DNA of 64,000 bases from Branchinecta lynchi (lineage: Eukaryota > Arthropoda > Branchiopoda > Anostraca > Branchinectidae): positions 9,052,212-9,116,211 of the forward strand of contig JAKZAP010000021.1 in NCBI GenBank assembly GCA_023053575.1. Direction: 5' to 3'. The position numbers and the translations under genes are program-made. This document shows, piece by piece, positions 1-64,000 of this stretch (position 1 is its first letter; each line of letters opens with the position of its first letter). The notes under the pieces were generated by a model. It was given only the letters and a program-made list of their open reading frames with translations, was not told the DNA's origin and did not search any database.

Positions 1-2
1 CT

Positions 3-290
3 TTAGATACGCTACCCAAACATATAAACGATTCGGAATGTGGTGTAATCAACTATGACAAACGTGGAATGCCTGGAACACATTGGGTTGCATATTGTAA
101 TCTATCTGAATACCCCTATGTCGAATTTTTCGATTCTTTCGGTATTCCTCCAGGAAAAGAAATAGTTAAATATCTAAAAACTTCAAAGAAAAAAATAGCT
201 TATGAAAATCTTGCTGTTCAAAATATAGATGAATTAAACTGTGGTTTTCACTGCATTTCCTACATCCAGCGGAAAATGAAGAGTTGGTAG
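3..290 (+). CDS. Adenain-like cysteine protease, 5'-truncated by the window edge
   Basis: The frame is open from base 3, upstream of the first methionine at 69, so the visible 95 residues are the C-terminal part of a longer protein. Adenovirus-type (C5 family) protease landmarks appear in order: THWVAY with the catalytic His, FFDSFG with the acidic residue, a Gln in AVQNID, and CGFHC containing the nucleophile Cys. In Polintons and adenoviruses this enzyme matures capsid proteins by cutting near Gly-rich sites. The protein stops only 13 residues after the CGFHC cysteine pair, shorter than is usual for adenains, so a C-terminal truncation or frameshift is possible. The zinc-ribbon/integrase gene follows after about 30 bp on the same strand. 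Confidence 0.8.
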   Translation, partial: LDTLPKHINDSECGVINYDKRGMPGTHWVAYCNLSEYPYVEFFDSFGIPPGKEIVKYLKTSKKKIAYENLAVQNIDELNCGFHCISYIQRKMKSW

Positions 291-318
291 CTTTTCGTTT
301 AAGAAAATTGTTTTCTAA

Positions 319-324
319 TAAATG
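319..324 (+). promoter_or_regulatory. TAAATG start-site motif of the zinc-ribbon/integrase gene
   Basis: The sequence CTAATAAATGG spans the ATG at 322. The same word overlaps every other internal gene start in this element. It decides the start of the gene at 322 in place of the later in-frame ATG at 337. It resembles the poxvirus late promoter/initiator TAAAT(G). The function is inference. Confidence 0.5.
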
Positions 325-489
325 GAGATTTATTGTATGAAATGTAAAAAGAGCACTGACACTGAATCAATGTTTAAGGCAGTGTCACAAAAAAATAATG
401 TTCCAATGCTGAAAGGGAATTGTGTTATTTGCGGATCGAGGAAAAATCGCTTTTTAAAAAAAACCTCAACGCAGAAACAGATATTTTAA
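322..489 (+). CDS. Small Cys-containing (DUF5679-like zinc-ribbon) ORF preceding the integrase
   Basis: The ORF encodes 55 residues, starting at 322 where the ATG is embedded in the TAAATG motif shared by the other genes of this element. The recognisable core is MKCKK near the N-terminus and GNCVICGSRKNRF about 27 residues later. This resembles the short zinc-ribbon (DUF5679-type) proteins of Polintons and adintoviruses, often described as small core or DNA-binding proteins. The first CxxC is reduced to a single Cys, so metal binding may be impaired. The frame ends at 489 inside the overlapping integrase frame, immediately after an eight-A run (456-463). A -1 shift there enters the integrase frame, which has no good start of its own. 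Either a programmed -1 frameshift or a decay mutation would explain this. Confidence 0.5.
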   Translation: MEIYCMKCKKSTDTESMFKAVSQKNNVPMLKGNCVICGSRKNRFLKKTSTQKQIF

Positions 490-1391
490 AGACGTATTAT
501 TCTAATTATTCAGGTGTGGATGATATTTACAGAAAATTAAAAGAAAATGGTGTTAAGGTTTCCAAGGATAAAATAAAAAATGTGTTGCAAAATGAGAATG
601 TGTATACGTTACACAAACCTTCCTATCATAACTTTGAAAGGAGGCGAGTGTATGTTCACTATATTGATGAGCAATGGCAAGCTGATTTAGTTGACATGCA
701 GAAATATAAAAAAGAAAATAATAAAACAAATTACATTTTAACTGTTATTGATTGCTTTAGTAAAAATGCTTGGTGTATCCCTCTGAAAGACAAAACGGGT
801 GCTGAAATAATAAAAGCATTCAGTGTTATATTTAAAGAAAGAATTCCTAAGAAACTACAAACTGATAAAGGTAAAGAATTTGTGATGAGAAATGTTCAAA
901 CTTTTTTTAAAAATAACGGCATACACTGGTTTGCATCTGAAAGCGAATTGAAAGCGCAAATTGTAGAACGATTCAACAGAACGCTAAAAGAAAAGTTATG
1001 GAAATATTTCACTCACAATAACACTACTAATTGGATTGATATTTTACCTTTATTTGTGAGTAATTATAATAACTCGTACCACCGTTCAATACAAATGAAA
1101 CCAGTTGATGCTAGTAAAAAGGTTAATCAGAAAAAGGTTTTTAGTGCTCTGTTTCCTCCAGTAGATGACTACAAAACCACAGGAAACGTCAAAGTAGGGG
1201 ATTTAGTCAGAATTAAAAAAGAAAAAAGTATTTTCGATAAAGGATATTTACCTAATTATACGGATGAAGTATTTCAGATAGCAACCATCAGACCTACCAT
1301 TCCCATTACTTATGAAATATCTGACAAAAGTGGGGAATTAATTCAAGGAGGGTTTTATGAAAAAGAACTTTCAAAATTTATTATGAAATAA
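420..1391 (+). CDS. Retroviral-type DDE integrase (rve) of a Polinton/Maverick
   Basis: The open frame covers 323 residues from a TTG at 420; there is no credible ATG, so it probably starts upstream through the frameshift near 456-463. Residues about 20-75 match the helical N-terminal region of Polinton integrases (YYSNYSGVDDIYRKL, then YTLHKP). The rve catalytic core follows, with D89 (QADLVDM), D149 (LQTDKGKEF) and E183 (AQIVERFNRTLK), a D-D-35-E arrangement. The C-terminal 70 residues (KVGDLVRIKKEK, then KGYLPNYTDEVFQI) look like the SH3/chromo-like DNA-binding tail. The enzyme inserts the linear element into host DNA and makes a 6-bp duplication. The catalytic triad is intact. It is the only integrase seen in the window and so a possible trans-acting source for the palindromic element at 26485. 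Confidence 0.9.
   Translation: MCYLRIEEKSLFKKNLNAETDILKTYYSNYSGVDDIYRKLKENGVKVSKDKIKNVLQNENVYTLHKPSYHNFERRRVYVHYIDEQWQADLVDMQKYKKENNKTNYILTVIDCFSKNAWCIPLKDKTGAEIIKAFSVIFKERIPKKLQTDKGKEFVMRNVQTFFKNNGIHWFASESELKAQIVERFNRTLKEKLWKYFTHNNTTNWIDILPLFVSNYNNSYHRSIQMKPVDASKKVNQKKVFSALFPPVDDYKTTGNVKVGDLVRIKKEKSIFDKGYLPNYTDEVFQIATIRPTIPITYEISDKSGELIQGGFYEKELSKFIMK
456..463 (+). promoter_or_regulatory. Candidate -1 frameshift site (A_AAA_AAA)
   Basis: In the frame of the 322 ORF the codons over the A-run read TTA AAA AAA ACC. The heptamer A_AAA_AAA fits the X_XXY_YYZ slippery pattern, and a -1 slip enters the integrase frame at AAC CTC. I saw no clear downstream pseudoknot. A homopolymer sequencing error or a simple inactivating indel would look the same. 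Confidence 0.35.
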
Positions 1392-1404
1392 AATTACTTG
1401 TATA

Positions 1405-1410
1405 TAAATG
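1405..1410 (+). promoter_or_regulatory. TAAATG start-site motif
   Basis: TATATAAATGG overlaps the ATG at 1408, 17 bp after the integrase stop. It is the same word as at 319, 2239, 2994, 3381 and 4791. Confidence 0.5.
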
Positions 1411-2238
1411 GATTCAAGACGCTTGAGTGATATGTTATCGGATATAGTGAAGAACAGAGAAGTTCAGAGAAGAAAGGTTCAACAAAATGAGATGGAGAAG
1501 GCAGGATTTCGGGAATATGCTTCAGAGTTAAACGCTCCAGTTATTATAGCACAAAAAGAAAACACTAAAGACACCATCAAAAAATTACAAGAGAACGCTG
1601 AAACGATAATTAATAAACTACTTGAAGGTGATAATAATTCAAGAAGACGGTTTATCAGATTAGGTGATACATTTAAAACAGCTTTACAGACCACTACTTC
1701 AGAGGAATCGAGTCGAGCTCCCACTCATGCGATAGAACCCAATCTAGAACAACCATATGACGTAAATCTAAACTTAAATATTGATGTGGAATTATTAAAT
1801 CAAATTAATTTAAAATATAAAGATGACTGGAATGGTACCGATAATTATTTTAAAATGCCTCATTATTACCTTAAGCATCATAACGAAATAGATGGGGCTC
1901 TGAATTATTTAACATCTATAAGTCAAAGTTATGGTGGTCTGAAAAGTAAAAGTTATAGTTCGAATAAGTATGATCAAATTATTTTATTTATACAAGACTA
2001 TAAGGATAGATTAAAAAAAATTCAATCTAGTATACCCTTTATCAGACAACAAGGAACTGGAATATTTATGAATTGTGATGAAATGATTTCAAAATTATAC
2101 ACTTTGATAGGTAGCAGAGTAAACGGAAATACATCTGATGAGGTGAGAAATGAAGCTATTGATATTTTGGATTCGTTAATGCGAAATAAATTTCTTACGA
2201 AGAGATATTACAATTCAATATATAAAAAATATTTCTAA
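1408..2238 (+). CDS. Polinton virion-region protein of unknown function
   Basis: The protein has 276 residues. The first 90 are highly charged and predicted helical (Arg/Lys/Glu-rich, NREVQRRKVQQNEMEKAG). A variable Ser/Thr/Glu-rich linker follows around residues 85-110, then a C-terminal half rich in Tyr and Asn. The final 60 residues (GIFMNCDEMISKLYTLIGS ... YNSIYKKYF) resemble a tail conserved in Polinton proteins encoded between integrase and capsid genes, but I cannot assign a function. It lies 16 bp after the integrase, and its stop abuts the TAAATG of the next gene (TAA TAA ATG), a compact virus-like layout. There is no signal peptide or membrane segment. Confidence 0.75.
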   Translation: MDSRRLSDMLSDIVKNREVQRRKVQQNEMEKAGFREYASELNAPVIIAQKENTKDTIKKLQENAETIINKLLEGDNNSRRRFIRLGDTFKTALQTTTSEESSRAPTHAIEPNLEQPYDVNLNLNIDVELLNQINLKYKDDWNGTDNYFKMPHYYLKHHNEIDGALNYLTSISQSYGGLKSKSYSSNKYDQIILFIQDYKDRLKKIQSSIPFIRQQGTGIFMNCDEMISKLYTLIGSRVNGNTSDEVRNEAIDILDSLMRNKFLTKRYYNSIYKKYF

Positions 2239-2244
2239 TAAATG
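2239..2244 (+). promoter_or_regulatory. TAAATG start-site motif
   Basis: CTAATAAATGG spans the ATG at 2242 and overlaps the end of the preceding gene, whose stop is at 2236-2238. Confidence 0.5.
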
Positions 2245-2964
2245 GTGTTGTTAAACATTGAAGGTAATGAAAGTATCATTGATATAACATTTAGTCAACC
2301 AATCGAATTGAATCGTAATTGGGATTATGAAATAGGTTTGAATCAGTGTACTTTGTGGTATTCATGGCATAATATAAGTGATAAATTTGGAAATAATACA
2401 TTTCAATACAGGAAAGATGAAGATAATAATGCAACAGAATGGATGAATGTTACTATTCCTAATGGGATGTATAACGATGATTGTTTGAATTATTTTTTGT
2501 GTCAGTATTTTGATACCCCAAAAGATAAATGTCCTATTGTCATTTCATCAAATCCAGCATCTATGAGATTTGTCATCATATTACAAGAAAAATACATGTT
2601 TAGATTTAATAGTGACTTGTGTCAGATTTTAGGATTTGATAAGGATAGTGAGATATCTAAGAAAATCAATGAAGGTACAAAGCTTCCGAATATAACAAGA
2701 AGCGTTGATAAAATTCAAATTCACTGCTCTCTTGTAAACAGTTCTATCGTAAACAAAAGTAAATCAGATGTCATTTGGACATTTGTTCCTAATACAGAAC
2801 CGGGTTGTCAAATTGTTGAGAATCCTAGACAATTAATCTACCTTCCTATTAACACAAAAGACTTTATTTACTCCTTGAGAATGACAATTACTGATCAGTT
2901 GGGAAGACCTATCGATTTGAATGGTGATAACGTTGGATACGTGCTGCATTTAAGAAAAGCTTAA
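2242..2964 (+). CDS. Minor capsid / penton-like single jelly-roll protein candidate
   Basis: The protein has 240 residues. The N-terminus alternates short hydrophobic strands (IIDITFSQPIEL, YEIGLNQCTLWYSW), and the C-terminus contains IQIHCSLVNSSIVN, PGCQIVENP, IYLPINTKDF and LRMTITDQLGRPIDLNG. This pattern is typical of the Polinton minor capsid protein, proposed to be a single jelly-roll penton homologue. Established work on Polintons places this gene next to the major capsid gene, and here it lies 420 bp upstream of the MCP candidate. The fold assignment is from recalled family resemblance, not a structural search. The frame is intact. Confidence 0.7.
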   Translation: MVLLNIEGNESIIDITFSQPIELNRNWDYEIGLNQCTLWYSWHNISDKFGNNTFQYRKDEDNNATEWMNVTIPNGMYNDDCLNYFLCQYFDTPKDKCPIVISSNPASMRFVIILQEKYMFRFNSDLCQILGFDKDSEISKKINEGTKLPNITRSVDKIQIHCSLVNSSIVNKSKSDVIWTFVPNTEPGCQIVENPRQLIYLPINTKDFIYSLRMTITDQLGRPIDLNGDNVGYVLHLRKA

Positions 2965-2993
2965 AGGATTAGTGAAATAAAATTATTTACCTA

Positions 2994-2999
2994 TAAATG
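2994..2999 (+). promoter_or_regulatory. TAAATG start-site motif
   Basis: CCTATAAATGT spans the ATG at 2997. This is the only copy not followed by G. Confidence 0.45.
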
Positions 3000-3353
3000 T
3001 TGATTAATAATAAGCGATTACTTTATAAAAAGCAGTATGGAAGTGGAATCGGTAGTGTATTCAAAAACATTGTTAATTCCCAGTTATTTCAAACGTCAGC
3101 AAAACAAATAAAAGATGGGGCTATGTCAATGTATAATAATATTATTAAACCGAGATTTGAGTTGTTGAAAAACAGAGCAATAGAATATGGGAAAGATCTG
3201 ATCGATGTAAACAAGAAAGAACTCATTGATGTAATTGGAAACAAAAAATCGATGAAGGATCTTATCGGTACAAATAAAAGGATTTTAAACCAAAGAAGTC
3301 AGGACTTGATCAAAACGTTAATGACTGGCAATGGATTAAAGATTCTGAAATAA
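2997..3353 (+). CDS. Small basic virion protein (pVI/pX-like candidate)
   Basis: The protein has 118 residues, is Lys/Asn-rich and has an early Gly-rich motif (KKQYGSGIGSVF, residues 11-22). It is followed by amphipathic helical sequence and Asp/Ile-rich repeats (KDLIDVNKKELIDVIGNKKSMKDLIG). Polinton and adintovirus genomes usually carry such a short basic protein between the minor and major capsid genes. The Gly-rich segment resembles adenain-type cleavage sites, suggesting processing by the protease at 3-290. Whether it acts in membrane lysis (pVI-like) or in packing DNA cannot be decided from sequence. It sits 32 bp after the previous stop and 30 bp before the MCP start. Confidence 0.6.
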   Translation: MLINNKRLLYKKQYGSGIGSVFKNIVNSQLFQTSAKQIKDGAMSMYNNIIKPRFELLKNRAIEYGKDLIDVNKKELIDVIGNKKSMKDLIGTNKRILNQRSQDLIKTLMTGNGLKILK

Positions 3354-3380
3354 GTTTTATTTAATAATTTCTTTCTTATA

Positions 3381-3386
3381 TAAATG
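3381..3386 (+). promoter_or_regulatory. TAAATG start-site motif
   Basis: TATATAAATGG spans the ATG at 3384. Confidence 0.5.
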
Positions 3387-4757
3387 GCAGTAAATAAAGT
3401 TATCAGTCCGCAATGGAACATTTTTGATGAACCGCTTGTGGATGAAACAGTGGTTAAATATGAATTTAAAGAAATTCGAGAAACAGATGTGAATGTATCT
3501 AATAAATCAGAGTTTGAATTCGTAACAAAGAAATTAGATTCTTGGTTTTATCCAAGTGAAAGTTATCTTGATGTCAGTGTAAGAATAGTAAACCAAGATG
3601 GGACTCCTATAGCTGCAACCGATGTTGCTACTTTAACGAATAATGGATTTAATTTATTCAGTACCGCTGAGTATGTAATAAACGATGAATCGGTTGAAAA
3701 AATTAATCATGTTGGTATTACAACTACCGTTACAAAGTTGATTGAATACTCTGATGATTATTCTAGAAGTGCTGCAAGAAATCATTTCTGGTATAAAGAT
3801 TATAATCAAGGGAAAGAAATCAATCCTGTAATTGCTTCGTTTACTGCAACTCCAGTAGTAGCAGGGGCTGCAGGGGCTGCAGCAGGGGGTGGAACAGTCA
3901 GTTTGAGAAATAATAATAATTATAATAAAGGATTTGAAAAAAGATATAACAGAACAAAGAGCAGTAAATTAGTAAATATGTATTTACCATTATCAGAATT
4001 GTTTGGATTTCTGAAAGGAAACAAACGATTCTTCAGAGGTGCATCGCATAAATTATTTCTAAGAAGAAATGATGATAACAACATGATTATAAGAAATGGA
4101 AATACTAATTTCAAAGTAGTTATCGAGTATTTATCCTGGAAGATCCCTATTGTAGCTCCTAGTATCGAAATGATGAGTGAATTAGAAAAGGGTCTTGCTA
4201 AGGATAAAAAGCATAATCTGATGTGGGAAGCATGTAATAGTTATAAAAGTGATGTTAGTCAGAATAAGGAGCACACCTGGAAAGTTGTGTCTGAGAGAAA
4301 TAGTCCTACAAAAATCGTTGTGATGTTACAGAAAAATGAAAAGCATAACAATCAATTAATGAATAATATGGTGTTTGATCATATGAATTTAACAGACATA
4401 GAACTTAGAATTAATGGAGATAAATATCCTGAAGAACCACTCAAATGCGACTTTAGCGATGAGAAATGTAAATACTCAAATCTTTACAATAGGTTCATAC
4501 ATTTGGGCTATAAGCAATTAGCATTTGATACTGGTAGTGTTGTTAGTATAGAAGAATTTAAAGAAGTATATCCACTATTCTGTTTCGATGTTTCCAAACA
4601 CGAATCAAGTATATATAATGGAACAACTGCTGATATTGAAATAAGTTTAACATTAAAACACGCTCAGCCTGTACCATATAATATTTACTGTGTTATATAT
4701 TATGAAAGAAAAGCTACATTAGGTATTATTAACAAAAATATGTATGTGAGTTTGTGA
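3384..4757 (+). CDS. Major capsid protein candidate (double jelly-roll, F54H12.2-like)
   Basis: At 457 residues this is the largest virion gene here. Its position, length and sequence style match the Polinton major capsid protein, often annotated in invertebrate genomes as 'F54H12.2-like'. Visible blocks are LDSWFYPSESYLDVSVRI (residues 51-68), LPLSELFGFLKGNKRFFRGAS (201-221), FKVVIEYLSWKIPIVAPS and a C-terminal IEISLTLKHAQPVPYNIYCVIYYER. An Ala/Gly-rich insert at residues 156-170, encoded by GCAGGGGCT-type triplet repeats, probably lies in a surface loop. The frame is undamaged, as are the adjacent genes, suggesting a relatively recent insertion. The fold call rests on family knowledge and would need a structural search. 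Confidence 0.75.
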   Translation: MAVNKVISPQWNIFDEPLVDETVVKYEFKEIRETDVNVSNKSEFEFVTKKLDSWFYPSESYLDVSVRIVNQDGTPIAATDVATLTNNGFNLFSTAEYVINDESVEKINHVGITTTVTKLIEYSDDYSRSAARNHFWYKDYNQGKEINPVIASFTATPVVAGAAGAAAGGGTVSLRNNNNYNKGFEKRYNRTKSSKLVNMYLPLSELFGFLKGNKRFFRGASHKLFLRRNDDNNMIIRNGNTNFKVVIEYLSWKIPIVAPSIEMMSELEKGLAKDKKHNLMWEACNSYKSDVSQNKEHTWKVVSERNSPTKIVVMLQKNEKHNNQLMNNMVFDHMNLTDIELRINGDKYPEEPLKCDFSDEKCKYSNLYNRFIHLGYKQLAFDTGSVVSIEEFKEVYPLFCFDVSKHESSIYNGTTADIEISLTLKHAQPVPYNIYCVIYYERKATLGIINKNMYVSL

Positions 4758-4790
4758 TCTGGATTTTTATTTAATAAAATCATCCCCTAA

Positions 4791-4796
4791 TAAATG
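4791..4796 (+). promoter_or_regulatory. TAAATG start-site motif
   Basis: CTAATAAATGG spans the ATG at 4794. Confidence 0.5.
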
Positions 4797-5102
4797 GAGT
4801 CCACAAAGGAAGTCTTGAATACAATCAGAATGAATAAATACAATGAGACAATCAGGAAAGAAGAACTAGTGTTAGGTTTGAAATATAATATAGATAAAAT
4901 GAGAATTGCTAAGACGAAATATGGTGATAAGTTGGTTGTCGTTATTAATCATAATAACAAACCATGTGATTTGTTTATTCCACAGAGATATAATGCCATT
5001 GCTAACGAATTACTTTTAAAGAAAAATCTAGTTTTGCAGCCTATTGTACGCGAAAACAAGAACAAAGAAACATATGTGGATTTAGAACTGTTTACTCAGT
5101 AA
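4794..5102 (+). CDS. Small conserved Polinton protein, possibly nucleic-acid binding
   Basis: The protein has 102 residues. The central pattern Y-x-I-x2-M ... TKYGDKLVVVI ... DLFIPQRY is recurrent in small proteins of Polintons and related viruses. The strand-turn-strand alternation could fit an OB-like or other small beta domain, so a single-strand or structural nucleic-acid role is possible but unproven. It is the last gene before the right terminus. No Cys clusters, signal peptide or membrane segment are visible. The start is set by the TAAATG motif. Confidence 0.6.
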   Translation: MESTKEVLNTIRMNKYNETIRKEELVLGLKYNIDKMRIAKTKYGDKLVVVINHNNKPCDLFIPQRYNAIANELLLKKNLVLQPIVRENKNKETYVDLELFTQ

Positions 5103-5347
5103 TATTTGAATAAAAAATGAAAAATGTAAAAAAAAAAGAAGTAGTAGTATATTGTAGTATTTTATATGTAGTAAAGGGTAATATTCTCATTTCTTGTATC
5201 CTTTATTTTGGAAGTAAGAAAATAAAAATGTTATTAAAAAGGGGGATAATTTGGTAAAAAGGATGTTAAAATTTAAGAAATTGATGTTAAAATGGGGTTT
5301 TGAAATTGGGGGGGAGGGTGGTCTAGGATCGGCGATTATATACTACT
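5103..5347. repeat. Noncoding terminal region of the Polinton-like element (candidate TIR)
   Basis: AT-rich sequence follows the last stop, with GTAGTA-type words near 5140-5175 and a G-tract around 5310, ending ...GATTATATACTACT. The matching left copy is outside the window, so terminal-inverted-repeat status is inference. Confidence 0.4.
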
Positions 5348-5494
5348 CCCAGTAATTGTCCTGAACCGCATCAATGCCATCTAGCGAACTTGTTCACACT
5401 ATTAATGCCCTACTGGATTGCACGATCGAAAGTCTGTAAAACCGAAGGCTTCTGCGATTCCCTAGCGACTTCATGTCATTAGTTGCGTTTTTGA

Positions 5495-5877
5495 AGATAC
5501 CATAGTTGTGCGTTTTTGAAGATACCATAGTTGTGTTTTCGCAGATACCATGGTATCTGTTACCACGGTAACTGAATCTGCAATTAGTCGTTTCTGCAGT
5601 TACCGTGGTATCTGATATACGGTTGCTCTGCAAAAACGACTATTGCCGAAATTGCACTTTTCGAAGTCATCCCAAAAGAAAAACTGATATCCAATTACAT
5701 AAGGCATAAACTTCTTTCTCACCAATCTGATGGAAGTGAGATTACTTTTCAGATACCACGACCAGTTATCACGGTCGGACCATCAGATACCACGATAACT
5801 GCACGCAACTCATGATATCTGTTACCAAGGTAAAGAAGCTGCAATTGGTCGTTTTCGCAGTTACCGTGGTATCTGTA
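5495..5877. repeat. Cluster of imperfect inverted repeats (CAGATACCATGGTATCTG type)
   Basis: A perfect 18-bp palindrome CAGATACCATGGTATCTG lies near 5541, flanked by TTACCACGGTAACTG and its inverse CAGTTACCGTGGTA. A related block recurs at 5750-5877. Two direct copies of TTTTTGAAGATACCATAGTTGTG-like sequence precede it. The structure suggests a decayed foldback transposon. It is followed by an (ATA)n run and sequence resembling a - strand LINE 3' end (about 5880-5960). No gene is seen from here to 6499. Confidence 0.5.
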
Positions 5878-6507
5878 TAATAATAATAATAATTTATTGA
5901 AGCCAACAAAGGGCCATACAACAGTATTCATTATCGCACTTAACTAACAAAATTGAACTTCAAAATTACATACAATAAAATCACCATGTTTAATCCACTT
6001 TCGGCTTGAGAAAGCCATCTAGTGTCATAGCTACCAAGCTTTTGAATTAGGATTACCCAACTAGAAAAACTATTTGAGATTGTGACTTTGTGACCAAGAT
6101 GGGCAGAATTAAGTGTTTAGATTAAGAAGAGTTTGAGTCAAAGTTTACTAAAACCTTATCTTTGGTCAGATCACAGTTGGCCATAGGATTGTAGGTTAGC
6201 CTCTTTTTCTAAATCCGGGCAATTATTTTACTGAGGACTCATTCAAAGCTACCCCTCCTTGGCCGCTCCTTGGTGATTTTTATTTAGGTAGCCTACATCT
6301 TGCCTACATCAGACAAGATTTCAAATTTCCAGAAAAGTCTTTCCTTCAGAATAATCTATCTGGCTTAAAAAGGAGCAAACAAATATGACAAACATACTAG
6401 ATTGAAGCTGGATTGAAGCTAATTAACTGGTTTACATATTGGATAAATAACATATTAGCTGCATTTCTTGCTGTCATTCAGTTAAACGACCTAAAGTATA
6501 TCCCAGT

Positions 6508-6831
6508 CAGTCTACCACAAATCCCTGATTTTTGGATACCCTATGCCAAACGCTGGGTATATCTAGCATTTGGCATAGCCTATGCTTAACCCTGGATACC
6601 CTATGCCAAACGCTGGATACCTGTTGGTAACCTAACCCTGACCTACCTCAATATAAAGGAGATCTGATTGGTTGATTTTTTAGCTTCACTCAAATCATCA
6701 ATATTTTATTGTGTCCCAGTATCCAGCATTTGGCATAGCCTATCCAGCGTTAGGCATAGGGTATGCCAAACGCTAGACATACCCAGCGTTTGGCATAGGG
6801 TATCCAAAAATCAGGGGTTTGTGGTTGACTG
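6508..6831. mobile_element. hAT-type MITE with 8-bp TSD
   Basis: The 324-bp element begins CAGTCTACCACAAATCCC and ends with its inverse (…TGTGGTTGACTG). Terminal repeats of about 53 bp differ at only two positions. It is flanked by perfect 8-bp duplications ATCCCAGT (6500-6507 and 6832-6839), diagnostic of hAT transposition. It has no coding capacity. The interior holds further copies of TATGCCAAACGCTGG and its inverse. Confidence 0.92.
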
Positions 6832-7154
6832 ATCCCAGTATAACTCTTTTTCTTCCTTTGGTTAACCGACCTACATTTTTATAAGCTGTTTTTTTTGTGC
6901 TCTGTTTGCCGGTAGGCTAACCGGCATGTGGACTGAGGCGGTAGCTCAGCTGCTGCTCAGCTGTAGGTCCGTCCAACCGACTTACGCTCTTGGCACGGCG
7001 GGAAATTCAATATTCTCATTAAAGAGATAGGCGCTGGGGACGGGAAGACACCATTTTTTTTGTATAAGCCGAGAGACGAAAAAACAGTCAATAGTGGCAA
7101 ATAGGTAGGTTAATGGACCTACAGAGAAAAGGCAAAAATGCAGCTACTGCTTCA

Positions 7155-7855
7155 CAGTCTAGTACACTAGCCCCATTTCAGGGACGGTGCTTAAACGTCT
7201 AGCACCATGCCTGGGTGCTAGACATTCAAGCACTGTACCTTGGATTTCATGTATGGTGCATGGATTTCAGTATACAGTGCATACATCAAAAACACAGTTT
7301 CTGTCATCACAACTGAGCACCGGCTCGGACAGGGCTGAAATTACTACTATGAATTAGAGAAATCAAAGACAATCCTTTACATATTTTTCACAACAAAAAC
7401 AAAAGGGCTCTAATGTTGATGGAGATGAAAAACCTAACAGCGCCCTATCTATTTTCCATGTATTTTCCCTATCTATTCCCCAAGAGCCAATATTCTGGTT
7501 GGCTGCTAGATAGAAAAAGCTGAGGCACAGGACACTTTGCATGCAAAACCCTTGACTATGTAGAAAAGGAAATGAGGTTTTTCATATCTGTCATCAGCCA
7601 AGCCCTTTTCTTTTAGTTGTGAAAAATATATAAAGGATTGTCTTTGATTTCTCTAATTCATGGTAGTAATTTCAGCCCTGTCCGAGCTGGTGCTCAGTTG
7701 TCATGACAGAAACTATGTTTTTGATGTATGCACTGTATACTGAAATCCATGGACCATACATGAAATCCAAGGTACAGTGCTTGAACGTCTAGCACCCAGG
7801 CATGGTGCTAGACGTTTGAGCACCGTGCCTGAAAAGGGGCTAGTGTACTAGACTG
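7155..7855. mobile_element. Long foldback hAT-type MITE, family B, copy 1
   Basis: The 701-bp element starts CAGTCTAGTACACTAGCCCC and ends with the inverse. Almost the whole element is an inverted repeat, with arms of about 300 bp carrying GTCTAGCACCATGCCTGG and CCTTGGATTTCATG. The perfect 8-bp TSD is CTGCTTCA (7147-7154 and 7856-7863). It has no real ORF. The same family occurs at 8062 and 43269. Confidence 0.93.
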
Positions 7856-8061
7856 CTGCTTCAGTTAGTTCAATATTTCTAGTCAAAGATATTTTTCTTT
7901 TCAAACAAGATCCCTTCATTTTACCATTATCTAGATTGACTACAAAATGATGATAATGGTAGAGTTAGCAAAGTCAATAGCTAGTACCGTAAATCCCTTT
8001 CCAAAGCAGCTTCACAACAAAGAAAAGGCACATAATCTGAATATGTTTGCACACATGACTG

Positions 8062-8722
8062 CAGTCTAGTACACTAGCCCCTTTTCAGGCATGATGCTCA
8101 AATGTCTAGCACCATGTCTGGGTGCTAGACGTTCAAGCACTGTACCTTGGGTTTCATGCATGGTGCATGGATTTAGTATAGCCTACAGTGCATGTATGAA
8201 AAACACAGTTTCTGTAATCACAACTGAGCACCAGCTCGGACAGGGCGGAAATTACTACCATGAATCAGAGAAATCAAAGACAATCCTTATCTTTTCACAA
8301 CAAAAACAAAAGGGCTTGACTGATGATGGAGATGCAAAAGCTAACAGCACCCTATCTATTTTCCATGTAGAGTGACCCAAGAACTAAATTTTGGTTGGCT
8401 GCTAGGTAGAAAAAGCTGAGGCACAGGACGCTTTGCTTGCAAAACCCTTGACTACGTAGAAAAGGAAATGAGGTTTTCACGGCTGTCATCAGCCGAGCAA
8501 TGTTGTTTTTGTTATGAAAAATTTGATAAGGATTGTCTTTCATTTCGCTAATTCATGGTAGTAATTTCAGCCCTTCCCGAGATGGTGCTCAGTTGTGATG
8601 ACAGAAACTGTGTTTTTCATGCTTGCACTGTATACTGAAATCCATGCACCATGCATGAAATTCAAGGTACAGTGCTTGAACGTCTAGCACCGTGCCTGAA
8701 AAGGGGCTAGTGTACTAGACTG
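8062..8722. mobile_element. Long foldback hAT-type MITE, family B, copy 2
   Basis: The 661-bp element has the same termini as the copy at 7155, with TSD CATGACTG/CATGACTA (7 of 8 match). The right arm has lost about 25 bp of the CCCAGGCATGG block found in the other copies. Short open frames across it are accidental. The next 650 bp (8731-9380) contain no gene I can support. Confidence 0.88.
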
Positions 8723-9380
8723 CATGACTAATCAAAGAAGTCATATTTTGCCTTTTCACTGTCAGGACAGCACGTCCATTTCATTTTAACGTTTTGTAGT
8801 AAAAATTGAGGTACCGTAGTGTAAAAACGAGGTTTGGACAGCAAAGACAGAGCAGCTAAAACAAAATTAATAACAAATTGTAAGAGGGAAAGATAAAAGT
8901 CGGCAGAAAGTCTCAAAAAGCCTTTAAGATCCATTCCAGAAGAAAAAAGTCATACTCAGACCCAGTGGTAACAGGCATATGCAGATGACAACAACAGATG
9001 TTGATAAAGTAACGGTTTACTTGTAGAGTTTTCCTAAACGAAAATGAATTGAGACAATGAAACAAATGAAACAAGAGCTAGAAGCTCGTATGGCACTTGC
9101 AAGGCTCGTCCAAAGGATGAAATATAGAATTTGTCTTTTTGTGGGTTTGTTCTGATCATTTTTAAGCAAAGATTTTTTTTCATTTTTTTTTAGATTATTT
9201 ATTAACACAAAAACTAATAATATTGCTGGAACAAACGGCTTGTCTGCCTAAATAAAAAGTCATGCAGCCTGTGGGAGCGAATATACTAGTAAGGAGCTCA
9301 TTCAAATGTAAAAAGAAACATTATTGTTTAAATACATTTACAAATACCAACTCAACTACTATCACTTGAAAATTACTCAT

Positions 9381-9545
9381 TCAGCTTTTTTTAGAAGACC
9401 GGAGTGTTGTTGTATTCTTAGTACACAGAGGTATTTCATTCCATAGGGTTACTCCTGCATGTCTTATTGAAAACGCTCCTCTTGAAGTATGCCTTCTTTG
9501 GTGAGACAATAAACTATTTGATGTTGAATATGTCGGAAAAGTAAT
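9381..9545 (-). pseudogene. LINE C-terminal fragment
   Basis: On the - strand the peptide contains LSHQRRHTSRGAFSIRHAGVTLWNEIPL. This is the conserved C-terminal 'G-x-x-LWN-x-L/I-P' region of CR1/Jockey-like non-LTR retrotransposons. It is a fragment with no reverse transcriptase core attached and no function inferred. Confidence 0.6.
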
Positions 9546-9549
9546 TTTT

Positions 9550-9680
9550 GCCGACTTTTTCTGCAAAAAAAACGACTGTTTTCAACAATAAAAATGACAT
9601 TTTTGAAAAAAATCGACTGATTTTCCGAAAATTCCACTGATTTTCAGAAAAACCGACTATTTTGACGAAAAGCTACTCCA
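9550..9680. repeat. GACTGTTTT / GATTTTCAGAAAAA low-complexity repeat, copy 1
   Basis: Alternating words such as CGACTGATTTTC, AGAAAAACCGAC and TTTTGACGAAAA form a short minisatellite. The same motif is seen at 20900-21130, 38995-39110, 39770-39930 and 41090-41250, in the latter cases as the core of hAT-like MITEs. Confidence 0.6.
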
Positions 9681-9765
9681 GCTGTAGAATTCCAGGAGGT
9701 GAAAATATTCGTACATAAATATTGCTATCTGTATTTTACGTATTTGCATAATAACCCGGGAAATG

Positions 9766-10930
9766 GATAAATCTAATTGCAATAGATTTTAAAAAAGCTT
9801 TCGATCTTGTAGATCACAAGATTTTGCTGGAAAAAATGGCAGAGAAAAATATTCCTGAATATCTTATTAATATCGTAAAAAGCTTTCTAACAAACAGAGA
9901 ACAAATCGTAAAATATAAAAATAATTTTTCTTCTTCTTTACCGATTTTTTGCGGTGTCCCGCAAGGAACAGTGATCGGTCCTTTATGCTTCCTCCTCATG
10001 ATCAATGAAATAGCTGTCGGGCTGGAAGAAAGATGGAAGTATGTAGATGATCTTTCCCTAGCAGAGGTAGTATTTGGAGCGTGTAAAAGTCAAACTTTCA
10101 ATTATATTGAACAAGTTACCTCTGAAGCAGCAAAATTAAATATGGTGGTAAATAAAGATAAATCTTCAGTAATGACATTTTCATTTCTCAAGAAAAGCCT
10201 ACCTGAATTCGAACCACCTATAGACCCAAACCTCCTCTGTAACAGCACTACCCTGCTTGGGGTAGTGATCTCTTCTGATCTAACTTGGCATGAAAACACA
10301 AGATTGATTGTAAAAAAGGCAAATGGCTATCCAAATGCTGAAGACTCTAACGAAATTCCGGGTTCCTAAGGATAAACTAAAATTAATTTTCTGCATGTTC
10401 ATCCGCCCACTAGTAGAATATGCATGTCCTGTTTGGCATTTCGCTCTTACAAAAGAAGAAAGTGATAAAATTGAACGGGTTCAGAAGAGGTCGCTACAAA
10501 TCATCTACGGAGGTTCCCCACTGCCGTACTCTTTTTATCTAAAAGAATACAAACTTGACCCCCTTTTTGCCCGTCGAGAGAAACTGTGCCTAAAATTTGG
10601 CTCAACCCTCCTCCTCCACCCCATCTACAAGAACTTCCTCCCGCCCCCCTTTGTCCCCCTCAGATCCCGACTCCCCAGAGAGGCGGCTGCGAAAGTTCCA
10701 AAACTGACACCGGTTTTCTCCAGGTCACAGCGTTATTCTAGAAGCTTTGTGCCGAGTTTTGTTCGTACTTTTAACAATTCGTAACTTGTGTGTTTTATCC
10801 TATTCTTTTTGTTTTTCTCGTTGACAAATCTTTCTTGTATTAACTGTTTGACTAAAAGATACCATATTTGGGCTATGCCTATGAGAGACTGTATCTTGTT
10901 TACATTAAATGATTTGATTTGATTTGATTT
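9766..10930 (+). pseudogene. 5'-truncated LINE reverse transcriptase with a frameshift
   Basis: RT motif A (AIDFKKAFDLVDHKILLEKM), motif B region (GVPQGTVIGPLCFLLMINEI) and motif C (KYVDDLSLA, a Y-x-D-D box) read in one frame to about 10320. A single-base shift there moves the rest into another frame (FIRPLVEYACPVWHF, then SFVPSFVRTFNNS, ending 10784). The clade resembles CR1/L2-like non-LTR elements. Endonuclease and 5' parts are missing, as expected of 5'-truncated insertion. The 3' end runs into an (ATTTG)n tail at about 10906-10930. It cannot encode an active enzyme. Confidence 0.85.
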
Positions 10931-10935
10931 GATAT

Positions 10936-11460
10936 CTAATATGATTCAGCCATTGTATATTTTCCATAGACCAGTGTCCAAACTGCCCTATTTTGAATAA
11001 TTCGCATATTTTTTATATGTTCTACTGAAACAAACAAGTCCAAATATAATAACCATATTGGATATATAAGTAAAGTAATGTAAAATAAAGTGTTCTTAAA
11101 GATTTTTGTGGAATAAATTGTTTTACTCTGTGCAGAATTCCTAATGCTGTTGAAGCTTTGACCGCCAGTGCCTTCATGTGACTTTTCCATGTTATTAAAT
11201 CATCAGTGACCATTCTCGGATATTTAAAATTTTGAACTCTGGTTATAACAGAATCTTTGTATTTTAGAATCTTATTGCTAATCAAATGGGGATAGATTAG
11301 AGAGAATCATAGATTTTGTTTTGTGTTATGAGCAAGTTTGTTATTTTGTGAATATTGATACATTTTATCTAAGGCTGTATTTATTTTTGAACAAAGCTAT
11401 TCCAGACATTCTGCCTAAAAATAATACCATATCACCAGCATAATAAATTAGGTCATTAAT
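10936..11460 (-). pseudogene. LINE reverse-transcriptase fragment, degenerate
   Basis: Reading the - strand from 11460 to 10936 gives a damaged catalytic box (YYAGDMVLF, where Y-A-D-D is expected), several stops, then DDLITWKSHMKALAVKASTALGILHRVKQFIPQKS and a C-terminal EHIKNMRIIQNRA in another frame. It abuts the + strand LINE in tail-to-tail orientation. At least two frameshifts and the lost Asp mark it as dead. Confidence 0.75.
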
Positions 11461-11479
11461 TTTCTGAAAAAAAAACTCC

Positions 11480-11850
11480 TTGAGATAAGAATGATCATGG
11501 ACCCTTGGGAATCACGACAATGTATTGTTTGGTAAAAAGCATTTTATTTTTTGGCTTGGCTGTAATGATAGTTAAGATGCAGACTTTAAAGGTGCTATGG
11601 ATAAATTTTTAAGCAAAACCCTTGTGGCACAAATGATCATGGGCCGAAATGTATTGTTTGATCAAAAGTACTTTTTGACTTTACAGTTAAGATTCGCACT
11701 TTAAGGGAGCTAGAAATTCATTTCTAAGCAAAACCCTTGGGGCGAAAATAATCATGGGCTCATGGGGAACATGAAAATGTAATTTTTCTTTAAAGCATTT
11801 TTTACTACTTTGTAGTTAACATTAGTACTTTAATGAATGGTCTGATTTTG
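11480..11850. repeat. Three degenerate tandem units of about 125 bp
   Basis: The series ...CAAAACCCTTG-GGC..., AATGATCATGGGC, AATGTATTGTTTGAT-AAAAG and TTAAGAT-GCACTTTAAGG recurs three times with 20-30% divergence. No coding potential. Confidence 0.6.
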
Positions 11851-11929
11851 GAAGTGACGACTTCTAAGCCAATCTTGTTGAGTCTCTAATTTTTCAGCCA
11901 AGTTTCGTCGTCCTAACAAAAACTGGAAG

Positions 11930-12373
11930 TACCATTACTTTGCTATCACCGCAATTTGAGCCCCCCCCCCCCCTCCCTGTAACTTCCCCCACAGTACCCG
12001 GATCGAATCCAGTTATGTACATGATTTATATAGAGCATTTGTTTGTTATTCACACAAAGTTCCATCACGATCTCTCCTATCTAAGCGGGCCACGTATTCC
12101 CCCCCCCCCCCCAAATAGTTGCCGGATATGGTCCGGACATGAGCAAGAACATCAGAGACATGTCCTCAGTTCAGTTATTAAATTTCACTGGAATCCGATC
12201 ACTATTCCAAAGTTATGCATGACTCATTATTCCTGATTCCCCCTTCATCCACTCCCCCACGATGATCGGATCGAGATTTTATTTCCTAGTCAGTTTGATC
12301 GGGTCCCTGATACGCCTGCCAAGTTTCGTCGTGAAAATCCCCAAAACCGCCATCATGGAATTCCGGGAACCCC

Positions 12374-12404
<31 letters not shown>

Positions 12405-13200
12405 GTCCGGATCTAGTCTAATCGTGTAAACGATTCATCCAGAGCAGATGCTTGTTCCTCCCAGCAAGTTTCACTCCGATCCCTCTATTCTAACCGTTTC
12501 CCAAGATGTCCCCCCGCCCCAACTGCCCCACAGCCGTCGAATCCTGTCCAGACTTCAAATGAGAAATCAGGGATATGTAATCTATTCAGTTATTCAAGGA
12601 CCCCTCGCACTATTTACTCTTCAACTTGCAGGATTCTAAAATATTTGATGCTTCAACACTAGGCCTTGTTTAAAAAAAATAAAGGTTTTGGCTGTTTTAA
12701 GCCTTTTCCGAGACCCTTTGACTTGTAGCGAATACAGGGAAACAATTTACATAACCGGTTTTTCTGATGGAAAAACTTCTCGCAGACAACCGTCGACACC
12801 GTGATACACATCGAAAGTAGTAAAGGAAGTGAGAAAATCAGCGTGGTTTTGTTAGAGGGGTTAGAATGTACCGTACGAAATGGGGGTCTCCGGGTTTATA
12901 AATATATGGAGTGATTATGGAAGTAGATTGCATTAGTATTATAGGTAAGATAGGTCCTGTAAGTTTCATTCCAGTCCGATCACCCGTTCAAAAGTTACGC
13001 ACTACTCCGTTTTCCGGATTCCCCCTACCTCCCCCCCCAGATTGTCGATCGGGAAACAGGTTAATTTGGTTGAGTCCCTGATATGCCCACCAACTTTCAT
13101 CGTCCTAGCACATCTGGAAGTACCCTAACTCGCAATCGTGGGACCGACCGACTGGCAGACGGAATGGCGATCAGTATATGGCACTTAAGCCAGAGGCTGC
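11930..13200. repeat. C-tract-rich degenerate repeat region
   Basis: Repeated segments contain long C runs (11957, 12101, 12370), an (AC)n run and recurring words such as AAGTTTC-TCG-CCTA, CCGATCAC and TTATGCATGACTC. They probably represent degenerate tandem units of one dispersed repeat family. The last 80 bp (GACCGACTGGCAGACGGAATGG ... AAGTGCCATAAA) are similar in style to 51700-51770. No gene is seen. Confidence 0.45.
12665..12915 (+). repeat. Dispersed repeat with an inverted copy at 58914-59150
   Basis: Shared blocks include TTAAGCCTTTTCCGAGACCC, ACCGGTTTTTCTGATGGAAA and TTAGAGGGGTTAGAATGTAC. The copy at 59 kb runs in the opposite orientation, at roughly 85-90% similarity by eye. Confidence 0.75.
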
Positions 13201-13329
13201 AAGTGCCATAAAAATGTGTATACCACTTTCTTAACATTCCTTCTTGGGTTAAAACAAAACTATGTCCGGAGCTGCCCCAACATGTCCAAAACTGTCCCCA
13301 AACTGGGGGGCAGGGGCGTACTAAAAGTA

Positions 13330-13870
13330 TTCGAAAATTATATCTGCAAAAACAAAACCAAAGGTTTCGACGGGATCCCAAAATTTTCAGTTCAGATCTA
13401 TTCAGATATCCGTTTTGCGCTGTCAAATATTCAGCATATGGTTTACCCTGTGGCCTACGTCGTATCTCCTTCCTTCCTTACTTCTGCCCAACTTCTGGTT
13501 TCGGCGGGATTCCAGACAAACCACTTGTCTGACAAAAAACTAAAGCTCAAAAAGAATTCAGCATGGCTCCTTACCCCTACATCCAACCTCTAATAAACTT
13601 AAGATTAAACTTTTACTTTTAACAAATTTTCCGGTTTCAGCCGTATTTCGAGCGATCTTATGCGTCCGGTCAGAAAATGATTGTCATCTATGAATTCAGC
13701 ATGTGTTCTTACCCGCAAATCGAACATCGTATCAAATTTAAATAAAACTTTTACTTTTAACAAAGTCTCCGGTTTTCGCCGGATTCCGGCCGAACTAACT
13801 GTCCGGCGAGAAAATAATTTTCATATTCGGACTCAACATATCTCCGTGCCCCTAAATCGAACCTCTAATC
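13330..13870 (-). repeat. Tandem repeat of about 140-bp units (related to 51900-52510)
   Basis: Units contain TCCGGTTTTCGCCGGATTCC, CTGTC-GGCGAGAAAATAATTTTCAT and AAACTTTTACTTTTAACAAA. The region at 51900-52510 carries the same units on the opposite strand. The runs of open frame across it are repeat-derived and probably not coding. Confidence 0.65.
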
Positions 13871-13879
13871 AACTTCATA

Positions 13880-15110
13880 TTTATTTATTATTATATTTAG
13901 CGTTAAGCTTTTAGCTTGTCGCCATTACTTACACAAGTACAAACGGTTTACATATACTTCGCAAAAGAAACTGATACACTACAAAAGTAAACAAATGTTC
14001 AGACTACAAAAGCAACTGAGTAAAATGGGGTGTCGACTATACCACGCTTAATGGACGTTAACGCTTATGTTGTAAGACGAATAAAAGTATGTCGCGTTGT
14101 AAGCCTTATCCTCTGCAGCCGTTCAACTTGAAAATCAGGTTGTACGCCGCTCCCCGACGTTTGGATCACGTATGCGTAGAGCTTCAAAATGGAGCCTTAA
14201 ACCTTCAATCCATCCCTACAGAACATGACTTTCATGTGGAATTTTAGATCAACCTCGATCGGTTTTACGAAAATCCAGTACAACACTCGGTATAGTATCT
14301 GCTGCTGTGTCTGTTGGACTGGTGTATATTCCTCGATTTAGTTTGAGCCTACCAGGATTGTTCTTCTTATTTCAGATAAGGTAAAAAGCTTGTGACTGTC
14401 AAAACACAATTATCTGTATAAATTAGTATGACCGACTTTCATTCAAAGAACTCATTTAGTCTGCATTCAGTTACTTTTATATTATAAATATCTCTCTCTT
14501 TCTTCTTCAGTAGTCACGTGATGGAAACGTATTGCTATGATTGGTCACGTATAACTTTTAGCACGCAAAATAGAACCCATTCCTATTAATTTTTACCACA
14601 GCAAGCCTCGGCGGGATGAAAATTTACTACACATATTCGCGGATAGCACATACAACTCAGACATTCTAAGTAAGCTTGAACGGTCCTTAAACGTTTGGAT
14701 AGTGCCTGAATCAACAACTTCTGCTGGCAAACTGTTCCACGGTTCGGTTACCCTATGAACGAATGAACACTGGCCAATTTTCTTATGTGGTTTCGGAAGG
14801 TACAGTTTATAAGGATGTTGGCGGGTTGTAGGGTACTGACTGAACTTGAAAAATTAATTGGGGTCAACATCATCTGCTCCTTTAATTATCCGAAATGTGT
14901 TAATTATGTCCCGACGGCGCCTTCGAAACTTTGAAGTCGAGTAAGCCGCTGTGGGTATGGAACTGGAAGGTCTTGAAGATGTGGGATTAACCTGGTCGCC
15001 CTTCTCTGAACTTTTTCTACTCGATTTTCATCAGTCACATTGAAAGGAAACCAGACTGAAGTGTTGTATTCAACGATAGGGCGCACCAGGGATTAAACTT
15101 TCACTTTTCA
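13880..15110 (-). pseudogene. LINE C-terminal/3' fragment
   Basis: On the - strand, 15086-14904 encodes MRPIVEYNTSVWFPFNVTD then ENRVEKVQRRATRLIPHL. This is the classic C-terminal RT region 'RPI-EY-S-VW ... LEKVQRRATKLI' of CR1/L2-like LINEs. It then breaks by a frameshift; LINE-like sequence continues with stops to about 14690. The AATAATAAATAAATA-type end near 13880 could be the 3' tail. Positions 14068-14695 recur as a direct repeat at 49790-50440 and may be its 3' UTR. Confidence 0.65.
14068..14695. repeat. Dispersed direct repeat, copy 1 (copy 2 at 49790-50440)
   Basis: Long shared blocks include TGTAAGACGAATAAAAGTA, GCAGCCGTTCAACTTGAAAA, TATTCCTCGATTTAGTTT and GCAAGCCTCGGCGGGAT, in the same order and orientation at both sites. 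Confidence 0.85.
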
Positions 15111-15129
15111 CAGATTTTCCGCTTATCGT

Positions 15130-15310
15130 CTTACATGCTGCCCTTTGTTGTTACTCTTCCTACGTAATCGTTTCTGTTCCGTAATTTAAAGCTCGAGTTT
15201 TTAGTTCTAGGATTCGGTAAATTTTTTGAAAGATTCGGTAAAATTTTGGCTCTGCCTCCTCCCCCCCCCCCCCCTCCCACCGAAAATGTACTTGCGACGC
15301 CCCTGGCTGG
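15130..15310. repeat. Dispersed repeat with a G/C tract, copy 1 (copy 2 at 49590-49760)
   Basis: TTCTAGGATTCGGTA-AATTTTTT-AAAGATTC-GTAAAATTTT, a C-tract, then GAAAATG(T/C)AC is shared with 49 kb. It is next to a LINE at both sites. Confidence 0.7.
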
Positions 15311-16020
15311 GAGTATACATAACCTCGGATATCAGGTGGCAAAGACAGGTTGAGAATATGCTTAAAAAAGCTAACGCGGCTATAAGCCACCATAAACTTT
15401 TGTTCCATCTCCCCATTTACTACGCGTTTACATTTCTTTTATCCGTTCTAACCTAGAATACGGATCTCCGGTTTGCCATTTTGGTCCGACCCAGGAACAG
15501 TCGAATTTGCTCGAAAGGATACAGTATAGAGCGTTGCTCGTTACATCTAAAGCTCCAAAAGTCCCATACATTCAGCTCCTACAGCAGTTTAAATTGGTTA
15601 CCCTTTCATGCCGCCGATTTCAACTTTGTATGAAGTTCGGTACATCTATAGTCCAAAACCCATTTCACCGTCATATACTCCCCCTGATTATGTCCCCTCC
15701 CGAATTCGTCTTCCTCGTCAAGCTGCCGACCCTGTGCCTCGTTTAGAGCCGGTGGTAGCCTTGCGAACAAAGTATGCTCGGAGTTTCGTCCCCTCGTTTG
15801 TGCGTTTATATAACTCTGAGCGCTTTTGAACGTTAATTTTTATGTTATTTGTATTTTATTGATCGTAGTCTAGCATGTTATTGACCATATTTATCATAAG
15901 ACGTCGGTGTAAATGTCGCAAAATTGTATATACTTGTAGATTGTTCTGTTATGACGTAAAAACAACCGATCGACTTGTCCGTTATCTATTTTTTAGATTG
16001 TACTGAATTGAATTGAAGTG
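15300..16020 (+). pseudogene. LINE C-terminal fragment, frameshifted
   Basis: LGVYITSDIRWQRQVENMLKKANA is followed, in other frames, by LERIQYRALLVTSKAPKVPYIQLL and SFVPSFVRLYNSERF. This closely resembles the C-terminus of the LINE at 9766 (RSFVPSFVRTFNNS), so the same clade is represented. At least two frameshifts are present. The 3' end has a GAATTGAATTGAA tail at about 16003-16020. Confidence 0.8.
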
Positions 16021-16557
16021 AATAGTATGCGTGTTGGGAGCTTATCTTTTTGGATTTTTAGGCTGTCGAGACAGAATTATTGGGGTGTCGCAGCAATTAT
16101 GATTAAAACTATATTCCAGACCTTATTTTCATCCAGAACGATTTTGGAGCCAAGTTTAATTAATTGGAAATGAGATCTAGATTATTTTAACCTTTTATCA
16201 GAAAAGAACACCTCGCACCTTATTGGTCAGTTCTTGCATCTTCATTTTGACCAACGAACAGGATGCTAGACTCCTGTCCCGTACCAGATTCTAGTGAGAA
16301 CATCCAGAATTCCTAAATTTGTTTTCTGGCCAGAAACAAATATCTGGGCAGTGAGAACTTACCTTACCTCCGGTTATTTGGGGTAGCCCTTGCACTTTCA
16401 CCATGGTTCCTATTTTTTACCCCCCCCCCCCTCCCCCCCCCATTTGTTCTTTATATTTATTCCAAGCTATTTTGATGTTGCAGGCTGGAAGAAAGAATAG
16501 TTCACAGATATTGCAGCTAAACTGTCGAACAAGGCAAGAGGTTCTGGCGTCGCAAGT

Positions 16558-17796
16558 ATGGAACTTGCTAACTCGGATGTGGAAAAAGAAACAGCTACAA
16601 AACTTCCAAGTCCATCTAGTGACGTTAGCAGAAAGGAAGTGAGGCCAGAAATAGATGCCAACACATCAGCAGCTGACGACTCACAATCCGGTAATGATGG
16701 AGGTATGACAAGTGAAACTTCGGAGACAGAAAGAGAGATTTGTGATAATGACAGTTCTATCTCTGAACTGCCTGAAACTTCATTGAGTCGTGAATTAACA
16801 CAAACAAAGCAACAAACAGACCGGCCTCTAAAAAAGACAGTATACAATTCAAAGATAAGCTCAAAGTCATCTAGTACATCTAAGCTGAGCAAGATAACGA
16901 CTCGCAGTTTTGAGTGTGAGAAATGCCCTAGTACTTTCCCTGGTAGGTTGGAGTACAGGGAGCACCTTCAATCAGCTCACAATAAGAAGTTCAGAGTTCA
17001 CAAGCCACCAAAATGGAAGCGAGAGCGCAGGGTTTATTCCTGTGAAGTTTGCAATGTCGACTTCCAAGTGATGAAAGTATTTATTCAGCATATGAAAGAA
17101 GCGCATAATCAACCAAAGCCATTCCAGTGTTCAACATGCATTGCTAGATTTGTTAGTTTACGGAGTGTTATGAGACACTTTGCTGAGTTTCATCAAGATG
17201 GAAAAACCTACAATGGGAAAGGCTTCTTCGACAAAGAAAAGAGAGAATTTGTCTGCTGCTGGTGCGGTGAAAGATTCCCAACAAAAGCGCAGATGTATAA
17301 ACACAATGCTTTAGCCCACGAAGGTGGATTAACTGTGTGTGAGTTATGCGGTGATGCACTCGCCTCTCCTTCTTCGCTTGCACAGCACAAAAAAAGAAAG
17401 CACAGTAGTGAACTCCCTTTCACATGTGAGGTGTGCCAGAAAAGCTTTCCCGTTCCGCAAGCACTAGTGGAACATTCATACATTCATTTGGAGGTTAGCA
17501 AACCTTTCAAATGTGACATCTGCACTAAAGAGTTTTCTCGGAAACGAGTCATGCTGCGCCACCGTGAGGGCCACTCTGATGAAAGGCGCTTCTTGTGTAG
17601 CGAATGTGGAAAAGGGTTTAAACAAAAAGTCAACTTAGAAGCACATACGAGATTGCATGGGGGTGAGAAGCCATACAAGTGCTGGCCGTGTGGAAAATCG
17701 TTTACGCAGAACATACTATTAACTAAACATCTCAAGTCTCACCCAGAGGACCAAAGAATGGCACCGAGCCTACTTGGAAATATGATGGAAGAATGA
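16558..17796 (+). CDS. C2H2 zinc-finger protein, nine fingers
   Basis: The 412-residue protein has an N-terminal Ser/Thr/Glu-rich disordered region (residues 1-110) followed by nine C2H2 fingers from about residue 119. Examples are FECEKCPSTF...H-x4-H, YSCEVCNVDF, FKCDICTKEF, FLCSECGKGF and YKCWPCGKSF. The last two are joined by the consensus linker GGEKPYKC. A basic stretch HKPPKWKRERR precedes finger 2. It is probably a nuclear DNA-binding regulator. The start is the first ATG after an in-frame stop at 16498. The 60 bp before it look homologous to the coding N-terminus of the paralogue at 53432, so the original start codon may have been lost. All cysteines and histidines appear intact, so the gene is probably functional. 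Confidence 0.9.
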   Translation: MELANSDVEKETATKLPSPSSDVSRKEVRPEIDANTSAADDSQSGNDGGMTSETSETEREICDNDSSISELPETSLSRELTQTKQQTDRPLKKTVYNSKISSKSSSTSKLSKITTRSFECEKCPSTFPGRLEYREHLQSAHNKKFRVHKPPKWKRERRVYSCEVCNVDFQVMKVFIQHMKEAHNQPKPFQCSTCIARFVSLRSVMRHFAEFHQDGKTYNGKGFFDKEKREFVCCWCGERFPTKAQMYKHNALAHEGGLTVCELCGDALASPSSLAQHKKRKHSSELPFTCEVCQKSFPVPQALVEHSYIHLEVSKPFKCDICTKEFSRKRVMLRHREGHSDERRFLCSECGKGFKQKVNLEAHTRLHGGEKPYKCWPCGKSFTQNILLTKHLKSHPEDQRMAPSLLGNMMEE

Positions 17797-17958
17797 CAGC
17801 TTATTTTTGGCAAGAAATGTGCTGGTGTCAGTGTATGTGTCGAAACTACTGCCCTTTAGATACTCCATGGCATTAGTTGGCTGTAATTCGTGTGTTGTTT
17901 TTTTTTTAGCAATTTCTGTGATTTGCTTTTTTCTTGCAGTAATAATAATTGGTGAAGT

Positions 17959-17964
17959 AATAAA
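17959..17964 (+). terminator. Poly(A) signal AATAAA of zinc-finger gene 1
   Basis: First canonical AATAAA, 163 bp after the stop codon. Beyond it, 17998-18970 holds a G-tract (18398) but no gene or element I can identify. Confidence 0.5.
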
Positions 17965-18974
17965 AATTATCATTCATCACTCGAGTCGGTGTCGGTAGTG
18001 GGTGGTGCTGTAGGGGCTGTACGTGAATCAACCTCGACTATCACGGACCATGCAGTGCCGGGTAACCAAATAGCCAGAGTAACCACCTGCGGATTGGTCC
18101 CAGTCCTATTGGGGACCCTGTGACGACGACCAAACTAATCATGATTTGATCTTAAAATATAATTACAACGAATTATTTTAAATTGTTTCGGTGTAAACCT
18201 GGTGTAAACGATATACACAGAATTTACAGCAATGACTGCCATCGCTACCTAGGGACCGACATGCATGCTGCAAGGAGATTAAACTGCATGGGGGCCCATA
18301 ATTCTAACTGCCTAGGAGCATTCACACGTTTTACAGCACATAGCTTGGATATGCCGTTTATAAGTCTTGAACGGATCCGGCCACTGTGCGTGCGGGAGGG
18401 GGGGGGGGGGGTCTTGTGGAACGCCAAAGTGCTGACTGTTAGAGTGGTTAGACAGAGACCTGGTGGGTGGAAAAACCGTGGACGGGATCCGGTAACGTGG
18501 GGGATTACCCAAAAACTTTTGGTACGCCTATAACCGAACAGGAGAAAGGATTGGTACGAAATGTTACACATAGAAAAACACGAATTCTCTATGTTATTTA
18601 CAGATCAGGATCGAATCATATGACTGCGAAGGAAAGGAGGCGAAAGTCTCGGAAACCTTGTTGCATACATGCTGAACGGTTCATAAGAAAGTTCGTAGGA
18701 TTTAGGTTTACACTCGTATATCCTACCATGTCCAGTCATGGAATCCTGTGGCACATATGAGTGCCCAACGAGTGAAGGGATCGGGGCGAAATTCGGTTGA
18801 CAGAACTGGCACAAGCCCAGATGTGCCATTTAAAGATCCGGCCACTATGGGGGAGAGGGCCATGGAAATCTTAATTGTGGAACGCACAAAGGGATGGAAT
18901 TTCTTATACAGAATGGTCATGATTCATCTGCGAGTCAGGAAAACGAGCTTTAACACACACATTATCAGTAATTT

Positions 18975-19140
18975 ATTGTGTTGCCAACACTTTGGTTTTG
19001 TCCCGATTTTTGTTTGTTTTCCTAGTAACCCGATTTCAACTTATCACTAGAAAGTGGTAAGGGTCTAACCTCTGCTATTTTTGAAAGTGTTGACCTTAAT
19101 CTTGGTTGATGAATATGACCTTACTTTTTGAAAATCTGAC
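18975..19140 (+). repeat. Dispersed repeat, copy 1 (copy 2 at 24400-24580)
   Basis: GTGTTGC..., CAACACTTTGGTTTTGTCC, GTAAGGGTCTAACCT-TGC and GATGAATATGAC-TTAC are shared with 24.4 kb in the same orientation. The following 1.7 kb (19140-20880) has no supportable gene; 20100-20300 shows patchy similarity to 49120-49560. Confidence 0.65.
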
Positions 19141-20899
19141 TGAAATTCACCGCTCGCGCACGGAATTCTTCTGAAATGGATCTAAATGGAAATTTCGGCT
19201 TGAACAGAAATATTCCTGTTGGCAAACGGAAATTTACAGCACATGAACAGAAAGATAAAGCGGAGTAAAAATAACTTGTTGCGTATGGAAAAGTCCTGTC
19301 TTTGAACGTTTATTTTTGTTTAGTTTAGTTTCCATGCCTATTATGCTCCGGACGAATGTTCGCCTCTCATGCTATTCATACGTAAAACTGGTTTTCTGAA
19401 AGTTGCCGAGATCTTGCTTGAGGTCAATGTCCCAGGAAACAGGCTTAGAACAGGCAAGGCCGTGGATAACTTGTTAAAGGCAGAGCCTAGCTTGACCTTG
19501 ACAGTATTAAGATAGTTTTGAATATTGGAACATTAACAGTAAATAGTACGAGATGCGCTTTAAGGAACTGCATCATCAGTCGCATGTTTCGAGCTTGCCA
19601 TATTTACGTAAGGAGGCGGGCTATTTCTAGTCATTCGGATACGAGCTGGTTTTTTAATCATATTTTGTCAGAATTGTCAAATTTCAGCTTCCAAGCTGAA
19701 TTTTCTGAATTTCAGCTCCTTAACACGACCTGTTATGTACCAATCTCTCGATTCAAGTACAATGAGCTTGTAACGTACCTTTTCAAGAATCTGTCAGTTT
19801 CATGCAAAGATACTTTTTATTTTAACAGAAAATAATTTGATGATAAGAATTTTCCTCCAGTGCGACGTTTAAAATAAACCGACTTCGTCAGCAATGAGAG
19901 AAGATGTAATGACGGTCCTGATTATTGAAAACAAGTCATTTTATTTGTCGTGTTATTGTAAGTTCAGAACAAGTCTGATCTGTTTCAAGTTTTTTTCTCG
20001 GATGATCAGTAGTTCTTTTTCGGAAAGGGTCGAATTTCTAGCTAAATGTCTCAAGGAGAATGTCTCCGTGCTAAGTGGCCCTTGCTTTTATTTGGGATCC
20101 GAAAAGACGTTCTGATCATACAGAATTCCACAAAATGCGGCGCCATTCGTAATAGGCTCTATTTACTGGAAGGTCGCTTCGTGTCATTCGGGTTTTAGGC
20201 TCGGAATTCGCGGCTTGGGGCACATACAAAGCTAGGTTTCGTTTGGGGAATCGCTTTCGTCTTGCACGGATCGCTCATAGCTTACTTACAAAATTTCGCC
20301 TGGGGCGCTGACTTTCATTCTGTCTGATATACAGTCATCAGAAACTGTTGCCGGTCGGGCTATTGCGGAAGTGGGTTCCTCTTATCAGGAATGACGTTCA
20401 CCTTAACCGCATAATACTAGCTCTAAGGTTTGTCGCTTTAATGTACCTAATGTTCAGTCGTATATTTTGATGTAATCACCGCCCCTGAGCTCGGAGATAC
20501 GACTAAGCTTCTTCAGTCTTCGCTTACAGGCTGCTTACAGGTAACACGAGTTTTATCATTCCATATGCAACGAAAAGCTGAAACGGGCGGTAGGGCGTCG
20601 GCAGACACCCTGCCATCCCCCCTCGAGTTGAAGAGTTGCTGTAACACGTCACGTTGTCCAGGCAACGTAGATCCAGTTTGCTTTGTGAACAAAGTAAACA
20701 AAATATTCAACTGTTTATCTAAGCGCAGGACAGTGAATAAGTTTTCACCATTCAGTCCGCTATTTCAGTTCCATTCTAAATTATGCCCACTCGCCAGTTT
20801 GTAACTCAACCAATGGCTCTTGGGCATTCGAATCCATGTGAACGCGGATTCATATTCAGTTATTTGGAAAAAAGATCAACTCACATTCAGATCGGTCCA

Positions 20900-21165
20900 T
20901 CTCTGCAAATATTTCTATCTCAAAAACGACTGTTTTCAACAACAAAAATTTCAAAACATTTTGAAAAAAATCGGCCGATTTTCAGAAAAATCCACTGATT
21001 TTCAGAAAAAACGACTATTTCGACGAAAAATCGACCAATTTTCAGAAAAACCGACTGTTTTCATGAAAAAAATCAACTGTTTTGACAAAAAATCGTGGCG
21101 CTTCGCAGCGACTCGGCTAATTTTTTACCGACTGGCCGACAGCATCGGGGGGGGGGGGGGGGGGG
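20900..21165. repeat. GACTGTTTT / GATTTTCAGAAAAA repeat, copy 2, ending in a G-tract
   Basis: Same words as at 9550, followed by GGCGCTTCGCAGCGACTCGG, ACCGACTGGCCGACA and a run of about 20 G. The same succession (repeat, GCGCTTCGCGC, G-tract) is found at 41090-41310, where it lies in a MITE with target duplication. Confidence 0.65.
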
Positions 21166-21399
21166 AGGGTATAGTTTCTTAATGGTACCTTTCCAATTCT
21201 ACCTCAGAGGCTAAATACACAACCAAGATAGCCTAAAATTTAGTGAAGTGTTCAAAGAAGCAGACCTCTTGGCTCTCTGTTCCAAACTGGCCTAAATTAC
21301 ATTAACATTTCACACGCTGAAAAAGCCGTTGTATATCCGCAGTGTTGACATTTCTGCACATTTGATTCAATACTCTAACAACAAGCATTACTAGCTCTC

Positions 21400-22020
21400 T
21401 ATCGATTCTGGTATTGATGCCCACATTGTTCGTCTTCTAGCCTATTGGTATGCAGCTTCGGTGATACTTTTTAAGGGTTTTCAAGGACAAATCTGCAGGG
21501 ATGAGATTAGGATTAGAAAAGGAGTTAAGCAGGAATCCCCGCTAAGTCCTGTTAATTTCAATACAGCTATTTATAATGCAACTCGTCGTATCAAAGGTTC
21601 ATTTCGATTGATAATGTGGATCTGTCGTTTATTTTTTATGCTGACGATTTACTGCTCCTCAGCATTGACATTTCGTCTCTTGAGAGGAATGTTGCTATGC
21701 TAACTGAAGGTTACGGAAAAGTTGGTCTAACGGTTAACCGATCAAAGACAGAGCTTGTTGTTTATTCGTCTATATGTGTGCCTGATACTAGTTTGCGTGT
21801 TGGATCTACCGTTATACCTCCAGGAGCACTGACTCCATTTGAGTTCAAAAAATAACTCTAAAGAGTAATGCACGAACTTTCAAAAAGTGACAAACAGTCA
21901 AATCGCAGCTACATCAGCTCTGAGAATACGAACATCCCTACTGAAACTCAACCAGTAGTTAACGAGCACTGGCTCTCATATGATCCTCGCACCTCGATGC
22001 GTGCATCGCATCTTAAGCCT
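21400..22020 (+). pseudogene. LINE reverse-transcriptase fragment, left part, interrupted by a MITE
   Basis: RIRKGVKQESPLSPVNFNTAIYN matches the RT motif 'GV-QG-PLSP-LFN'. After a frameshift near 21612, YADDLLLLSIDISSLERNV supplies motif C, and LTVNRSKTELVVYS follows. Sequence similar to the next RT/thumb region continues to about 22020, where a 3-bp-TSD element and its flanking repeat intervene. The likely remainder lies at 22545-22900. Confidence 0.75.
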
Positions 22021-22120
22021 TGCTAGAATTTTCTACATCCGCCACTGCACACATGTACAATTTTTTGAAGCGAGCTGGGCGGCGGTGTGACGGAGGCCCG
22101 TTTTTGATGCATGGGAAGAA
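22005..22120 (+). repeat. Flank of MITE copy 1 that is repeated inverted at 23454-23572
   Basis: CATCTTAAGCCTTGCTAGAA, CCGCCACTGCACACATGTAC and GATGCATGGGAAGAATAG recur as the reverse complement immediately next to the inverted MITE copy at 23048-23453. The duplicated unit is therefore larger than the MITE and includes its outside flank. Confidence 0.85.
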
Positions 22121-22536
22121 TAGAGGCGTATTCTCGCGGTTCCCCGAGGACTCCACTGGAGGAGTCCCCGCGTTTTTGTTTGTCCCGGGGACTCACTCCC
22201 CGTTTTCTCACGAGTCCCCACGGACGGGGAAAGCTCCGATTATCATCACCATCATCAGAAAGGCCTCCCTTTCAGATTCGGAGTGGAATCAGTTTTTGCT
22301 GGTTTTAGTGCAATATAAAATTAATTAAAAGCGATCAGAATAAATAAAACCAAGAATAAAACGGATCCAGACTAATTTCGTCAACAGCGTATTTTTGTTT
22401 CGAACAAAATCCATTTTGGAAGCAGTCCCCGTGTTCTCGCTGTTTCTGTACGCGGAGCCCGCGTCGAGTGACTCCCTCTATTCTCACCGTTTACTTCGAT
22501 TCCCCGAGGAGTCCTCGGGGAACGGCGAGAATACGC
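22121..22536. mobile_element. MITE with CCCCGAGGA inverted repeats, 3-bp TSD, copy 1
   Basis: The left terminus AGGCGTATTCTCGCGGTTCC is matched by the inverse right terminus ending ...GCGAGAATACGCCT. TAG flanks both sides. The interior has GGACTCC...GGAGTCC inverted repeats and CCCGGGGACTCACTCCCC. A 3-bp TSD suggests a PIF/Harbinger-type or similar transposase. Copies lie at 23048 (inverted), 24033 and, partially, 63415. Confidence 0.75.
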
Positions 22537-22544
22537 CTTAGATC

Positions 22545-22900
22545 TTTGCGTTACTCTATAGAGTTATTTTGCTCTCAGTTCGGTACGGAACTGATTTTGT
22601 GTCAACTAGAGCCTATTTACGAGACGATACCATTGAAAAAATGCGCCGCGGGTACGGGAGACTTGTTGGTCTTCAAAAGACTGTGAATCGAGCGGTGCTT
22701 GCGCGTCTATTCAGTACTGTTGTATCTCCAATTGTGTTTTATACTGAGCGGCGAAAACCCAGAACTTCGTACTTCAAGTACTGCAAGTTTCTTCTGAGAT
22801 TGCCACTATGGGTCAGAAATTCTTCAGTTTGTAATCGTAATCGCATCATTGACCTCGCACTACGTCTGGAAAAAAATGAAAAAAGAGCTCCAAGATGAGC
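22545..22900 (+). pseudogene. LINE C-terminal fragment, right part
   Basis: Frames here give STRAYLRDDTIEKMRRGYG, RAVLARLFSTVVSPIVFY and SYFKYCKFLLRLPLWVRNS. The last matches the 'FKYAKFLLRLPPWTRN' block also visible in the LINE at 50500. It continues the LINE that starts at 21400. Confidence 0.65.
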
Positions 22901-23047
22901 TGCTAGAAATTTGTGGGATTAACTCGTATTGTCTATGGTGACTTCTTCACCATTTAGACACCATCACCATTTAGATGCTATGTTTATTTACGTATGTGTG
23001 TTATGTTCAGTTCTTTTTTTCTTCTTTTGGTTTTTTCTTATAGACAT

Positions 23048-23453
23048 ATTCTCGCCGTTCCCCGAGGAATCCTCGGGGAATCGAAGGGAAGGGCGAGAAT
23101 AGAGGGAGTGACTCCACGCGGACTCCGCGTCCGGAAAACGACGAGAACACGGGAATGCTTCCAAAAATGAATTTTCTCTAAAAAGAAATATGCAGTTGTC
23201 GAAATTAGTCTGGATCATTTATTTTTGGTTTCGTTTATTCTGATTGTTCTTGATTAATTTTACATTGCACCTACACGATCAAAAACTGATTCCCCTCTGA
23301 ATCTGAAAGGGAGTCCTTTTTGATGATGGTGATGATGATCGGAGCATTCCTCGTCCGTGGGACTCGCGAGAATACGGGGAGTGAGTCCCCGGGACAAACA
23401 AAAACGCGGGGACTCCTCCAGTGGAGTCCTCGGGGAACCGCGAGAATACGCCA
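23048..23453 (-). mobile_element. MITE of the CCCCGAGGA family, copy 2 (inverted)
   Basis: Reverse-complement copy of 22121-22536 at high similarity, with an internal deletion/insertion pattern. The right flank (23454-23572) is also shared with copy 1. A further short fragment (GACAAACAAAAACGCGGGGA ... AACGGCGAGGATACGCC) follows at 23573-23632. Between this and copy 3, 23633-24030 holds no gene I can support. Confidence 0.75.
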
Positions 23454-24032
23454 CTATTCTTCCCATGCATCAAAAACGGGCCTCCGTCACACCACCGCCC
23501 AGCTCGCTTCAGAAAATTGTACATGTGTGCAGTGGCGGATGTGGAAAATTCTAGCAAGGCTTAAGATGGGGACAAACAAAAACGCGGGGACTCCTCAAGT
23601 GGAGTCCTCTGGGAACGGCGAGGATACGCCTTATGTGTTGTTCACGGGCAAAAAAGTTAAATAAAAATAAAGGAAATTAGCCCCCAACGACCTGCCACTA
23701 AGACCGAGTAGACGCAACACTAGTGAAACTATCACTCTTTTTCAAATCCGTTGCTTCACATTCAGGCTCAGCGTCTTTCTGCTGTTCTCTGGCTGTTCTT
23801 CTATGAAACAGCGGTACAAACATGCAAGTCGCTAAATGGCCTGGATGACGTGTTGAGATTTGCGATTGGCGCTTCGTATACATCTGTCAACTTTCACGCA
23901 AACCATCCAGCACTAACCCAGTACCTATCGTGCCTTACAGAGAGCGCTGATTAATCACCGATTACTGTCCAGTGACCACTAGTGTTGCCACCATCAGTAA
24001 AATTTTACCAGATCTAGTAAAAAAAAAAAATC

Positions 24033-24368
24033 TAAGGCATATTCTCCTCGTTCCCCGAGGACTCCACTTGAGGAGTCCCTGCGTTTTTGTTTGTCCCGGG
24101 GACTCACTCCCGTATTCTCGCAAGTACCCACGAACGTGGAATGCTCCGATTATCATCACCATCATCAAAAAGGACTCCCTTACATATTCGGAGGAGAATC
24201 AGGGGAATCAGTTTTTGCTGGTGTTGGTGCATGTAAAATTAATTAAAAAGAATGAGAATAAACAAAACCAAAAAAAAAGTGGATCCAGACTAGTTGTGAC
24301 TCCTTCTATTCTCGCCTTTCCCTTCGATTACCCGAGGAGTCCTCGGGGAATGGCGAGAATACACCTCT
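24033..24368 (+). mobile_element. MITE of the CCCCGAGGA family, copy 3
   Basis: It begins AAGGCATATTCTCCTCGTTC and ends ...GGCGAGAATACACCT, flanked by CTA on both sides (3-bp TSD). It has an internal deletion relative to copy 1. It is inserted into ...CAGATCTAGTAAAA, part of an older repeat that also appears near 40480-40560. Confidence 0.75.
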
Positions 24369-24399
24369 AGTAAATACAGAGGATCTAATAAAATTCATT

Positions 24400-24580
24400 G
24401 TGTTGCGAGAGCAACACTTTGGTTTTGTCCTCGTTTTTTTTTTTTTTTTTTTTTTTTTCCTATGACTCCGATTTCATTTTATTCCTGGTAACTGAGAAGG
24501 GTCTAACCTGTGCGGTTTTTACGGAAAGTGTGGACCTTAGGCCGGATTGATGAATATGACATTACGTTTTGGAAAGCTCC
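24400..24580 (+). repeat. Dispersed repeat, copy 2 (copy 1 at 18975)
   Basis: Same ordered blocks as at 18975, with a T-tract (24437-24460) inserted. From 24580 to 25100 I see no gene. Confidence 0.65.
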
Positions 24581-25159
24581 GTAGAACTCTTGCCTGGGGC
24601 CAATAAGGATGGTTTTTGCTTGTCATCGAGCCAGAGCCTACGGTTTGCGAAGTGAAGTGGAGTTGTATAGCCTATGTCAGAGAGGACTATCTGAAGTTGT
24701 GTAGCGAACCTTTCGTTTCATCAAAAGATGTTTCTGCTTTCGAGTGGAAAGCTCCGTTCTAGCACGCAAGCAGGCAGGCACCAGTTTCAAATTGAAGATG
24801 GACTAAAATCTATAAGTGTTAAATATATGCGGCAGTTACCCGGCCCCATAGCCAACATATCTTCTTTGAGTGATAAATAGAAAAATCTACAGAGACAAAA
24901 AAGTGGCTTTTTCCCACGGGTCCGAAAGTGCTGCCATCTATTGTTTCTGTCCATGTCTGCGACGATTTCAGCTGAGTTTATAGTTTTTTTTTTTTGCACT
25001 TTGGTTTGTGGTAGAGTAACGGTATCAGATGTGCCTCTTAAACTTTAAAAGTTCTCTCATTGCTAAAGAAACTAGAGCTTATCCTTTGCTCCTTTCTAAG
25101 TCGTGACGTTAGAAAGTTGGCCTACGGCAAAAAAGTCAACTTTTGAACTAAGACAGGTA

Positions 25160-26478
25160 GAATTTTTTCGACGGCAATCGATAGCCATTGATGAGCTGAT
25201 CAAAGTATATGTCATCCATTTTTTGGTACAAAAATTCCTTCATGAGATACACCAGTTTGAAAATTTCAAAGGGGTTGACAACTTCATAGTAAGGTACATT
25301 GAAACCAAAAATAGGCGATACCAGTTATGATACATATAGGGGACTTTTAAGCAACAGTCGACTGTTAGCCCATAATCATCTTCGGTAATGAGAGGTTTGC
25401 AGCTTTTGCTAGTTGGTATACCTGTTATTTGTTTCCGGTGAATTCGATGGTAAGAACAATTTGGTTCCCAATGGTAAGATATGCAAGGGACTTGTAAGTA
25501 ATAATCGGCTGTTATGCTACAATCATCTTCTGCGATGATGGGTTTGCAGCTTTTGCTAGCTGGTGTACCCATTATTTGTTTCCGGTTAACTTAATGTATA
25601 TCACGGGAGAGGGACTTGGTAAGTAGGAATCGGTTCACGAGGGGCTAGGAATTTCTGCAAATGGGTGCACACTGTATTCGATTTCTATAAATCTGACGGT
25701 AAGAAAGTTTGTGTCGATGGTCTATCAATGTAACCGAGGATTAACTGTTTACAAAACGGATACAAACGAAAATGTAAAGCAATGAGGTAGTTTCATAATA
25801 ATTAATAGTGTCATCTATGGTATTTTAATCCTGAAAAGTTACGGATAGCTTTCTATTACCAACTAGATTATATAAGATATTGTTCCAAGTTTTCATCCGT
25901 CACGATGTCTACGATTGAAAAGGATAAAGTACAACTGACTGCAAAGTTAATTTAGTCCCTTCTTCCTATATTATTGTGTTGTTGTCTCTACAACGCTGAA
26001 GAATACCTTTTGAACATGTGATTAATTTTTTTAGAACATCCCGTTTAAAAAGCTTATGCTATAATCATCTTCAGCGAAGAGGGGCTTGCAACTTTTGATA
26101 GCTGGTATATCCATTATTTGTTTCCGGTGAATTTGATGTCAATCACGGGAGAGGGACTTGTAAGTAAGAATCGGTTCACGAGGGGCTAGAAATTTTTGAA
26201 AATTGGTGCACATTGTATTCGATTTCTGTACATATGACAGTAAGAAAGTTTGTATCGATGGTCTATCGCTATAACCTAGGATTAACTGTTTACGCAACGG
26301 GTACAAACGATACGGTAATGTAAAACAATAAGGTAATTTTGTAATAATTAATAGTGTCATCTATGGTATTTTAATCCTGAAAAGTTACGGATAGCTTTAT
26401 AATATCAACTAAATTATATAAGATATTGTTCCAAGTTTTCATCCGTCACGATATCTACGATTGAAAAGGATAAAGTTC
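25160..26478 (+). repeat. Degenerate tandem repeat units flanking the palindromic element, left side
   Basis: Units begin CGACGGCAATCGATAGCC and contain CAGCTTTTGCTAG-TGGTATACC, CACGGGAGAGGGACTTG, ATAGTGTCATCTATGGTATT and end ...GATTGAAAAGGATAAAGTTC. One near-full unit and a partial second unit lie here; two more follow at 37074-38680. Open frames across them are repeat-derived. No recognisable protein family. Confidence 0.8.
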
Positions 26479-26484
26479 AACTTC
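26479..26484. repeat. Left 6-bp target-site duplication (AACTTC)
   Basis: AACTTC directly precedes AGTAGTTATCTAGG and is repeated exactly at 37068-37073 after the other terminus. Six bp is the TSD length made by Polinton/Maverick integrases. Confidence 0.93.
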
Positions 26485-26512
26485 AGTAGTTATCTAGGCA
26501 CTTATAAAGCGG

Positions 26513-26615
26513 CATTCTGTATACTGGGGCATTCTGTATACTGGGGCATTCTGTATACTGGGGCATTCTGTATACTGGGGCATTCTGTATACTGGGGTAT
26601 TCTGTATACTGAGGG
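26513..26615 (+). repeat. Subterminal 17-bp tandem repeat, six copies
   Basis: The unit CATTCTGTATACTGGGG repeats six times starting 28 bp inside the terminus; the mirror array at 36957-37039 has five. It is followed by degenerate copies of GACTACGCTCGGTTAG. It could be an origin or transposase-binding array, or a simple VNTR. Confidence 0.85.
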
Positions 26616-26858
26616 ATTCAAGGCGGACTTACTACGCTCGGTTAGGTTAGACTGACTATGCTTGGTTAGGGCGGCCTGACTACGCTCGGTTATATGGGAG
26701 GTCAGGTTACTAAGATGCTAAGGGGTTCCCCATCTCCCCCTTCCCCCCTTCTAGTATATGGTAGTAGGGGATTATCCTTCTGTTATATATTATAGTTAAA
26801 CTAATTAGTGTGATGGTAAGAATATAACTAAACTAGTTGGTACGATGATAAAAAATAT

Positions 26859-27003
26859 GATGGTGATGAAATGTCTGGTTTCCTACGGATCGTTTTCTTT
26901 GTGTCGCTTGGACTTTGCACAGATGGTGATGAAATGTTTGCGTTTGCACCATCTCCTTTGTGTCGCTTGGAATATGGGTTTGCACAGATGGTGATGAAAT
27001 GTC
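26859..27003 (+). promoter_or_regulatory. Direct repeats upstream of the polymerase gene
   Basis: GATGGTGATGAAATGT occurs three times (about 26859, 26921, 26987), and CTTTGTGTCGCTTGGA twice between them, ending about 100 bp before the first ATG at 27108. They are mirrored in the other arm. A promoter role is inferred from position only. Confidence 0.35.
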
Positions 27004-27107
27004 CCCTTTCTGACACTTGCCATAGACAAGCTGTTAATTGGCAAACACCCCAATCCCCGCACCTGGCTTTTGGGAAATATGCTTCAGTTGCCTGAGAAAC
27101 CTCAACT

Positions 27108-28150
27108 ATGGAGGTGAACGAATCTGACGATAGTTTTTGTGAATTTCTCGAAAGTGAGGACGGCCAGAATTATCTGTTAAATACTTTACCACAATATGAA
27201 AGACAGCGTGAAATGGAACAAGACAGTTTTGCTGAGTTCATGGAAACTGAGGAGGGTCAGAATTACATGACAAACATTTTACCGCAATACGACAGAACAA
27301 TGGGAGAAGACGAAGCATGTGACCCGTTTGCCGGAACAGAACTGGATTTAAACAACGTTTCCTATGATGATTGCGATGTAAGTTATTAAAACTAATTAGC
27401 GTTTAAGTTATGCTTTCATAATCGTTCGATCCCTAGGTATGATTTTCACGCGATCGATTCTGACGACACTACACTGATTTCTACGTTTTCCGCGCCGTGT
27501 TATCGCACTACCGACGGGAACTATCTTAGCACTTAGAACTAAGAATTTAAAATATTTAAACTAGTACTAAGATCCATATCGAACCTTTAAAATAGAAGTT
27601 ACCACTAATTAAATTATATCAACCCCTTAAAGTAGAACTTAACACTATTTTAATTATACATAATCCTCAAACTAGAATGGAAAAGTAATTAAATCATATC
27701 CAACCCTTAAAGTAGAACTTAACACTATTCCAAACCGTTACAGAGACATATGTATAAGATTTATAACACGTTTTCATTTCTTTTTAGGATGAAGGGTGTC
27801 TGCTTCGAGTATCGAAACGTATTCGAGAAAAAGAAGAAGAAGTTCAAACAAAGCGGGCCAGGCTAGAACCGCAAGCCTGCAGTACTCCTCTCCCCACCAC
27901 ACCCCAAGAACTGGAAGAGGCGCGATTTTCGCCAATAAACACACCCTCACAACGTACCTTGGATATTTCGGACTGGTCGGATTTCGAGTTTGACGAGGAT
28001 CTGTTCCGACAGGAATGTGAACCCTTAAACCAGACTGGAGGTGGGCTTCTCGCGATTGAAAGTCCTGAAAGACCTGTCTCGTTTGAAGCTCAGCGAATTC
28101 CATCTTCGTTGGATGTTATACCTGAATCTCCAGAACCAGAACCTCTTCCG
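27108..28150 (+). CDS. Exons 1 and 2 of the polymerase gene, left arm: acidic repeat and linker domains
   Basis: Exon 1 (27108-27377, 90 codons) starts at an ATG. It encodes two copies of an acidic motif ending GQNYLLNTLPQY-R / GQNYMTNILPQYDR, each preceded by D-S-F-x-E-F. It ends GAT|gtaagt. Exon 2 begins after ...TTTCTTTTTAG at 27788 in the same phase. It encodes a basic/coiled segment (SKRIREKEEEVQTKRARLEP) and an acidic Pro/Ser-rich linker with DISDWSDFEFDEDLF. It ends CCG|gcaagt, a GC-AG intron donor at 28151. Both introns keep phase 0 into the polymerase exon at 28783. I do not recognise the domain; an N-terminal region upstream of a protein-primed polymerase could include the priming (terminal) protein, but this is speculation. 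Confidence 0.65.
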
Positions 28151-28461
28151 GCAAGTAAAATTTATTTTTAATGTTTTCACCGTTTTCTTCCATTTTATTC
28201 TCCATTCTTGAAACTCGTCACCGGTTCCTTTTCCCTCTTCTTTTTTCAAGCTTTTTCTGTTCCAAATTATTTACGATTCGGTTAATGTATAATTTTTGGT
28301 ATGTTAGCTATGATGATTTGGCAGCAATATTTCGGACGTTCTTGGCAAAGGATTCTCTTCAGATGGTCTCCTGGGTCAACACTGTGGAAAGGAATCAAAC
28401 ATGCAATCGGTTTTTAGTTTTTAGCATTTAAGATTTTTGGTTTTCACTTTCAAATTTTAGC

Positions 28462-28605
28462 ATTTAGGATTTTTCCGTATTTGGGATTTCCATTTTTAGG
28501 ATTTTCAGTATTTGGGATTTCCATTTTTAGGATTTTCTGTATTTGGGATTTCCATTTTTAGGATTTTCCGTATTTGGGATTTCCATTTTAGGGTTTTTAG
28601 TTTTC
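28462..28605 (+). repeat. 30-bp tandem repeat in intron 2 (left arm)
   Basis: Units of GTATTTGGGATTTCCATTTT followed by TAGGATTTTC repeat about five times, then a long T-tract. The acceptor sequence AACTATATCTTTTTTTAGGT is itself duplicated (about 28717 and 28763). The second copy leads into exon 3; the first is a potential cryptic acceptor. Confidence 0.8.
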
Positions 28606-28782
28606 CATCTGTAAATTTAGATTTTAGCATTTAGGAATTTTTTTTTTTTTTTTTTTTTTTTGATATTTTTTTATTTTTTTTTCTTTTTGATTTTTTTTCT
28701 TTTAACAAATTTTAACTATATCTTTTTTTAGGTGTTTTTCTGCTTTTTTCTCTTAACAAATTTTAACTATATCTTTTTTTAG

Positions 28783-31514
28783 GTGTTTACAGAGCATGCA
28801 AGCGCCTTTCGAAAGGTTCTAAGGACATATCGTCTACACCCAGGAGCAATGTTTGAAGGAGCCAGAGCTGGAGATCTGGTGAATCAGCTACGCGAAACAA
28901 TTCGTGGTATATTGGAAAGTATCCAGACTGAGCAGAGAGCAGGTTTGCGTTTTCAAATTTGTGTTAACGCACAATTTAAGAAGTTATGTGAGAATGTTAT
29001 CGAAGTTCCACTGTGGTCTTTCATGGAACGATTTTATATGGGTTCCGATGTTGGTGAGATTATTGACGCGTGTTTGCGAAAAATTAACGAATCTGCTGAA
29101 AAATTTTCAGGGGCAGGCAGTGGATTTATTTTTCAAGGTGTTCTTTCTTTTGATTTGTATGTGGGTACTGCGGGTGACGATTTTCCTTTGCCTGTAGGCA
29201 CGAAAGGTCCTCCAATCCCAAAAGATTTGCAAAAGAAAAGGGCATTAATCCGGTTTCGCTTTGACCAGTCTGAACAATGTTTCATGTGGGCTGTTTTAGC
29301 TTCGGGTCATGAGATAACAAGAGATGAATCGCCAAAGTTTAGTTTAGAGAGTCTAAACATTTTGGGGTTAACAAATGGTGGGATATTCCCAACAGTTACT
29401 TTTAACTGTTTTGAAAATTCGTGGCCAATAAAGATCAAAGACATAAAAAAGTGGGAGAAAGAAAACGAGGCTGCAGGTGTGGGGGTTGTTATTTTGAGGG
29501 ATGACGAACTTGATAAACTAACACACACAGTCCGTGTCCCTTCAGTTCCAAATGTCAAATACCCTGTTTATCTTTTGTATGGGGAACATAAGGAAAAAGC
29601 TCATTTTTGGCCGATTGTCTCCCTATCGCGTTTACTTCGGTACAAACAATGCTCTGAGCGTTATTACTGTCATTATTGCCTGTCGTCTCATACAAAGGTT
29701 GAACTTAGGGACGAACATGCTCGCTTCTGTTCGACCCATGGAATGCAAAGGGTTTCTCTTCCCTCCCAAGAGGAGAATACATTGGAGTTTACTAATCACC
29801 ACCACAAAATTCAGATGGAGTATCGTATTTTTGCTGATTTTGAGTCCGTGCTTAAACCTCTCGAAGATCCTCTCCAACCCTCTCTGACTTCCGAACATGT
29901 CCCTGCTGCTTTTGGTTTTGCTGTCATTGGTCGCGATAAGAAACTTGTTACTTATAAGGAGGATTACGGTGAAGGTTGTCATGTAAGGGGTTTGAAACTT
30001 CTTATGGGCGAAGTAGAGTTGTGCATAGATAAGGTACGACAGACTTATAACGATATGGTTATTACCGAGGCTGACCATGATAAGATTGTCTCTGATACTT
30101 GTTGGATCTGTCGAAAGAAGCTAATGAAGACCCCTCGCGAAAACCTGGTAAATATAAGAAGAATTCTGTTCACAGAGATCATGACCATTATACCGAAGGT
30201 CCAAATTTTAGAGGGAATTCTCATGGGTATTGCAACCTCCGTTTGTCCTTCAAGAAAAAACAGATTCCTGTGGGCTTTCACAATCTGTCCTACGACATCA
30301 AACACGTGCTTTCCGGTCTCTCTGTCCTGGAACAGGAAAATTATATTTCTTCTGGGATCAAGTATGAGATTATTTCCAAGACTAGTGAGCAGTTCCTAAT
30401 GTTATCAGTTTCTTGGACAAGACCTAATGTTAGGGGTGGGTTTGAAAAGTATGGCATGCAGCTGTATGATACTTTTTCGTTTCTTTCGAAATCACTTGAC
30501 ACTCTCATCAAAGTTCAAAAACAAGATGATCCACAGAGCTTTACCATATTGCGTCAGATGTTTCCAGATGATGAAAAATATGCTTTGCTTACCCAAAAGG
30601 GTGTATTCTGCTATTCCTATCTTGACAGCTTTGACAAGTTTCGGGACGCTTCCCTCCCACCGAAAGAAATGTTTAAAAACGATTTGATTGACGAACACAT
30701 TTCAGATAAAGAATACGTTTTTGCAGAAACAGTTTGGAACAAATTCTCTTGTTCCACCTTGCTTGACTATACTCTAGTTTATCTCAAGTCTGACGTACTT
30801 TGTCTTAGCGATGTTTTTATGAAATTTGCTCAAGATTTTTACGAACTGTATGAACTTGAAGTAAATTGCTACTTGAGTATGCCTTCTCTTTGCTATGATT
30901 TGATGCTTAAGATGACCAACGTTCGAATCGAGTTGTTAACTGACCAGTTAGCCTATCTTTTTATTGAAGCTTCGATTCTTGGTGGTTTGACTTTCCTCAA
31001 CCAAAGACATGTTAAATGTGATCCTAATGATGAAAATGATGCAAGGGTAGGTCTTTCCTTGGACGCAAACGGCCTTTATGCCGACGCGATGACACGCCAT
31101 CTACCGGTCGGTGGAGCAAAATGGGTTGAGCGGGAGCTATGGCCGGATTTCCGGACGGTTCCGGACGATGGACCGCACGGGTGGTTTGTTGAGATTACGG
31201 GCTCCATGCCTGAGAACTTGCATGATCTCTATCAGGATTTCCCCTTTCCCGTGAACAAGTTTAAAGTGAAATTTGAGGAGCTCTCACCCTTTAATCAACG
31301 TAGGATTCTCGAAGATAAGGTCCCTTGGTCGGAAGCGGAAAAACTGATTGGATGTTTCAAACCTCATGAATGTTTAATTGTCCATCACACGTATTTGAAA
31401 TGGATTCTGAATCATGGTTTTCATTTGCAGAAGATTCACAGGGTTATGCAGTTTGCCCAAAAACCATACTTGGCAGACTATATCAATCATCTCTACAAAA
31501 TAATCCGACCCTAG
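28783..31514 (+). pseudogene. Protein-primed DNA polymerase B (DNA_pol_B_2), left arm: frameshifted and truncated
   Basis: It follows the acceptor ...TTTTTTTAG at 28782 and continues in phase from exon 2. The frame matches the right-arm copy for 447 residues, including ExoI (RIFADFESVLKP), then a one-base deletion at 30125 (CTAATGAAG versus CTAATTGAAG) causes a shift and a stop at 30399. The remaining sequence continues in another frame with ExoII (FHNLSYD), ExoIII (YLKSDVL) and motif A (DANGLYADAM). It then reaches the fold-back junction at 31490 and stops at 31514. Motifs B and C are absent because the loop belongs to the other copy. It cannot make an active polymerase. Confidence 0.88.
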
Positions 31515-34500
31515 TTCATTTTTTAGTCTGCCCAGTTCATTCTTTTTGTTTGTCTTAACAAGATGAGCATGTTCTGGGGCCGTCAGATTCGAGAAATCAA
31601 TAATGTCTCGAAGCTCAGGCTGATTAAACACAGTGGTCCAACAAACGCCTCGGGGGACAGGGATTGTCACGATCAAACTATCGGTATCGGAATACACCAG
31701 TTTAGGCATGCCGACAATACCTAACCTAGCTGATAGAGGGCGATCCGGGGAAAGGAAAGGTTTCATAAGCTTGTCCCAGTAGAATTCCGCCATGATTGTT
31801 TTCGAAATACCAAGAATCGCCGAACCAGCCATGAGATGGTTATCCAAGAAAACATGCTTCTTTTTCCTATACATCACAGCTAGGTTCTCGCTGATGATTG
31901 TGAAAGAATCAATGTTTCCATCCCTCAAAAGCTTCTTTGCCTTTTTACCATTGTTCACAATAGTGCAACTGCTGTGTTTTCTATTATTTTGCAATGTCTT
32001 CCCGTAAATAGCATTGTTGCAAAGCTTGTATAGTTCAGATTTACATGATTCTGTGGTTTCAGCCCGTTTCTGAATGAAATGATTGATATAGTCTGCCAAG
32101 TATGGTTTTTGGGCAAACTGCATAACCCTGTGAATCTTCTGCAAATGAAAACCATGATTCAGAATCCATTTCAAATACGTGTGATGGACAATTAAACATT
32201 CATGAGGTTTGAAACATCCAATCAGTTTTTCCGCTTCCGACCAAGGGACCTTATCTTCGAGAATCCTACGTTGATTAAAGGGTGAGAGCTCCTCAAATTT
32301 CACTTTAAACTTGTTCACGGGAAAGGGGAAATCCTGATAGAGATCATGCAAGTTCTCAGGCATGGAGCCCGTAATCTCAACAAACCACCCGTGCGGTCCA
32401 TCGTCCGGAACCGTCCGGAAATCCGGCCATAGCTCCCGCTCAACCCATTTTGCTCCACCGACCGGTAGATGGCGTGTCATCGCGTCGGCATAAAGGCCGT
32501 TTGCGTCCAAGGAAAGACCTACCCTTGCATCATTTTCATCATTAGGATCACATTTAACATGTCTTTGGTTGAGGAAAGTCAAACCACCAAGAATCGAAGC
32601 TTCAATAAAAAGATAGGCTAACTGGTCAGTTAACAACTCGATTCGAACGATGGTCATCTTAAGCATCAAATCATAGCAAAGAGAAGGCATACTCAAGTAG
32701 CAATTTACTTCAAGTTCATACAGTTCGTAAAAATCTTGAGCAAATTTCATAAAAACATCGCTAAGACAAAGTACGTCAGACTTGAGATAAACTAGAGTAT
32801 AGTCAAGCAAGGTGGAACAAGAGAATTTGTTCCAAACTGTTTCTGCAAAAACGTATTCTTTATCTGAAATGTGTTCGTCAATCAAATCGTTTTTAAACAT
32901 TTCTTTCGGTGGGAGGGAAGCGTCCCGAAACTTGTCAAAGCTGTCAAGATAGGAATAGCAGAATACACCCTTTTGGGTAAGCAAAGCATATTTTTCATCA
33001 TCTGGAAACATCTGACGCAATATGGTAAAGCTCTGTGGATCATCTTGTTTTTGAACTTTGATGAGAGTGTCAAGTGATTTCGAAAGAAACGAAAAAGTAT
33101 CATACAGCTGCATGCCATACTTTTCAAACCCACCCCTAACATTAGGTCTTGTCCAAGAAACTGATAACATTAGGAACTGCTCACTAGTCTTGGAAATAAT
33201 CTCATACTTGATCCCAGAAGAAATATAATTTTCCTGTTCCAGGACAGAGAGACCGGAAAGCACGTGTTTGATGTCGTAGGACAGATTGTGAAAGCCCACA
33301 GGAATCTGTTTTTTCTTGAAGGACAAACGGAGGTTGCAATACCCATGAGAATTCCCTCTAAAATTTGGACCTTCGGTATAATGGTCATGATCTCTGTGAA
33401 CAGAATTCTTCTTATATTTACCAGGTTTTCGCGAGGGGTCTTCAATTAGCTTCTTTCGACAGATCCAACAAGTATCAGAGACAATCTTATCATGGTCAGC
33501 CTCGGTAATAACCATATCGTTATAAGTCTGTCGTACCTTATCTATGCACAACTCTACTTCGCCCATAAGAAGTTTCAAACCCCTTACATGACAACCTTCA
33601 CCGTAATCCTCCTTATAAGTAACAAGTTTCTTATCGCGACCAATGACAGCAAAACCAAAAGCAGCAGGGACATGTTCGGAAGTCAGAGAGGGTTGGAGAG
33701 GATCTTCGAGAGGTTTAAGCACGGACTCAAAATCAGCAAAAATACGATACTCCATCTGAATTTTGTGGTGGTGATTAGTAAACTCCAATGTATTCTCCTC
33801 TTGGGAGGGAAGAGAAACCCTTTGCATTCCATGGGTCGAACAGAAGCGAGCATGTTCGTCCCTAAGTTCAACCTTTGTATGAGACGACAGGCAATAATGA
33901 CAGTAATAACGCTCAGAGCATTGTTTGTACCGAAGTAAACGCGATAGGGAGACAATCGGCCAAAAATGAGCTTTTTCCTTATGTTCCCCATACAAAAGAT
34001 AAACAGGGTATTTGACATTTGGAACTGAAGGGACACGGACTGTGTGTGTTAGTTTATCAAGTTCGTCATCCCTCAAAATAACAACCCCCACACCTGCAGC
34101 CTCGTTTTCTTTCTCCCACTTTTTTATGTCTTTGATCTTTATTGGCCACGAATTTTCAAAACAGTTAAAAGTAACTGTTGGGAATATCCCACCATTTGTT
34201 AACCCCAAAATGTTTAGACTCTCTAAACTAAACTTTGGCGATTCATCTCTTGTTATCTCATGACCCGAAGCTAAAACAGCCCACATGAAACATTGTTCAG
34301 ACTGGTCAAAGCGAAACCGGATTAATGCCCTTTTCTTTTGCAAATCTTTTGGGATTGGAGGACCTTTCGTGCCTACAGGCAAAGGAAAATCGTCACCCGC
34401 AGTACCCACATACAAATCAAAAGAAAGAACACCTTGAAAAATAAATCCACTGCCTGCCCCTGAAAATTTTTCAGCAGATTCGTTAATTTTTCGCAAACAC

Positions 34501-34787
34501 GCGTCAATAATCTCACCAACATCGGAACCCATATAAAATCGTTCCATGAAAGACCACAGTGGAACTTCGATAACATTCTCACATAACTTCTTAAATTGTG
34601 CGTTAACACAAATTTGAAAACGCAAACCTGCTCTCTGCTCAGTCTGGATACTTTCCAATATACCACGAATTGTTTCGCGTAGCTGATTCACCAGATCTCC
34701 AGCTCTGGCTCCTTCAAACATTGCTCCTGGGTGTAGACGATATGTCCTTAGAACCTTTCGAAAGGCGCTTGCATGCTCTGTAAACAC
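31374..34787 (-). CDS. Protein-primed DNA polymerase B (DNA_pol_B_2), right arm: all six motifs, C-terminus lost
   Basis: The open exon has 1137 codons. Its polymerase-derived part is residues 1 to about 1099 (34787 to 31491). Landmarks: a Cys-rich pair YYCHYC/CSTHG near 295-319; ExoI D352/E354; an inserted EndoVII/HNH-like zinc motif (CWICRKK ... HRDHDHYTEG ... HGYCN, 440-484); ExoII HNLSYD (500-505); ExoIII Y667-x3-D671; motif A SLDANGLY (D761); motif B KLCNNAIYGK (921-930); motif C YSDTDS (D1034, D1036). After GRLKNELGSDYFVE the frame runs into antisense of the other arm, so the last 38 residues are junk. The K-x-Y/thumb region that normally follows is missing. In Polintons this enzyme copies the linear genome from terminal-protein primers. 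Activity of this truncated form is doubtful. Confidence 0.88.
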   Translation of the reverse strand: MFTEHASAFRKVLRTYRLHPGAMFEGARAGDLVNQLRETIRGILESIQTEQRAGLRFQICVNAQFKKLCENVIEVPLWSFMERFYMGSDVGEIIDACLRKINESAEKFSGAGSGFIFQGVLSFDLYVGTAGDDFPLPVGTKGPPIPKDLQKKRALIRFRFDQSEQCFMWAVLASGHEITRDESPKFSLESLNILGLTNGGIFPTVTFNCFENSWPIKIKDIKKWEKENEAAGVGVVILRDDELDKLTHTVRVPSVPNVKYPVYLLYGEHKEKAHFWPIVSLSRLLRYKQCSERYYCHYCLSSHTKVELRDEHARFCSTHGMQRVSLPSQEENTLEFTNHHHKIQMEYRIFADFESVLKPLEDPLQPSLTSEHVPAAFGFAVIGRDKKLVTYKEDYGEGCHVRGLKLLMGEVELCIDKVRQTYNDMVITEADHDKIVSDTCWICRKKLIEDPSRKPGKYKKNSVHRDHDHYTEGPNFRGNSHGYCNLRLSFKKKQIPVGFHNLSYDIKHVLSGLSVLEQENYISSGIKYEIISKTSEQFLMLSVSWTRPNVRGGFEKYGMQLYDTFSFLSKSLDTLIKVQKQDDPQSFTILRQMFPDDEKYALLTQKGVFCYSYLDSFDKFRDASLPPKEMFKNDLIDEHISDKEYVFAETVWNKFSCSTLLDYTLVYLKSDVLCLSDVFMKFAQDFYELYELEVNCYLSMPSLCYDLMLKMTIVRIELLTDQLAYLFIEASILGGLTFLNQRHVKCDPNDENDARVGLSLDANGLYADAMTRHLPVGGAKWVERELWPDFRTVPDDGPHGWFVEITGSMPENLHDLYQDFPFPVNKFKVKFEELSPFNQRRILEDKVPWSEAEKLIGCFKPHECLIVHHTYLKWILNHGFHLQKIHRVMQFAQKPYLADYINHFIQKRAETTESCKSELYKLCNNAIYGKTLQNNRKHSSCTIVNNGKKAKKLLRDGNIDSFTIISENLAVMYRKKKHVFLDNHLMAGSAILGISKTIMAEFYWDKLMKPFLSPDRPLSARLGIVGMPKLVYSDTDSLIVTIPVPRGVCWTTVFNQPELRDIIDFSNLTAPEHAHLVKTNKKNELGRLKNELGSDYFVEMIDIVCQVWFLGKLHNPVNLLQMKTMIQNPFQIRVMDN
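31491..32078 (-). other. Unique loop at the centre of the palindrome (fold-back junction)
   Basis: 588 bp are present once. Read on the - strand it is the uninterrupted continuation of the right-arm polymerase (motifs B and C). It ends at 31491, where the strand continues straight into the reverse complement of the left arm (ATGATTGATATAGTCTGCC). The arms part company exactly after TATATCAATCAT. One arm is thus colinear with the loop and the other is a re-copied strand. This is the geometry expected when a nascent 3' end folds back and primes on itself 588 nt upstream. Confidence 0.85.
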
Positions 34788-34964
34788 CTAAAAAAAGATA
34801 TAGTTAAAATTTGTTAAGAGAAAAAAGCAGAAAAACACCTAAAAAAAGATATAGTTAAAATTTGTTAAAAGAAAAAAAATCAAAAAGAAAAAAAAATCAA
34901 AAAATATCAAAAAAAAAAAAAAAAAAAAAAATTCCTAAATGCTAAAATCTAAATTTACAGATGG

Positions 34965-35105
34965 AAAACTAAAAACCCTAAAATGGAAATCCCAAATACG
35001 GAAAATCCTAAAAATGGAAATCCCAAATACAGAAAATCCTAAAAATGGAAATCCCAAATACTGAAAATCCTAAAAATGGAAATCCCAAATACGGAAAAAT
35101 CCTAA
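34965..35105 (-). repeat. 30-bp tandem repeat in intron 2 (right arm)
   Basis: Mirror copy of 28462-28605, flanked by a long A-tract at 34904-34930 that differs by one base in length from its partner T-tract. Confidence 0.8.
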
Positions 35106-35418
35106 ATGCTAAAATTTGAAAGTGAAAACCAAAAATCTTAAATGCTAAAAACTAAAAACCGATTGCATGTTTGATTCCTTTCCACAGTGTTGACCCAGGA
35201 GACCATCTGAAGAGAATCCTTTGCCAAGAACGTCCGAAATATTGCTGCCAAATCATCATAGCTAACATACCAAAAATTATACATTAACCGAATCGTAAAT
35301 AATTTGGAACAGAAAAAGCTTGAAAAAAGAAGAGGGAAAAGGAACCGGTGACGAGTTTCAAGAATGGAGAATAAAATGGAAGAAAACGGTGAAAACATTA
35401 AAAATAAATTTTACTTGC

Positions 35419-36461
35419 CGGAAGAGGTTCTGGTTCTGGAGATTCAGGTATAACATCCAACGAAGATGGAATTCGCTGAGCTTCAAACGAGACAGGTCTT
35501 TCAGGACTTTCAATCGCGAGAAGCCCACCTCCAGTCTGGTTTAAGGGTTCACATTCCTGTCGGAACAGATCCTCGTCAAACTCGAAATCCGACCAGTCCG
35601 AAATATCCAAGGTACGTTGTGAGGGTGTGTTTATTGGCGAAAATCGCGCCTCTTCCAGTTCTTGGGGTGTGGTGGGGAGAGGAGTACTGCAGGCTTGCGG
35701 TTCTAGCCTGGCCCGCTTTGTTTGAACTTCTTCTTCTTTTTCTCGAATACGTTTCGATACTCGAAGCAGACACCCTTCATCCTAAAAAGAAATGAAAACG
35801 TGTTATAAATCTTATACATATGTCTCTGTAACGGTTTGGAATAGTGTTAAGTTCTACTTTAAGGGTTGGATATGATTTAATTACTTTTCCATTCTAGTTT
35901 GAGGATTATGTATAATTAAAATAGTGTTAAGTTCTACTTTAAGGGGTTGATATAATTTAATTAGTGGTAACTTCTATTTTAAAGGTTCGATATGGATCTT
36001 AGTACTAGTTTAAATATTTTAAATTCTTAGTTCTAAGTGCTAAGATAGTTCCCGTCGGTAGTGCGATAACACGGCGCGGAAAACGTAGAAATCAGTGTAG
36101 TGTCGTCAGAATCGATCGCGTGAAAATCATACCTAGGGATCGAACGATTATGAAAGCATAACTTAAACGCTAATTAGTTTTAATAACTTACATCGCAATC
36201 ATCATAGGAAACGTTGTTTAAATCCAGTTCTGTTCCGGCAAACGGGTCACATGCTTCGTCTTCTCCCATTGTTCTGTCGTATTGCGGTAAAATGTTTGTC
36301 ATGTAATTCTGACCCTCCTCAGTTTCCATGAACTCAGCAAAACTGTCTTGTTCCATTTCACGCTGTCTTTCATATTGTGGTAAAGTATTTAACAGATAAT
36401 TCTGGCCGTCCTCACTTTCGAGAAATTCACAAAAACTATCGTCAGATTCGTTCACCTCCAT
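35419..36461 (-). CDS. Exons 1 and 2 of the polymerase gene, right arm
   Basis: Exon 1 is 36461-36192 and exon 2 is 35781-35419 on the - strand, with the same GT donor, AG acceptor and GC donor as the left copy. The encoded acidic repeat (GQNY-LPQY twice) and linker are identical to the left arm as far as I compared. They feed in phase into the polymerase exon at 34787. This copy leads to the less damaged polymerase. Confidence 0.65.
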
Positions 36462-36956
36462 AGTTGAGGTTTCTCAGGCAACTGAAGCATATTTCCCAAA
36501 AGCCAGGTGCGGGGATTGGGGTGTTTGCCAATTAACAGCTTGTCTATGGCAAGTGTCAGAAAGGGGACATTTCATCACCATCTGTGCAAACCCATATTCC
36601 AAGCGACACAAAGGAGATGGTGCAAACGCAAACATTTCATCACCATCTGTGCAAAGTCCAAGCGACACAAAGAAAACGATCCGTAGGAAACCAGACATTT
36701 CATCACCATCATATTTTTTATCATCGTACCAACTAGTTTAGTTATATTCTTACCATCACACTAATTAGTTTAACTATAATATATAACAGAAGGATAATCC
36801 CCTACTACCATATACTAGAAGGGGGGAAGGGGGAGATGGGGAACCCCTTAGCATCTTAGTAACCTGACCTCCCATATAACCGAGCGTAGTCAGGCCGCCC
36901 TAACCAAGCATAGTCAGTCTAACCTAACCGAGCGTAGTAAGTCCGCCTTGAATCCC

Positions 36957-37039
36957 TCAGTATACAGAATACCCCAGTATACAGAATGCCCCAGTATACA
37001 GAATGCCCCAGTATACAGAATGCCCCAGTATACAGAATG
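36957..37039 (-). repeat. Subterminal 17-bp tandem repeat, five copies
   Basis: Mirror of 26513-26615 but one unit shorter. This explains the 17-bp difference in arm length. Confidence 0.85.
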
Positions 37040-37067
37040 CCGCTTTATAAGTGCCTAGATAACTACT

Positions 37068-37073
37068 AACTTC
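37068..37073. repeat. Right 6-bp target-site duplication (AACTTC)
   Basis: Exact copy of 26479-26484, directly after the terminal ...GATAACTACT. Confidence 0.93.
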
Positions 37074-38680
37074 GACGGCAATCGATAGCCGCTAATGAGC
37101 TAATCAAAGTATATGACATCCATTTTTGGTAAAAAAAATTCCTTTATGAGATATACCAGTTTGAAAGTTTCAAGGGGTTGACAACTTCAGTAGTAAGGTA
37201 CACACTGAAACCAAAAATAGGCGATACCAGTTGTGAGACATTTAGGGGACTTGTACGCGACAGGCGACTGTTAGCTCATAATCATCTTCGGCAATGAGGG
37301 GTTTGCAGCTCTCGCTAGTTGGCGTACCTGTCATTTGATGAACAATTTGGTTCCCAAATGTAAAACATGCAAGGAACTTGTAAGTAATAATCGGCTGTTA
37401 TGCTACACAAATCTTCAGCGATGAGGGGTTTGCAACTTTTGCTAGTCGGTGTACCCATTATTTTTATCCGGTGAACTTGATGTCTATCACGGGAAAGGGA
37501 CTTGTCAGTAGAATCGGTGCACGAGGGGCTAGAAATTTGTTCAAATTGTTGCACATTGTATTCGATTTATATTAATCTGACGGTAAGAAAGTTTGTATCG
37601 TTGGTCTATCGCTGTAACCTAGGATTTACTGTTAACGCAACGGGTACAAACGATACTGTAATGTAAAACAAGGTAGTTTGGTAATAATTAATAGTGTCAT
37701 CTATGGTATTTTAATCCTAAAAAGTTACGGATAGCTTTATAATACCAACTAGATTATATAGGATATTATTCCAAGTTTTCATCCGTCACGATGTCTACGA
37801 TTGAAAAGGATAAAGTTCAACTGACTGCAAAGTCAATTTAGTCCCTTTTCCGATATGCTTTTGTTGTGGTTAGGGCAATCGATAGCCCTTGAAGAGCTGA
37901 TCAAAATATATGCCATCCATTTTTTTGAACAAAAATCCTTCATGAGATAAACCAGTTTGAAAGTTTCAAGGGGTTGACAACTTCAGGAGTAAGGTACACA
38001 CTGAAACCAAAAATAGGCGATACCAGTTATGAGACATGTAAGGGACTTGTAAGCAACAGTCGACTGTAAGCAACAGTCGACTGTTAGCTCATAATCATCT
38101 TCAGCAACGAGGAGTTTAAAGCTTTTGCTAGTTGGTATACCTGTTATTTGTCTCAGGATATGTATTCGATGGTAAGAACAATTTTGTTCCCAATTGTAAG
38201 ACATGCATGGGACTTGTAAGTAATAATCGGCTTTTATGCTATAATCATCTTCAGCGATGAGGGGTTTGCAACTTTTGATAGCTGGTGTATCCATTATTTG
38301 TTTCCGGTGAATTTGATGTCAATCACGGGAGACGGACTTGTAAGTAAGATCGGTTCACGAGGGGCTAGAAATTTTTGAAAATTGGTGCACATTCTATTCG
38401 ATTTCTGTAAATATGACAGTAAGAAAGTTTGTATCGATGGTCTATCGCTATAACCTAGGATTAACTGTTTACGCAACGGGTACAAACGATACGGTAATGT
38501 AAAACAATAAGGTAGATGTGTAATAATTAATAGTGTCATCTATGGTATTTTAATCCTGAAACGTTACGGATAGCCTTCTTCCGATATTGTTTTGTTGTTG
38601 GTTTTACAACGCTAAAGAACAGCTTTTGATTATGTGATTATTCTTTTTAGAACATACCGTTTTAAAAGCTTCGATAAGTT
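37074..38680 (+). repeat. Degenerate tandem repeat units flanking the palindromic element, right side
   Basis: Two further units (about 37074-37860 and 37870-38680) of the repeat described at 25160. They carry the same CAATCGATAGCC start and TACGATTGAAAAGGATAAAG end. The palindromic element sits at a unit boundary. Confidence 0.8.
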
Positions 38681-38994
38681 GACAATTTCAGCATTTAACC
38701 GACAGCGAAGAAACAAAACCAAAGGTTGCCGCAACACTTCACGTTGCCCGGGCAACGTAGGTCTAGTTGTAATCTAGTAAGAAAATCCCAATCTCTAGTA
38801 AAAAAAAATTGTCCAACCCAGAAGTTGTGTCATTTTTCACAAATTCTGAGGAAATGTACAAAGTTATTAGGATCCACTCCTGCTCCTCAATCTTTGCAGC
38901 TGGCCCCATACACATGCAGAGGCCAGAGCGACAGTTCTAAATTTCGTCTGTTAACCAAACCAACGGTCAGAGTTCTTTGACCATTGTGCTAAGT

Positions 38995-39110
38995 CTTTAG
39001 TCCCTGGTGAAAAACGAATGAACGAACTGTTTTCAGAAATATTGACTGTTTTTAGGAGAATTTGACCTGTTTAAAGAAATAATAGACTGTCTTTAGAAAA
39101 ATCTAGGCGC
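38995..39110. repeat. GACTGTTTTTAG-type repeat, copy 3
   Basis: GAACTGTTTTCAGAAA, GACTGTTTTTAGGAG and GACTGTCTTTAGAAAAATC, followed by GGCGCTTCGCGCC, as in the related copies. Confidence 0.5.
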
Positions 39111-39264
39111 TTCGCGCCGGTTCATATTTTTTTTTACCGATTGTCAGACAAACCACAAGTCAAATCGTTACACGGACCTGCCAACCGGAGTCAACTACGG
39201 AGCAAATTTACACGATAAATCCTTATTTTGCTCCAAGCTGCAATTTAAGGTAATTTAAGGTAAT

Positions 39265-40248
39265 CAGGGGTGGCCCGAAGCACTCGGGCCAGGGGGGGTG
39301 AGACCTCTCATTAAAACGACTCCTAGATAGCAATATACGACTCGCGCGTACCGACAAAAATGAATTGTTGCCACTTCGCGGCAACGGCGCACGTCCCCCA
39401 CCAACAAATAATAGGGCCGGTGTAGAACTAGCTGCAGTGCATCAGCTGAAATTATTCTTGTAATTAAAATTTGTTTATACATACATTCATAACCTCAGCT
39501 TTACATTTCAACTTTCGGTAGAGAGGAAAGCTTTCAACGCCTGTACACCCTGGGCCAATTAAAGCAAGCGCCGCAGGCAATTTTTTTTTAATTTGCCTGG
39601 CGAGGCAGTACGGATCATATAGGAGTAGAACAGGTAGCCGAATTGCTGCCAGCATCTGGAGCGTCACGTCCGGGGTGGGGGACGCCCCCCCCCCAATGTT
39701 GTTAACCTGTCGGTAAAAAATAGCCGAGTCGGCGCGAAGCGCCTCGATTTTTCTAAAATACATTCCATTTTTTTCTAGGAAACAGTCGTTTTCTTAAGAA
39801 CAGTCGGTTTTTCGTGCAAATAGTAATTTTTTCTTAAAAACAGTCGTTTTTTCTAAACATCAGTCAATTTTTCGTCAAATCAGTCGTTTTTTCTGAACAA
39901 CAGTCGGTATTCCTGCTAAGAACAGTCGGTAAAAATGACCAGCCAGTCGGTAAATGCGTTGCCACCACCCCCAAACATTTTGGCTAGTAACGCCTCTGGC
40001 CACCATGAATCATGTCTTCGACCTATCCGGGTTATGAAACCTGGATTAAACGACTCGGTTAAGGACGAGTTTACGACTGTATCTGGGCAGAGCCAAAATT
40101 AATTTTTTTTTCTAAACGACTCAGACTGTTTTTGATTAAAATTAATGTCCGGAACCTCGGCGAGATCGAAATAAACGACTGATATGACTTAGCAAAAGGC
40201 AGGGGGGGTGAGTCACCCCCCCCTAACCCCCCCTTCGGGCCACCCCTG
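39265..40248. mobile_element. hAT-type non-autonomous element with 8-bp TSD (host of a nested MITE)
   Basis: Termini CAGGGGTGGCCCGAAG and the inverse CTTCGGGCCACCCCTG, with perfect TSD AAGGTAAT (39257-39264, 40249-40256). It contains a second MITE at 39656-39998. No transposase ORF. Confidence 0.92.
39656..39998. mobile_element. Nested hAT-type MITE with GACTGTTTT core
   Basis: Termini CTGGAGCGTCACG and the inverse of CAGAGGCGTTACTAGCC, flanked by GCCAGCAT/GCCACCAT (7 of 8). The core holds CAGTCGTTTTTTCTAA-type repeats and GGCGCGAAGCGCC. It belongs to the same family as 41018-41332. Confidence 0.7.
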
Positions 40249-40566
40249 AAGGTAATGTTATGAGGGGGCGCGCCCTCGATTTGTGACGTTTCTGCTCTTT
40301 TATGACCAAATCCGTAGTCGGATATATTTTTGATGCTTTCTTTATGGATCAGAAGTGTGAGTCAAAATCAGTGCCTCAAAATTTATGTCTTTCGATGTAT
40401 TTCCTTATTGTTGAAATGTAGTATGGGTTCCCAAAGTCAATGCACGTGTCGCGGCGACAGCCACGAAATTTTGTTTCGAGTTAGTAAATTTTGTTAGAAT
40501 CTAGTAAGAAAAAATCTTGGAATCTAGTAAACTTATTTTTGCTAGGGTGGCAACACTGGTGACCAC

Positions 40567-41680
40567 CAGGGTTGCCACCGGTAGTACAATTGTACTCTTT
40601 TTAGTACATTTTTTTCTAAGTAGTGAGTTGGTAGTACATTTGAAAAAAGTAGTACTTTTGTAGTACATTTTAAGAAAGCTACTACTTAATTTTTTTTTTT
40701 TTACAAATTTCTGCCTAAGATGAGTTGCATTTGTTGCATTTCACTCATTTTATCTGAAACATTTGGTCATTGGATCTGATTAGTTTAATCTAATCTTTGT
40801 GAGCTAGTTAAGTCAATATTTGACAGTGCAAAATGGATACGTCAGCTGAATTTTATTGTAGCTATATTTCGATCCTTATCGGCATGGGTCCTGGTGTCAT
40901 AAGTTCTTGAAACTGTTAGAGCTTTTCTCCAAACCGCATCTTCGGGTCTTAGAACTGTCATGAAATACTACATCACGCATTTGTGCACATTATTAAATAC
41001 ATTTTTGGTCCCTTGCCCAGAAGTGTTACTAGCCAAATTGGGATTTTTTTTTTTTGGGGGGGGGGGACAAGGCGTTTACCGACTTACCTACTTTTACCGG
41101 CTGTTTTCAAGAAGAAGAAAAATATGGTTTTGAAAAAATTCAACCGATTTTTGGAAAAACAGACTGTTTTGACGAAAAATAGACTGATCTTCAGAATAAC
41201 CGACTGTTTTCATGAAAAAATCAACTGTTTTTGACGAAAAATCGCGGCGCTTCGCGCAGACTCGGCTACTTCATATCGACTGGCCGACAACACTGGGGGG
41301 GGGGGGGCGTCCCCCCAGTCGTGACGCCCCTGCCCTTGTCTCCTAATTGCAATAGGCCAATCTCCAAGAATAGACAAGAAGAGGAGAAAAGAGGATGATT
41401 TCGTTTTCTGTTTTATTAAATGATATAATATTTCTATAGATTTTACCTAACCGGAATTTGTTCAAGTAGGAAAAACCCTAGTTTTGGCGAAGGTTCAATT
41501 CAGGCCATATTTATAGGGTCGTGCGAAAGGCATTTACAGTAGCGGCAGGGGAAGACAACGCGCGTGTTGCGCGAAGCGCAACACGCTAAAAAAATTTTTT
41601 TAGGTAGTACATTTTCTCCCCTGGTAGTACCTTTTTGGTACTTGGATAGTGCATTTTATTTGAGTCAAGTGGCAACCCTG
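40567..41680. mobile_element. hAT-type element with 8-bp TSD, containing a nested MITE
   Basis: Termini CAGGGTTGCCACC and inverse GTGGCAACCCTG, with perfect TSD GTGACCAC (40559-40566, 41681-41688). The interior near both ends is rich in GTAGTACATTTT. Its left TSD lies directly after GGTGGCAACACTG, the likely end of an older related element (about 40440-40558), whose other end resembles 23975. Confidence 0.92.
41018..41332. mobile_element. Nested hAT-type MITE with GACTGTTTT core and G-tract
   Basis: Left end CAGAAGTGTTACTAGCC, right end inverse of CAGGGGCGTCACGACTGG, TSD CCCTTGCC/CCCTTGTC (7 of 8). It contains ACTGTTTTGACGAAAA repeats and CGGCGCTTCGCGC. Confidence 0.8.
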
Positions 41681-41841
41681 GTGACCACTGTACCTAAATG
41701 CTTGTTTATTTTGATGGTGTTGGTGTCTTGACTAATCTGGTAATTTTTTACTTGTCACCACATTAAGCTTACCGTTCTTACCTGAAGACTGTAATCTAAG
41801 CTTGTTGAAGATTAGTACATACTAGATGTTAACCTTAAGTG

Positions 41842-42324
41842 CAGTAGAGGTATGCTTATGATATGATATTTATTTGTCTTCAGAGCCCAAAGGCCATAAC
41901 AAACACACATAAATAACAACATGTAAATACAAAATAAACGGTCACACTACTACACTAAACCCCACTCAAACACTTTTCCCTGTGCCGACTGGCCACTCTG
42001 AGGAAACTCACCAGGTTTTTTATACTAAGAAAATCCCTACTCCACATAATATTTACCAACCACTTCCTCCCATGAATCCCTCCCTTAAAAATTTCCTCCC
42101 TCAGATCCTCAATTTCATCACAACCAGACATAAAATGACAATTACTTTAATGTGAACAGTGCAGTTTTGGGCTAAATGGTAAAATGAAGAGCCAAAATAC
42201 CTAAGCAGGTGTTTTTCCTTAATTACCTACTTTGGCTAACTGGTAGTTAGCTTTAGACACAGCAAGTGCATGGAAATGGCAAAGTCCACTGTCAACAAAC
42301 ATTCACATAAGCATACCTTTACTG
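41842..42324. mobile_element. Mariner-like unit back-to-back with the next one
   Basis: Ends CAGTAGAGGTATGCTTATG (41842) and inverse ...CATAAGCATACCTTTACTG (42324). It carries the LINE 3'-end repeat inside. The left flank is TG, not TA, so the boundary is less certain. From 42800 to 43260 I see no gene. Confidence 0.5.
41857..42135 (-). repeat. LINE 3'-end-like dispersed repeat, copy 1 (copy 2 at 53150-53300)
   Basis: ATGATATTTATTTG, CATAACAAACACACATAAAT, AACAACATGTAAATACAAAA and CCCCACTCAAAC are shared in the same orientation with 53150. The leading ATATGAT run would be the tail of a - strand non-LTR insertion. Confidence 0.6.
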
Positions 42325-42326
42325 TA

Positions 42327-42797
42327 CAGTAGAGGTATGCTTATGTGAACGTCTGCTAACAGTGAGCGATCGCCGAAGAAAAAACTAAAACCCAAACCAG
42401 GCATTTTTCCCTAAAAACACTAGTAATAATCACCCACGCTTTTGTCGCTTTTTGAATATTTTGATAATTTATCTATGAAAGTGACTCAGCTGACACCTGG
42501 TTTGCTTTTTATAATTTGAAAAGTTTCCTGCGAGGAATGCACCTTCAATGGAGAAGAAGGCGGTCCAAACCGTCAGGTGCATTCAAAAGGGGAAGGACCT
42601 TTTTAATAAGTTAAAAATCAAAGAAAGTTAATTGAATTTCTGCTTCAAGTTTGTGCCAGGATAACCCTGAAATAGTTGGCTGTTTGCTGATATCAAGTTT
42701 GTTATTTTTCTTTTCCATTTTACTTTTTTATATGCAAGTAAGAAGGCCAAGGTAGTGGAACAGTTAAAAAAGTGTTCACATAAGCATACCTCTACTG
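42327..42797. mobile_element. Mariner-like MITE with TA target site
   Basis: It starts CAGTAGAGGTATGCTTATG and ends with the inverse CATAAGCATACCTCTACTG. TA lies directly outside both ends (42325-42326 and 42798-42799). The TIR is about 24 bp. A second unit with the same ends (41842-42324) abuts it through the shared TA, but its left end is not preceded by TA. The interior contains no transposase. Confidence 0.75.
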
Positions 42798-43268
42798 TAC
42801 AGTAAGAGACTATACGGTTGGACAGTTGACCGAAAGCTTATATTTGGTGGTAAAAGGCAAAAGTTGAGGGAGCGAAAGTGCTTGATGCACTGCCCAAGAA
42901 GGGCAAAAGGCAGTAAAAAAAAGAAAATGAAATATAAAATAATTACCTTAAATTGCACTTGCAAGCAATAAGGATGTTGAATCCTGATGAGTCGATGACA
43001 AAGAAACAATCAAAAGATTTTCAAGGTTATTCACTAATTAAGAATCACATTGATGGAGTTGTGGGTGTCAGTGGGTGTGGACAGGTTAGTTTCCAATTGC
43101 AGATAGAGAGATTTTCAGGTGTCAGTATTGGGTCGTAAATTAACAAACTTATCTGATAGCAGTTCTGCTCGTGCTATAGTAGGTAGGACTACTATGCTAC
43201 AGCAGAAATCTCAGATATCAGAAGTATGTTGGAACAGGATTACAGGCTGTAGGACTTATACTGTGCTA

Positions 43269-43955
43269 CAGTCTAGTACACTAGCCCCTTTTCAGGCACT
43301 GCTCAAATGTCTAGCACCATGCCTGGGTGCTAGACGTTCAAGCACTGTACCTTGGATTTCATGCATGGTGCATGGATTTCAGTATACAGCGCAATCATGA
43401 AAAACACAGTTTCTGTTGTCCAACTGAGAACCGGCTCTGAAAGGGCTGAAATTACTACCATGAATTAGATAAATCAAAGACAATCCTTATCAAATTTTCC
43501 ATAACAAAAACAACATTGCTCGGCTGATGACAGACGTGAAAACCTTATTTCCTTTTCTACAGAGTCAAGGGTTTTGCATGCAAAGTGTCCTGTGCCTCAG
43601 CTTTTTCTACCTAGCAGCCAACCAGAATATTGGCTCTTGGGGCACTCTACATGGAGAATAGATAGGGTGCTGTTAGGTTTTACATCTCCATCATCAGTCG
43701 AGCCCTTTTGTTTTTGTTGTAAAAAATTCGGTAAGGATTGTCTTTGATTTCTCTAATTCATGGTAATAATTTCCGCCCTGTCCGAGCTGGTGCTCAGTTG
43801 TGATGACAGAAACTGTGGTTTCCATGCATGCACTGTATACTGAAATCCATGCACCATGCATGAAACCCAAGGTACAGTGCTTGAACGTCTAGCACCCAGG
43901 CATGGTGCTAGACATTTGAGCACCATGCCTGAAAAGGGGCTAGTGTACTAGACTG
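43269..43955. mobile_element. Long foldback hAT-type MITE, family B, copy 3
   Basis: The 687-bp element has the same termini (CAGTCTAGTACACTAGCCCC) and arm structure as at 7155, with perfect TSD CTGTGCTA (43261-43268, 43956-43963). It lies about 36 kb from the other two copies. Confidence 0.93.
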
Positions 43956-44090
43956 CTGTGCTACAGTAGGAATTAGCTAGGAATGCCACCTAAGGTATAC
44001 ATTGTATCTATATACTCTACTTGCCAATCTTTCTGGGTGAATGACAAGAAGGGCTTTGTTTTGGTCCTGTATCAGCCTCTTATACTCTTA

Positions 44091-44424
44091 GGTAGCATTT
44101 CAGTGAAGATATTACAAGTTACGATGATAAGTGGAGGGGCGAGCGCCGCATTGTTGTTGTTATCAAGCATTCACACCCTCTGGAACAACAAAAAAATAAC
44201 AACGTGAACATATGCATCGCTCTTACGGGAGTCCCTGTAGGACAACTAGTTATTATCACTTATGATGCTTGCGACCATCATGAGTAAATTGTACAATCGT
44301 GACAGTTGTGGAACGAAAATAATAAGTGAAAGGAGCCAATTTACTTATTACGGGGGTTCTGGAACGGCAATAATAACAAGAATAGTAATGGTTGCAACTT
44401 ATAATAAGTCGCTGGAACGCTACC
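44091..44424. mobile_element. MITE with GGTAGC termini and 3-bp TSD, copy 1
   Basis: Starts GGTAGCATTTCAGTGAAG and ends GTCGCTGGAACGCTACC, with TTA on both sides (PIF/Harbinger-like TSD). The interior shares TTACGATGATAAG, GGCGAGCGCCG and TCGCTCTTACGGGAGT with copy 2 at 55592. Confidence 0.85.
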
Positions 44425-45492
44425 TTAATTAAGCGTTTTTCAAATTGCCTACTAATATACACAAAACCTATTTTCTATTATGCAGCTCGAATCAAATCAT
44501 CAGAGGCTTGTTCAGTTTATCCAGCCAGGCTCCAACTAGCCTAGTCAGGAAATGATAATGCTAAAATACCTTATGAAGCTCAATACACCAACTTGACCTT
44601 TATAGCCAAGCTCATTGGTTTGGACATGCTGACAGGGTCAAGGGTGTGCATGGTGCCCACATGTATGTATAGCCTAATCCTTGTGCCCTAGTGGAGCTTC
44701 TACAAGACTCTACTCTTAGTTTTATAAGAGGGATACGCTACCACCTGCTGGGGGTACAGCCCCCCCCCCCCCAACTTTTTGAGATTCTGTACTAGAACTA
44801 TCCTGCTATCTTTTTATATCATAGCTTTCTGATGTATTTACAGCGATTCAGTAGTTATAAAGAATCCCCATAGGCTATTGGTAAAAATATACTTGGTATA
44901 ATGATCGGGATCTGGTATAATTGACGGAAGTGTATATCGTTCCCGGACCTGGAACTAATACCTCAAATTTCAAAAGTACTCAACTGGTTGAGTATGCTGC
45001 CACACGAGGAATCGAGCCTCCAGTCGAGGAATCGAGCCTCCAGTCGCTATCAGTACTAGACTGGTCAAGTACTTGTGTCTTCGAAAGCTAAAAGTACTTA
45101 ACTGTATGGAACTTGCAGTCAGAAAGAAACAGGTCGAGTAATTATACCATAGGAGCTATCTGTCCTCAACCATACAAATGAAATCCGTAAAGTTGTAAGG
45201 TCCAGTAACCAGCCCCCCCCCCCCCCCCCCCCAGGGGCTTAGGGACTAATAGTACTCGACCATATACATGGTTAAGTTGGTCGAGTTTTCAAAGAAGTGG
45301 CAATTAGTATTTGATCTAAAAAGGAGGATAGATGGGTCGAGTATTTGACGGCCCAGGGGCTACTCGTACTCGACATAATATTGTTAATAAGAGGTCAAGT
45401 ATTCAAGGCGCTGATGGCTAAGAATACTGAACCTAATGAAGGAGGATTGGTAGGTCAAGTACTTGACGCCCTAGCCGCTGTTTGTACTCGAC

Positions 45493-46422
45493 CAGTGTCA
45501 TACACAAATCCTCAATTTTGGGGCATGGTGCCCCAACGTCTGGGCCTACCCGAATGTATGGGCATGGTGCCCAAACTGAGAATGGTTGCATACCTAAATA
45601 GGGTTGTCTTCCTGTCCCAGATCAAAAGACACCTGATTTTACTTTCTATCCGACCTCATTTTCGGATTTTCAAAATGTTAGAGCACTTCCAAGAAACATA
45701 GAGGTTTTTTGGAAGCCACTTCTCTTCTAGTGGGTTTACTCTGTCCTTTTTCAGAAAATTGGAGGATGGCAAGGATGAGGCAAGCTTTTCAGTATGTTCA
45801 CTGGAGCAAATATTTCCTTTAGATTGTTTGCCTTTTGTTGTATTTATTTTGAGTGATTTTTTTTTTACTATGTTAACGATCGTTATCGAAACTCACTAAA
45901 CTCAAAAGAAATCAATAAAAGGCAAACAATTTAAAGGAATTTGGAAGGAGGAAAGAAATTTAATTCCTCAAGGAAGAATATTTAAAAGCTTACCTCATCC
46001 ACTCTATCTAGCGGTGACTACCTGAGAGGGATAGAGTAACCTAGCGGCGACAACCTGGAAAAGGATTGAAAAACCTAGTGGCAACTACCTGGAAAGGAAT
46101 AGAGTAAACCCACTAGGAAAGAAGTGGCCTCCACAAAACTCTATGTATCTTGGAAGTGCTCTAACATTTTGAAAATTGGAAAATGAGGTTGGATAGAAAG
46201 TAAAAGCAGCTATCTTTTGAACTAGGACAGGAGGACAACCCTATTTAGGTATGTAGCCAGTCTCAGTTTAACCAAATTTCACAGGGGTACCATGCCCTTT
46301 CACAGGGGTACCATGCCCATGTTCCAGGGCATGGTGCCCCAACATATGGGCACCATGCCCATGTGTCCAGGCATGCCCAGACGTTGCTCCATGCCCAAAA
46401 ATTGAGGATTTGTGTATGACTG
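45493..46422. mobile_element. hAT-type MITE nested in the foldback element
   Basis: The 930-bp element has termini CAGTGTCATACACAAATCC and the inverse GGATTTGTGTATGACTG, with perfect 8-bp TSD TACTCGAC (45485-45492, 46423-46430). The TSD is itself the core repeat word of the host element. Arms of about 250 bp carry GGCATGGTGCCC words. Open frames here are accidental. Confidence 0.92.
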
Positions 46423-47109
46423 TACTCGACCTAATAACACTAATAGGAGGTCAAGTATTCACGGTGATGACTGCTTGAAAGACTAGACCTATTGAAGGAG
46501 GATTGATAGGTCGAGTACTTGATGCCATAGCAGCTATTCGTCGTCGGCCTAATGTTTCTAAGAGGAGTTGAAGTATTCATGGTGGCGACGGCTAAATACT
46601 TGACCTATTAAAGAAGGATTTGTTGGTCGAGTAATTGACTCCCTAGCCGTTATTCTTACTCAACCTGGCAGAGTATTTGAGGTGGAGCTAGGAGTTAGTA
46701 CTCGACCTAATAAATGGGGTATTGATAGGTAGAGTATTTGACGTCCCACCAGCTATATGTACTCGACCTAATCCACTCGAGCGAAACGAGAATCCACCGA
46801 GCACAAGAACATTACAACTTCTAACTGACTCGCCAAAACCCGTTTCCACTCGTAGGGTGAATGCACTTTACACGCCATGACTTATTAATAGCTACCACAT
46901 CCATCAATACTCTATTCTAATTATTAAACTAGGTCAAGTACGAATAACTGCTGAGACGTCAAATACTTGACCTATTAATGACCAATTTATTAAACCAAGT
47001 AGTAATAACTACTACCCCTCCAATACTCGACCTCCCATTATTATAAGATGTCGAGTATAAATAATTGGCATGGCATCAAATATTCGACCTACCAATCCTT
47101 CAGTGCCAG

Positions 47110-47345
47110 GTTGTGTACGAATAGTTTAGTTTATAAACGAATTAGTTTATAAATACTCTTGATGACTAACTCTTCGTCCGATGAAGAATCGCCGTGTGCC
47201 TAGCGAAGAGTCGGAAGCGTTACCACAGCTGTCTCCAAGGAATACCGTTGATTGATTGACATAGAATTTGAGTCATCGTTCGGGCGATGTTTCTCGTTGT
47301 TCCCGATGTTCACTGGCGTGTTTTGGACTTTCCTTGGAGCTGTCG
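47110..47345. repeat. Segment related to 58060-58290 inside the foldback element
   Basis: GATGACTAACTCTTCGTCC, CGCCGTGTGCC-AGCGAAGAG and TTCACTGGCGTGTTTTGGACTTTCC have counterparts in the same order at 58090-58275 (CAGTGACGTGTTTCGGACTTT). Possibly an old insertion. Confidence 0.45.
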
Positions 47346-48599
47346 CCACCCTGAATACTCGACCTCCTATTAGTAATATTAAGTCGAGTACGAACTGCTG
47401 TTAGCCTGTTAGGGTGTCAAGTAATCGACCTACCAATCCTCCTTCAACAGGTCGACTTTTGTTTAGCCGCACTACCCGAAATACTTGACCTCTTATTAGT
47501 AACATTAGGTCAAGTACGAACAGCAGCAAGGGCATCAAGCACTTGACCTACCAACCGTCTTTCAATAGGTCGAGTATTTTGTAGCAGTCATCCCCCTGAT
47601 TACTTGACCTCTTATTAGTAATATTAGGCCGAGTACGAACATCGGCTAGGGCTCAAGTACTCGACCTACCAATTCCCTTTAAACAAGTCGAGTATTTTTA
47701 GCCGTCACTACCCTGAATACTTGACCTCTTATTAGTAATATTTGGTCGAGTACGATTAGCTCCTGGGACATCAAATACTCGACCCATCTATCCTCCTTTT
47801 TAGGTCGAGTATAAATAGCTGCCATTGCCGTGCATACTCGACCGAGTTGACCAATTATATGGTTGACTACTATTAGTACCTGGGAGGTTGGTTATTCCGC
47901 AATTTTTCCACAACTTTGCGGATTTCATTTGTATGGTCGAGGAAAGATAGCTCCTATGGAAGTAATTACTCGACCTGTTCCGTCCTGAATCCAAATTCCA
48001 TGTAGTCAAGTACTTTTAGCTTCCGAAGACACGAGTATTCGACCAGTCTAGTACTGATAGCAAACAGAGGCTCGATTCCTCGACTGGTGGAGCACTAATA
48101 GCTCCCATAAACCTTGTTACTTGACTAGTCAAGTACTATTAGCTCCTGTGTGGGGTGGCAGCATACTTGACCGGTCGAGTACTTTTAGCATTTGAGGTAT
48201 CAGTTCCAGGTCCGGGAGCTATAGACACTGTTTTTTTTTTTCAATTTTCATTTTCAATTTATTTTCAAAATTCATTCTCGGGCAAGCCGAACATTGGATT
48301 TTCGTCATAAATATAATAGCATCAACACCTTTGTCATAATTTTGTCATAAATAATAAAATTATATACAGTTCGAATCACTAGGTGATCATTTACAATTAC
48401 TCTTATATCAAACCGAAAATCAAATAACTATAACATAAACAGGAGTTACGACGAATTATGCATTTCGACGAATGTCGTCACATTACACGTATGTCAGACC
48501 ATAATTGCCATAATCGATAGGACTTGCTAGTTATCACGAATGGGGTGAGCAAATTTACTGAAATTATTCGGTTATTTTTTGATGCCAGAACAATTCGGC

Positions 48600-48950
48600 A
48601 CGTTTATTGAGGTTCGGTAGTAGACAGAATCCCGAATAGGCTATCGAGTATCGGTCCAAAACTATTTGGTATCATATTGAGATTTGGTAATTTATTCGGT
48701 TCGGTAGTTGTAGGTACAGCTTCAACGAAATTATACCGAATTTGAATATTATTCGGTAGCTTTTCGATGCCAGAATTATTCTGTATAAATACGGATTCGG
48801 TAGTTATACAGAATCTCGAATAGGCTATAGGTCCCAAATTATTCGGTATTATAACTGGGATTTGGTAATTTGTTCTGTATATGTGCCAGGATTTGGTAGT
48901 TACCACGAACCCCTAATTTCGGTCCGGTTTCGGCGAATTTTTAAAGAATC
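48600..48950. repeat. ATTCGGTA-rich degenerate repeats
   Basis: Recurring TTCGGTAGTTATACAGAATC, CGAATAGGCTAT and GGTATTATA-TTGG-ATTTGGTAATTT. Similar words occur on the other side of the foldback element (44840-44930), so that element may have inserted into or carried them. No gene from 48231 to 49060. Confidence 0.45.
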
Positions 48951-49059
48951 CCGAATATTATCTTAGGTTTAAAAAAAAAAAATCATGCAGGACAAGGTTT
49001 GGACATAAATCGCATGTGTAAGCGTTGAGAAGAGGTCAAGTGAAGCACCTGCCATAGGC

Positions 49060-49560
49060 AAAAGGACTGATCTAAGATTTCATCGGTAGTCCTTACTTTT
49101 ATTTTGGATCCCAGATAGACGCTCTGATCATAAATATTTCTGCAAATTGCAGCGCCTTTTGTGGTATTCTTCGTTTTGTGGAATGGCGCATCGTTTAGCT
49201 GGGGTTTTAAACCAGTTTTAGGCTTGGAATCTGAGAGACATTCAAAGATAGAATCTGCTATTTGGCAGGAAAAAGCGAACTTAAAAAACCTCGCCTGCGG
49301 TGCTTATTTGCGGCTGCTGCCTGGACGTCGCTCCAACCGGTTTTGATATGTCTGGAAGTTCTTGGGATCTTGTGGTGTCTATTCCACGATAAAAGATATA
49401 ATTTATGTAGGAAGTGGTCAAATTTCGCAGAAAAAAAAATTAATACAAAAAAATTCGCCTGTGGCGCTCAATTTAATTTTGTCTTGGGCATAGTAATAAA
49501 AGCTGCTACTGGAATCGTGTCCGATATAATATACGGTCCAAGTGGGCTATGCAAAAACGA
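49060..49560. repeat. Dispersed repeat with weak similarity to 19880-20300
   Basis: Shared words include GCTCTGATCATA, GAATTCCACAAA/ATTTCTGCAAATTGC-GCGCC and TTTAGGCT-GGAATC. Three near-identical phrases (AACTTAAAAAACCTCGCCTG, ATACAAAAAAATTCGCCTGT and similar) suggest internal tandem units. Not coding as far as I can tell. Confidence 0.4.
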
Positions 49561-49589
49561 TGCCTAGTAGCTGTCCAATCATCTTTCAC

Positions 49590-50440
49590 CGCTGCCCTTT
49601 AGTGTTACTCTTTGTACCTACTCCTTTCTATTTAATAACTTAAAGCTCAAATTCTCAGTTTCTAGGATTCGGTAGAATTTTTTAAAGATTCTGTAAAATT
49701 TTTGTCTCTGCCCCTCCCCCCCCCAACGAAAATGCACTCAACGCCCTGACCACCTGAGTACCACTATTTGTAATGCAATGGACCGTTCACGCGTATGCTG
49801 TAAGACGAATAAAAGTACTTCGCGTTGTAAGCCTTATCCTATGCAGCCGTTCAACTTGAAAATCAAGTTGTACGTCCCGACGTTTGGATCACGTATGCAT
49901 GGGTCTTCAAAACGGAGCCTTAAACCTGACAATCCATCCCTAGAGAACATAACCTTTGATTTCATGTGGAATTTTAGATCAGCCTCGACCGGTTTTACAA
50001 AAATCCAGTACAATACTCGGTATAATATCTGCTGCTGTGTCTGTTGGACTAGTGTATATTCCTCGATTTAGTTTTGAGCCTACCAGGATTGTTCTTCTTA
50101 TTTCAGATAAGGTAAAAAGCTTGTAACTGTCAAAATACTATTAGCTGTATAAATTAGTATGACTGACTTTCATTCAAAGAACTCATTCAGTCTGCATTCA
50201 ATTACTTTTATATTACAAATATCTCTCCTTAAATGTTTCTCTCATTCTTCTTCAATAGTCACGTGATAGAAACGCATTGCTATGATTGGTCACGTATAAC
50301 TTTTAACACACAAAATAGAACCCGTTCCTATTAATTTTTACCACAGCAAGCCTCGGCGGGATCAAAATTTACCACAAATATTCGCGGATGGCACATATAA
50401 CTCAAAAATTCTGCACCTTAAACGTAAGCTTGAACGGTCT
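49590..50440. repeat. Second copies of the 15130 and 14068 repeats
   Basis: 49590-49760 matches 15130-15310 and 49790-50440 matches 14068-14695, both in the same orientation but in swapped order compared with the 14-15 kb region. Confidence 0.8.
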
Positions 50441-50499
50441 TAATGTAATGTTTATTTTTCACCCGTCGTACAGGAAAAAGAAAATGATGGGGTATAAAA

Positions 50500-51240
50500 A
50501 AGAAAAACGATACTGTATTTCTTGGTCATGTAGGATTGCGCGTCCAAGGAGGAAGACGAAGAAGGTATTTTGCGAATTTAAAGTAAATCCGTTTAATTTT
50601 TAGTCGGTCTGTATCGTTTAATGTTTCAGAGAATGGAGCTATCTATAAAATATGGTGTAGCGCAACACTGTTATATAATTTTGCTAATAGACTTCGGTTT
50701 AGCTGAAACTGGGTTGAAACAGTTTGACCATAAGACCGACGGATTTTGCTTTCCATGTTCTCAACCAGGGGCGGATTCAGAGGGGGGGCGAGGGGGGCGA
50801 TCGCCCCCCTAGACCGGCTGTAATTTTTTGTTTTGTTTTACTGCACTTACGGAAGTCTGCATTAACGCATGTTCTAACTACTGTAACTAGACTAAAATCT
50901 TTTTACAAGTGGAGCCAGGAGCTTGAATTTTTCTTGTAAGCAGTTGTCAGTTGATCAAGTACAGTTTTTACCATTATTGTAATATATGAAAACCACATTT
51001 TCGTTAAATAAGAGACCGACAGGGACACTTAAAACGAGAAAAAATCAGCCTTGTGGCCGACAAAAAGGACACTACCCCCACTCTTTTCGGTAAGAATTGC
51101 CCCCCCTACAACGGAAGGCTGGATCCGCCCCTGTTCTCAACAAGCAATGCTTTAGTTTGTTTCAGCGTCTTACCAATCGGAATACCAAGGTATATCAATT
51201 TATCACTCGGCTTAACTGTAATACCATAAAAGCTACATTA
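50500..51240 (-). pseudogene. LINE reverse-transcriptase C-terminal fragment, split by a hAT MITE
   Basis: Reading the - strand, 51240-51142 gives DKLIYLGIPIGKTLKQTKAL and, after the MITE, 50765-50590 gives ENMESKIRRSYGQTVSTQF then LNRSLLAKLYNSVALHHIL, then FKFAKYLLRLPPW in a shifted frame. The join is in register once the MITE and one TSD copy are ignored. This places the MITE insertion after the LINE insertion. It is similar to the LINE at 22545-22900. Confidence 0.75.
50766..51133. mobile_element. hAT-type MITE with 8-bp TSD
   Basis: The 368-bp element starts CAGGGGCGGATTCAG and ends CTGGATCCGCCCCTG, with perfect TSD TTCTCAAC (50758-50765, 51134-51141). It sits inside the LINE fragment above. 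Confidence 0.93.
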
Positions 51241-51259
51241 ACAACGGAATCATAGACGC

Positions 51260-51510
51260 CTATTCAGGTGTCTCGAAACCGATATCTGAAAAGCTTTGTT
51301 CCCTCCTTTGTCAAGTTTTTTAACGCCAGTGCTAGTAAGTAATTGTGTACCTGAGGTTAACCCTTTTTATTAAATGTATTCGACGATTACTTTTATTTTA
51401 AATTAATTCATGAGTGTTGACTGGTAATTGTATATATATTTTTATTGACGACCAAACGAATATTCGTCTTGTCCGCTTCGCGTTCTGGAAATAAATTGCA
51501 ATGAGTTGAA
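51260..51510 (+). pseudogene. LINE extreme C-terminus and 3' UTR
   Basis: LKSFVPSFVKFFNA followed by a stop matches the C-terminus SFVPSFVRTFNNS of the LINE at 9766. The 3' end is GAGTTGAATTGAAAATG. Confidence 0.6.
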
Positions 51511-51899
51511 TTGAAAATGACTCACACTTTCGTCTAGACATCCACACATAGAACATGAGTAAAGACTCGTCTTCGATGAGTCCTTACTCATGTTCTATGT
51601 GCGGACTTCCACGCATATATTTGCCTTTTTCTCCCCCGCCCCTAGTGGCGGGCTCCCTCTTATACTAACTACTAGTTTTTGGGGTCCCAGAACGTAAGCG
51701 GAGGGATACCTATGACATCGCAAATGTTGTCCGTCCGTCCGTCTGTCACGATAACTCTCGAAGGGGTTGAGATATCTTGATCAAAATTGGTATGAGGACT
51801 CTTAAGGTCAAAGTACAGGTCAAGTTCGAAGATGGGGTATGTAACTCTATGTTTAGGGGTGGGGGAGGGGTTTGATATTAAGGGGAACAACAAATATTT

Positions 51900-52510
51900 T
51901 TTAAAAGCTAATGAAGCAGTCGAATCAGGGGTAAGGAGAAATGCTGAATCTGAATATGAAATTTATTTTCTCGCCGGACAAATAGTCCATCCGGAATCCG
52001 GCGAAAACCGGAAAATTTGTGAAAAGTAAAAGTTTAATATGAAGTTGATTGGGGGTTCGATTTAAGGGCAAGGAAATGTGTCCAAATATGAAAATTATTT
52101 TCTCGCCGGACAATTAGTTCGGCCGGAATCCGGCCAAAATTGGAGAATTTCGTTAAAATGAAAGTTTTATTTAAATCTGATAAGATGTTCGTTTTGCGAG
52201 TAGGAAGACATGCTTTCGCGTATGACAATCATTTTCTCACCGGACGCGTAGATAGCTCGGAATCCGGCTGAAACCGGAAATTCGTTAAAAGTAAAAGTTT
52301 AATCTGAAGTTGACTAGACGCTGGAGTAGGGGTAAGAGACATGCTGAATTCGTTTTTAAGCTTTATTTTTTCGCCGGACCAGGGGTTCCGCAAGAAACAG
52401 GAAAATTGGCAGAAGTAAGGCAGTAAGTTTCGATCTACTTCGTCAAAATAGATATGACTTAAAGGGGTAAACAGACATGCTGAATCCATATCTGAACTTG
52501 GTTTTCTCAT
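51900..52510 (+). repeat. Tandem repeat of about 140-bp units (inverse of 13330-13870)
   Basis: Four units contain TTATTTTCTCGCCGGACAA, CCGGAATCCGGC-AAA-CGG and AAAAGTAAAAGTTTAATATGAAG. A similar CCGGAATCC signature occurs at 13.4-13.8 kb on the other strand. No gene between 52510 and 53330. Confidence 0.75.
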
Positions 52511-53330
52511 ATGATTAGCTATTTGGTCTTAATCTGTTTCTAAATTTTAACAGCAAAAGTAGTCAAGGAGTCTGGCGAAGACTTGATCTGGTGAAGACAA
52601 TCATTGTCTTGATCAAATTTGAACTTTTGGGATCCCATCGAAACCTTTGGTCGTGTTAATCTTCTGACGACAAACCCGCCTTCAAAGGATTTTTCTCCTG
52701 TCATGACTCTTTAACTACTAAGGTACAGGGAGGGTAGGGCTTTTTTTTACACTTGTTGCGTCAATCTTCTTGCCAAAGTCTATCATAAGTTTTATTTGGA
52801 GGAGCTTATCCATCGGACCTCAAAATGCTTGGGACGAGAGTCATGGGTTTGGGGTGTCGTATTCAGCGGATCCCAGTACGATTCTAAACTGTTTCACAGA
52901 CATGTTTTTTGTTTGTTTCCTGCTCTCCCTCAATGGCAGGCTAGGCACACGCCTCCCCCCTCTTTGACTAACTATCAGTTCTTTACCCTTGTGTAGAGAC
53001 TCAATGACCCGTGTTATGGCCCATCTTCTTGCGAAAGCATGTCAGATGTTTTATTGGGATCGGTTGGGGGAGGGGAGGTATTAGATTTCATATGATTCGG
53101 ACTAGGATTGTGTGTGTGGAGAGTTTGTATTTAGAGCCCTGTGTTCAACATATGATATAATATGATATTTATTTGCCTTGAACCCCATAACAAACACACA
53201 TAAATAACAACATGTAAATACAAAAATCACGGTAACACTACTATTTCACACTAATCCCCACTCAAACGTTTTCCCCCGTGAAAAATGGCCATCCCAAACT
53301 GTCTCACCTGATACGTTTTTTTTTTTTCAG

Positions 53331-53431
53331 GGTCCGTATCAAATAAGGAACTTGGGAGCGTTGTTAGTCTCTTCCTGCACTTTGGTGCAAGGAACTCTAG
53401 CTGGAGCTTTTTTACTCCTTTGTAAAACAAT
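53331..53431 (+). other. 5' UTR part of the zinc-finger gene 2 exon
   Basis: A strong polypyrimidine tract and acceptor (TTTTTTTTTTTTCAG) end at 53330. The 101 bp up to the ATG carry no in-frame ATG and resemble the 5' region of the paralogue at 16483. Confidence 0.5.
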
Positions 53432-54970
53432 ATGGCTGCCATTAGTGAATGGAAAAAGACGAGGGCCTCTGGAAGTAAAGACGAAATTGAAGCTGGGGCT
53501 TCAGGAGACACAAGTGTCACGGAACTTGCGCTGAACTTAAGCCTGAACCGTGCCGATTGTGAACAACAGTCTCAAATGCAAGAAATTGATGAAGACATAG
53601 ATGAACGTGACAATGCATCAGATGAAGATCTGGACTCTGACAGCTCTTTTGAATCTGAGGGAGATGAAATAGTATTTAAGAAAAATAAGAGGAACAACAA
53701 GAAGAAGCCCAAACATGGACCGTTCAAATGTTCGGATTGCCCAGACCTTGAATTCACCCTAAAAAACGATTTATATGAGCATCTTGCTGCTGTTCATAAG
53801 ATGAAAGTTCGAATTTACAAACCACCAAAAACAAAAAGAGAAAAGCGCTTATTTACCTGTGATGTATGCAATGCTGTATTTCATATCAAAGGTGCATTCA
53901 TTAACCACATGAAGAACGACCACAAGATGATCCAGGCCTTCAAGTGCTCCGACTGTGACGTACGCTTCACGGGCCTAAGAAATCTGCAGGGGCATTACTA
54001 CAGGGTCCACGAGCCAGAGGGTACGAAATACCCATGCGCACAGTGCCCCAAGGTGTTCTATGTTAAAACGCGCTTGACCAGGCATATGGAGTCCCATAAA
54101 GAAAAGCCGCCTGTTTGTACCATCTGCGCAGAATGTGGTATCGACTTCAAGTCAAAGCAGGCCCTGTCTCAGCATATGTCAATGAGTCATGAGGTTGTTC
54201 GACCCTTTATATGTGAATGCTGCGCCAAAACGTTTTCAAAACTGCCAGACTTGAAAAGACATCTTAATAAGCACACAATGGAGGAAAAGTTTGAGTGCAC
54301 ACACTGTGACAAAGTCTACTTCAGCATGGACGAGCTTCGGAAGCACGAACAACGGGCGCATTCCAATCAAGAATTTAAATGCGAGCTGTGCTCTAAAAAA
54401 CTACGTACCTTCAAAAGCTTGCAGTCCCATGTCAAAATCATTCACCTAAAAGAACCAACTCACCGAGTGAAGCGTTATAAGTGTGATGCGTGTGACCTGA
54501 TGTTTCAGTCGCCTGGATTGAAAGTGCAACACTTTCGATCTGTTCATATGCTAGAACGCCCCTTTACATGCCACCTATGTGGCAAAACCTTCGGATTCCA
54601 AAACCTACTAAACCGCCATTTGGATGTACATTATGAGGTTAAGAAGTACCAGTGTCCTCATTGCAAAAAGTCATTTTCACAAAAGTCGAACATGAATATG
54701 CATGCTCGCACTCACACTGGAGAAAAGCCTTATAAATGCTCTGTCTGTGACAAGGGTTTCACGCAGAGCTCAAATTTAAAAACCCATATGAAAAATCATA
54801 GAAGGTGCAATGAATCATCCAACTCCTCCGAGCAGAGCGATTCGCCAACTGAGCGTGAAACCGGAGTGAAAGTGATGGTTTCGCGGACTGCAGACCTGGG
54901 TCCTGATAGTCAAACTTGGCAGGAGCTTTCAAAAATCTTGGTTCCTGATGGCGATGACAGCCAGTCTTAA
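53432..54970 (+). CDS. C2H2 zinc-finger protein, twelve fingers
   Basis: The protein has 512 residues. MAAISEWKK starts an N-terminal region that becomes strongly acidic (residues 45-85, EIDEDIDERDNASDEDLDSD), then a basic patch (KKNKRNNKKKPKHG). Twelve C2H2 fingers run to about residue 460: FKCSDCPDLEF (one residue longer than usual), FTCDVCNAVF, FKCSDCDVRF, YPCAQCPKVF, CAECGIDF, FICECCAKTF, FECTHCDKVY, FKCELCSKKL, YKCDACDLMF, FTCHLCGKTF, YQCPHCKKSF and YKCSVCDKGF. The last pair is joined by THTGEKPYKC. The segment RIYKPPKTKREKRLFTCDVCN matches the paralogue at 16558 (HKPPKWKRERR-YSCEVCN), showing common descent. It is probably a nuclear transcriptional regulator. The single coding exon is intact. 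Confidence 0.92.
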   Translation: MAAISEWKKTRASGSKDEIEAGASGDTSVTELALNLSLNRADCEQQSQMQEIDEDIDERDNASDEDLDSDSSFESEGDEIVFKKNKRNNKKKPKHGPFKCSDCPDLEFTLKNDLYEHLAAVHKMKVRIYKPPKTKREKRLFTCDVCNAVFHIKGAFINHMKNDHKMIQAFKCSDCDVRFTGLRNLQGHYYRVHEPEGTKYPCAQCPKVFYVKTRLTRHMESHKEKPPVCTICAECGIDFKSKQALSQHMSMSHEVVRPFICECCAKTFSKLPDLKRHLNKHTMEEKFECTHCDKVYFSMDELRKHEQRAHSNQEFKCELCSKKLRTFKSLQSHVKIIHLKEPTHRVKRYKCDACDLMFQSPGLKVQHFRSVHMLERPFTCHLCGKTFGFQNLLNRHLDVHYEVKKYQCPHCKKSFSQKSNMNMHARTHTGEKPYKCSVCDKGFTQSSNLKTHMKNHRRCNESSNSSEQSDSPTERETGVKVMVSRTADLGPDSQTWQELSKILVPDGDDSQS

Positions 54971-55313
54971 GCCAAGCTCACTATATTTCGTTTTTGGTTG
55001 ATGGTGTCATGGAAAGCTGTTATAGCAAGAACCAACCATGTGTTTCTGAAGTACTGTGTGTACTTTACCACATGTGAAGTTCGAGGTTCTCCCTCAATGG
55101 AACCTTGCCTCACCCGAGTCAGTTTCCTTTGTTAGGGGCTGTCTTTATTAAGACAGCTACCGTTCTAAGGCGAGGCCAAAATGGAAGCTACCTTTACAAG
55201 TGCAGTATGCTTCTTTTGATGTTATATACTGTGAATGGTGTCATTTCCAGCCACGTGTTGTGGTAAAAGTCAAGTATTGGTGACGCAAGTTAGTTCTACG
55301 TTGAAAGAAAATA

Positions 55314-55423
55314 GCAGTATTTGCCACTGGGATTAATCTTGTCTCTACTGAGATAAGATAGTCTCTAATTCGGATTAATCTTGTCCCAGTGGAGATAAGC
55401 TTAATCCCAGTAGCAAATACTGC
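55314..55423. repeat. Imperfect hairpin of about 110 bp (GGGATTAATCTTGTC)
   Basis: GCAGTATTTGCCACTGGGAT and its inverse ATCCCAGTAGCAAATACTGC enclose further GATTAATCTTGTC and GAGATAAG pairs. Possibly a small MITE; no TSD was recognised. Confidence 0.65.
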
Positions 55424-55591
55424 AGTTAACTTTAATCCTGACTCGGAGGAACTTTTTACAGTGACCTCTAAGAACATCTAAGTGGGTGTCTGCGGGTTTT
55501 GTTCACCATTCAACCGAAACCTATAGGCTTTAGAAGCTTCATAACCATTCCAAGTAGCATACCTCAATAGTAGCTGCACTTGCGAGGCTAT

Positions 55592-55874
55592 GGTAGCGTT
55601 CCAGTGAAGTTATTACAAGTTACGATGATAAGAGGAGTGGCGAGCGCCGTAAATTGGTGGTTACCACGCTCTCTGGAACGAAAATAATAACAACGCGGAC
55701 ATACGTCATCGCTCTTACGGGAGTTCCTTCACAACCGATTGTTATTATCACTTACGATACTCGCGACTATCGTAAGTAGATTGTAACGATCGTAACAGTC
55801 GTGGAACGAAAATAGTAAGTGGGAGGAGCCAATAGTAACGATCGTAACTAACAATAAGTTGCTAGAACGCTACC
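55592..55874. mobile_element. MITE with GGTAGC termini and 3-bp TSD, copy 2
   Basis: Starts GGTAGCGTTCCAGTGAAG, ends GTTGCTAGAACGCTACC, and is flanked by TAT on both sides. Shorter than copy 1 at 44091. Confidence 0.85.
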
Positions 55875-56563
55875 TATGAAGATCCCTGCAGAGCGTGGAC
55901 GGCAGGATTCCTCACAAAGACAGCTGTCTCTAGTGAACACGTTAGGAGGTAGTGCAACCATGCCGAGACAATATTCCGACACCCGCGCAATGTCGAGCAT
56001 CTACCCGGTATTCGTGTGAGTACCGCATGGACTCACGAAACCAATTCTCCCAGTTATGGAGAGATGTGTGTTTGGGGAGAGGGGCTAATTCGTTACCTTG
56101 TAATGCATAGGCTAGTTTAGATGAGAAACACATTCGTACCCTACAATCGCATAGGAGGCCACTAATATGAAGTCCCCTCATTGAGCTCATGATTAGTTGC
56201 TTTTTTTTATCTCAGTTCTCCTCCCGATTTTTCGCGTTTTTTTACTATTGAGAGGACAATTCTCTTTTTCTTGCGTTTTTTTTAATCGTGAACTGGGAAA
56301 GCTTTGCAGTTCTGCAGAATCGAGTAGTTGCTTCGATATCAGTTCTCGATTCTCGTTCTCCTTCCTGATTGGTCAACAAAGGGCGGAAGTTCAATCCGTA
56401 TAAACAGGTATTAACGTGTGGCTAAATTAGTGTTTTTGTCAAAAATAAGAACTGAGAAGATCGACAACGGTCATTTGTACGAGAATTGAGATAAAAATTA
56501 TAACTATTGTTATCGGTCATCGTATTTTTGGTTTTACTTCGCTTCAGTTATCATGATGACTAA

Positions 56564-56835
56564 CCCTAGGTTCACACTGAGGCAATATTGGCCATCGCCG
56601 AGATTTTCGTCGCCAAAATCGGCTATTTCTGTTGCTTCGTCAGGTGATTTTCAATGTTGGGAAAATTCAACTTGAATCGGGCGACAGTACGATTTTATGC
56701 ACGCAACAGCAACATTTCGCGTTAAATTCTGTTGCTGACGAGAATTCAGTGTGAACGTCCAGGCGATAAAATCTTCTATCGCTGCGATTGAAAAATCTCG
56801 TTCATCGCCGCGATTTGCTCTGTGTGAACCTAGGG
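56564..56835. mobile_element. PIF/Harbinger-like MITE with TAA TSD
   Basis: The 272-bp element has termini CCCTAGGTTCACACTGAGG and the inverse CTGTGTGAACCTAGGG, with TAA on both sides. The inner sequence also pairs (GGCGACA, TCGCCGCGATT). Confidence 0.88.
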
Positions 56836-56859
56836 TAACTCTTCGTGCCGACAAAAAAA

Positions 56860-57420
56860 TCACTTGTGTCACCGTTGGTTAAATCTTATGAAAATATATC
56901 TGTTATGGCCCCTTTAAGTGTTACGTTTCGAGACAAAAATTCTGTTATGTTCCTTTTAAGTGTTCTGTTTCGTGAAAAGATAATATTTGAAAGAGTCGTA
57001 ACAGGTATATTCCCAACGTTAAACACAAAGATCGCTTGTGTCATCGTCTGTTAAATCTTATGAGAATATATCTGTTGTGGCCCCTTTAAGTGTTTTATGA
57101 CCCTTCTAAGTGTTCTGTTTCGTTAAAAGATAACATTTGAGAGGGTCGCAACAGATATATTCTCAACGATAAAGACAAGGATGCACAAACTGTTATCTGT
57201 TATCAAACTTCTGAGAGCAAATTACCAGTTGATGCTTGTGCAAGTTACTTTTGTTAAATTGTATGACCGTTCTAAGTGTTCTGTTTCGTGAAAAGATAAC
57301 GTTTGAGAGGGTCGTAACAGATATATTCTCAACGTTAAAGACAAGGATGCGCAAACTGTGTTATCTGTTACCAAACTTCTGAGACCGAATTACCAATTGA
57401 TGCTTGTGCAAGTTACTTTG
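56860..57420 (+). repeat. Tandem degenerate repeats (GTAACAGATATATTCTCAACG)
   Basis: TGTTATGGCCCCTTTAAGTG, TTTCGTGAAAAGATAA and GAGAGGGTCG-AACAGATA recur two to four times. Inverted relatives lie at 59640-59740 and 59870-59960. Confidence 0.7.
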
Positions 57421-57499
57421 ACTGATCGGTCTTCTCCCTGTTCTTTTGAGACACTCAATTCGAAGGTTCGACAAAACTTATCTTTTCTTTCGAACTTCT

Positions 57500-57850
57500 T
57501 TGTCAAAAGTGTCAAAACATTTATTCAAACAATGTTTACAACGAATACGTCAGCTATGATTTTTCATCAGCGATATTTCGGCCCTTCTTGGCAAGGGTCC
57601 TCGTCAGGCTGTCAATCCTCTAGATCAACTGCGGGGAAGGAATCAAACCTGTAATAAATAACTGAAGCTTCTACCGACTATAAATATCTTATTAAAGTAA
57701 ATTATCTTCAAATACCACTAGAATGAAAAAACTAGTCCTGAGATTTAGTTTTTGACAACGACGCTGTTTTTGCTGCACGATTGGGGTGAAAAATCATAGC
57801 TGACGTATCCGTTGTAAACATTGTTTGAATAAATGTTTGAAAGTCAGCTT
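57500..57850. repeat. Inverted pair of AACGNATACGTCAGCTATGATTT repeats
   Basis: TTATTCAAACAATGTTTACA...TACGTCAGCTATGATTTTTC at about 57520-57567 is repeated inverted at about 57787-57838, forming a foldback of about 320 bp that includes the hammerhead-like segment. 57850-58910 otherwise holds only the 58060-58290 repeat. Confidence 0.65.
57571..57608 (-). ncRNA. Hammerhead-ribozyme-like core in a dispersed repeat
   Basis: On the - strand: CTGACGA, then stem II (GGACCCTT / AAGGGCC with a bulged A and a GCCAAG loop), then GAAA. This has the order of the conserved hammerhead core (CUGANGA-stem II-GAAA). Stem III and the cleavage-site U-H could not be matched with confidence, so it may be degenerate. 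Related sequence occurs at 40865-40895 and inside intron 2 of the polymerase gene (28334-28374 and its mirror). Penelope-like retroelements are known to carry such ribozymes. Confidence 0.35.
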
Positions 57851-58913
57851 GGGCTCAAAGAATATTTAAGTGTCAAAACACAACGTAGTCGAAGAAAGGA
57901 CCAACAAAATCTGGTCCTTTCCGATCATTCAGAACGATAACGAAACTCGGCGACCAGAGCGTATGGGATGAGCATAGTCAATGGCGCAAGCAAATGAAAA
58001 GTAACTGAGACTTGAGATAAAAAAAAACGCAACTATTGTTATCTGTCATCGTATTTTTTTTACCTCGCTTGACTTGGGCAACCGCGGATGGAACACTCTT
58101 AGTGACAAACTCTTCCTGTCAATCCCCGTGTGTCCAGCAACGAGCCAAAACGTCACCACGACTGTCCCTACCAAACGTTGTCGATTGTTTACATAGGATT
58201 TGGATAAATTTTAAGGATTCGTTGGGGTGACGTTTCTCATTTTCCCCCAGGTTCAGTGACGTGTTTCGGACTTTGCCATAGAGTATATTCAGTATCTTCT
58301 CCCTCGTACCAACGACCGTCTAAACACTGATCGGAGCTAGACCTCCCGCGCACCTCATGGGCGAAATCTGTAGGCCTAGCAGCAGGTTTAGTAGCGAAGT
58401 TGAGGTCCGCAACCCCCCACCCACCTCCTAGGCTCCTACATTACTTCCTTTTCGAACGAACAGCCTAAACCCCGAGACAGTATTTATTTTCTAGATCATG
58501 CCTTGAATGAATAGCCTTTTTGTGACAGGGACCCTCAGCCAGCCCATCAAAGTCTTTCATTTAGTGGTCTCCCGAGTCCCTGTTCATAATTTTGTTTGAA
58601 AAACTTACTTTGTTTGTTGATTTTTTGTGCAAATTTAAGAGGGTTTTCGTGGGCGTGAAAGCGAAGCCGGAATCCCGGTTCGTTTGGTTTTATTAAGTGC
58701 CGCCGCGGTAATTTGTCGAGCTTTTGCCAGCTGTTTTGCGCTTTGGAAACTGAAGGAGCTTCTCAGCAAGTGTTTCCAAAACGCCATTGAATTGAACTTA
58801 TTTATTACATGCAGCCTAATAATGCGGCATTTGCAGAGTATATGCAGAAAATAAGTAATAAATGCTTAAAGGACCTGTCTTACCTATAATAATAATTGCA
58901 ACCCATTCCATTA

Positions 58914-59150
58914 CCACTCTATATATTTCTAAACCTGGAGACCCCAATTTCGTACGGTACATTCTAACCCCTCTAACAAAACCGCGGTGATTTTCTCACT
59001 TTCCGTGTTTTGCTACCTTCGATTGTATCACGCTGTCGACGGTTGTCTGCGATAAGTTTTTCCATCAGAAAAACCGGTTAGATAAATTGTTTCCCTGTTT
59101 TCGCTACAGTCAACGGGTCTCGGAAAAGCCTTAAATCAGCCAAAATCGCA
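58914..59150 (-). repeat. Inverted copy of the 12665-12915 repeat
   Basis: See 12665. Carries GTACATTCTAACCCCTCTAA and GGGTCTCGGAAAAGCCTTAA. No gene between 59150 and 60270 apart from the small repeats at 59640-59960. Confidence 0.75.
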
Positions 59151-60272
59151 CAGCATAGTTTAAAATATTCAAATATTTTAAAATACTGTAAGTTGAAGAA
59201 TAAATGGTGCGAAGGGTCCTTTAATAAGAAATGCAGAGCGGAATTGTCAAGATTTGTACAACAACAGCAAAAAATAAATAAACACGAATAGGAAAACAAA
59301 TTTACTGTATTAGGAAGCTTTGCGGTTGCATAATTGAAAACATGGCCGATTTTGGCACGAGTGATTTTGTTTGAAAGAAACAATCTGCCGAGTTTTAGTT
59401 TAAGCAGCTGATTTGATCACTTACGTAGAAATAGTTTACTTCTAGAATATCCTGTAAAATCCAGTGGAAATTTAAAGGGGAAAGCAATTCTCGGAACCAT
59501 CCGTCGCGTTGTGTTTCACGCGCTGAAAAATAAGTCGGGTTCTCGCGAAAATCCTCCTCCTACACTCGTCAGAAGTTTGATAACAGATTACTGTCTGCAC
59601 ATATTTGTTTAAAACTTTAAATCTGTTATGTCACCTTTAAGGTGATAACAGATAACACATGGTTGCGCATCCTCGTGTTAAACCTTATGGGGATATATTT
59701 ATCACGACCTTTTTAAACGTTACCTTTTCATGAAACGCACAAGAGAAAAACGAGGTTCCCGGGGGTTTATTGATCGAAATATTCAAAGTTGTGTTTATCC
59801 CTCGCTTAACATCTTGGAAGGATAAATAGCGGATTAATGAAACTCCCAGAATTTTCGTCAATACTCTTGTGACACCTAAAAGTGCAGTAACAGAAGTTTT
59901 GTGTCGACACACAACACGTAAAAGGGACGTGAGGGATATATTCTTATAACGTTTAACACAACGATGCGTTAACATGTGTTGTTGTATGTTTCCTGACAGT
60001 GCAAAAACCAAATAACAGGATAGTTTCGATGTAGCTGGAAAAGAACCATACCAAGCATGCCGAAGTACTTCCTTGGGAATGCTTCTCTTACCAAGGACTC
60101 TCAAGCACGAGCGGGAGATGGATCAGTTGTGGTGACGTGCTTAAGGGCTAGCTGTGCATTTTGTTTTGATTTGTGTCTATGATTTTTTGTTTCAAAATTT
60201 TATTATAAAATAGTGCAAAAACAAGAACAGTGGCTCTGATTAGTATTAGGAATTTCGGTTCAGCGCTGTACA

Positions 60273-60514
60273 TTAGCTTGGCAAACTTCCAAGAATGTTA
60301 CAGTCTTTTAGTACAGCCTTGATGACATTTCTGCAACCTGTTTCTTTGTACAGAGTAGCTAGCAGGGACAACACGTCTCTTTTTGACTCGTCGGGAAATC
60401 TGGTACTGGAGAGAACTTCTTTAAGGACTTGACATCCGGTTTGACACTGGAGACAGTTTTCAAGTTGCTTCAAGAATTCTGGTAACTGAGAGTGGCAGAG
60501 GTACGATATGACGT
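60273..60514 (-). CDS. Last coding exon of an unidentified host gene
   Basis: On the - strand a good acceptor (GCTTTTTTTGCAG) ends at 60515. The exon then encodes VISYLCHSQLPEFLKQLENC, a Cys-rich helical stretch (LQCQTGCQVLKEVL), SLLATLYKETGCRNVIKAV and stops after GSLPS. Its first base pair completes the split codon left by the exon at 62304-62400, which supports the model. The sequence looks like alpha-helical repeat protein (hydrophobic heptads, no stops, balanced composition), unlike the repeats around it. I do not recognise the family. About 80 residues are contributed here. Confidence 0.6.
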
Positions 60515-62303
60515 CTGCAAAAAAAGCCCATGATAGCTAAAATATCGAAATAAAAATAATTCTCAATGATAAAAAACTATCCTAGCACTATTTAAAGTAG
60601 AGCTGAAATCTGATACTCTTCCATTATTTGTCTTCTCAGTAACATGCGCCATCACTACTTCGCTTATTTATCAGAGTCGTTTTCACGCTTCAAATCTAAT
60701 CTTCCTATCGAGAGAATTTTCACAATTAGGCCCTGCCTCTCCCCTCGTTTGTTGTTTGTAAGTCAGAGACGGACTGTACAAACCAATCAGAGACAACATT
60801 TATGAGGCTGGTCAAGATTGCGCGTAACAGATTAGTTTGCTTTCACAGTTAATTCACGGGAGCTTATCGTTTTTTTTTTTTCCGGGGAATTTGCACTGGA
60901 ATGCCGCAACATGGAACGATTGCGTATTCAGCGAACCTTTAAAGTTTAACCGAAAAGGGCCAAGATCCGACACTATACCTACACGTCACGTATTTACTTA
61001 AATAAGCCTGAAAACCCGAAACAAATGCGTTACTCCGTCTGTCCGCTGTCCACCGATAATGGATTTCATCGAGGGAACTTTCGGATTTGTGGTACCTTTA
61101 TGCACCTGGAATATTTACTAACTACAAAGGAAAGCCATTACGGAAAAATAAGTCGGCGCTGAAGTGGAGACAAATTTCGAGTCCATTTCTGTGTTGGTCC
61201 AGTGTTGGCAGAGTATTGTTAATAGTTCTATAACATTGAGTCATTATACAAGTGGTAAAAGTTTGTTTTGGAGAGGAAGTGTATTTTAAGTTCAATCTAC
61301 CCGGGAAGGTTTTATGTCGTTGGATCCAATTAAGGGCAAACTGCCTTCCAATTCAGAGCAGGCAGAAGGTTTTTGATAGAGGTAGTGTGGTTCCTAATGG
61401 GAGGTATGCTTGCCCACTTTATGAGAAGGAGGAAGAAAATTTGGACCATTTTCTCCGTAGATGCCCGAAACTTTCTGATTTAAGGAAAATTTATCTAGAG
61501 GGTGTGGATTTATCTAGAGGGTTTTGAGCAATAGTAACCCTACCGTTATTGCTCGAGTGGGCGTGTACATAGATAAATCTTTAGAGTTAAGAAGGAGTCT
61601 GATTGTTTAAGTTATATTTTTGTTTTTGTTTGTTTGTGTATATGGCCCGGGGCTTTTGAAATACAATAATCTTTCTATCTATCTATTGTCTGGAAGGAAA
61701 TTCGAGGCGGAAATCTTCGCGTAACTGGTTCTAATTTCCGGCTGAGCAGGGGACGTTCCGGAATCGGTTCTTCTGCCTAAATTCTGGGAATGGAACATAA
61801 ACGGGTCCCGAAAATTCATGGATGTTAATGCCGGAATACCGAGTCCTGAAATTCAGAGAACATTCCGGGCACGGAAACCGTCACGGAAATCCCACTTCAG
61901 TAATTCCTGTATACTGGAATTCCCAGGCAAGGAAATTACGGAATTCCGGGGCGGCCCGGAATGTTATTCCAAATTTTCGGACTCGGAAATCCGGGCACCC
62001 TTTTTTCCTACAGGATCGTCTTTAATCCTGCAAATGCGGGCTTGTTTTCAAATTCAAAATCTCTGCGTCTGGATGAATTATGGGTTGTCGTGCAAGCAGC
62101 GCACACTCTGAACGTCATTACTAGAGCCTCGGACGAAAAAATGCAAAATCCCTGAAATGGGTCAAATGTTTCAGTGCCTTCAAACGTCAGATGTAAAGAT
62201 AAGCTGCCTATTATGAGAAAGTAGAGATCCTTTCAACTTAACGATGAAAATACAAAAAAAAAATGATCGTCCATCCGCATCAGGGCTGTATAAGAAATCA
62301 TAC
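60515..62303 (-). other. Intron of the unidentified host gene
   Basis: The donor GATAA|gtatga lies at 62303 and the acceptor ...tgcag at 60515 on the - strand. It contains a LINE fragment in opposite orientation (61215-61680) and GGAATTCC-rich degenerate repeats (61690-62040). Confidence 0.5.
61215..61680 (+). pseudogene. LINE C-terminal zinc-knuckle fragment
   Basis: WIQLRANCLPIQSRQ ... YACPLYEKEEENLDHFLRRCPKL fits the C-terminal cysteine region 'CPLC-x-E-E-T-x-x-H-F-L-x-x-C' of several LINE clades. The second zinc Cys is replaced by Tyr. It ends at a CTATCTATCTATTG microsatellite tail. Confidence 0.7.
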
Positions 62304-62400
62304 TTATCACAGATTCGATGCTGCTGATCCGCCCGTCACTTCGTAGAAATTTAGCGTCGCCGATTTGTTTTTCCGCTGCGGATAGAAGGCAGGAAATAAT
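62304..62400 (-). CDS. Penultimate coding exon of the unidentified host gene
   Basis: The 97-bp exon lies between acceptor TATTTCCATTTCAG (ends 62401) and donor gtatga. It encodes IISCLLSAAEKQIGDAKFLR and then SDGRISSIESVI, with one base left over that joins in phase to the exon at 60514. Earlier exons were not found up to 64000. The region 62520-63400 contains nothing I can assign. Confidence 0.55.
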
Positions 62401-63414
62401 CTGAAATGGAAATAGATATTCACTCATAGTGCGAACACAACAACAAGGGTTTCCCGGCCGGATTTTCTGCACAATCACCATCAAGACGAAAAAGATATCC
62501 TTTTCCATATGGAAGTGACGATGGTGCCGAAATCCGGTGTTGAAAAAATCTCAGCCGATTATCCGAGTCTCGTGAGGTCACGCAAGAAGTCAACATTTCG
62601 TATTTACTAACGGAACTCCTTGTCCCTAGAACGGTTTATAAATGTAGACGCGTCCAGCGCCTCTACATATATAGATACAAATATATATTCTGCAAAATTC
62701 GTTTACTAAATTTTCCCTAATTCTATCATGACGTCACAATAGCGTCAAGGGCCTCGGATAATACGCCCTTATAAAACTGCTCCCGTATTAGTTCTTTTTT
62801 GCCGCTAGATGCGCTAGTGTAAAGTAAACAATGACACGTTACTTCTTGGTGTACATTAACAGGTTTGTCTGGCTATTTCCAATCCCTTCGTGTTTGGCTC
62901 TTAGGCCTGGCCAAGTTTGAAATTGTTCAAAATGATCAATTGTTCACCCAACTATGTTCTATCAAACTCCATCAAGTTTCAATCCTGGCTTCCGACTTCA
63001 GTGCTGACTACTGGTTGACTTTTCGATAGGGCTAATGCGCGACTCGGTATGAACTGAAAAATCGCTTGTTCCCCCTTCAGATAAATCATACCAAGATCTC
63101 GCGTGTGACTCTTTTTGTTTCTCTAGCGCACCTAGGGGAAATTCGTCACTGGATTTCATGAGGGGCGTATAGGCTGAGATTTAGTTTAGCCTAGACCCCG
63201 AAGCCGCGCCGAGTTTATTTTTTTCGGGCACGCCGCTTTCCGGTCTTTTTTAGCTAAAATTTTGGAACTTTGGGGGCCAAAATTTGGAACATTTTCGTGC
63301 CTGAACTGGCTGTATATGCATGAGATTATCAGCATAAAAGTATCGGTTGGACTGACCAGCCAGGCAGCTTTTCAACATAATTTCAGGTATTTTGGTATAA
63401 GGCGTCATCTCGCT

Positions 63415-63525
63415 GTTCCATACGGATTCTCGCTGCGGAGTCTCTACATTTTTGCTTGTACTAGGGACTCACTTCCCCCATTTTGACGGGTCCCCACCCA
63501 CGCGATTGCTCCAATTATCATATTA
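63415..63525 (+). mobile_element. Partial copy of the CCCCGAGGA MITE family
   Basis: GATTCTCGCTGCGGAGTCTC, TTTTTGCTTGTACTAGGGACT, CACTTCCCCC, GGTCCCCACC and TTGCTCC-ATTATCAT follow the left-half order of the element at 22121 at lower similarity. Confidence 0.6.
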
Positions 63526-63609
63526 CGCTTACGGCAGTCAGAAGGGTCCGCTGCAGGGAGGACCCCTTCAGAGCGAGTCGACGTAACATAAGAAATTACG
63601 GAACGTATC

Positions 63610-63900
63610 TTAAAGGGCGATTTTGGCGGTCTGGAAAGCTCCGCTAGCTTATGCGCCAGCTGTTCTTGCGACTTCGGCTAAAAGTCGCTTCGCTTTCCAA
63701 AGCTGTTCTCGCGCTCCACTAGTTTCCGCCAGCACCTGGAAAGCGAATCCACATCACGAGTGGAAAGTGATTTCGGCAAGTCAGCGAGAAGTTGTAAAGG
63801 TGCAACTGAGGCTCAACGACTTTTTACTTGTTCTTGCGCTCGGCGGAAAGCGAAAGCTTTTCGGAAAGCGAATCGAAGAGATCGCCAGAATCGCCCTTAA
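63610..63900. mobile_element. MITE with TTAAAGGGCGATT-TGGCG termini
   Basis: The left end TTAAAGGGCGATTTTGGCG is mirrored by CGCCAGAATCGCCCTTAA. TTAA at both ends would fit a piggyBac-type target, but one extra A at the left makes the exact boundary uncertain. The interior has GCGAACAAGAACAGC-like G/C-rich inverted segments (GGAAAGCG, CTTTCC). Confidence 0.6.
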
Positions 63901-64000
63901 AGGACCCCTCTTGCTTATTCTGCCTTTTATAAAATACTTAGCTCCCATATGGAATTATAAGCTTCTAGGATCCCCACATTTCTCCATTCTTTCGTTTCGT

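What the first reader, a model, noticed from the sequence alone, without database searches (positions are those of the whole stretch)
26485..37067. A Polinton-type element reorganised as a 10.6 kb perfect-ended palindrome
Seen: two arms of about 5.0 kb, more than 99% identical, a 588-bp loop, 5'-AG...CT-3' ends and a perfect 6-bp TSD (AACTTC) in single-copy flank. Known: Polinton/Maverick integrases make 6-bp TSDs, and normal elements carry one polymerase plus integrase and virion genes between short TIRs. Inferred: the entire palindrome was integrated as a unit, so it is a non-autonomous 'all-TIR' Polinton that retains only polymerase genes. I know of no described class of this form.
Basis: partly seen in the sequence, partly recalled or inferred. 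Interest (0 to 1): 0.93.

Follow-up and report, generated by a model that had tools for sequence, protein, structure and literature searches.

The report
Palindromic snap-back Polintons in an animal
A virus-like jumping element in this genome exists as a mirror image of one of its own ends, apparently made when its copying machinery folded back on itself; other mirror-image elements sit elsewhere in the same genome, and one such layout is present at a dozen sites.

Summary
Observation confirmed: window 26485-37067 is a 10,583-bp palindrome (arms 26485-31490 and 32079-37067, 588-bp loop, AACTTC on both sides). Correction: the flanks are a local host repeat. It is not alone. Family A has ordinary copies of 13.7-14.7 kb and three other complete palindromes of 13.9-14.1 kb, each with its own TSD; the one ordinary copy annotated encodes polymerase and integrase. 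All four junctions are fold-backs at 4-8 bp of microhomology. Two of them recur at a second site with unrelated left flank; the window's was seen only here. Two more polymerase-side palindromes lie in related families. A capsid-side mirror layout recurs at 12 loci in another family, inferred from gene coordinates. Best explanation: integrated snap-back genomes from strand-displacement replication, inserted by Polinton integrase in trans. Main rival: in-situ repair from the inverted ends. Both polymerase copies here are incomplete. Ten searches of an open-licence library found no description. New variant of a known kind.

The parts
26479..26484 (.). left target-site duplication AACTTC
37068..37073 (.). 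right target-site duplication AACTTC
26485..31490 (+). left arm of the palindrome (polymerase-side end of the Polinton, read inward)
32079..37067 (-). right arm (inverted copy of the left arm)
31491..32078 (-). 588-bp loop present once; in copies uninterrupted here it is part of the polymerase gene
31484..31490 (-). fold-back junction: 7-bp microhomology (9 of 10 with one mismatch), read on the minus strand; junction seen only at this locus
26511..26619 (+). subterminal 17-bp tandem repeats, left (6.4 copies)
36950..37041 (-). subterminal 17-bp tandem repeats, right (5.4 copies)
31374..34787 (-). polymerase open frame of the right arm (PF03175, 1137 aa stop to stop): 1,101 polymerase residues up to the fold, then 36 residues of out-of-context frame
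28783..30399 (+). left-arm polymerase, first piece (frame broken)
30096..31514 (+). left-arm polymerase, second piece (PF03175), reaching the fold at residue 903
27788..28171 (+). 127-aa ORF, left arm; function unknown; ordinary copies have an ORF of the same length at the same place
35398..35781 (-). 127-aa ORF, right arm
27096..27389 (+). 97-aa acidic ORF, left arm; status unknown
36180..36473 (-). 97-aa acidic ORF, right arm; status unknown

Best explanation
The element is the integrated form of a snap-back (copy-back) Polinton genome. Inferred steps: a Polinton replicates as a linear molecule by protein-primed strand displacement; the 3' end of the nascent or displaced polymerase-sense strand stops inside the polymerase gene, pairs by 7 bp with its own sequence about 590 nt upstream (or with the displaced strand), and copies back to the 5' end. 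The hairpin replicates once more into a palindrome whose two ends both derive from the polymerase-side end, and Polinton integrase supplied in trans inserts it with a 6-bp duplication. Shown: the anatomy, the TSD, the ordinary relatives, the fold-back junctions with microhomology, and recurrence of two other family-A junctions at second sites. Not shown: the extrachromosomal stage, the protein priming and the trans-supply. This window copy probably depends wholly on helper copies.
For: Structure and TSD. Copies uninterrupted at this point (ordinary C11; also C6 and C2, which fold elsewhere) run 99.6-99.7% identical through polymerase and loop over the 1.7-1.9 kb compared and diverge at the junction. 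All four family-A junctions join loop to arm at 7, 4, 8 and 5 bp of microhomology (window, C6, C10a, C2), where a random fold gives 4 bp or more in 2.0% of 200,000 trials. Two other palindromes, in related families, fold at a 22-nt loop (12 nt inside an inner 4-bp stem) with 1,528-bp perfect arms in the piece read, and at a 29-nt loop with 118-bp perfect arms in the 281 bases read. The C2 junction recurs on contig C158 and the C10a junction at C19:24859831, with unrelated left flanks. The window junction occurs only here among 40 scored of 59 candidates. In family D one arrangement with one loop position recurs at 12 loci on 10 contigs. Three of the four complete family-A palindromes are 13.9-14.1 kb, close to the 13.7-14.7 kb of the four ordinary copies with matching TSDs, although C10a lacks the same stretch of polymerase in both arms. 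A Polinton-type polymerase shows intrinsic strand displacement in vitro (PMC3511435, abstract and passages), and Polinton polymerases carry a terminal-protein domain according to PMC11071308 (abstract and passages). AAV yields symmetric and asymmetric snapback genomes of either end (PMC8235507, abstract and passages).
Against: No extrachromosomal molecule was seen and no reads were available. C158 and C3 lack part of one arm and no right end was found for C19:24859831, so their second TSD is untested. The window palindrome is 10.6 kb and three other ordinary-layout copies are 13.0, 13.5 and 16.9 kb, so the size match is loose. End-to-end identity is only weakly better in palindromes than in ordinary-layout copies: at least one substitution over 510 columns in 1 of 4 versus 6 of 7, Fisher p 0.088; over a 370-column part it was 0 of 4 versus 6 of 7. 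Family D arms were inferred from gene coordinates, not read as DNA, and their TSDs were not read; the 611 nt read near the centre of one copy showed no complementarity, so its loop is larger than that. Which strand folded cannot be told.
Confidence: 0.8

Rival explanations
1. In-situ repair: an ordinary Polinton was broken inside, the far broken end was resected to its terminal inverted repeat, primed on the near repeat, copied the polymerase arm inward and was joined by microhomology end joining. This keeps the TSD and gives the same anatomy.
For: It also predicts microhomology and intact TSDs; ordinary-layout copies of this family do have about 500-bp inverted ends. The inverted 216-bp flank copy at C22:9265964-9282909 suggests that some repair using inverted ends happens here. 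The window's own junction is private to its site, as this model predicts.
Against: Two other junctions are each present at two sites with unrelated left flanks, and one family-D layout at 12 loci; in-situ repair would need gene conversion or a repeated event each time. No substitution differences between the two ends in 3 of 4 palindromes over 510 columns, though ordinary C11 also has none.
Confidence: 0.13
2. Assembly or library artefact (fold-back chimaeras or collapsed repeats).
For: Fold-back chimaeras are a known long-read and amplification artefact (recalled); no reads were examined.
Against: A fold-back read would mirror the flank too. Here the flanks are not inverted copies, the TSD matches, the arms differ at specific positions, and three other complete palindromes have other TSDs.
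Confidence: 0.03
3. An ordinary but unusual Polinton family whose normal terminal inverted repeats are about 5-6.7 kb.
For: The anatomy alone would fit very long repeats.
Against: Seven ordinary-layout copies of the same family have inverted ends of only about 0.5 kb, the four palindromes fold at four different places, and polymerase is cut mid-gene here.
Confidence: 0.02

Closest known systems
Polinton/Maverick elements (Polintoviricetes)
   Same: Family B polymerase (PF03175), retroviral-type integrase with a weak chromodomain hit in the ordinary copy annotated, AG...CT inverted ends, 6-bp duplications.
   Different: This copy is one end mirrored, with no integrase hit in the three polymerase ORFs searched and only incomplete polymerases.
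AAV snapback genomes (PMC8235507; abstract and passages read)
   Same: Self-complementary genomes of either the left or the right moiety, symmetric or with a single-stranded loop, replicated with helper functions.
   Different: AAV replicates with Rep and helper functions; here the relatives encode a family B polymerase and the forms sit in chromosomes with integrase-type duplications.
Copy-back and snap-back defective viral genomes (PMC12310628; passages read)
   Same: Template switch giving complementary ends that keep one genome end; helper needed.
   Different: Those described in the passages seen are mainly of RNA viruses; insertion into a genome was not among them.
Hairpin and inverted-dimer derivatives of the yeast linear killer plasmid pGKL1 (recalled, not read)
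   Same: A linear terminal-protein replicon yielding hairpins and palindromic dimers.
   Different: Cytoplasmic plasmid; not integrated and not mobile in a genome.
Foldback and Galileo transposons (PMC3573991, search listing only)
   Same: DNA elements dominated by long inverted repeats.
   Different: Galileo belongs to the P-element superfamily according to that abstract; no such transposase hit among the ORFs searched here.

Membership tests
Polinton/Maverick | protein-primed type family B DNA polymerase | tested here: met
   PF03175 E 9.9e-25 in the window, 6.3e-25 in an ordinary copy; terminal-protein domain not tested
Polinton/Maverick | retroviral-type integrase (rve) | tested here: met
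   Met in the one ordinary copy annotated, C16 (rve 9.6e-9); no hit in the three palindrome ORFs searched, expected for the truncated form; the small ORFs were not searched
Polinton/Maverick | terminal inverted repeats with 5'-AG and 6-bp target-site duplication | tested here: met
   matching duplications at the window and at 8 further single-element loci of family A; C22:9265964, C10:11364250, C10:11403242 and C19:26827498 do not match as single elements
Polinton/Maverick | packaging ATPase, Ulp1-type protease | tested here: inconclusive
   Weak hits below curated cut-offs in the ordinary copy: AAA and related ATPase models 5e-4 to 6e-3, Peptidase_C48 0.0059; no solved-structure match for the protease candidate
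[quoted passage not shown]
   424-aa candidate without Pfam or PHROG match, only a chance-level solved-structure match and no homologue in the protein search; weak pairwise match, E 0.002, to the double-jelly-roll protein at window 3384-4757
Snap-back / copy-back defective genome | both ends derived from one end of the parent, loop of unique parental sequence | tested here: met
Snap-back / copy-back defective genome | template switch at short homology | tested here: met
   7, 4, 8 and 5 bp; null 2.0% for 4 or more
Snap-back / copy-back defective genome | replicates extrachromosomally with a helper | not testable with these tools
   No reads or cells; recurrence of junctions at second sites is indirect support only
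In-situ gap-repair palindrome | each junction private to its own site | tested here: not met
   C2/C158 and C10a/C19 share junctions at unrelated left flanks; the window junction itself is private among 40 scored candidates; C6 was compared only with the loci held

The most novel reading that the evidence does not exclude
Palindromy is a way of life for these Polintons, not only an accident: polymerase-side palindromes and integrase/capsid-side palindromes act as complementing half-genomes (a split or multipartite Polinton), replicating and spreading as mirror-image segments, with 12 mirror-layout loci against 4 ordinary ones among the 20 family D loci found. A related option is that convergent polymerase genes on pol-side palindromes give hairpin RNA that regulates or silences the helper, as an engineered snapback dimer lowered Rep expression in AAV (PMC8235507).
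Probability: 0.15. Interest if true: 0.95.

Novelty: new variant of a known kind. Interest (0 to 1): 0.85.

Why it matters
How Polintons replicate is, as far as I know (recalled), largely inferred from their genes. Fold-back junctions with microhomology, integrated with correct ends and duplications, would be a chromosomal fossil record of strand-displacing replication of a linear molecule, and such loops and junctions can be read in any long-read genome. The 12-locus family D layout suggests that such forms can themselves become mobile lineages: a route to non-autonomous elements, to split genomes and to long hairpin RNA against a virus.

Tried and rejected
Chance inverted repeat: rejected by length and identity. 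Artefact: rejected on flanks, TSDs and independent examples. Very long ordinary TIRs: rejected by ordinary-layout copies with about 0.5-kb repeats. Diagnostic differences between the polymerase and capsid ends, to show that both palindrome ends come from one end: none near-fixed; counting end-to-end substitutions gave only p 0.088. A preference for the polymerase side, suggested by family A, is not general: one search found capsid-side mirror layouts. A narrow loop size (515-667 bp by the alignments) is not general either: 22 and 29 nt elsewhere. Tree of copies: too few differences to place the palindromes. IMG/VR scan with the polymerase: no relative. Protein search with the 424-aa capsid candidate: none. 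Rfam: none at gathering score. A paralogous empty site: the neighbouring repeat unit lacks the element but has about 50 other bases there. Integrase mapping in families D and E: not completed.
Full report
Observation. The palindrome is real. Arms 26485-31490 and 32079-37067 align over 4,991 columns with 3 mismatches, one of them the loop edge, one 17-bp unit difference and two 1-bp indels; the loop is 588 bp; AACTTC lies on both sides. The flanks belong to a local host repeat (about 82-97% direct similarity), so 'single-copy flank' is not right. They are not inverted copies of each other, so the mirror symmetry stops at the element's ends. The paralogous repeat unit at 37398-38404 runs across the equivalent site without the element but carries about 50 other bases there, so it is at best a rough empty site.

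What the element is. The right arm holds an open PF03175 polymerase frame; the left copy is frame-shifted. The right copy leaves the polymerase sequence at the fold after residue 1,101 of 1,203, just before a KCY that I take, from recall, for the K-x-Y motif; the left copy reaches the fold at residue 903. No integrase hit was found in the three palindrome ORFs searched; the small ORFs were not searched.

The genome. The window lies in a chromosome-scale assembly (575.7 Mb, 216 contigs; host unnamed). The 216-bp element end has 35 matches. Pairing ends by position (my reading), nine family-A loci have the same 6-bp sequence outside both ends: ordinary copies C4:16732889-16746608, C11:23521801-23536498, C16:2320033-2334575 and C22:23941704-23955486; the 6.2-kb deleted copy C4:5390794-5396960; and four palindromes, the window, C6:3873550-3887607 (AGCCCG), C10:18625062-18638926 (ATAATC, 'C10a') and C2:15570698-15584690 (GGCGTA). 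Three further copies have ordinary layout but ends that do not match as direct duplications: C22:9265964, C10:11364250 and C10:11403242; the last two and C19:26827498-26870756 belong to larger composites whose outermost ends do match. One search gives inverted ends of about 0.5 kb for the seven ordinary-layout copies and arms of 6.6-6.74 kb at 99.8% for the three other palindromes. The one ordinary copy annotated (C16) encodes polymerase, an rve integrase with a weak chromodomain hit, a weak AAA-type ATPase and a weak Ulp1-type protease hit. Polymerase relatives exist at 25-30% identity (15 proteins among 7,881 candidates, best E 1.3e-124). The family is young: 0-10 differences per 1,236 bp among 16 rows.

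Junctions. Copies uninterrupted at the window's junction (ordinary C11 as L034; C6 as L032 and C2 as L039, which fold elsewhere) run 99.6-99.7% identical through the 1.7-1.9 kb compared and diverge at the junction. For each palindrome the junction switches from the native downstream sequence to the reverse complement of an upstream site at a shared word: ATGATTG (window), ATGC within a longer imperfect match (C6), AAGAAATA (C10a), CAAGT (C2). Random folds on the same sequence give 4 bp or more in 2.0% of 200,000 trials; if the four are independent that is about 2e-7 (my arithmetic). At the window, the mismatch inside the longer match keeps the downstream (primer-side) base, as expected if the downstream 3' end primed. 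Searching 200 bp across the window junction (40 of 59 candidates scored), only the window matches over the full length; the other 39 matches cover one side or the other, overlapping by 10 bp.

Recurrence. The C2 junction is present on both sides of the centre of contig C158, whose own left end at 1997 has flank GTGGCT, unrelated to C2's; its right arm is cut short at about 12974. The C10a junction is present in C19:24859831, left flank AGCAAA, unrelated to C10a's; mirrored arm pieces are there, but its right end was not found. Thus two of the four junctions exist at two sites each, and two (window, C6) were seen at one; for C6 only the loci held were compared. In a family with about 92% polymerase identity, C3:3403853/3410110 is a palindrome: the 3.1 kb read has 1,528-bp perfect arms around a 22-nt loop, at a natural hairpin of ordinary copies of family A; its left arm is cut at 3403573. 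In a third family C2:17809555/17810782 folds at a 29-nt loop; only 281 bases of it were read.

The other end. Searching the 424-aa capsid-side protein of an ordinary copy (99 of 252 candidates scored, 100 rows), adjacent matches with gaps under 30 kb were outward-facing in 20 pairs, inward in 1, same-way in 7. Twelve outward pairs of a 48%-identical homologue (family D) have spacing 5,795-5,861 on 10 contigs. A protease homologue lies just outside on the left in 12 of 12 and on the right in 11 of 12 (150 of 214 candidates scored). A 291-bp marker from near the centre of one copy occurs once in each of the 12, always 3,374 bp from one gene and 2,131-2,197 from the other. All 20 matches of that marker print as 100% identical, one with a slightly lower score; besides the 12, four sit in ordinary layout beside a polymerase match (C22 twice, C3, C5), and four in incomplete, altered or undetermined layouts (C21:5292604, C2:11986373, C9:19791785, C10:3251082), three of them with outward-facing protease matches. 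This fits one palindromic lineage at 12 or more loci. Sequence beside the marker reads, by my eye, as integrase on one strand, so this form keeps at least part of integrase. A 38% family has four pairs at 10,182-10,197 spacing plus two at other spacings, protease outside on both sides in all six.

Mechanism. The data fit snap-back synthesis on a linear strand-displacing replicon, then integration in trans. Strand displacement by a Polinton-type polymerase was shown for an Entamoeba enzyme (PMC3511435, abstract and passages), a terminal-protein domain in Polinton polymerases is argued in PMC11071308 (abstract and passages), and AAV makes snapback genomes of both ends, with and without loops (PMC8235507, abstract and passages). 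The strongest rival is in-situ repair from the inverted ends; it explains single loci equally well, the window's included, but not shared junctions at unrelated sites without extra events. The ODIRA template-switch model (PMC10766183, search listing only) is a cousin in chromosomal DNA.

Literature. Ten searches listed no paper that by title or opening abstract describes palindromic Polintons. In three papers that discuss Polintons or Mavericks the word stem 'palindrom' does not occur (PMC8504770, PMC11071308, PMC6431247). The library holds only open-licence PMC papers, so this is a weak negative.

Limits. No reads, no second individual, host unnamed, capsid identity unproven, family D and E TSDs unread, and several searches score only the best candidates.

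Noticed in passing
window 1-4757: AT-rich (about 31% GC) piece of a different virus-like element: rve integrase at 399-1391 and a double-jelly-roll protein at 3384-4757 (PF21738), apparently cut by the window's left edge.
   Followed up: partly
G000:C19:26827498-26870756: 43-kb structure bounded by family-A ends with the same CCCGGC outside, containing an internal element end followed by 1.5 kb (all that was compared) 99.93% identical to the flank of C22:23955486; capsid-side genes face outward at both ends. Possible capture of host DNA between Polinton ends.
   Followed up: partly
G000:C10:11364250-11416754: Two same-way ordinary-layout copies 26 kb apart; the outermost ends share AACCCT, the inner ends have different neighbours: a composite-like arrangement.
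   Followed up: partly
G000:C22:9265964-9282909: Ordinary-layout copy whose two flanks are perfect inverted copies of each other for 216 bp, with AAAGTC and GACTTT outside.
   Followed up: partly
G000:C4:5390794-5396960: 6.2-kb internally deleted copy with CCTGGC on both sides; its flanks repeat 283 bp directly.
   Followed up: partly
window 28638-28800 and its mirror near 34770-34932: T-rich tract ending in TTTTTTTAG just before the polymerase frame, looking like a splice acceptor, so the polymerase may have an upstream exon.
   Followed up: no
window 9755-10784; 16501-17796; 53426-54970: Reverse-transcriptase remnant and two C2H2 zinc-finger ORFs in the host flank.
   Followed up: no
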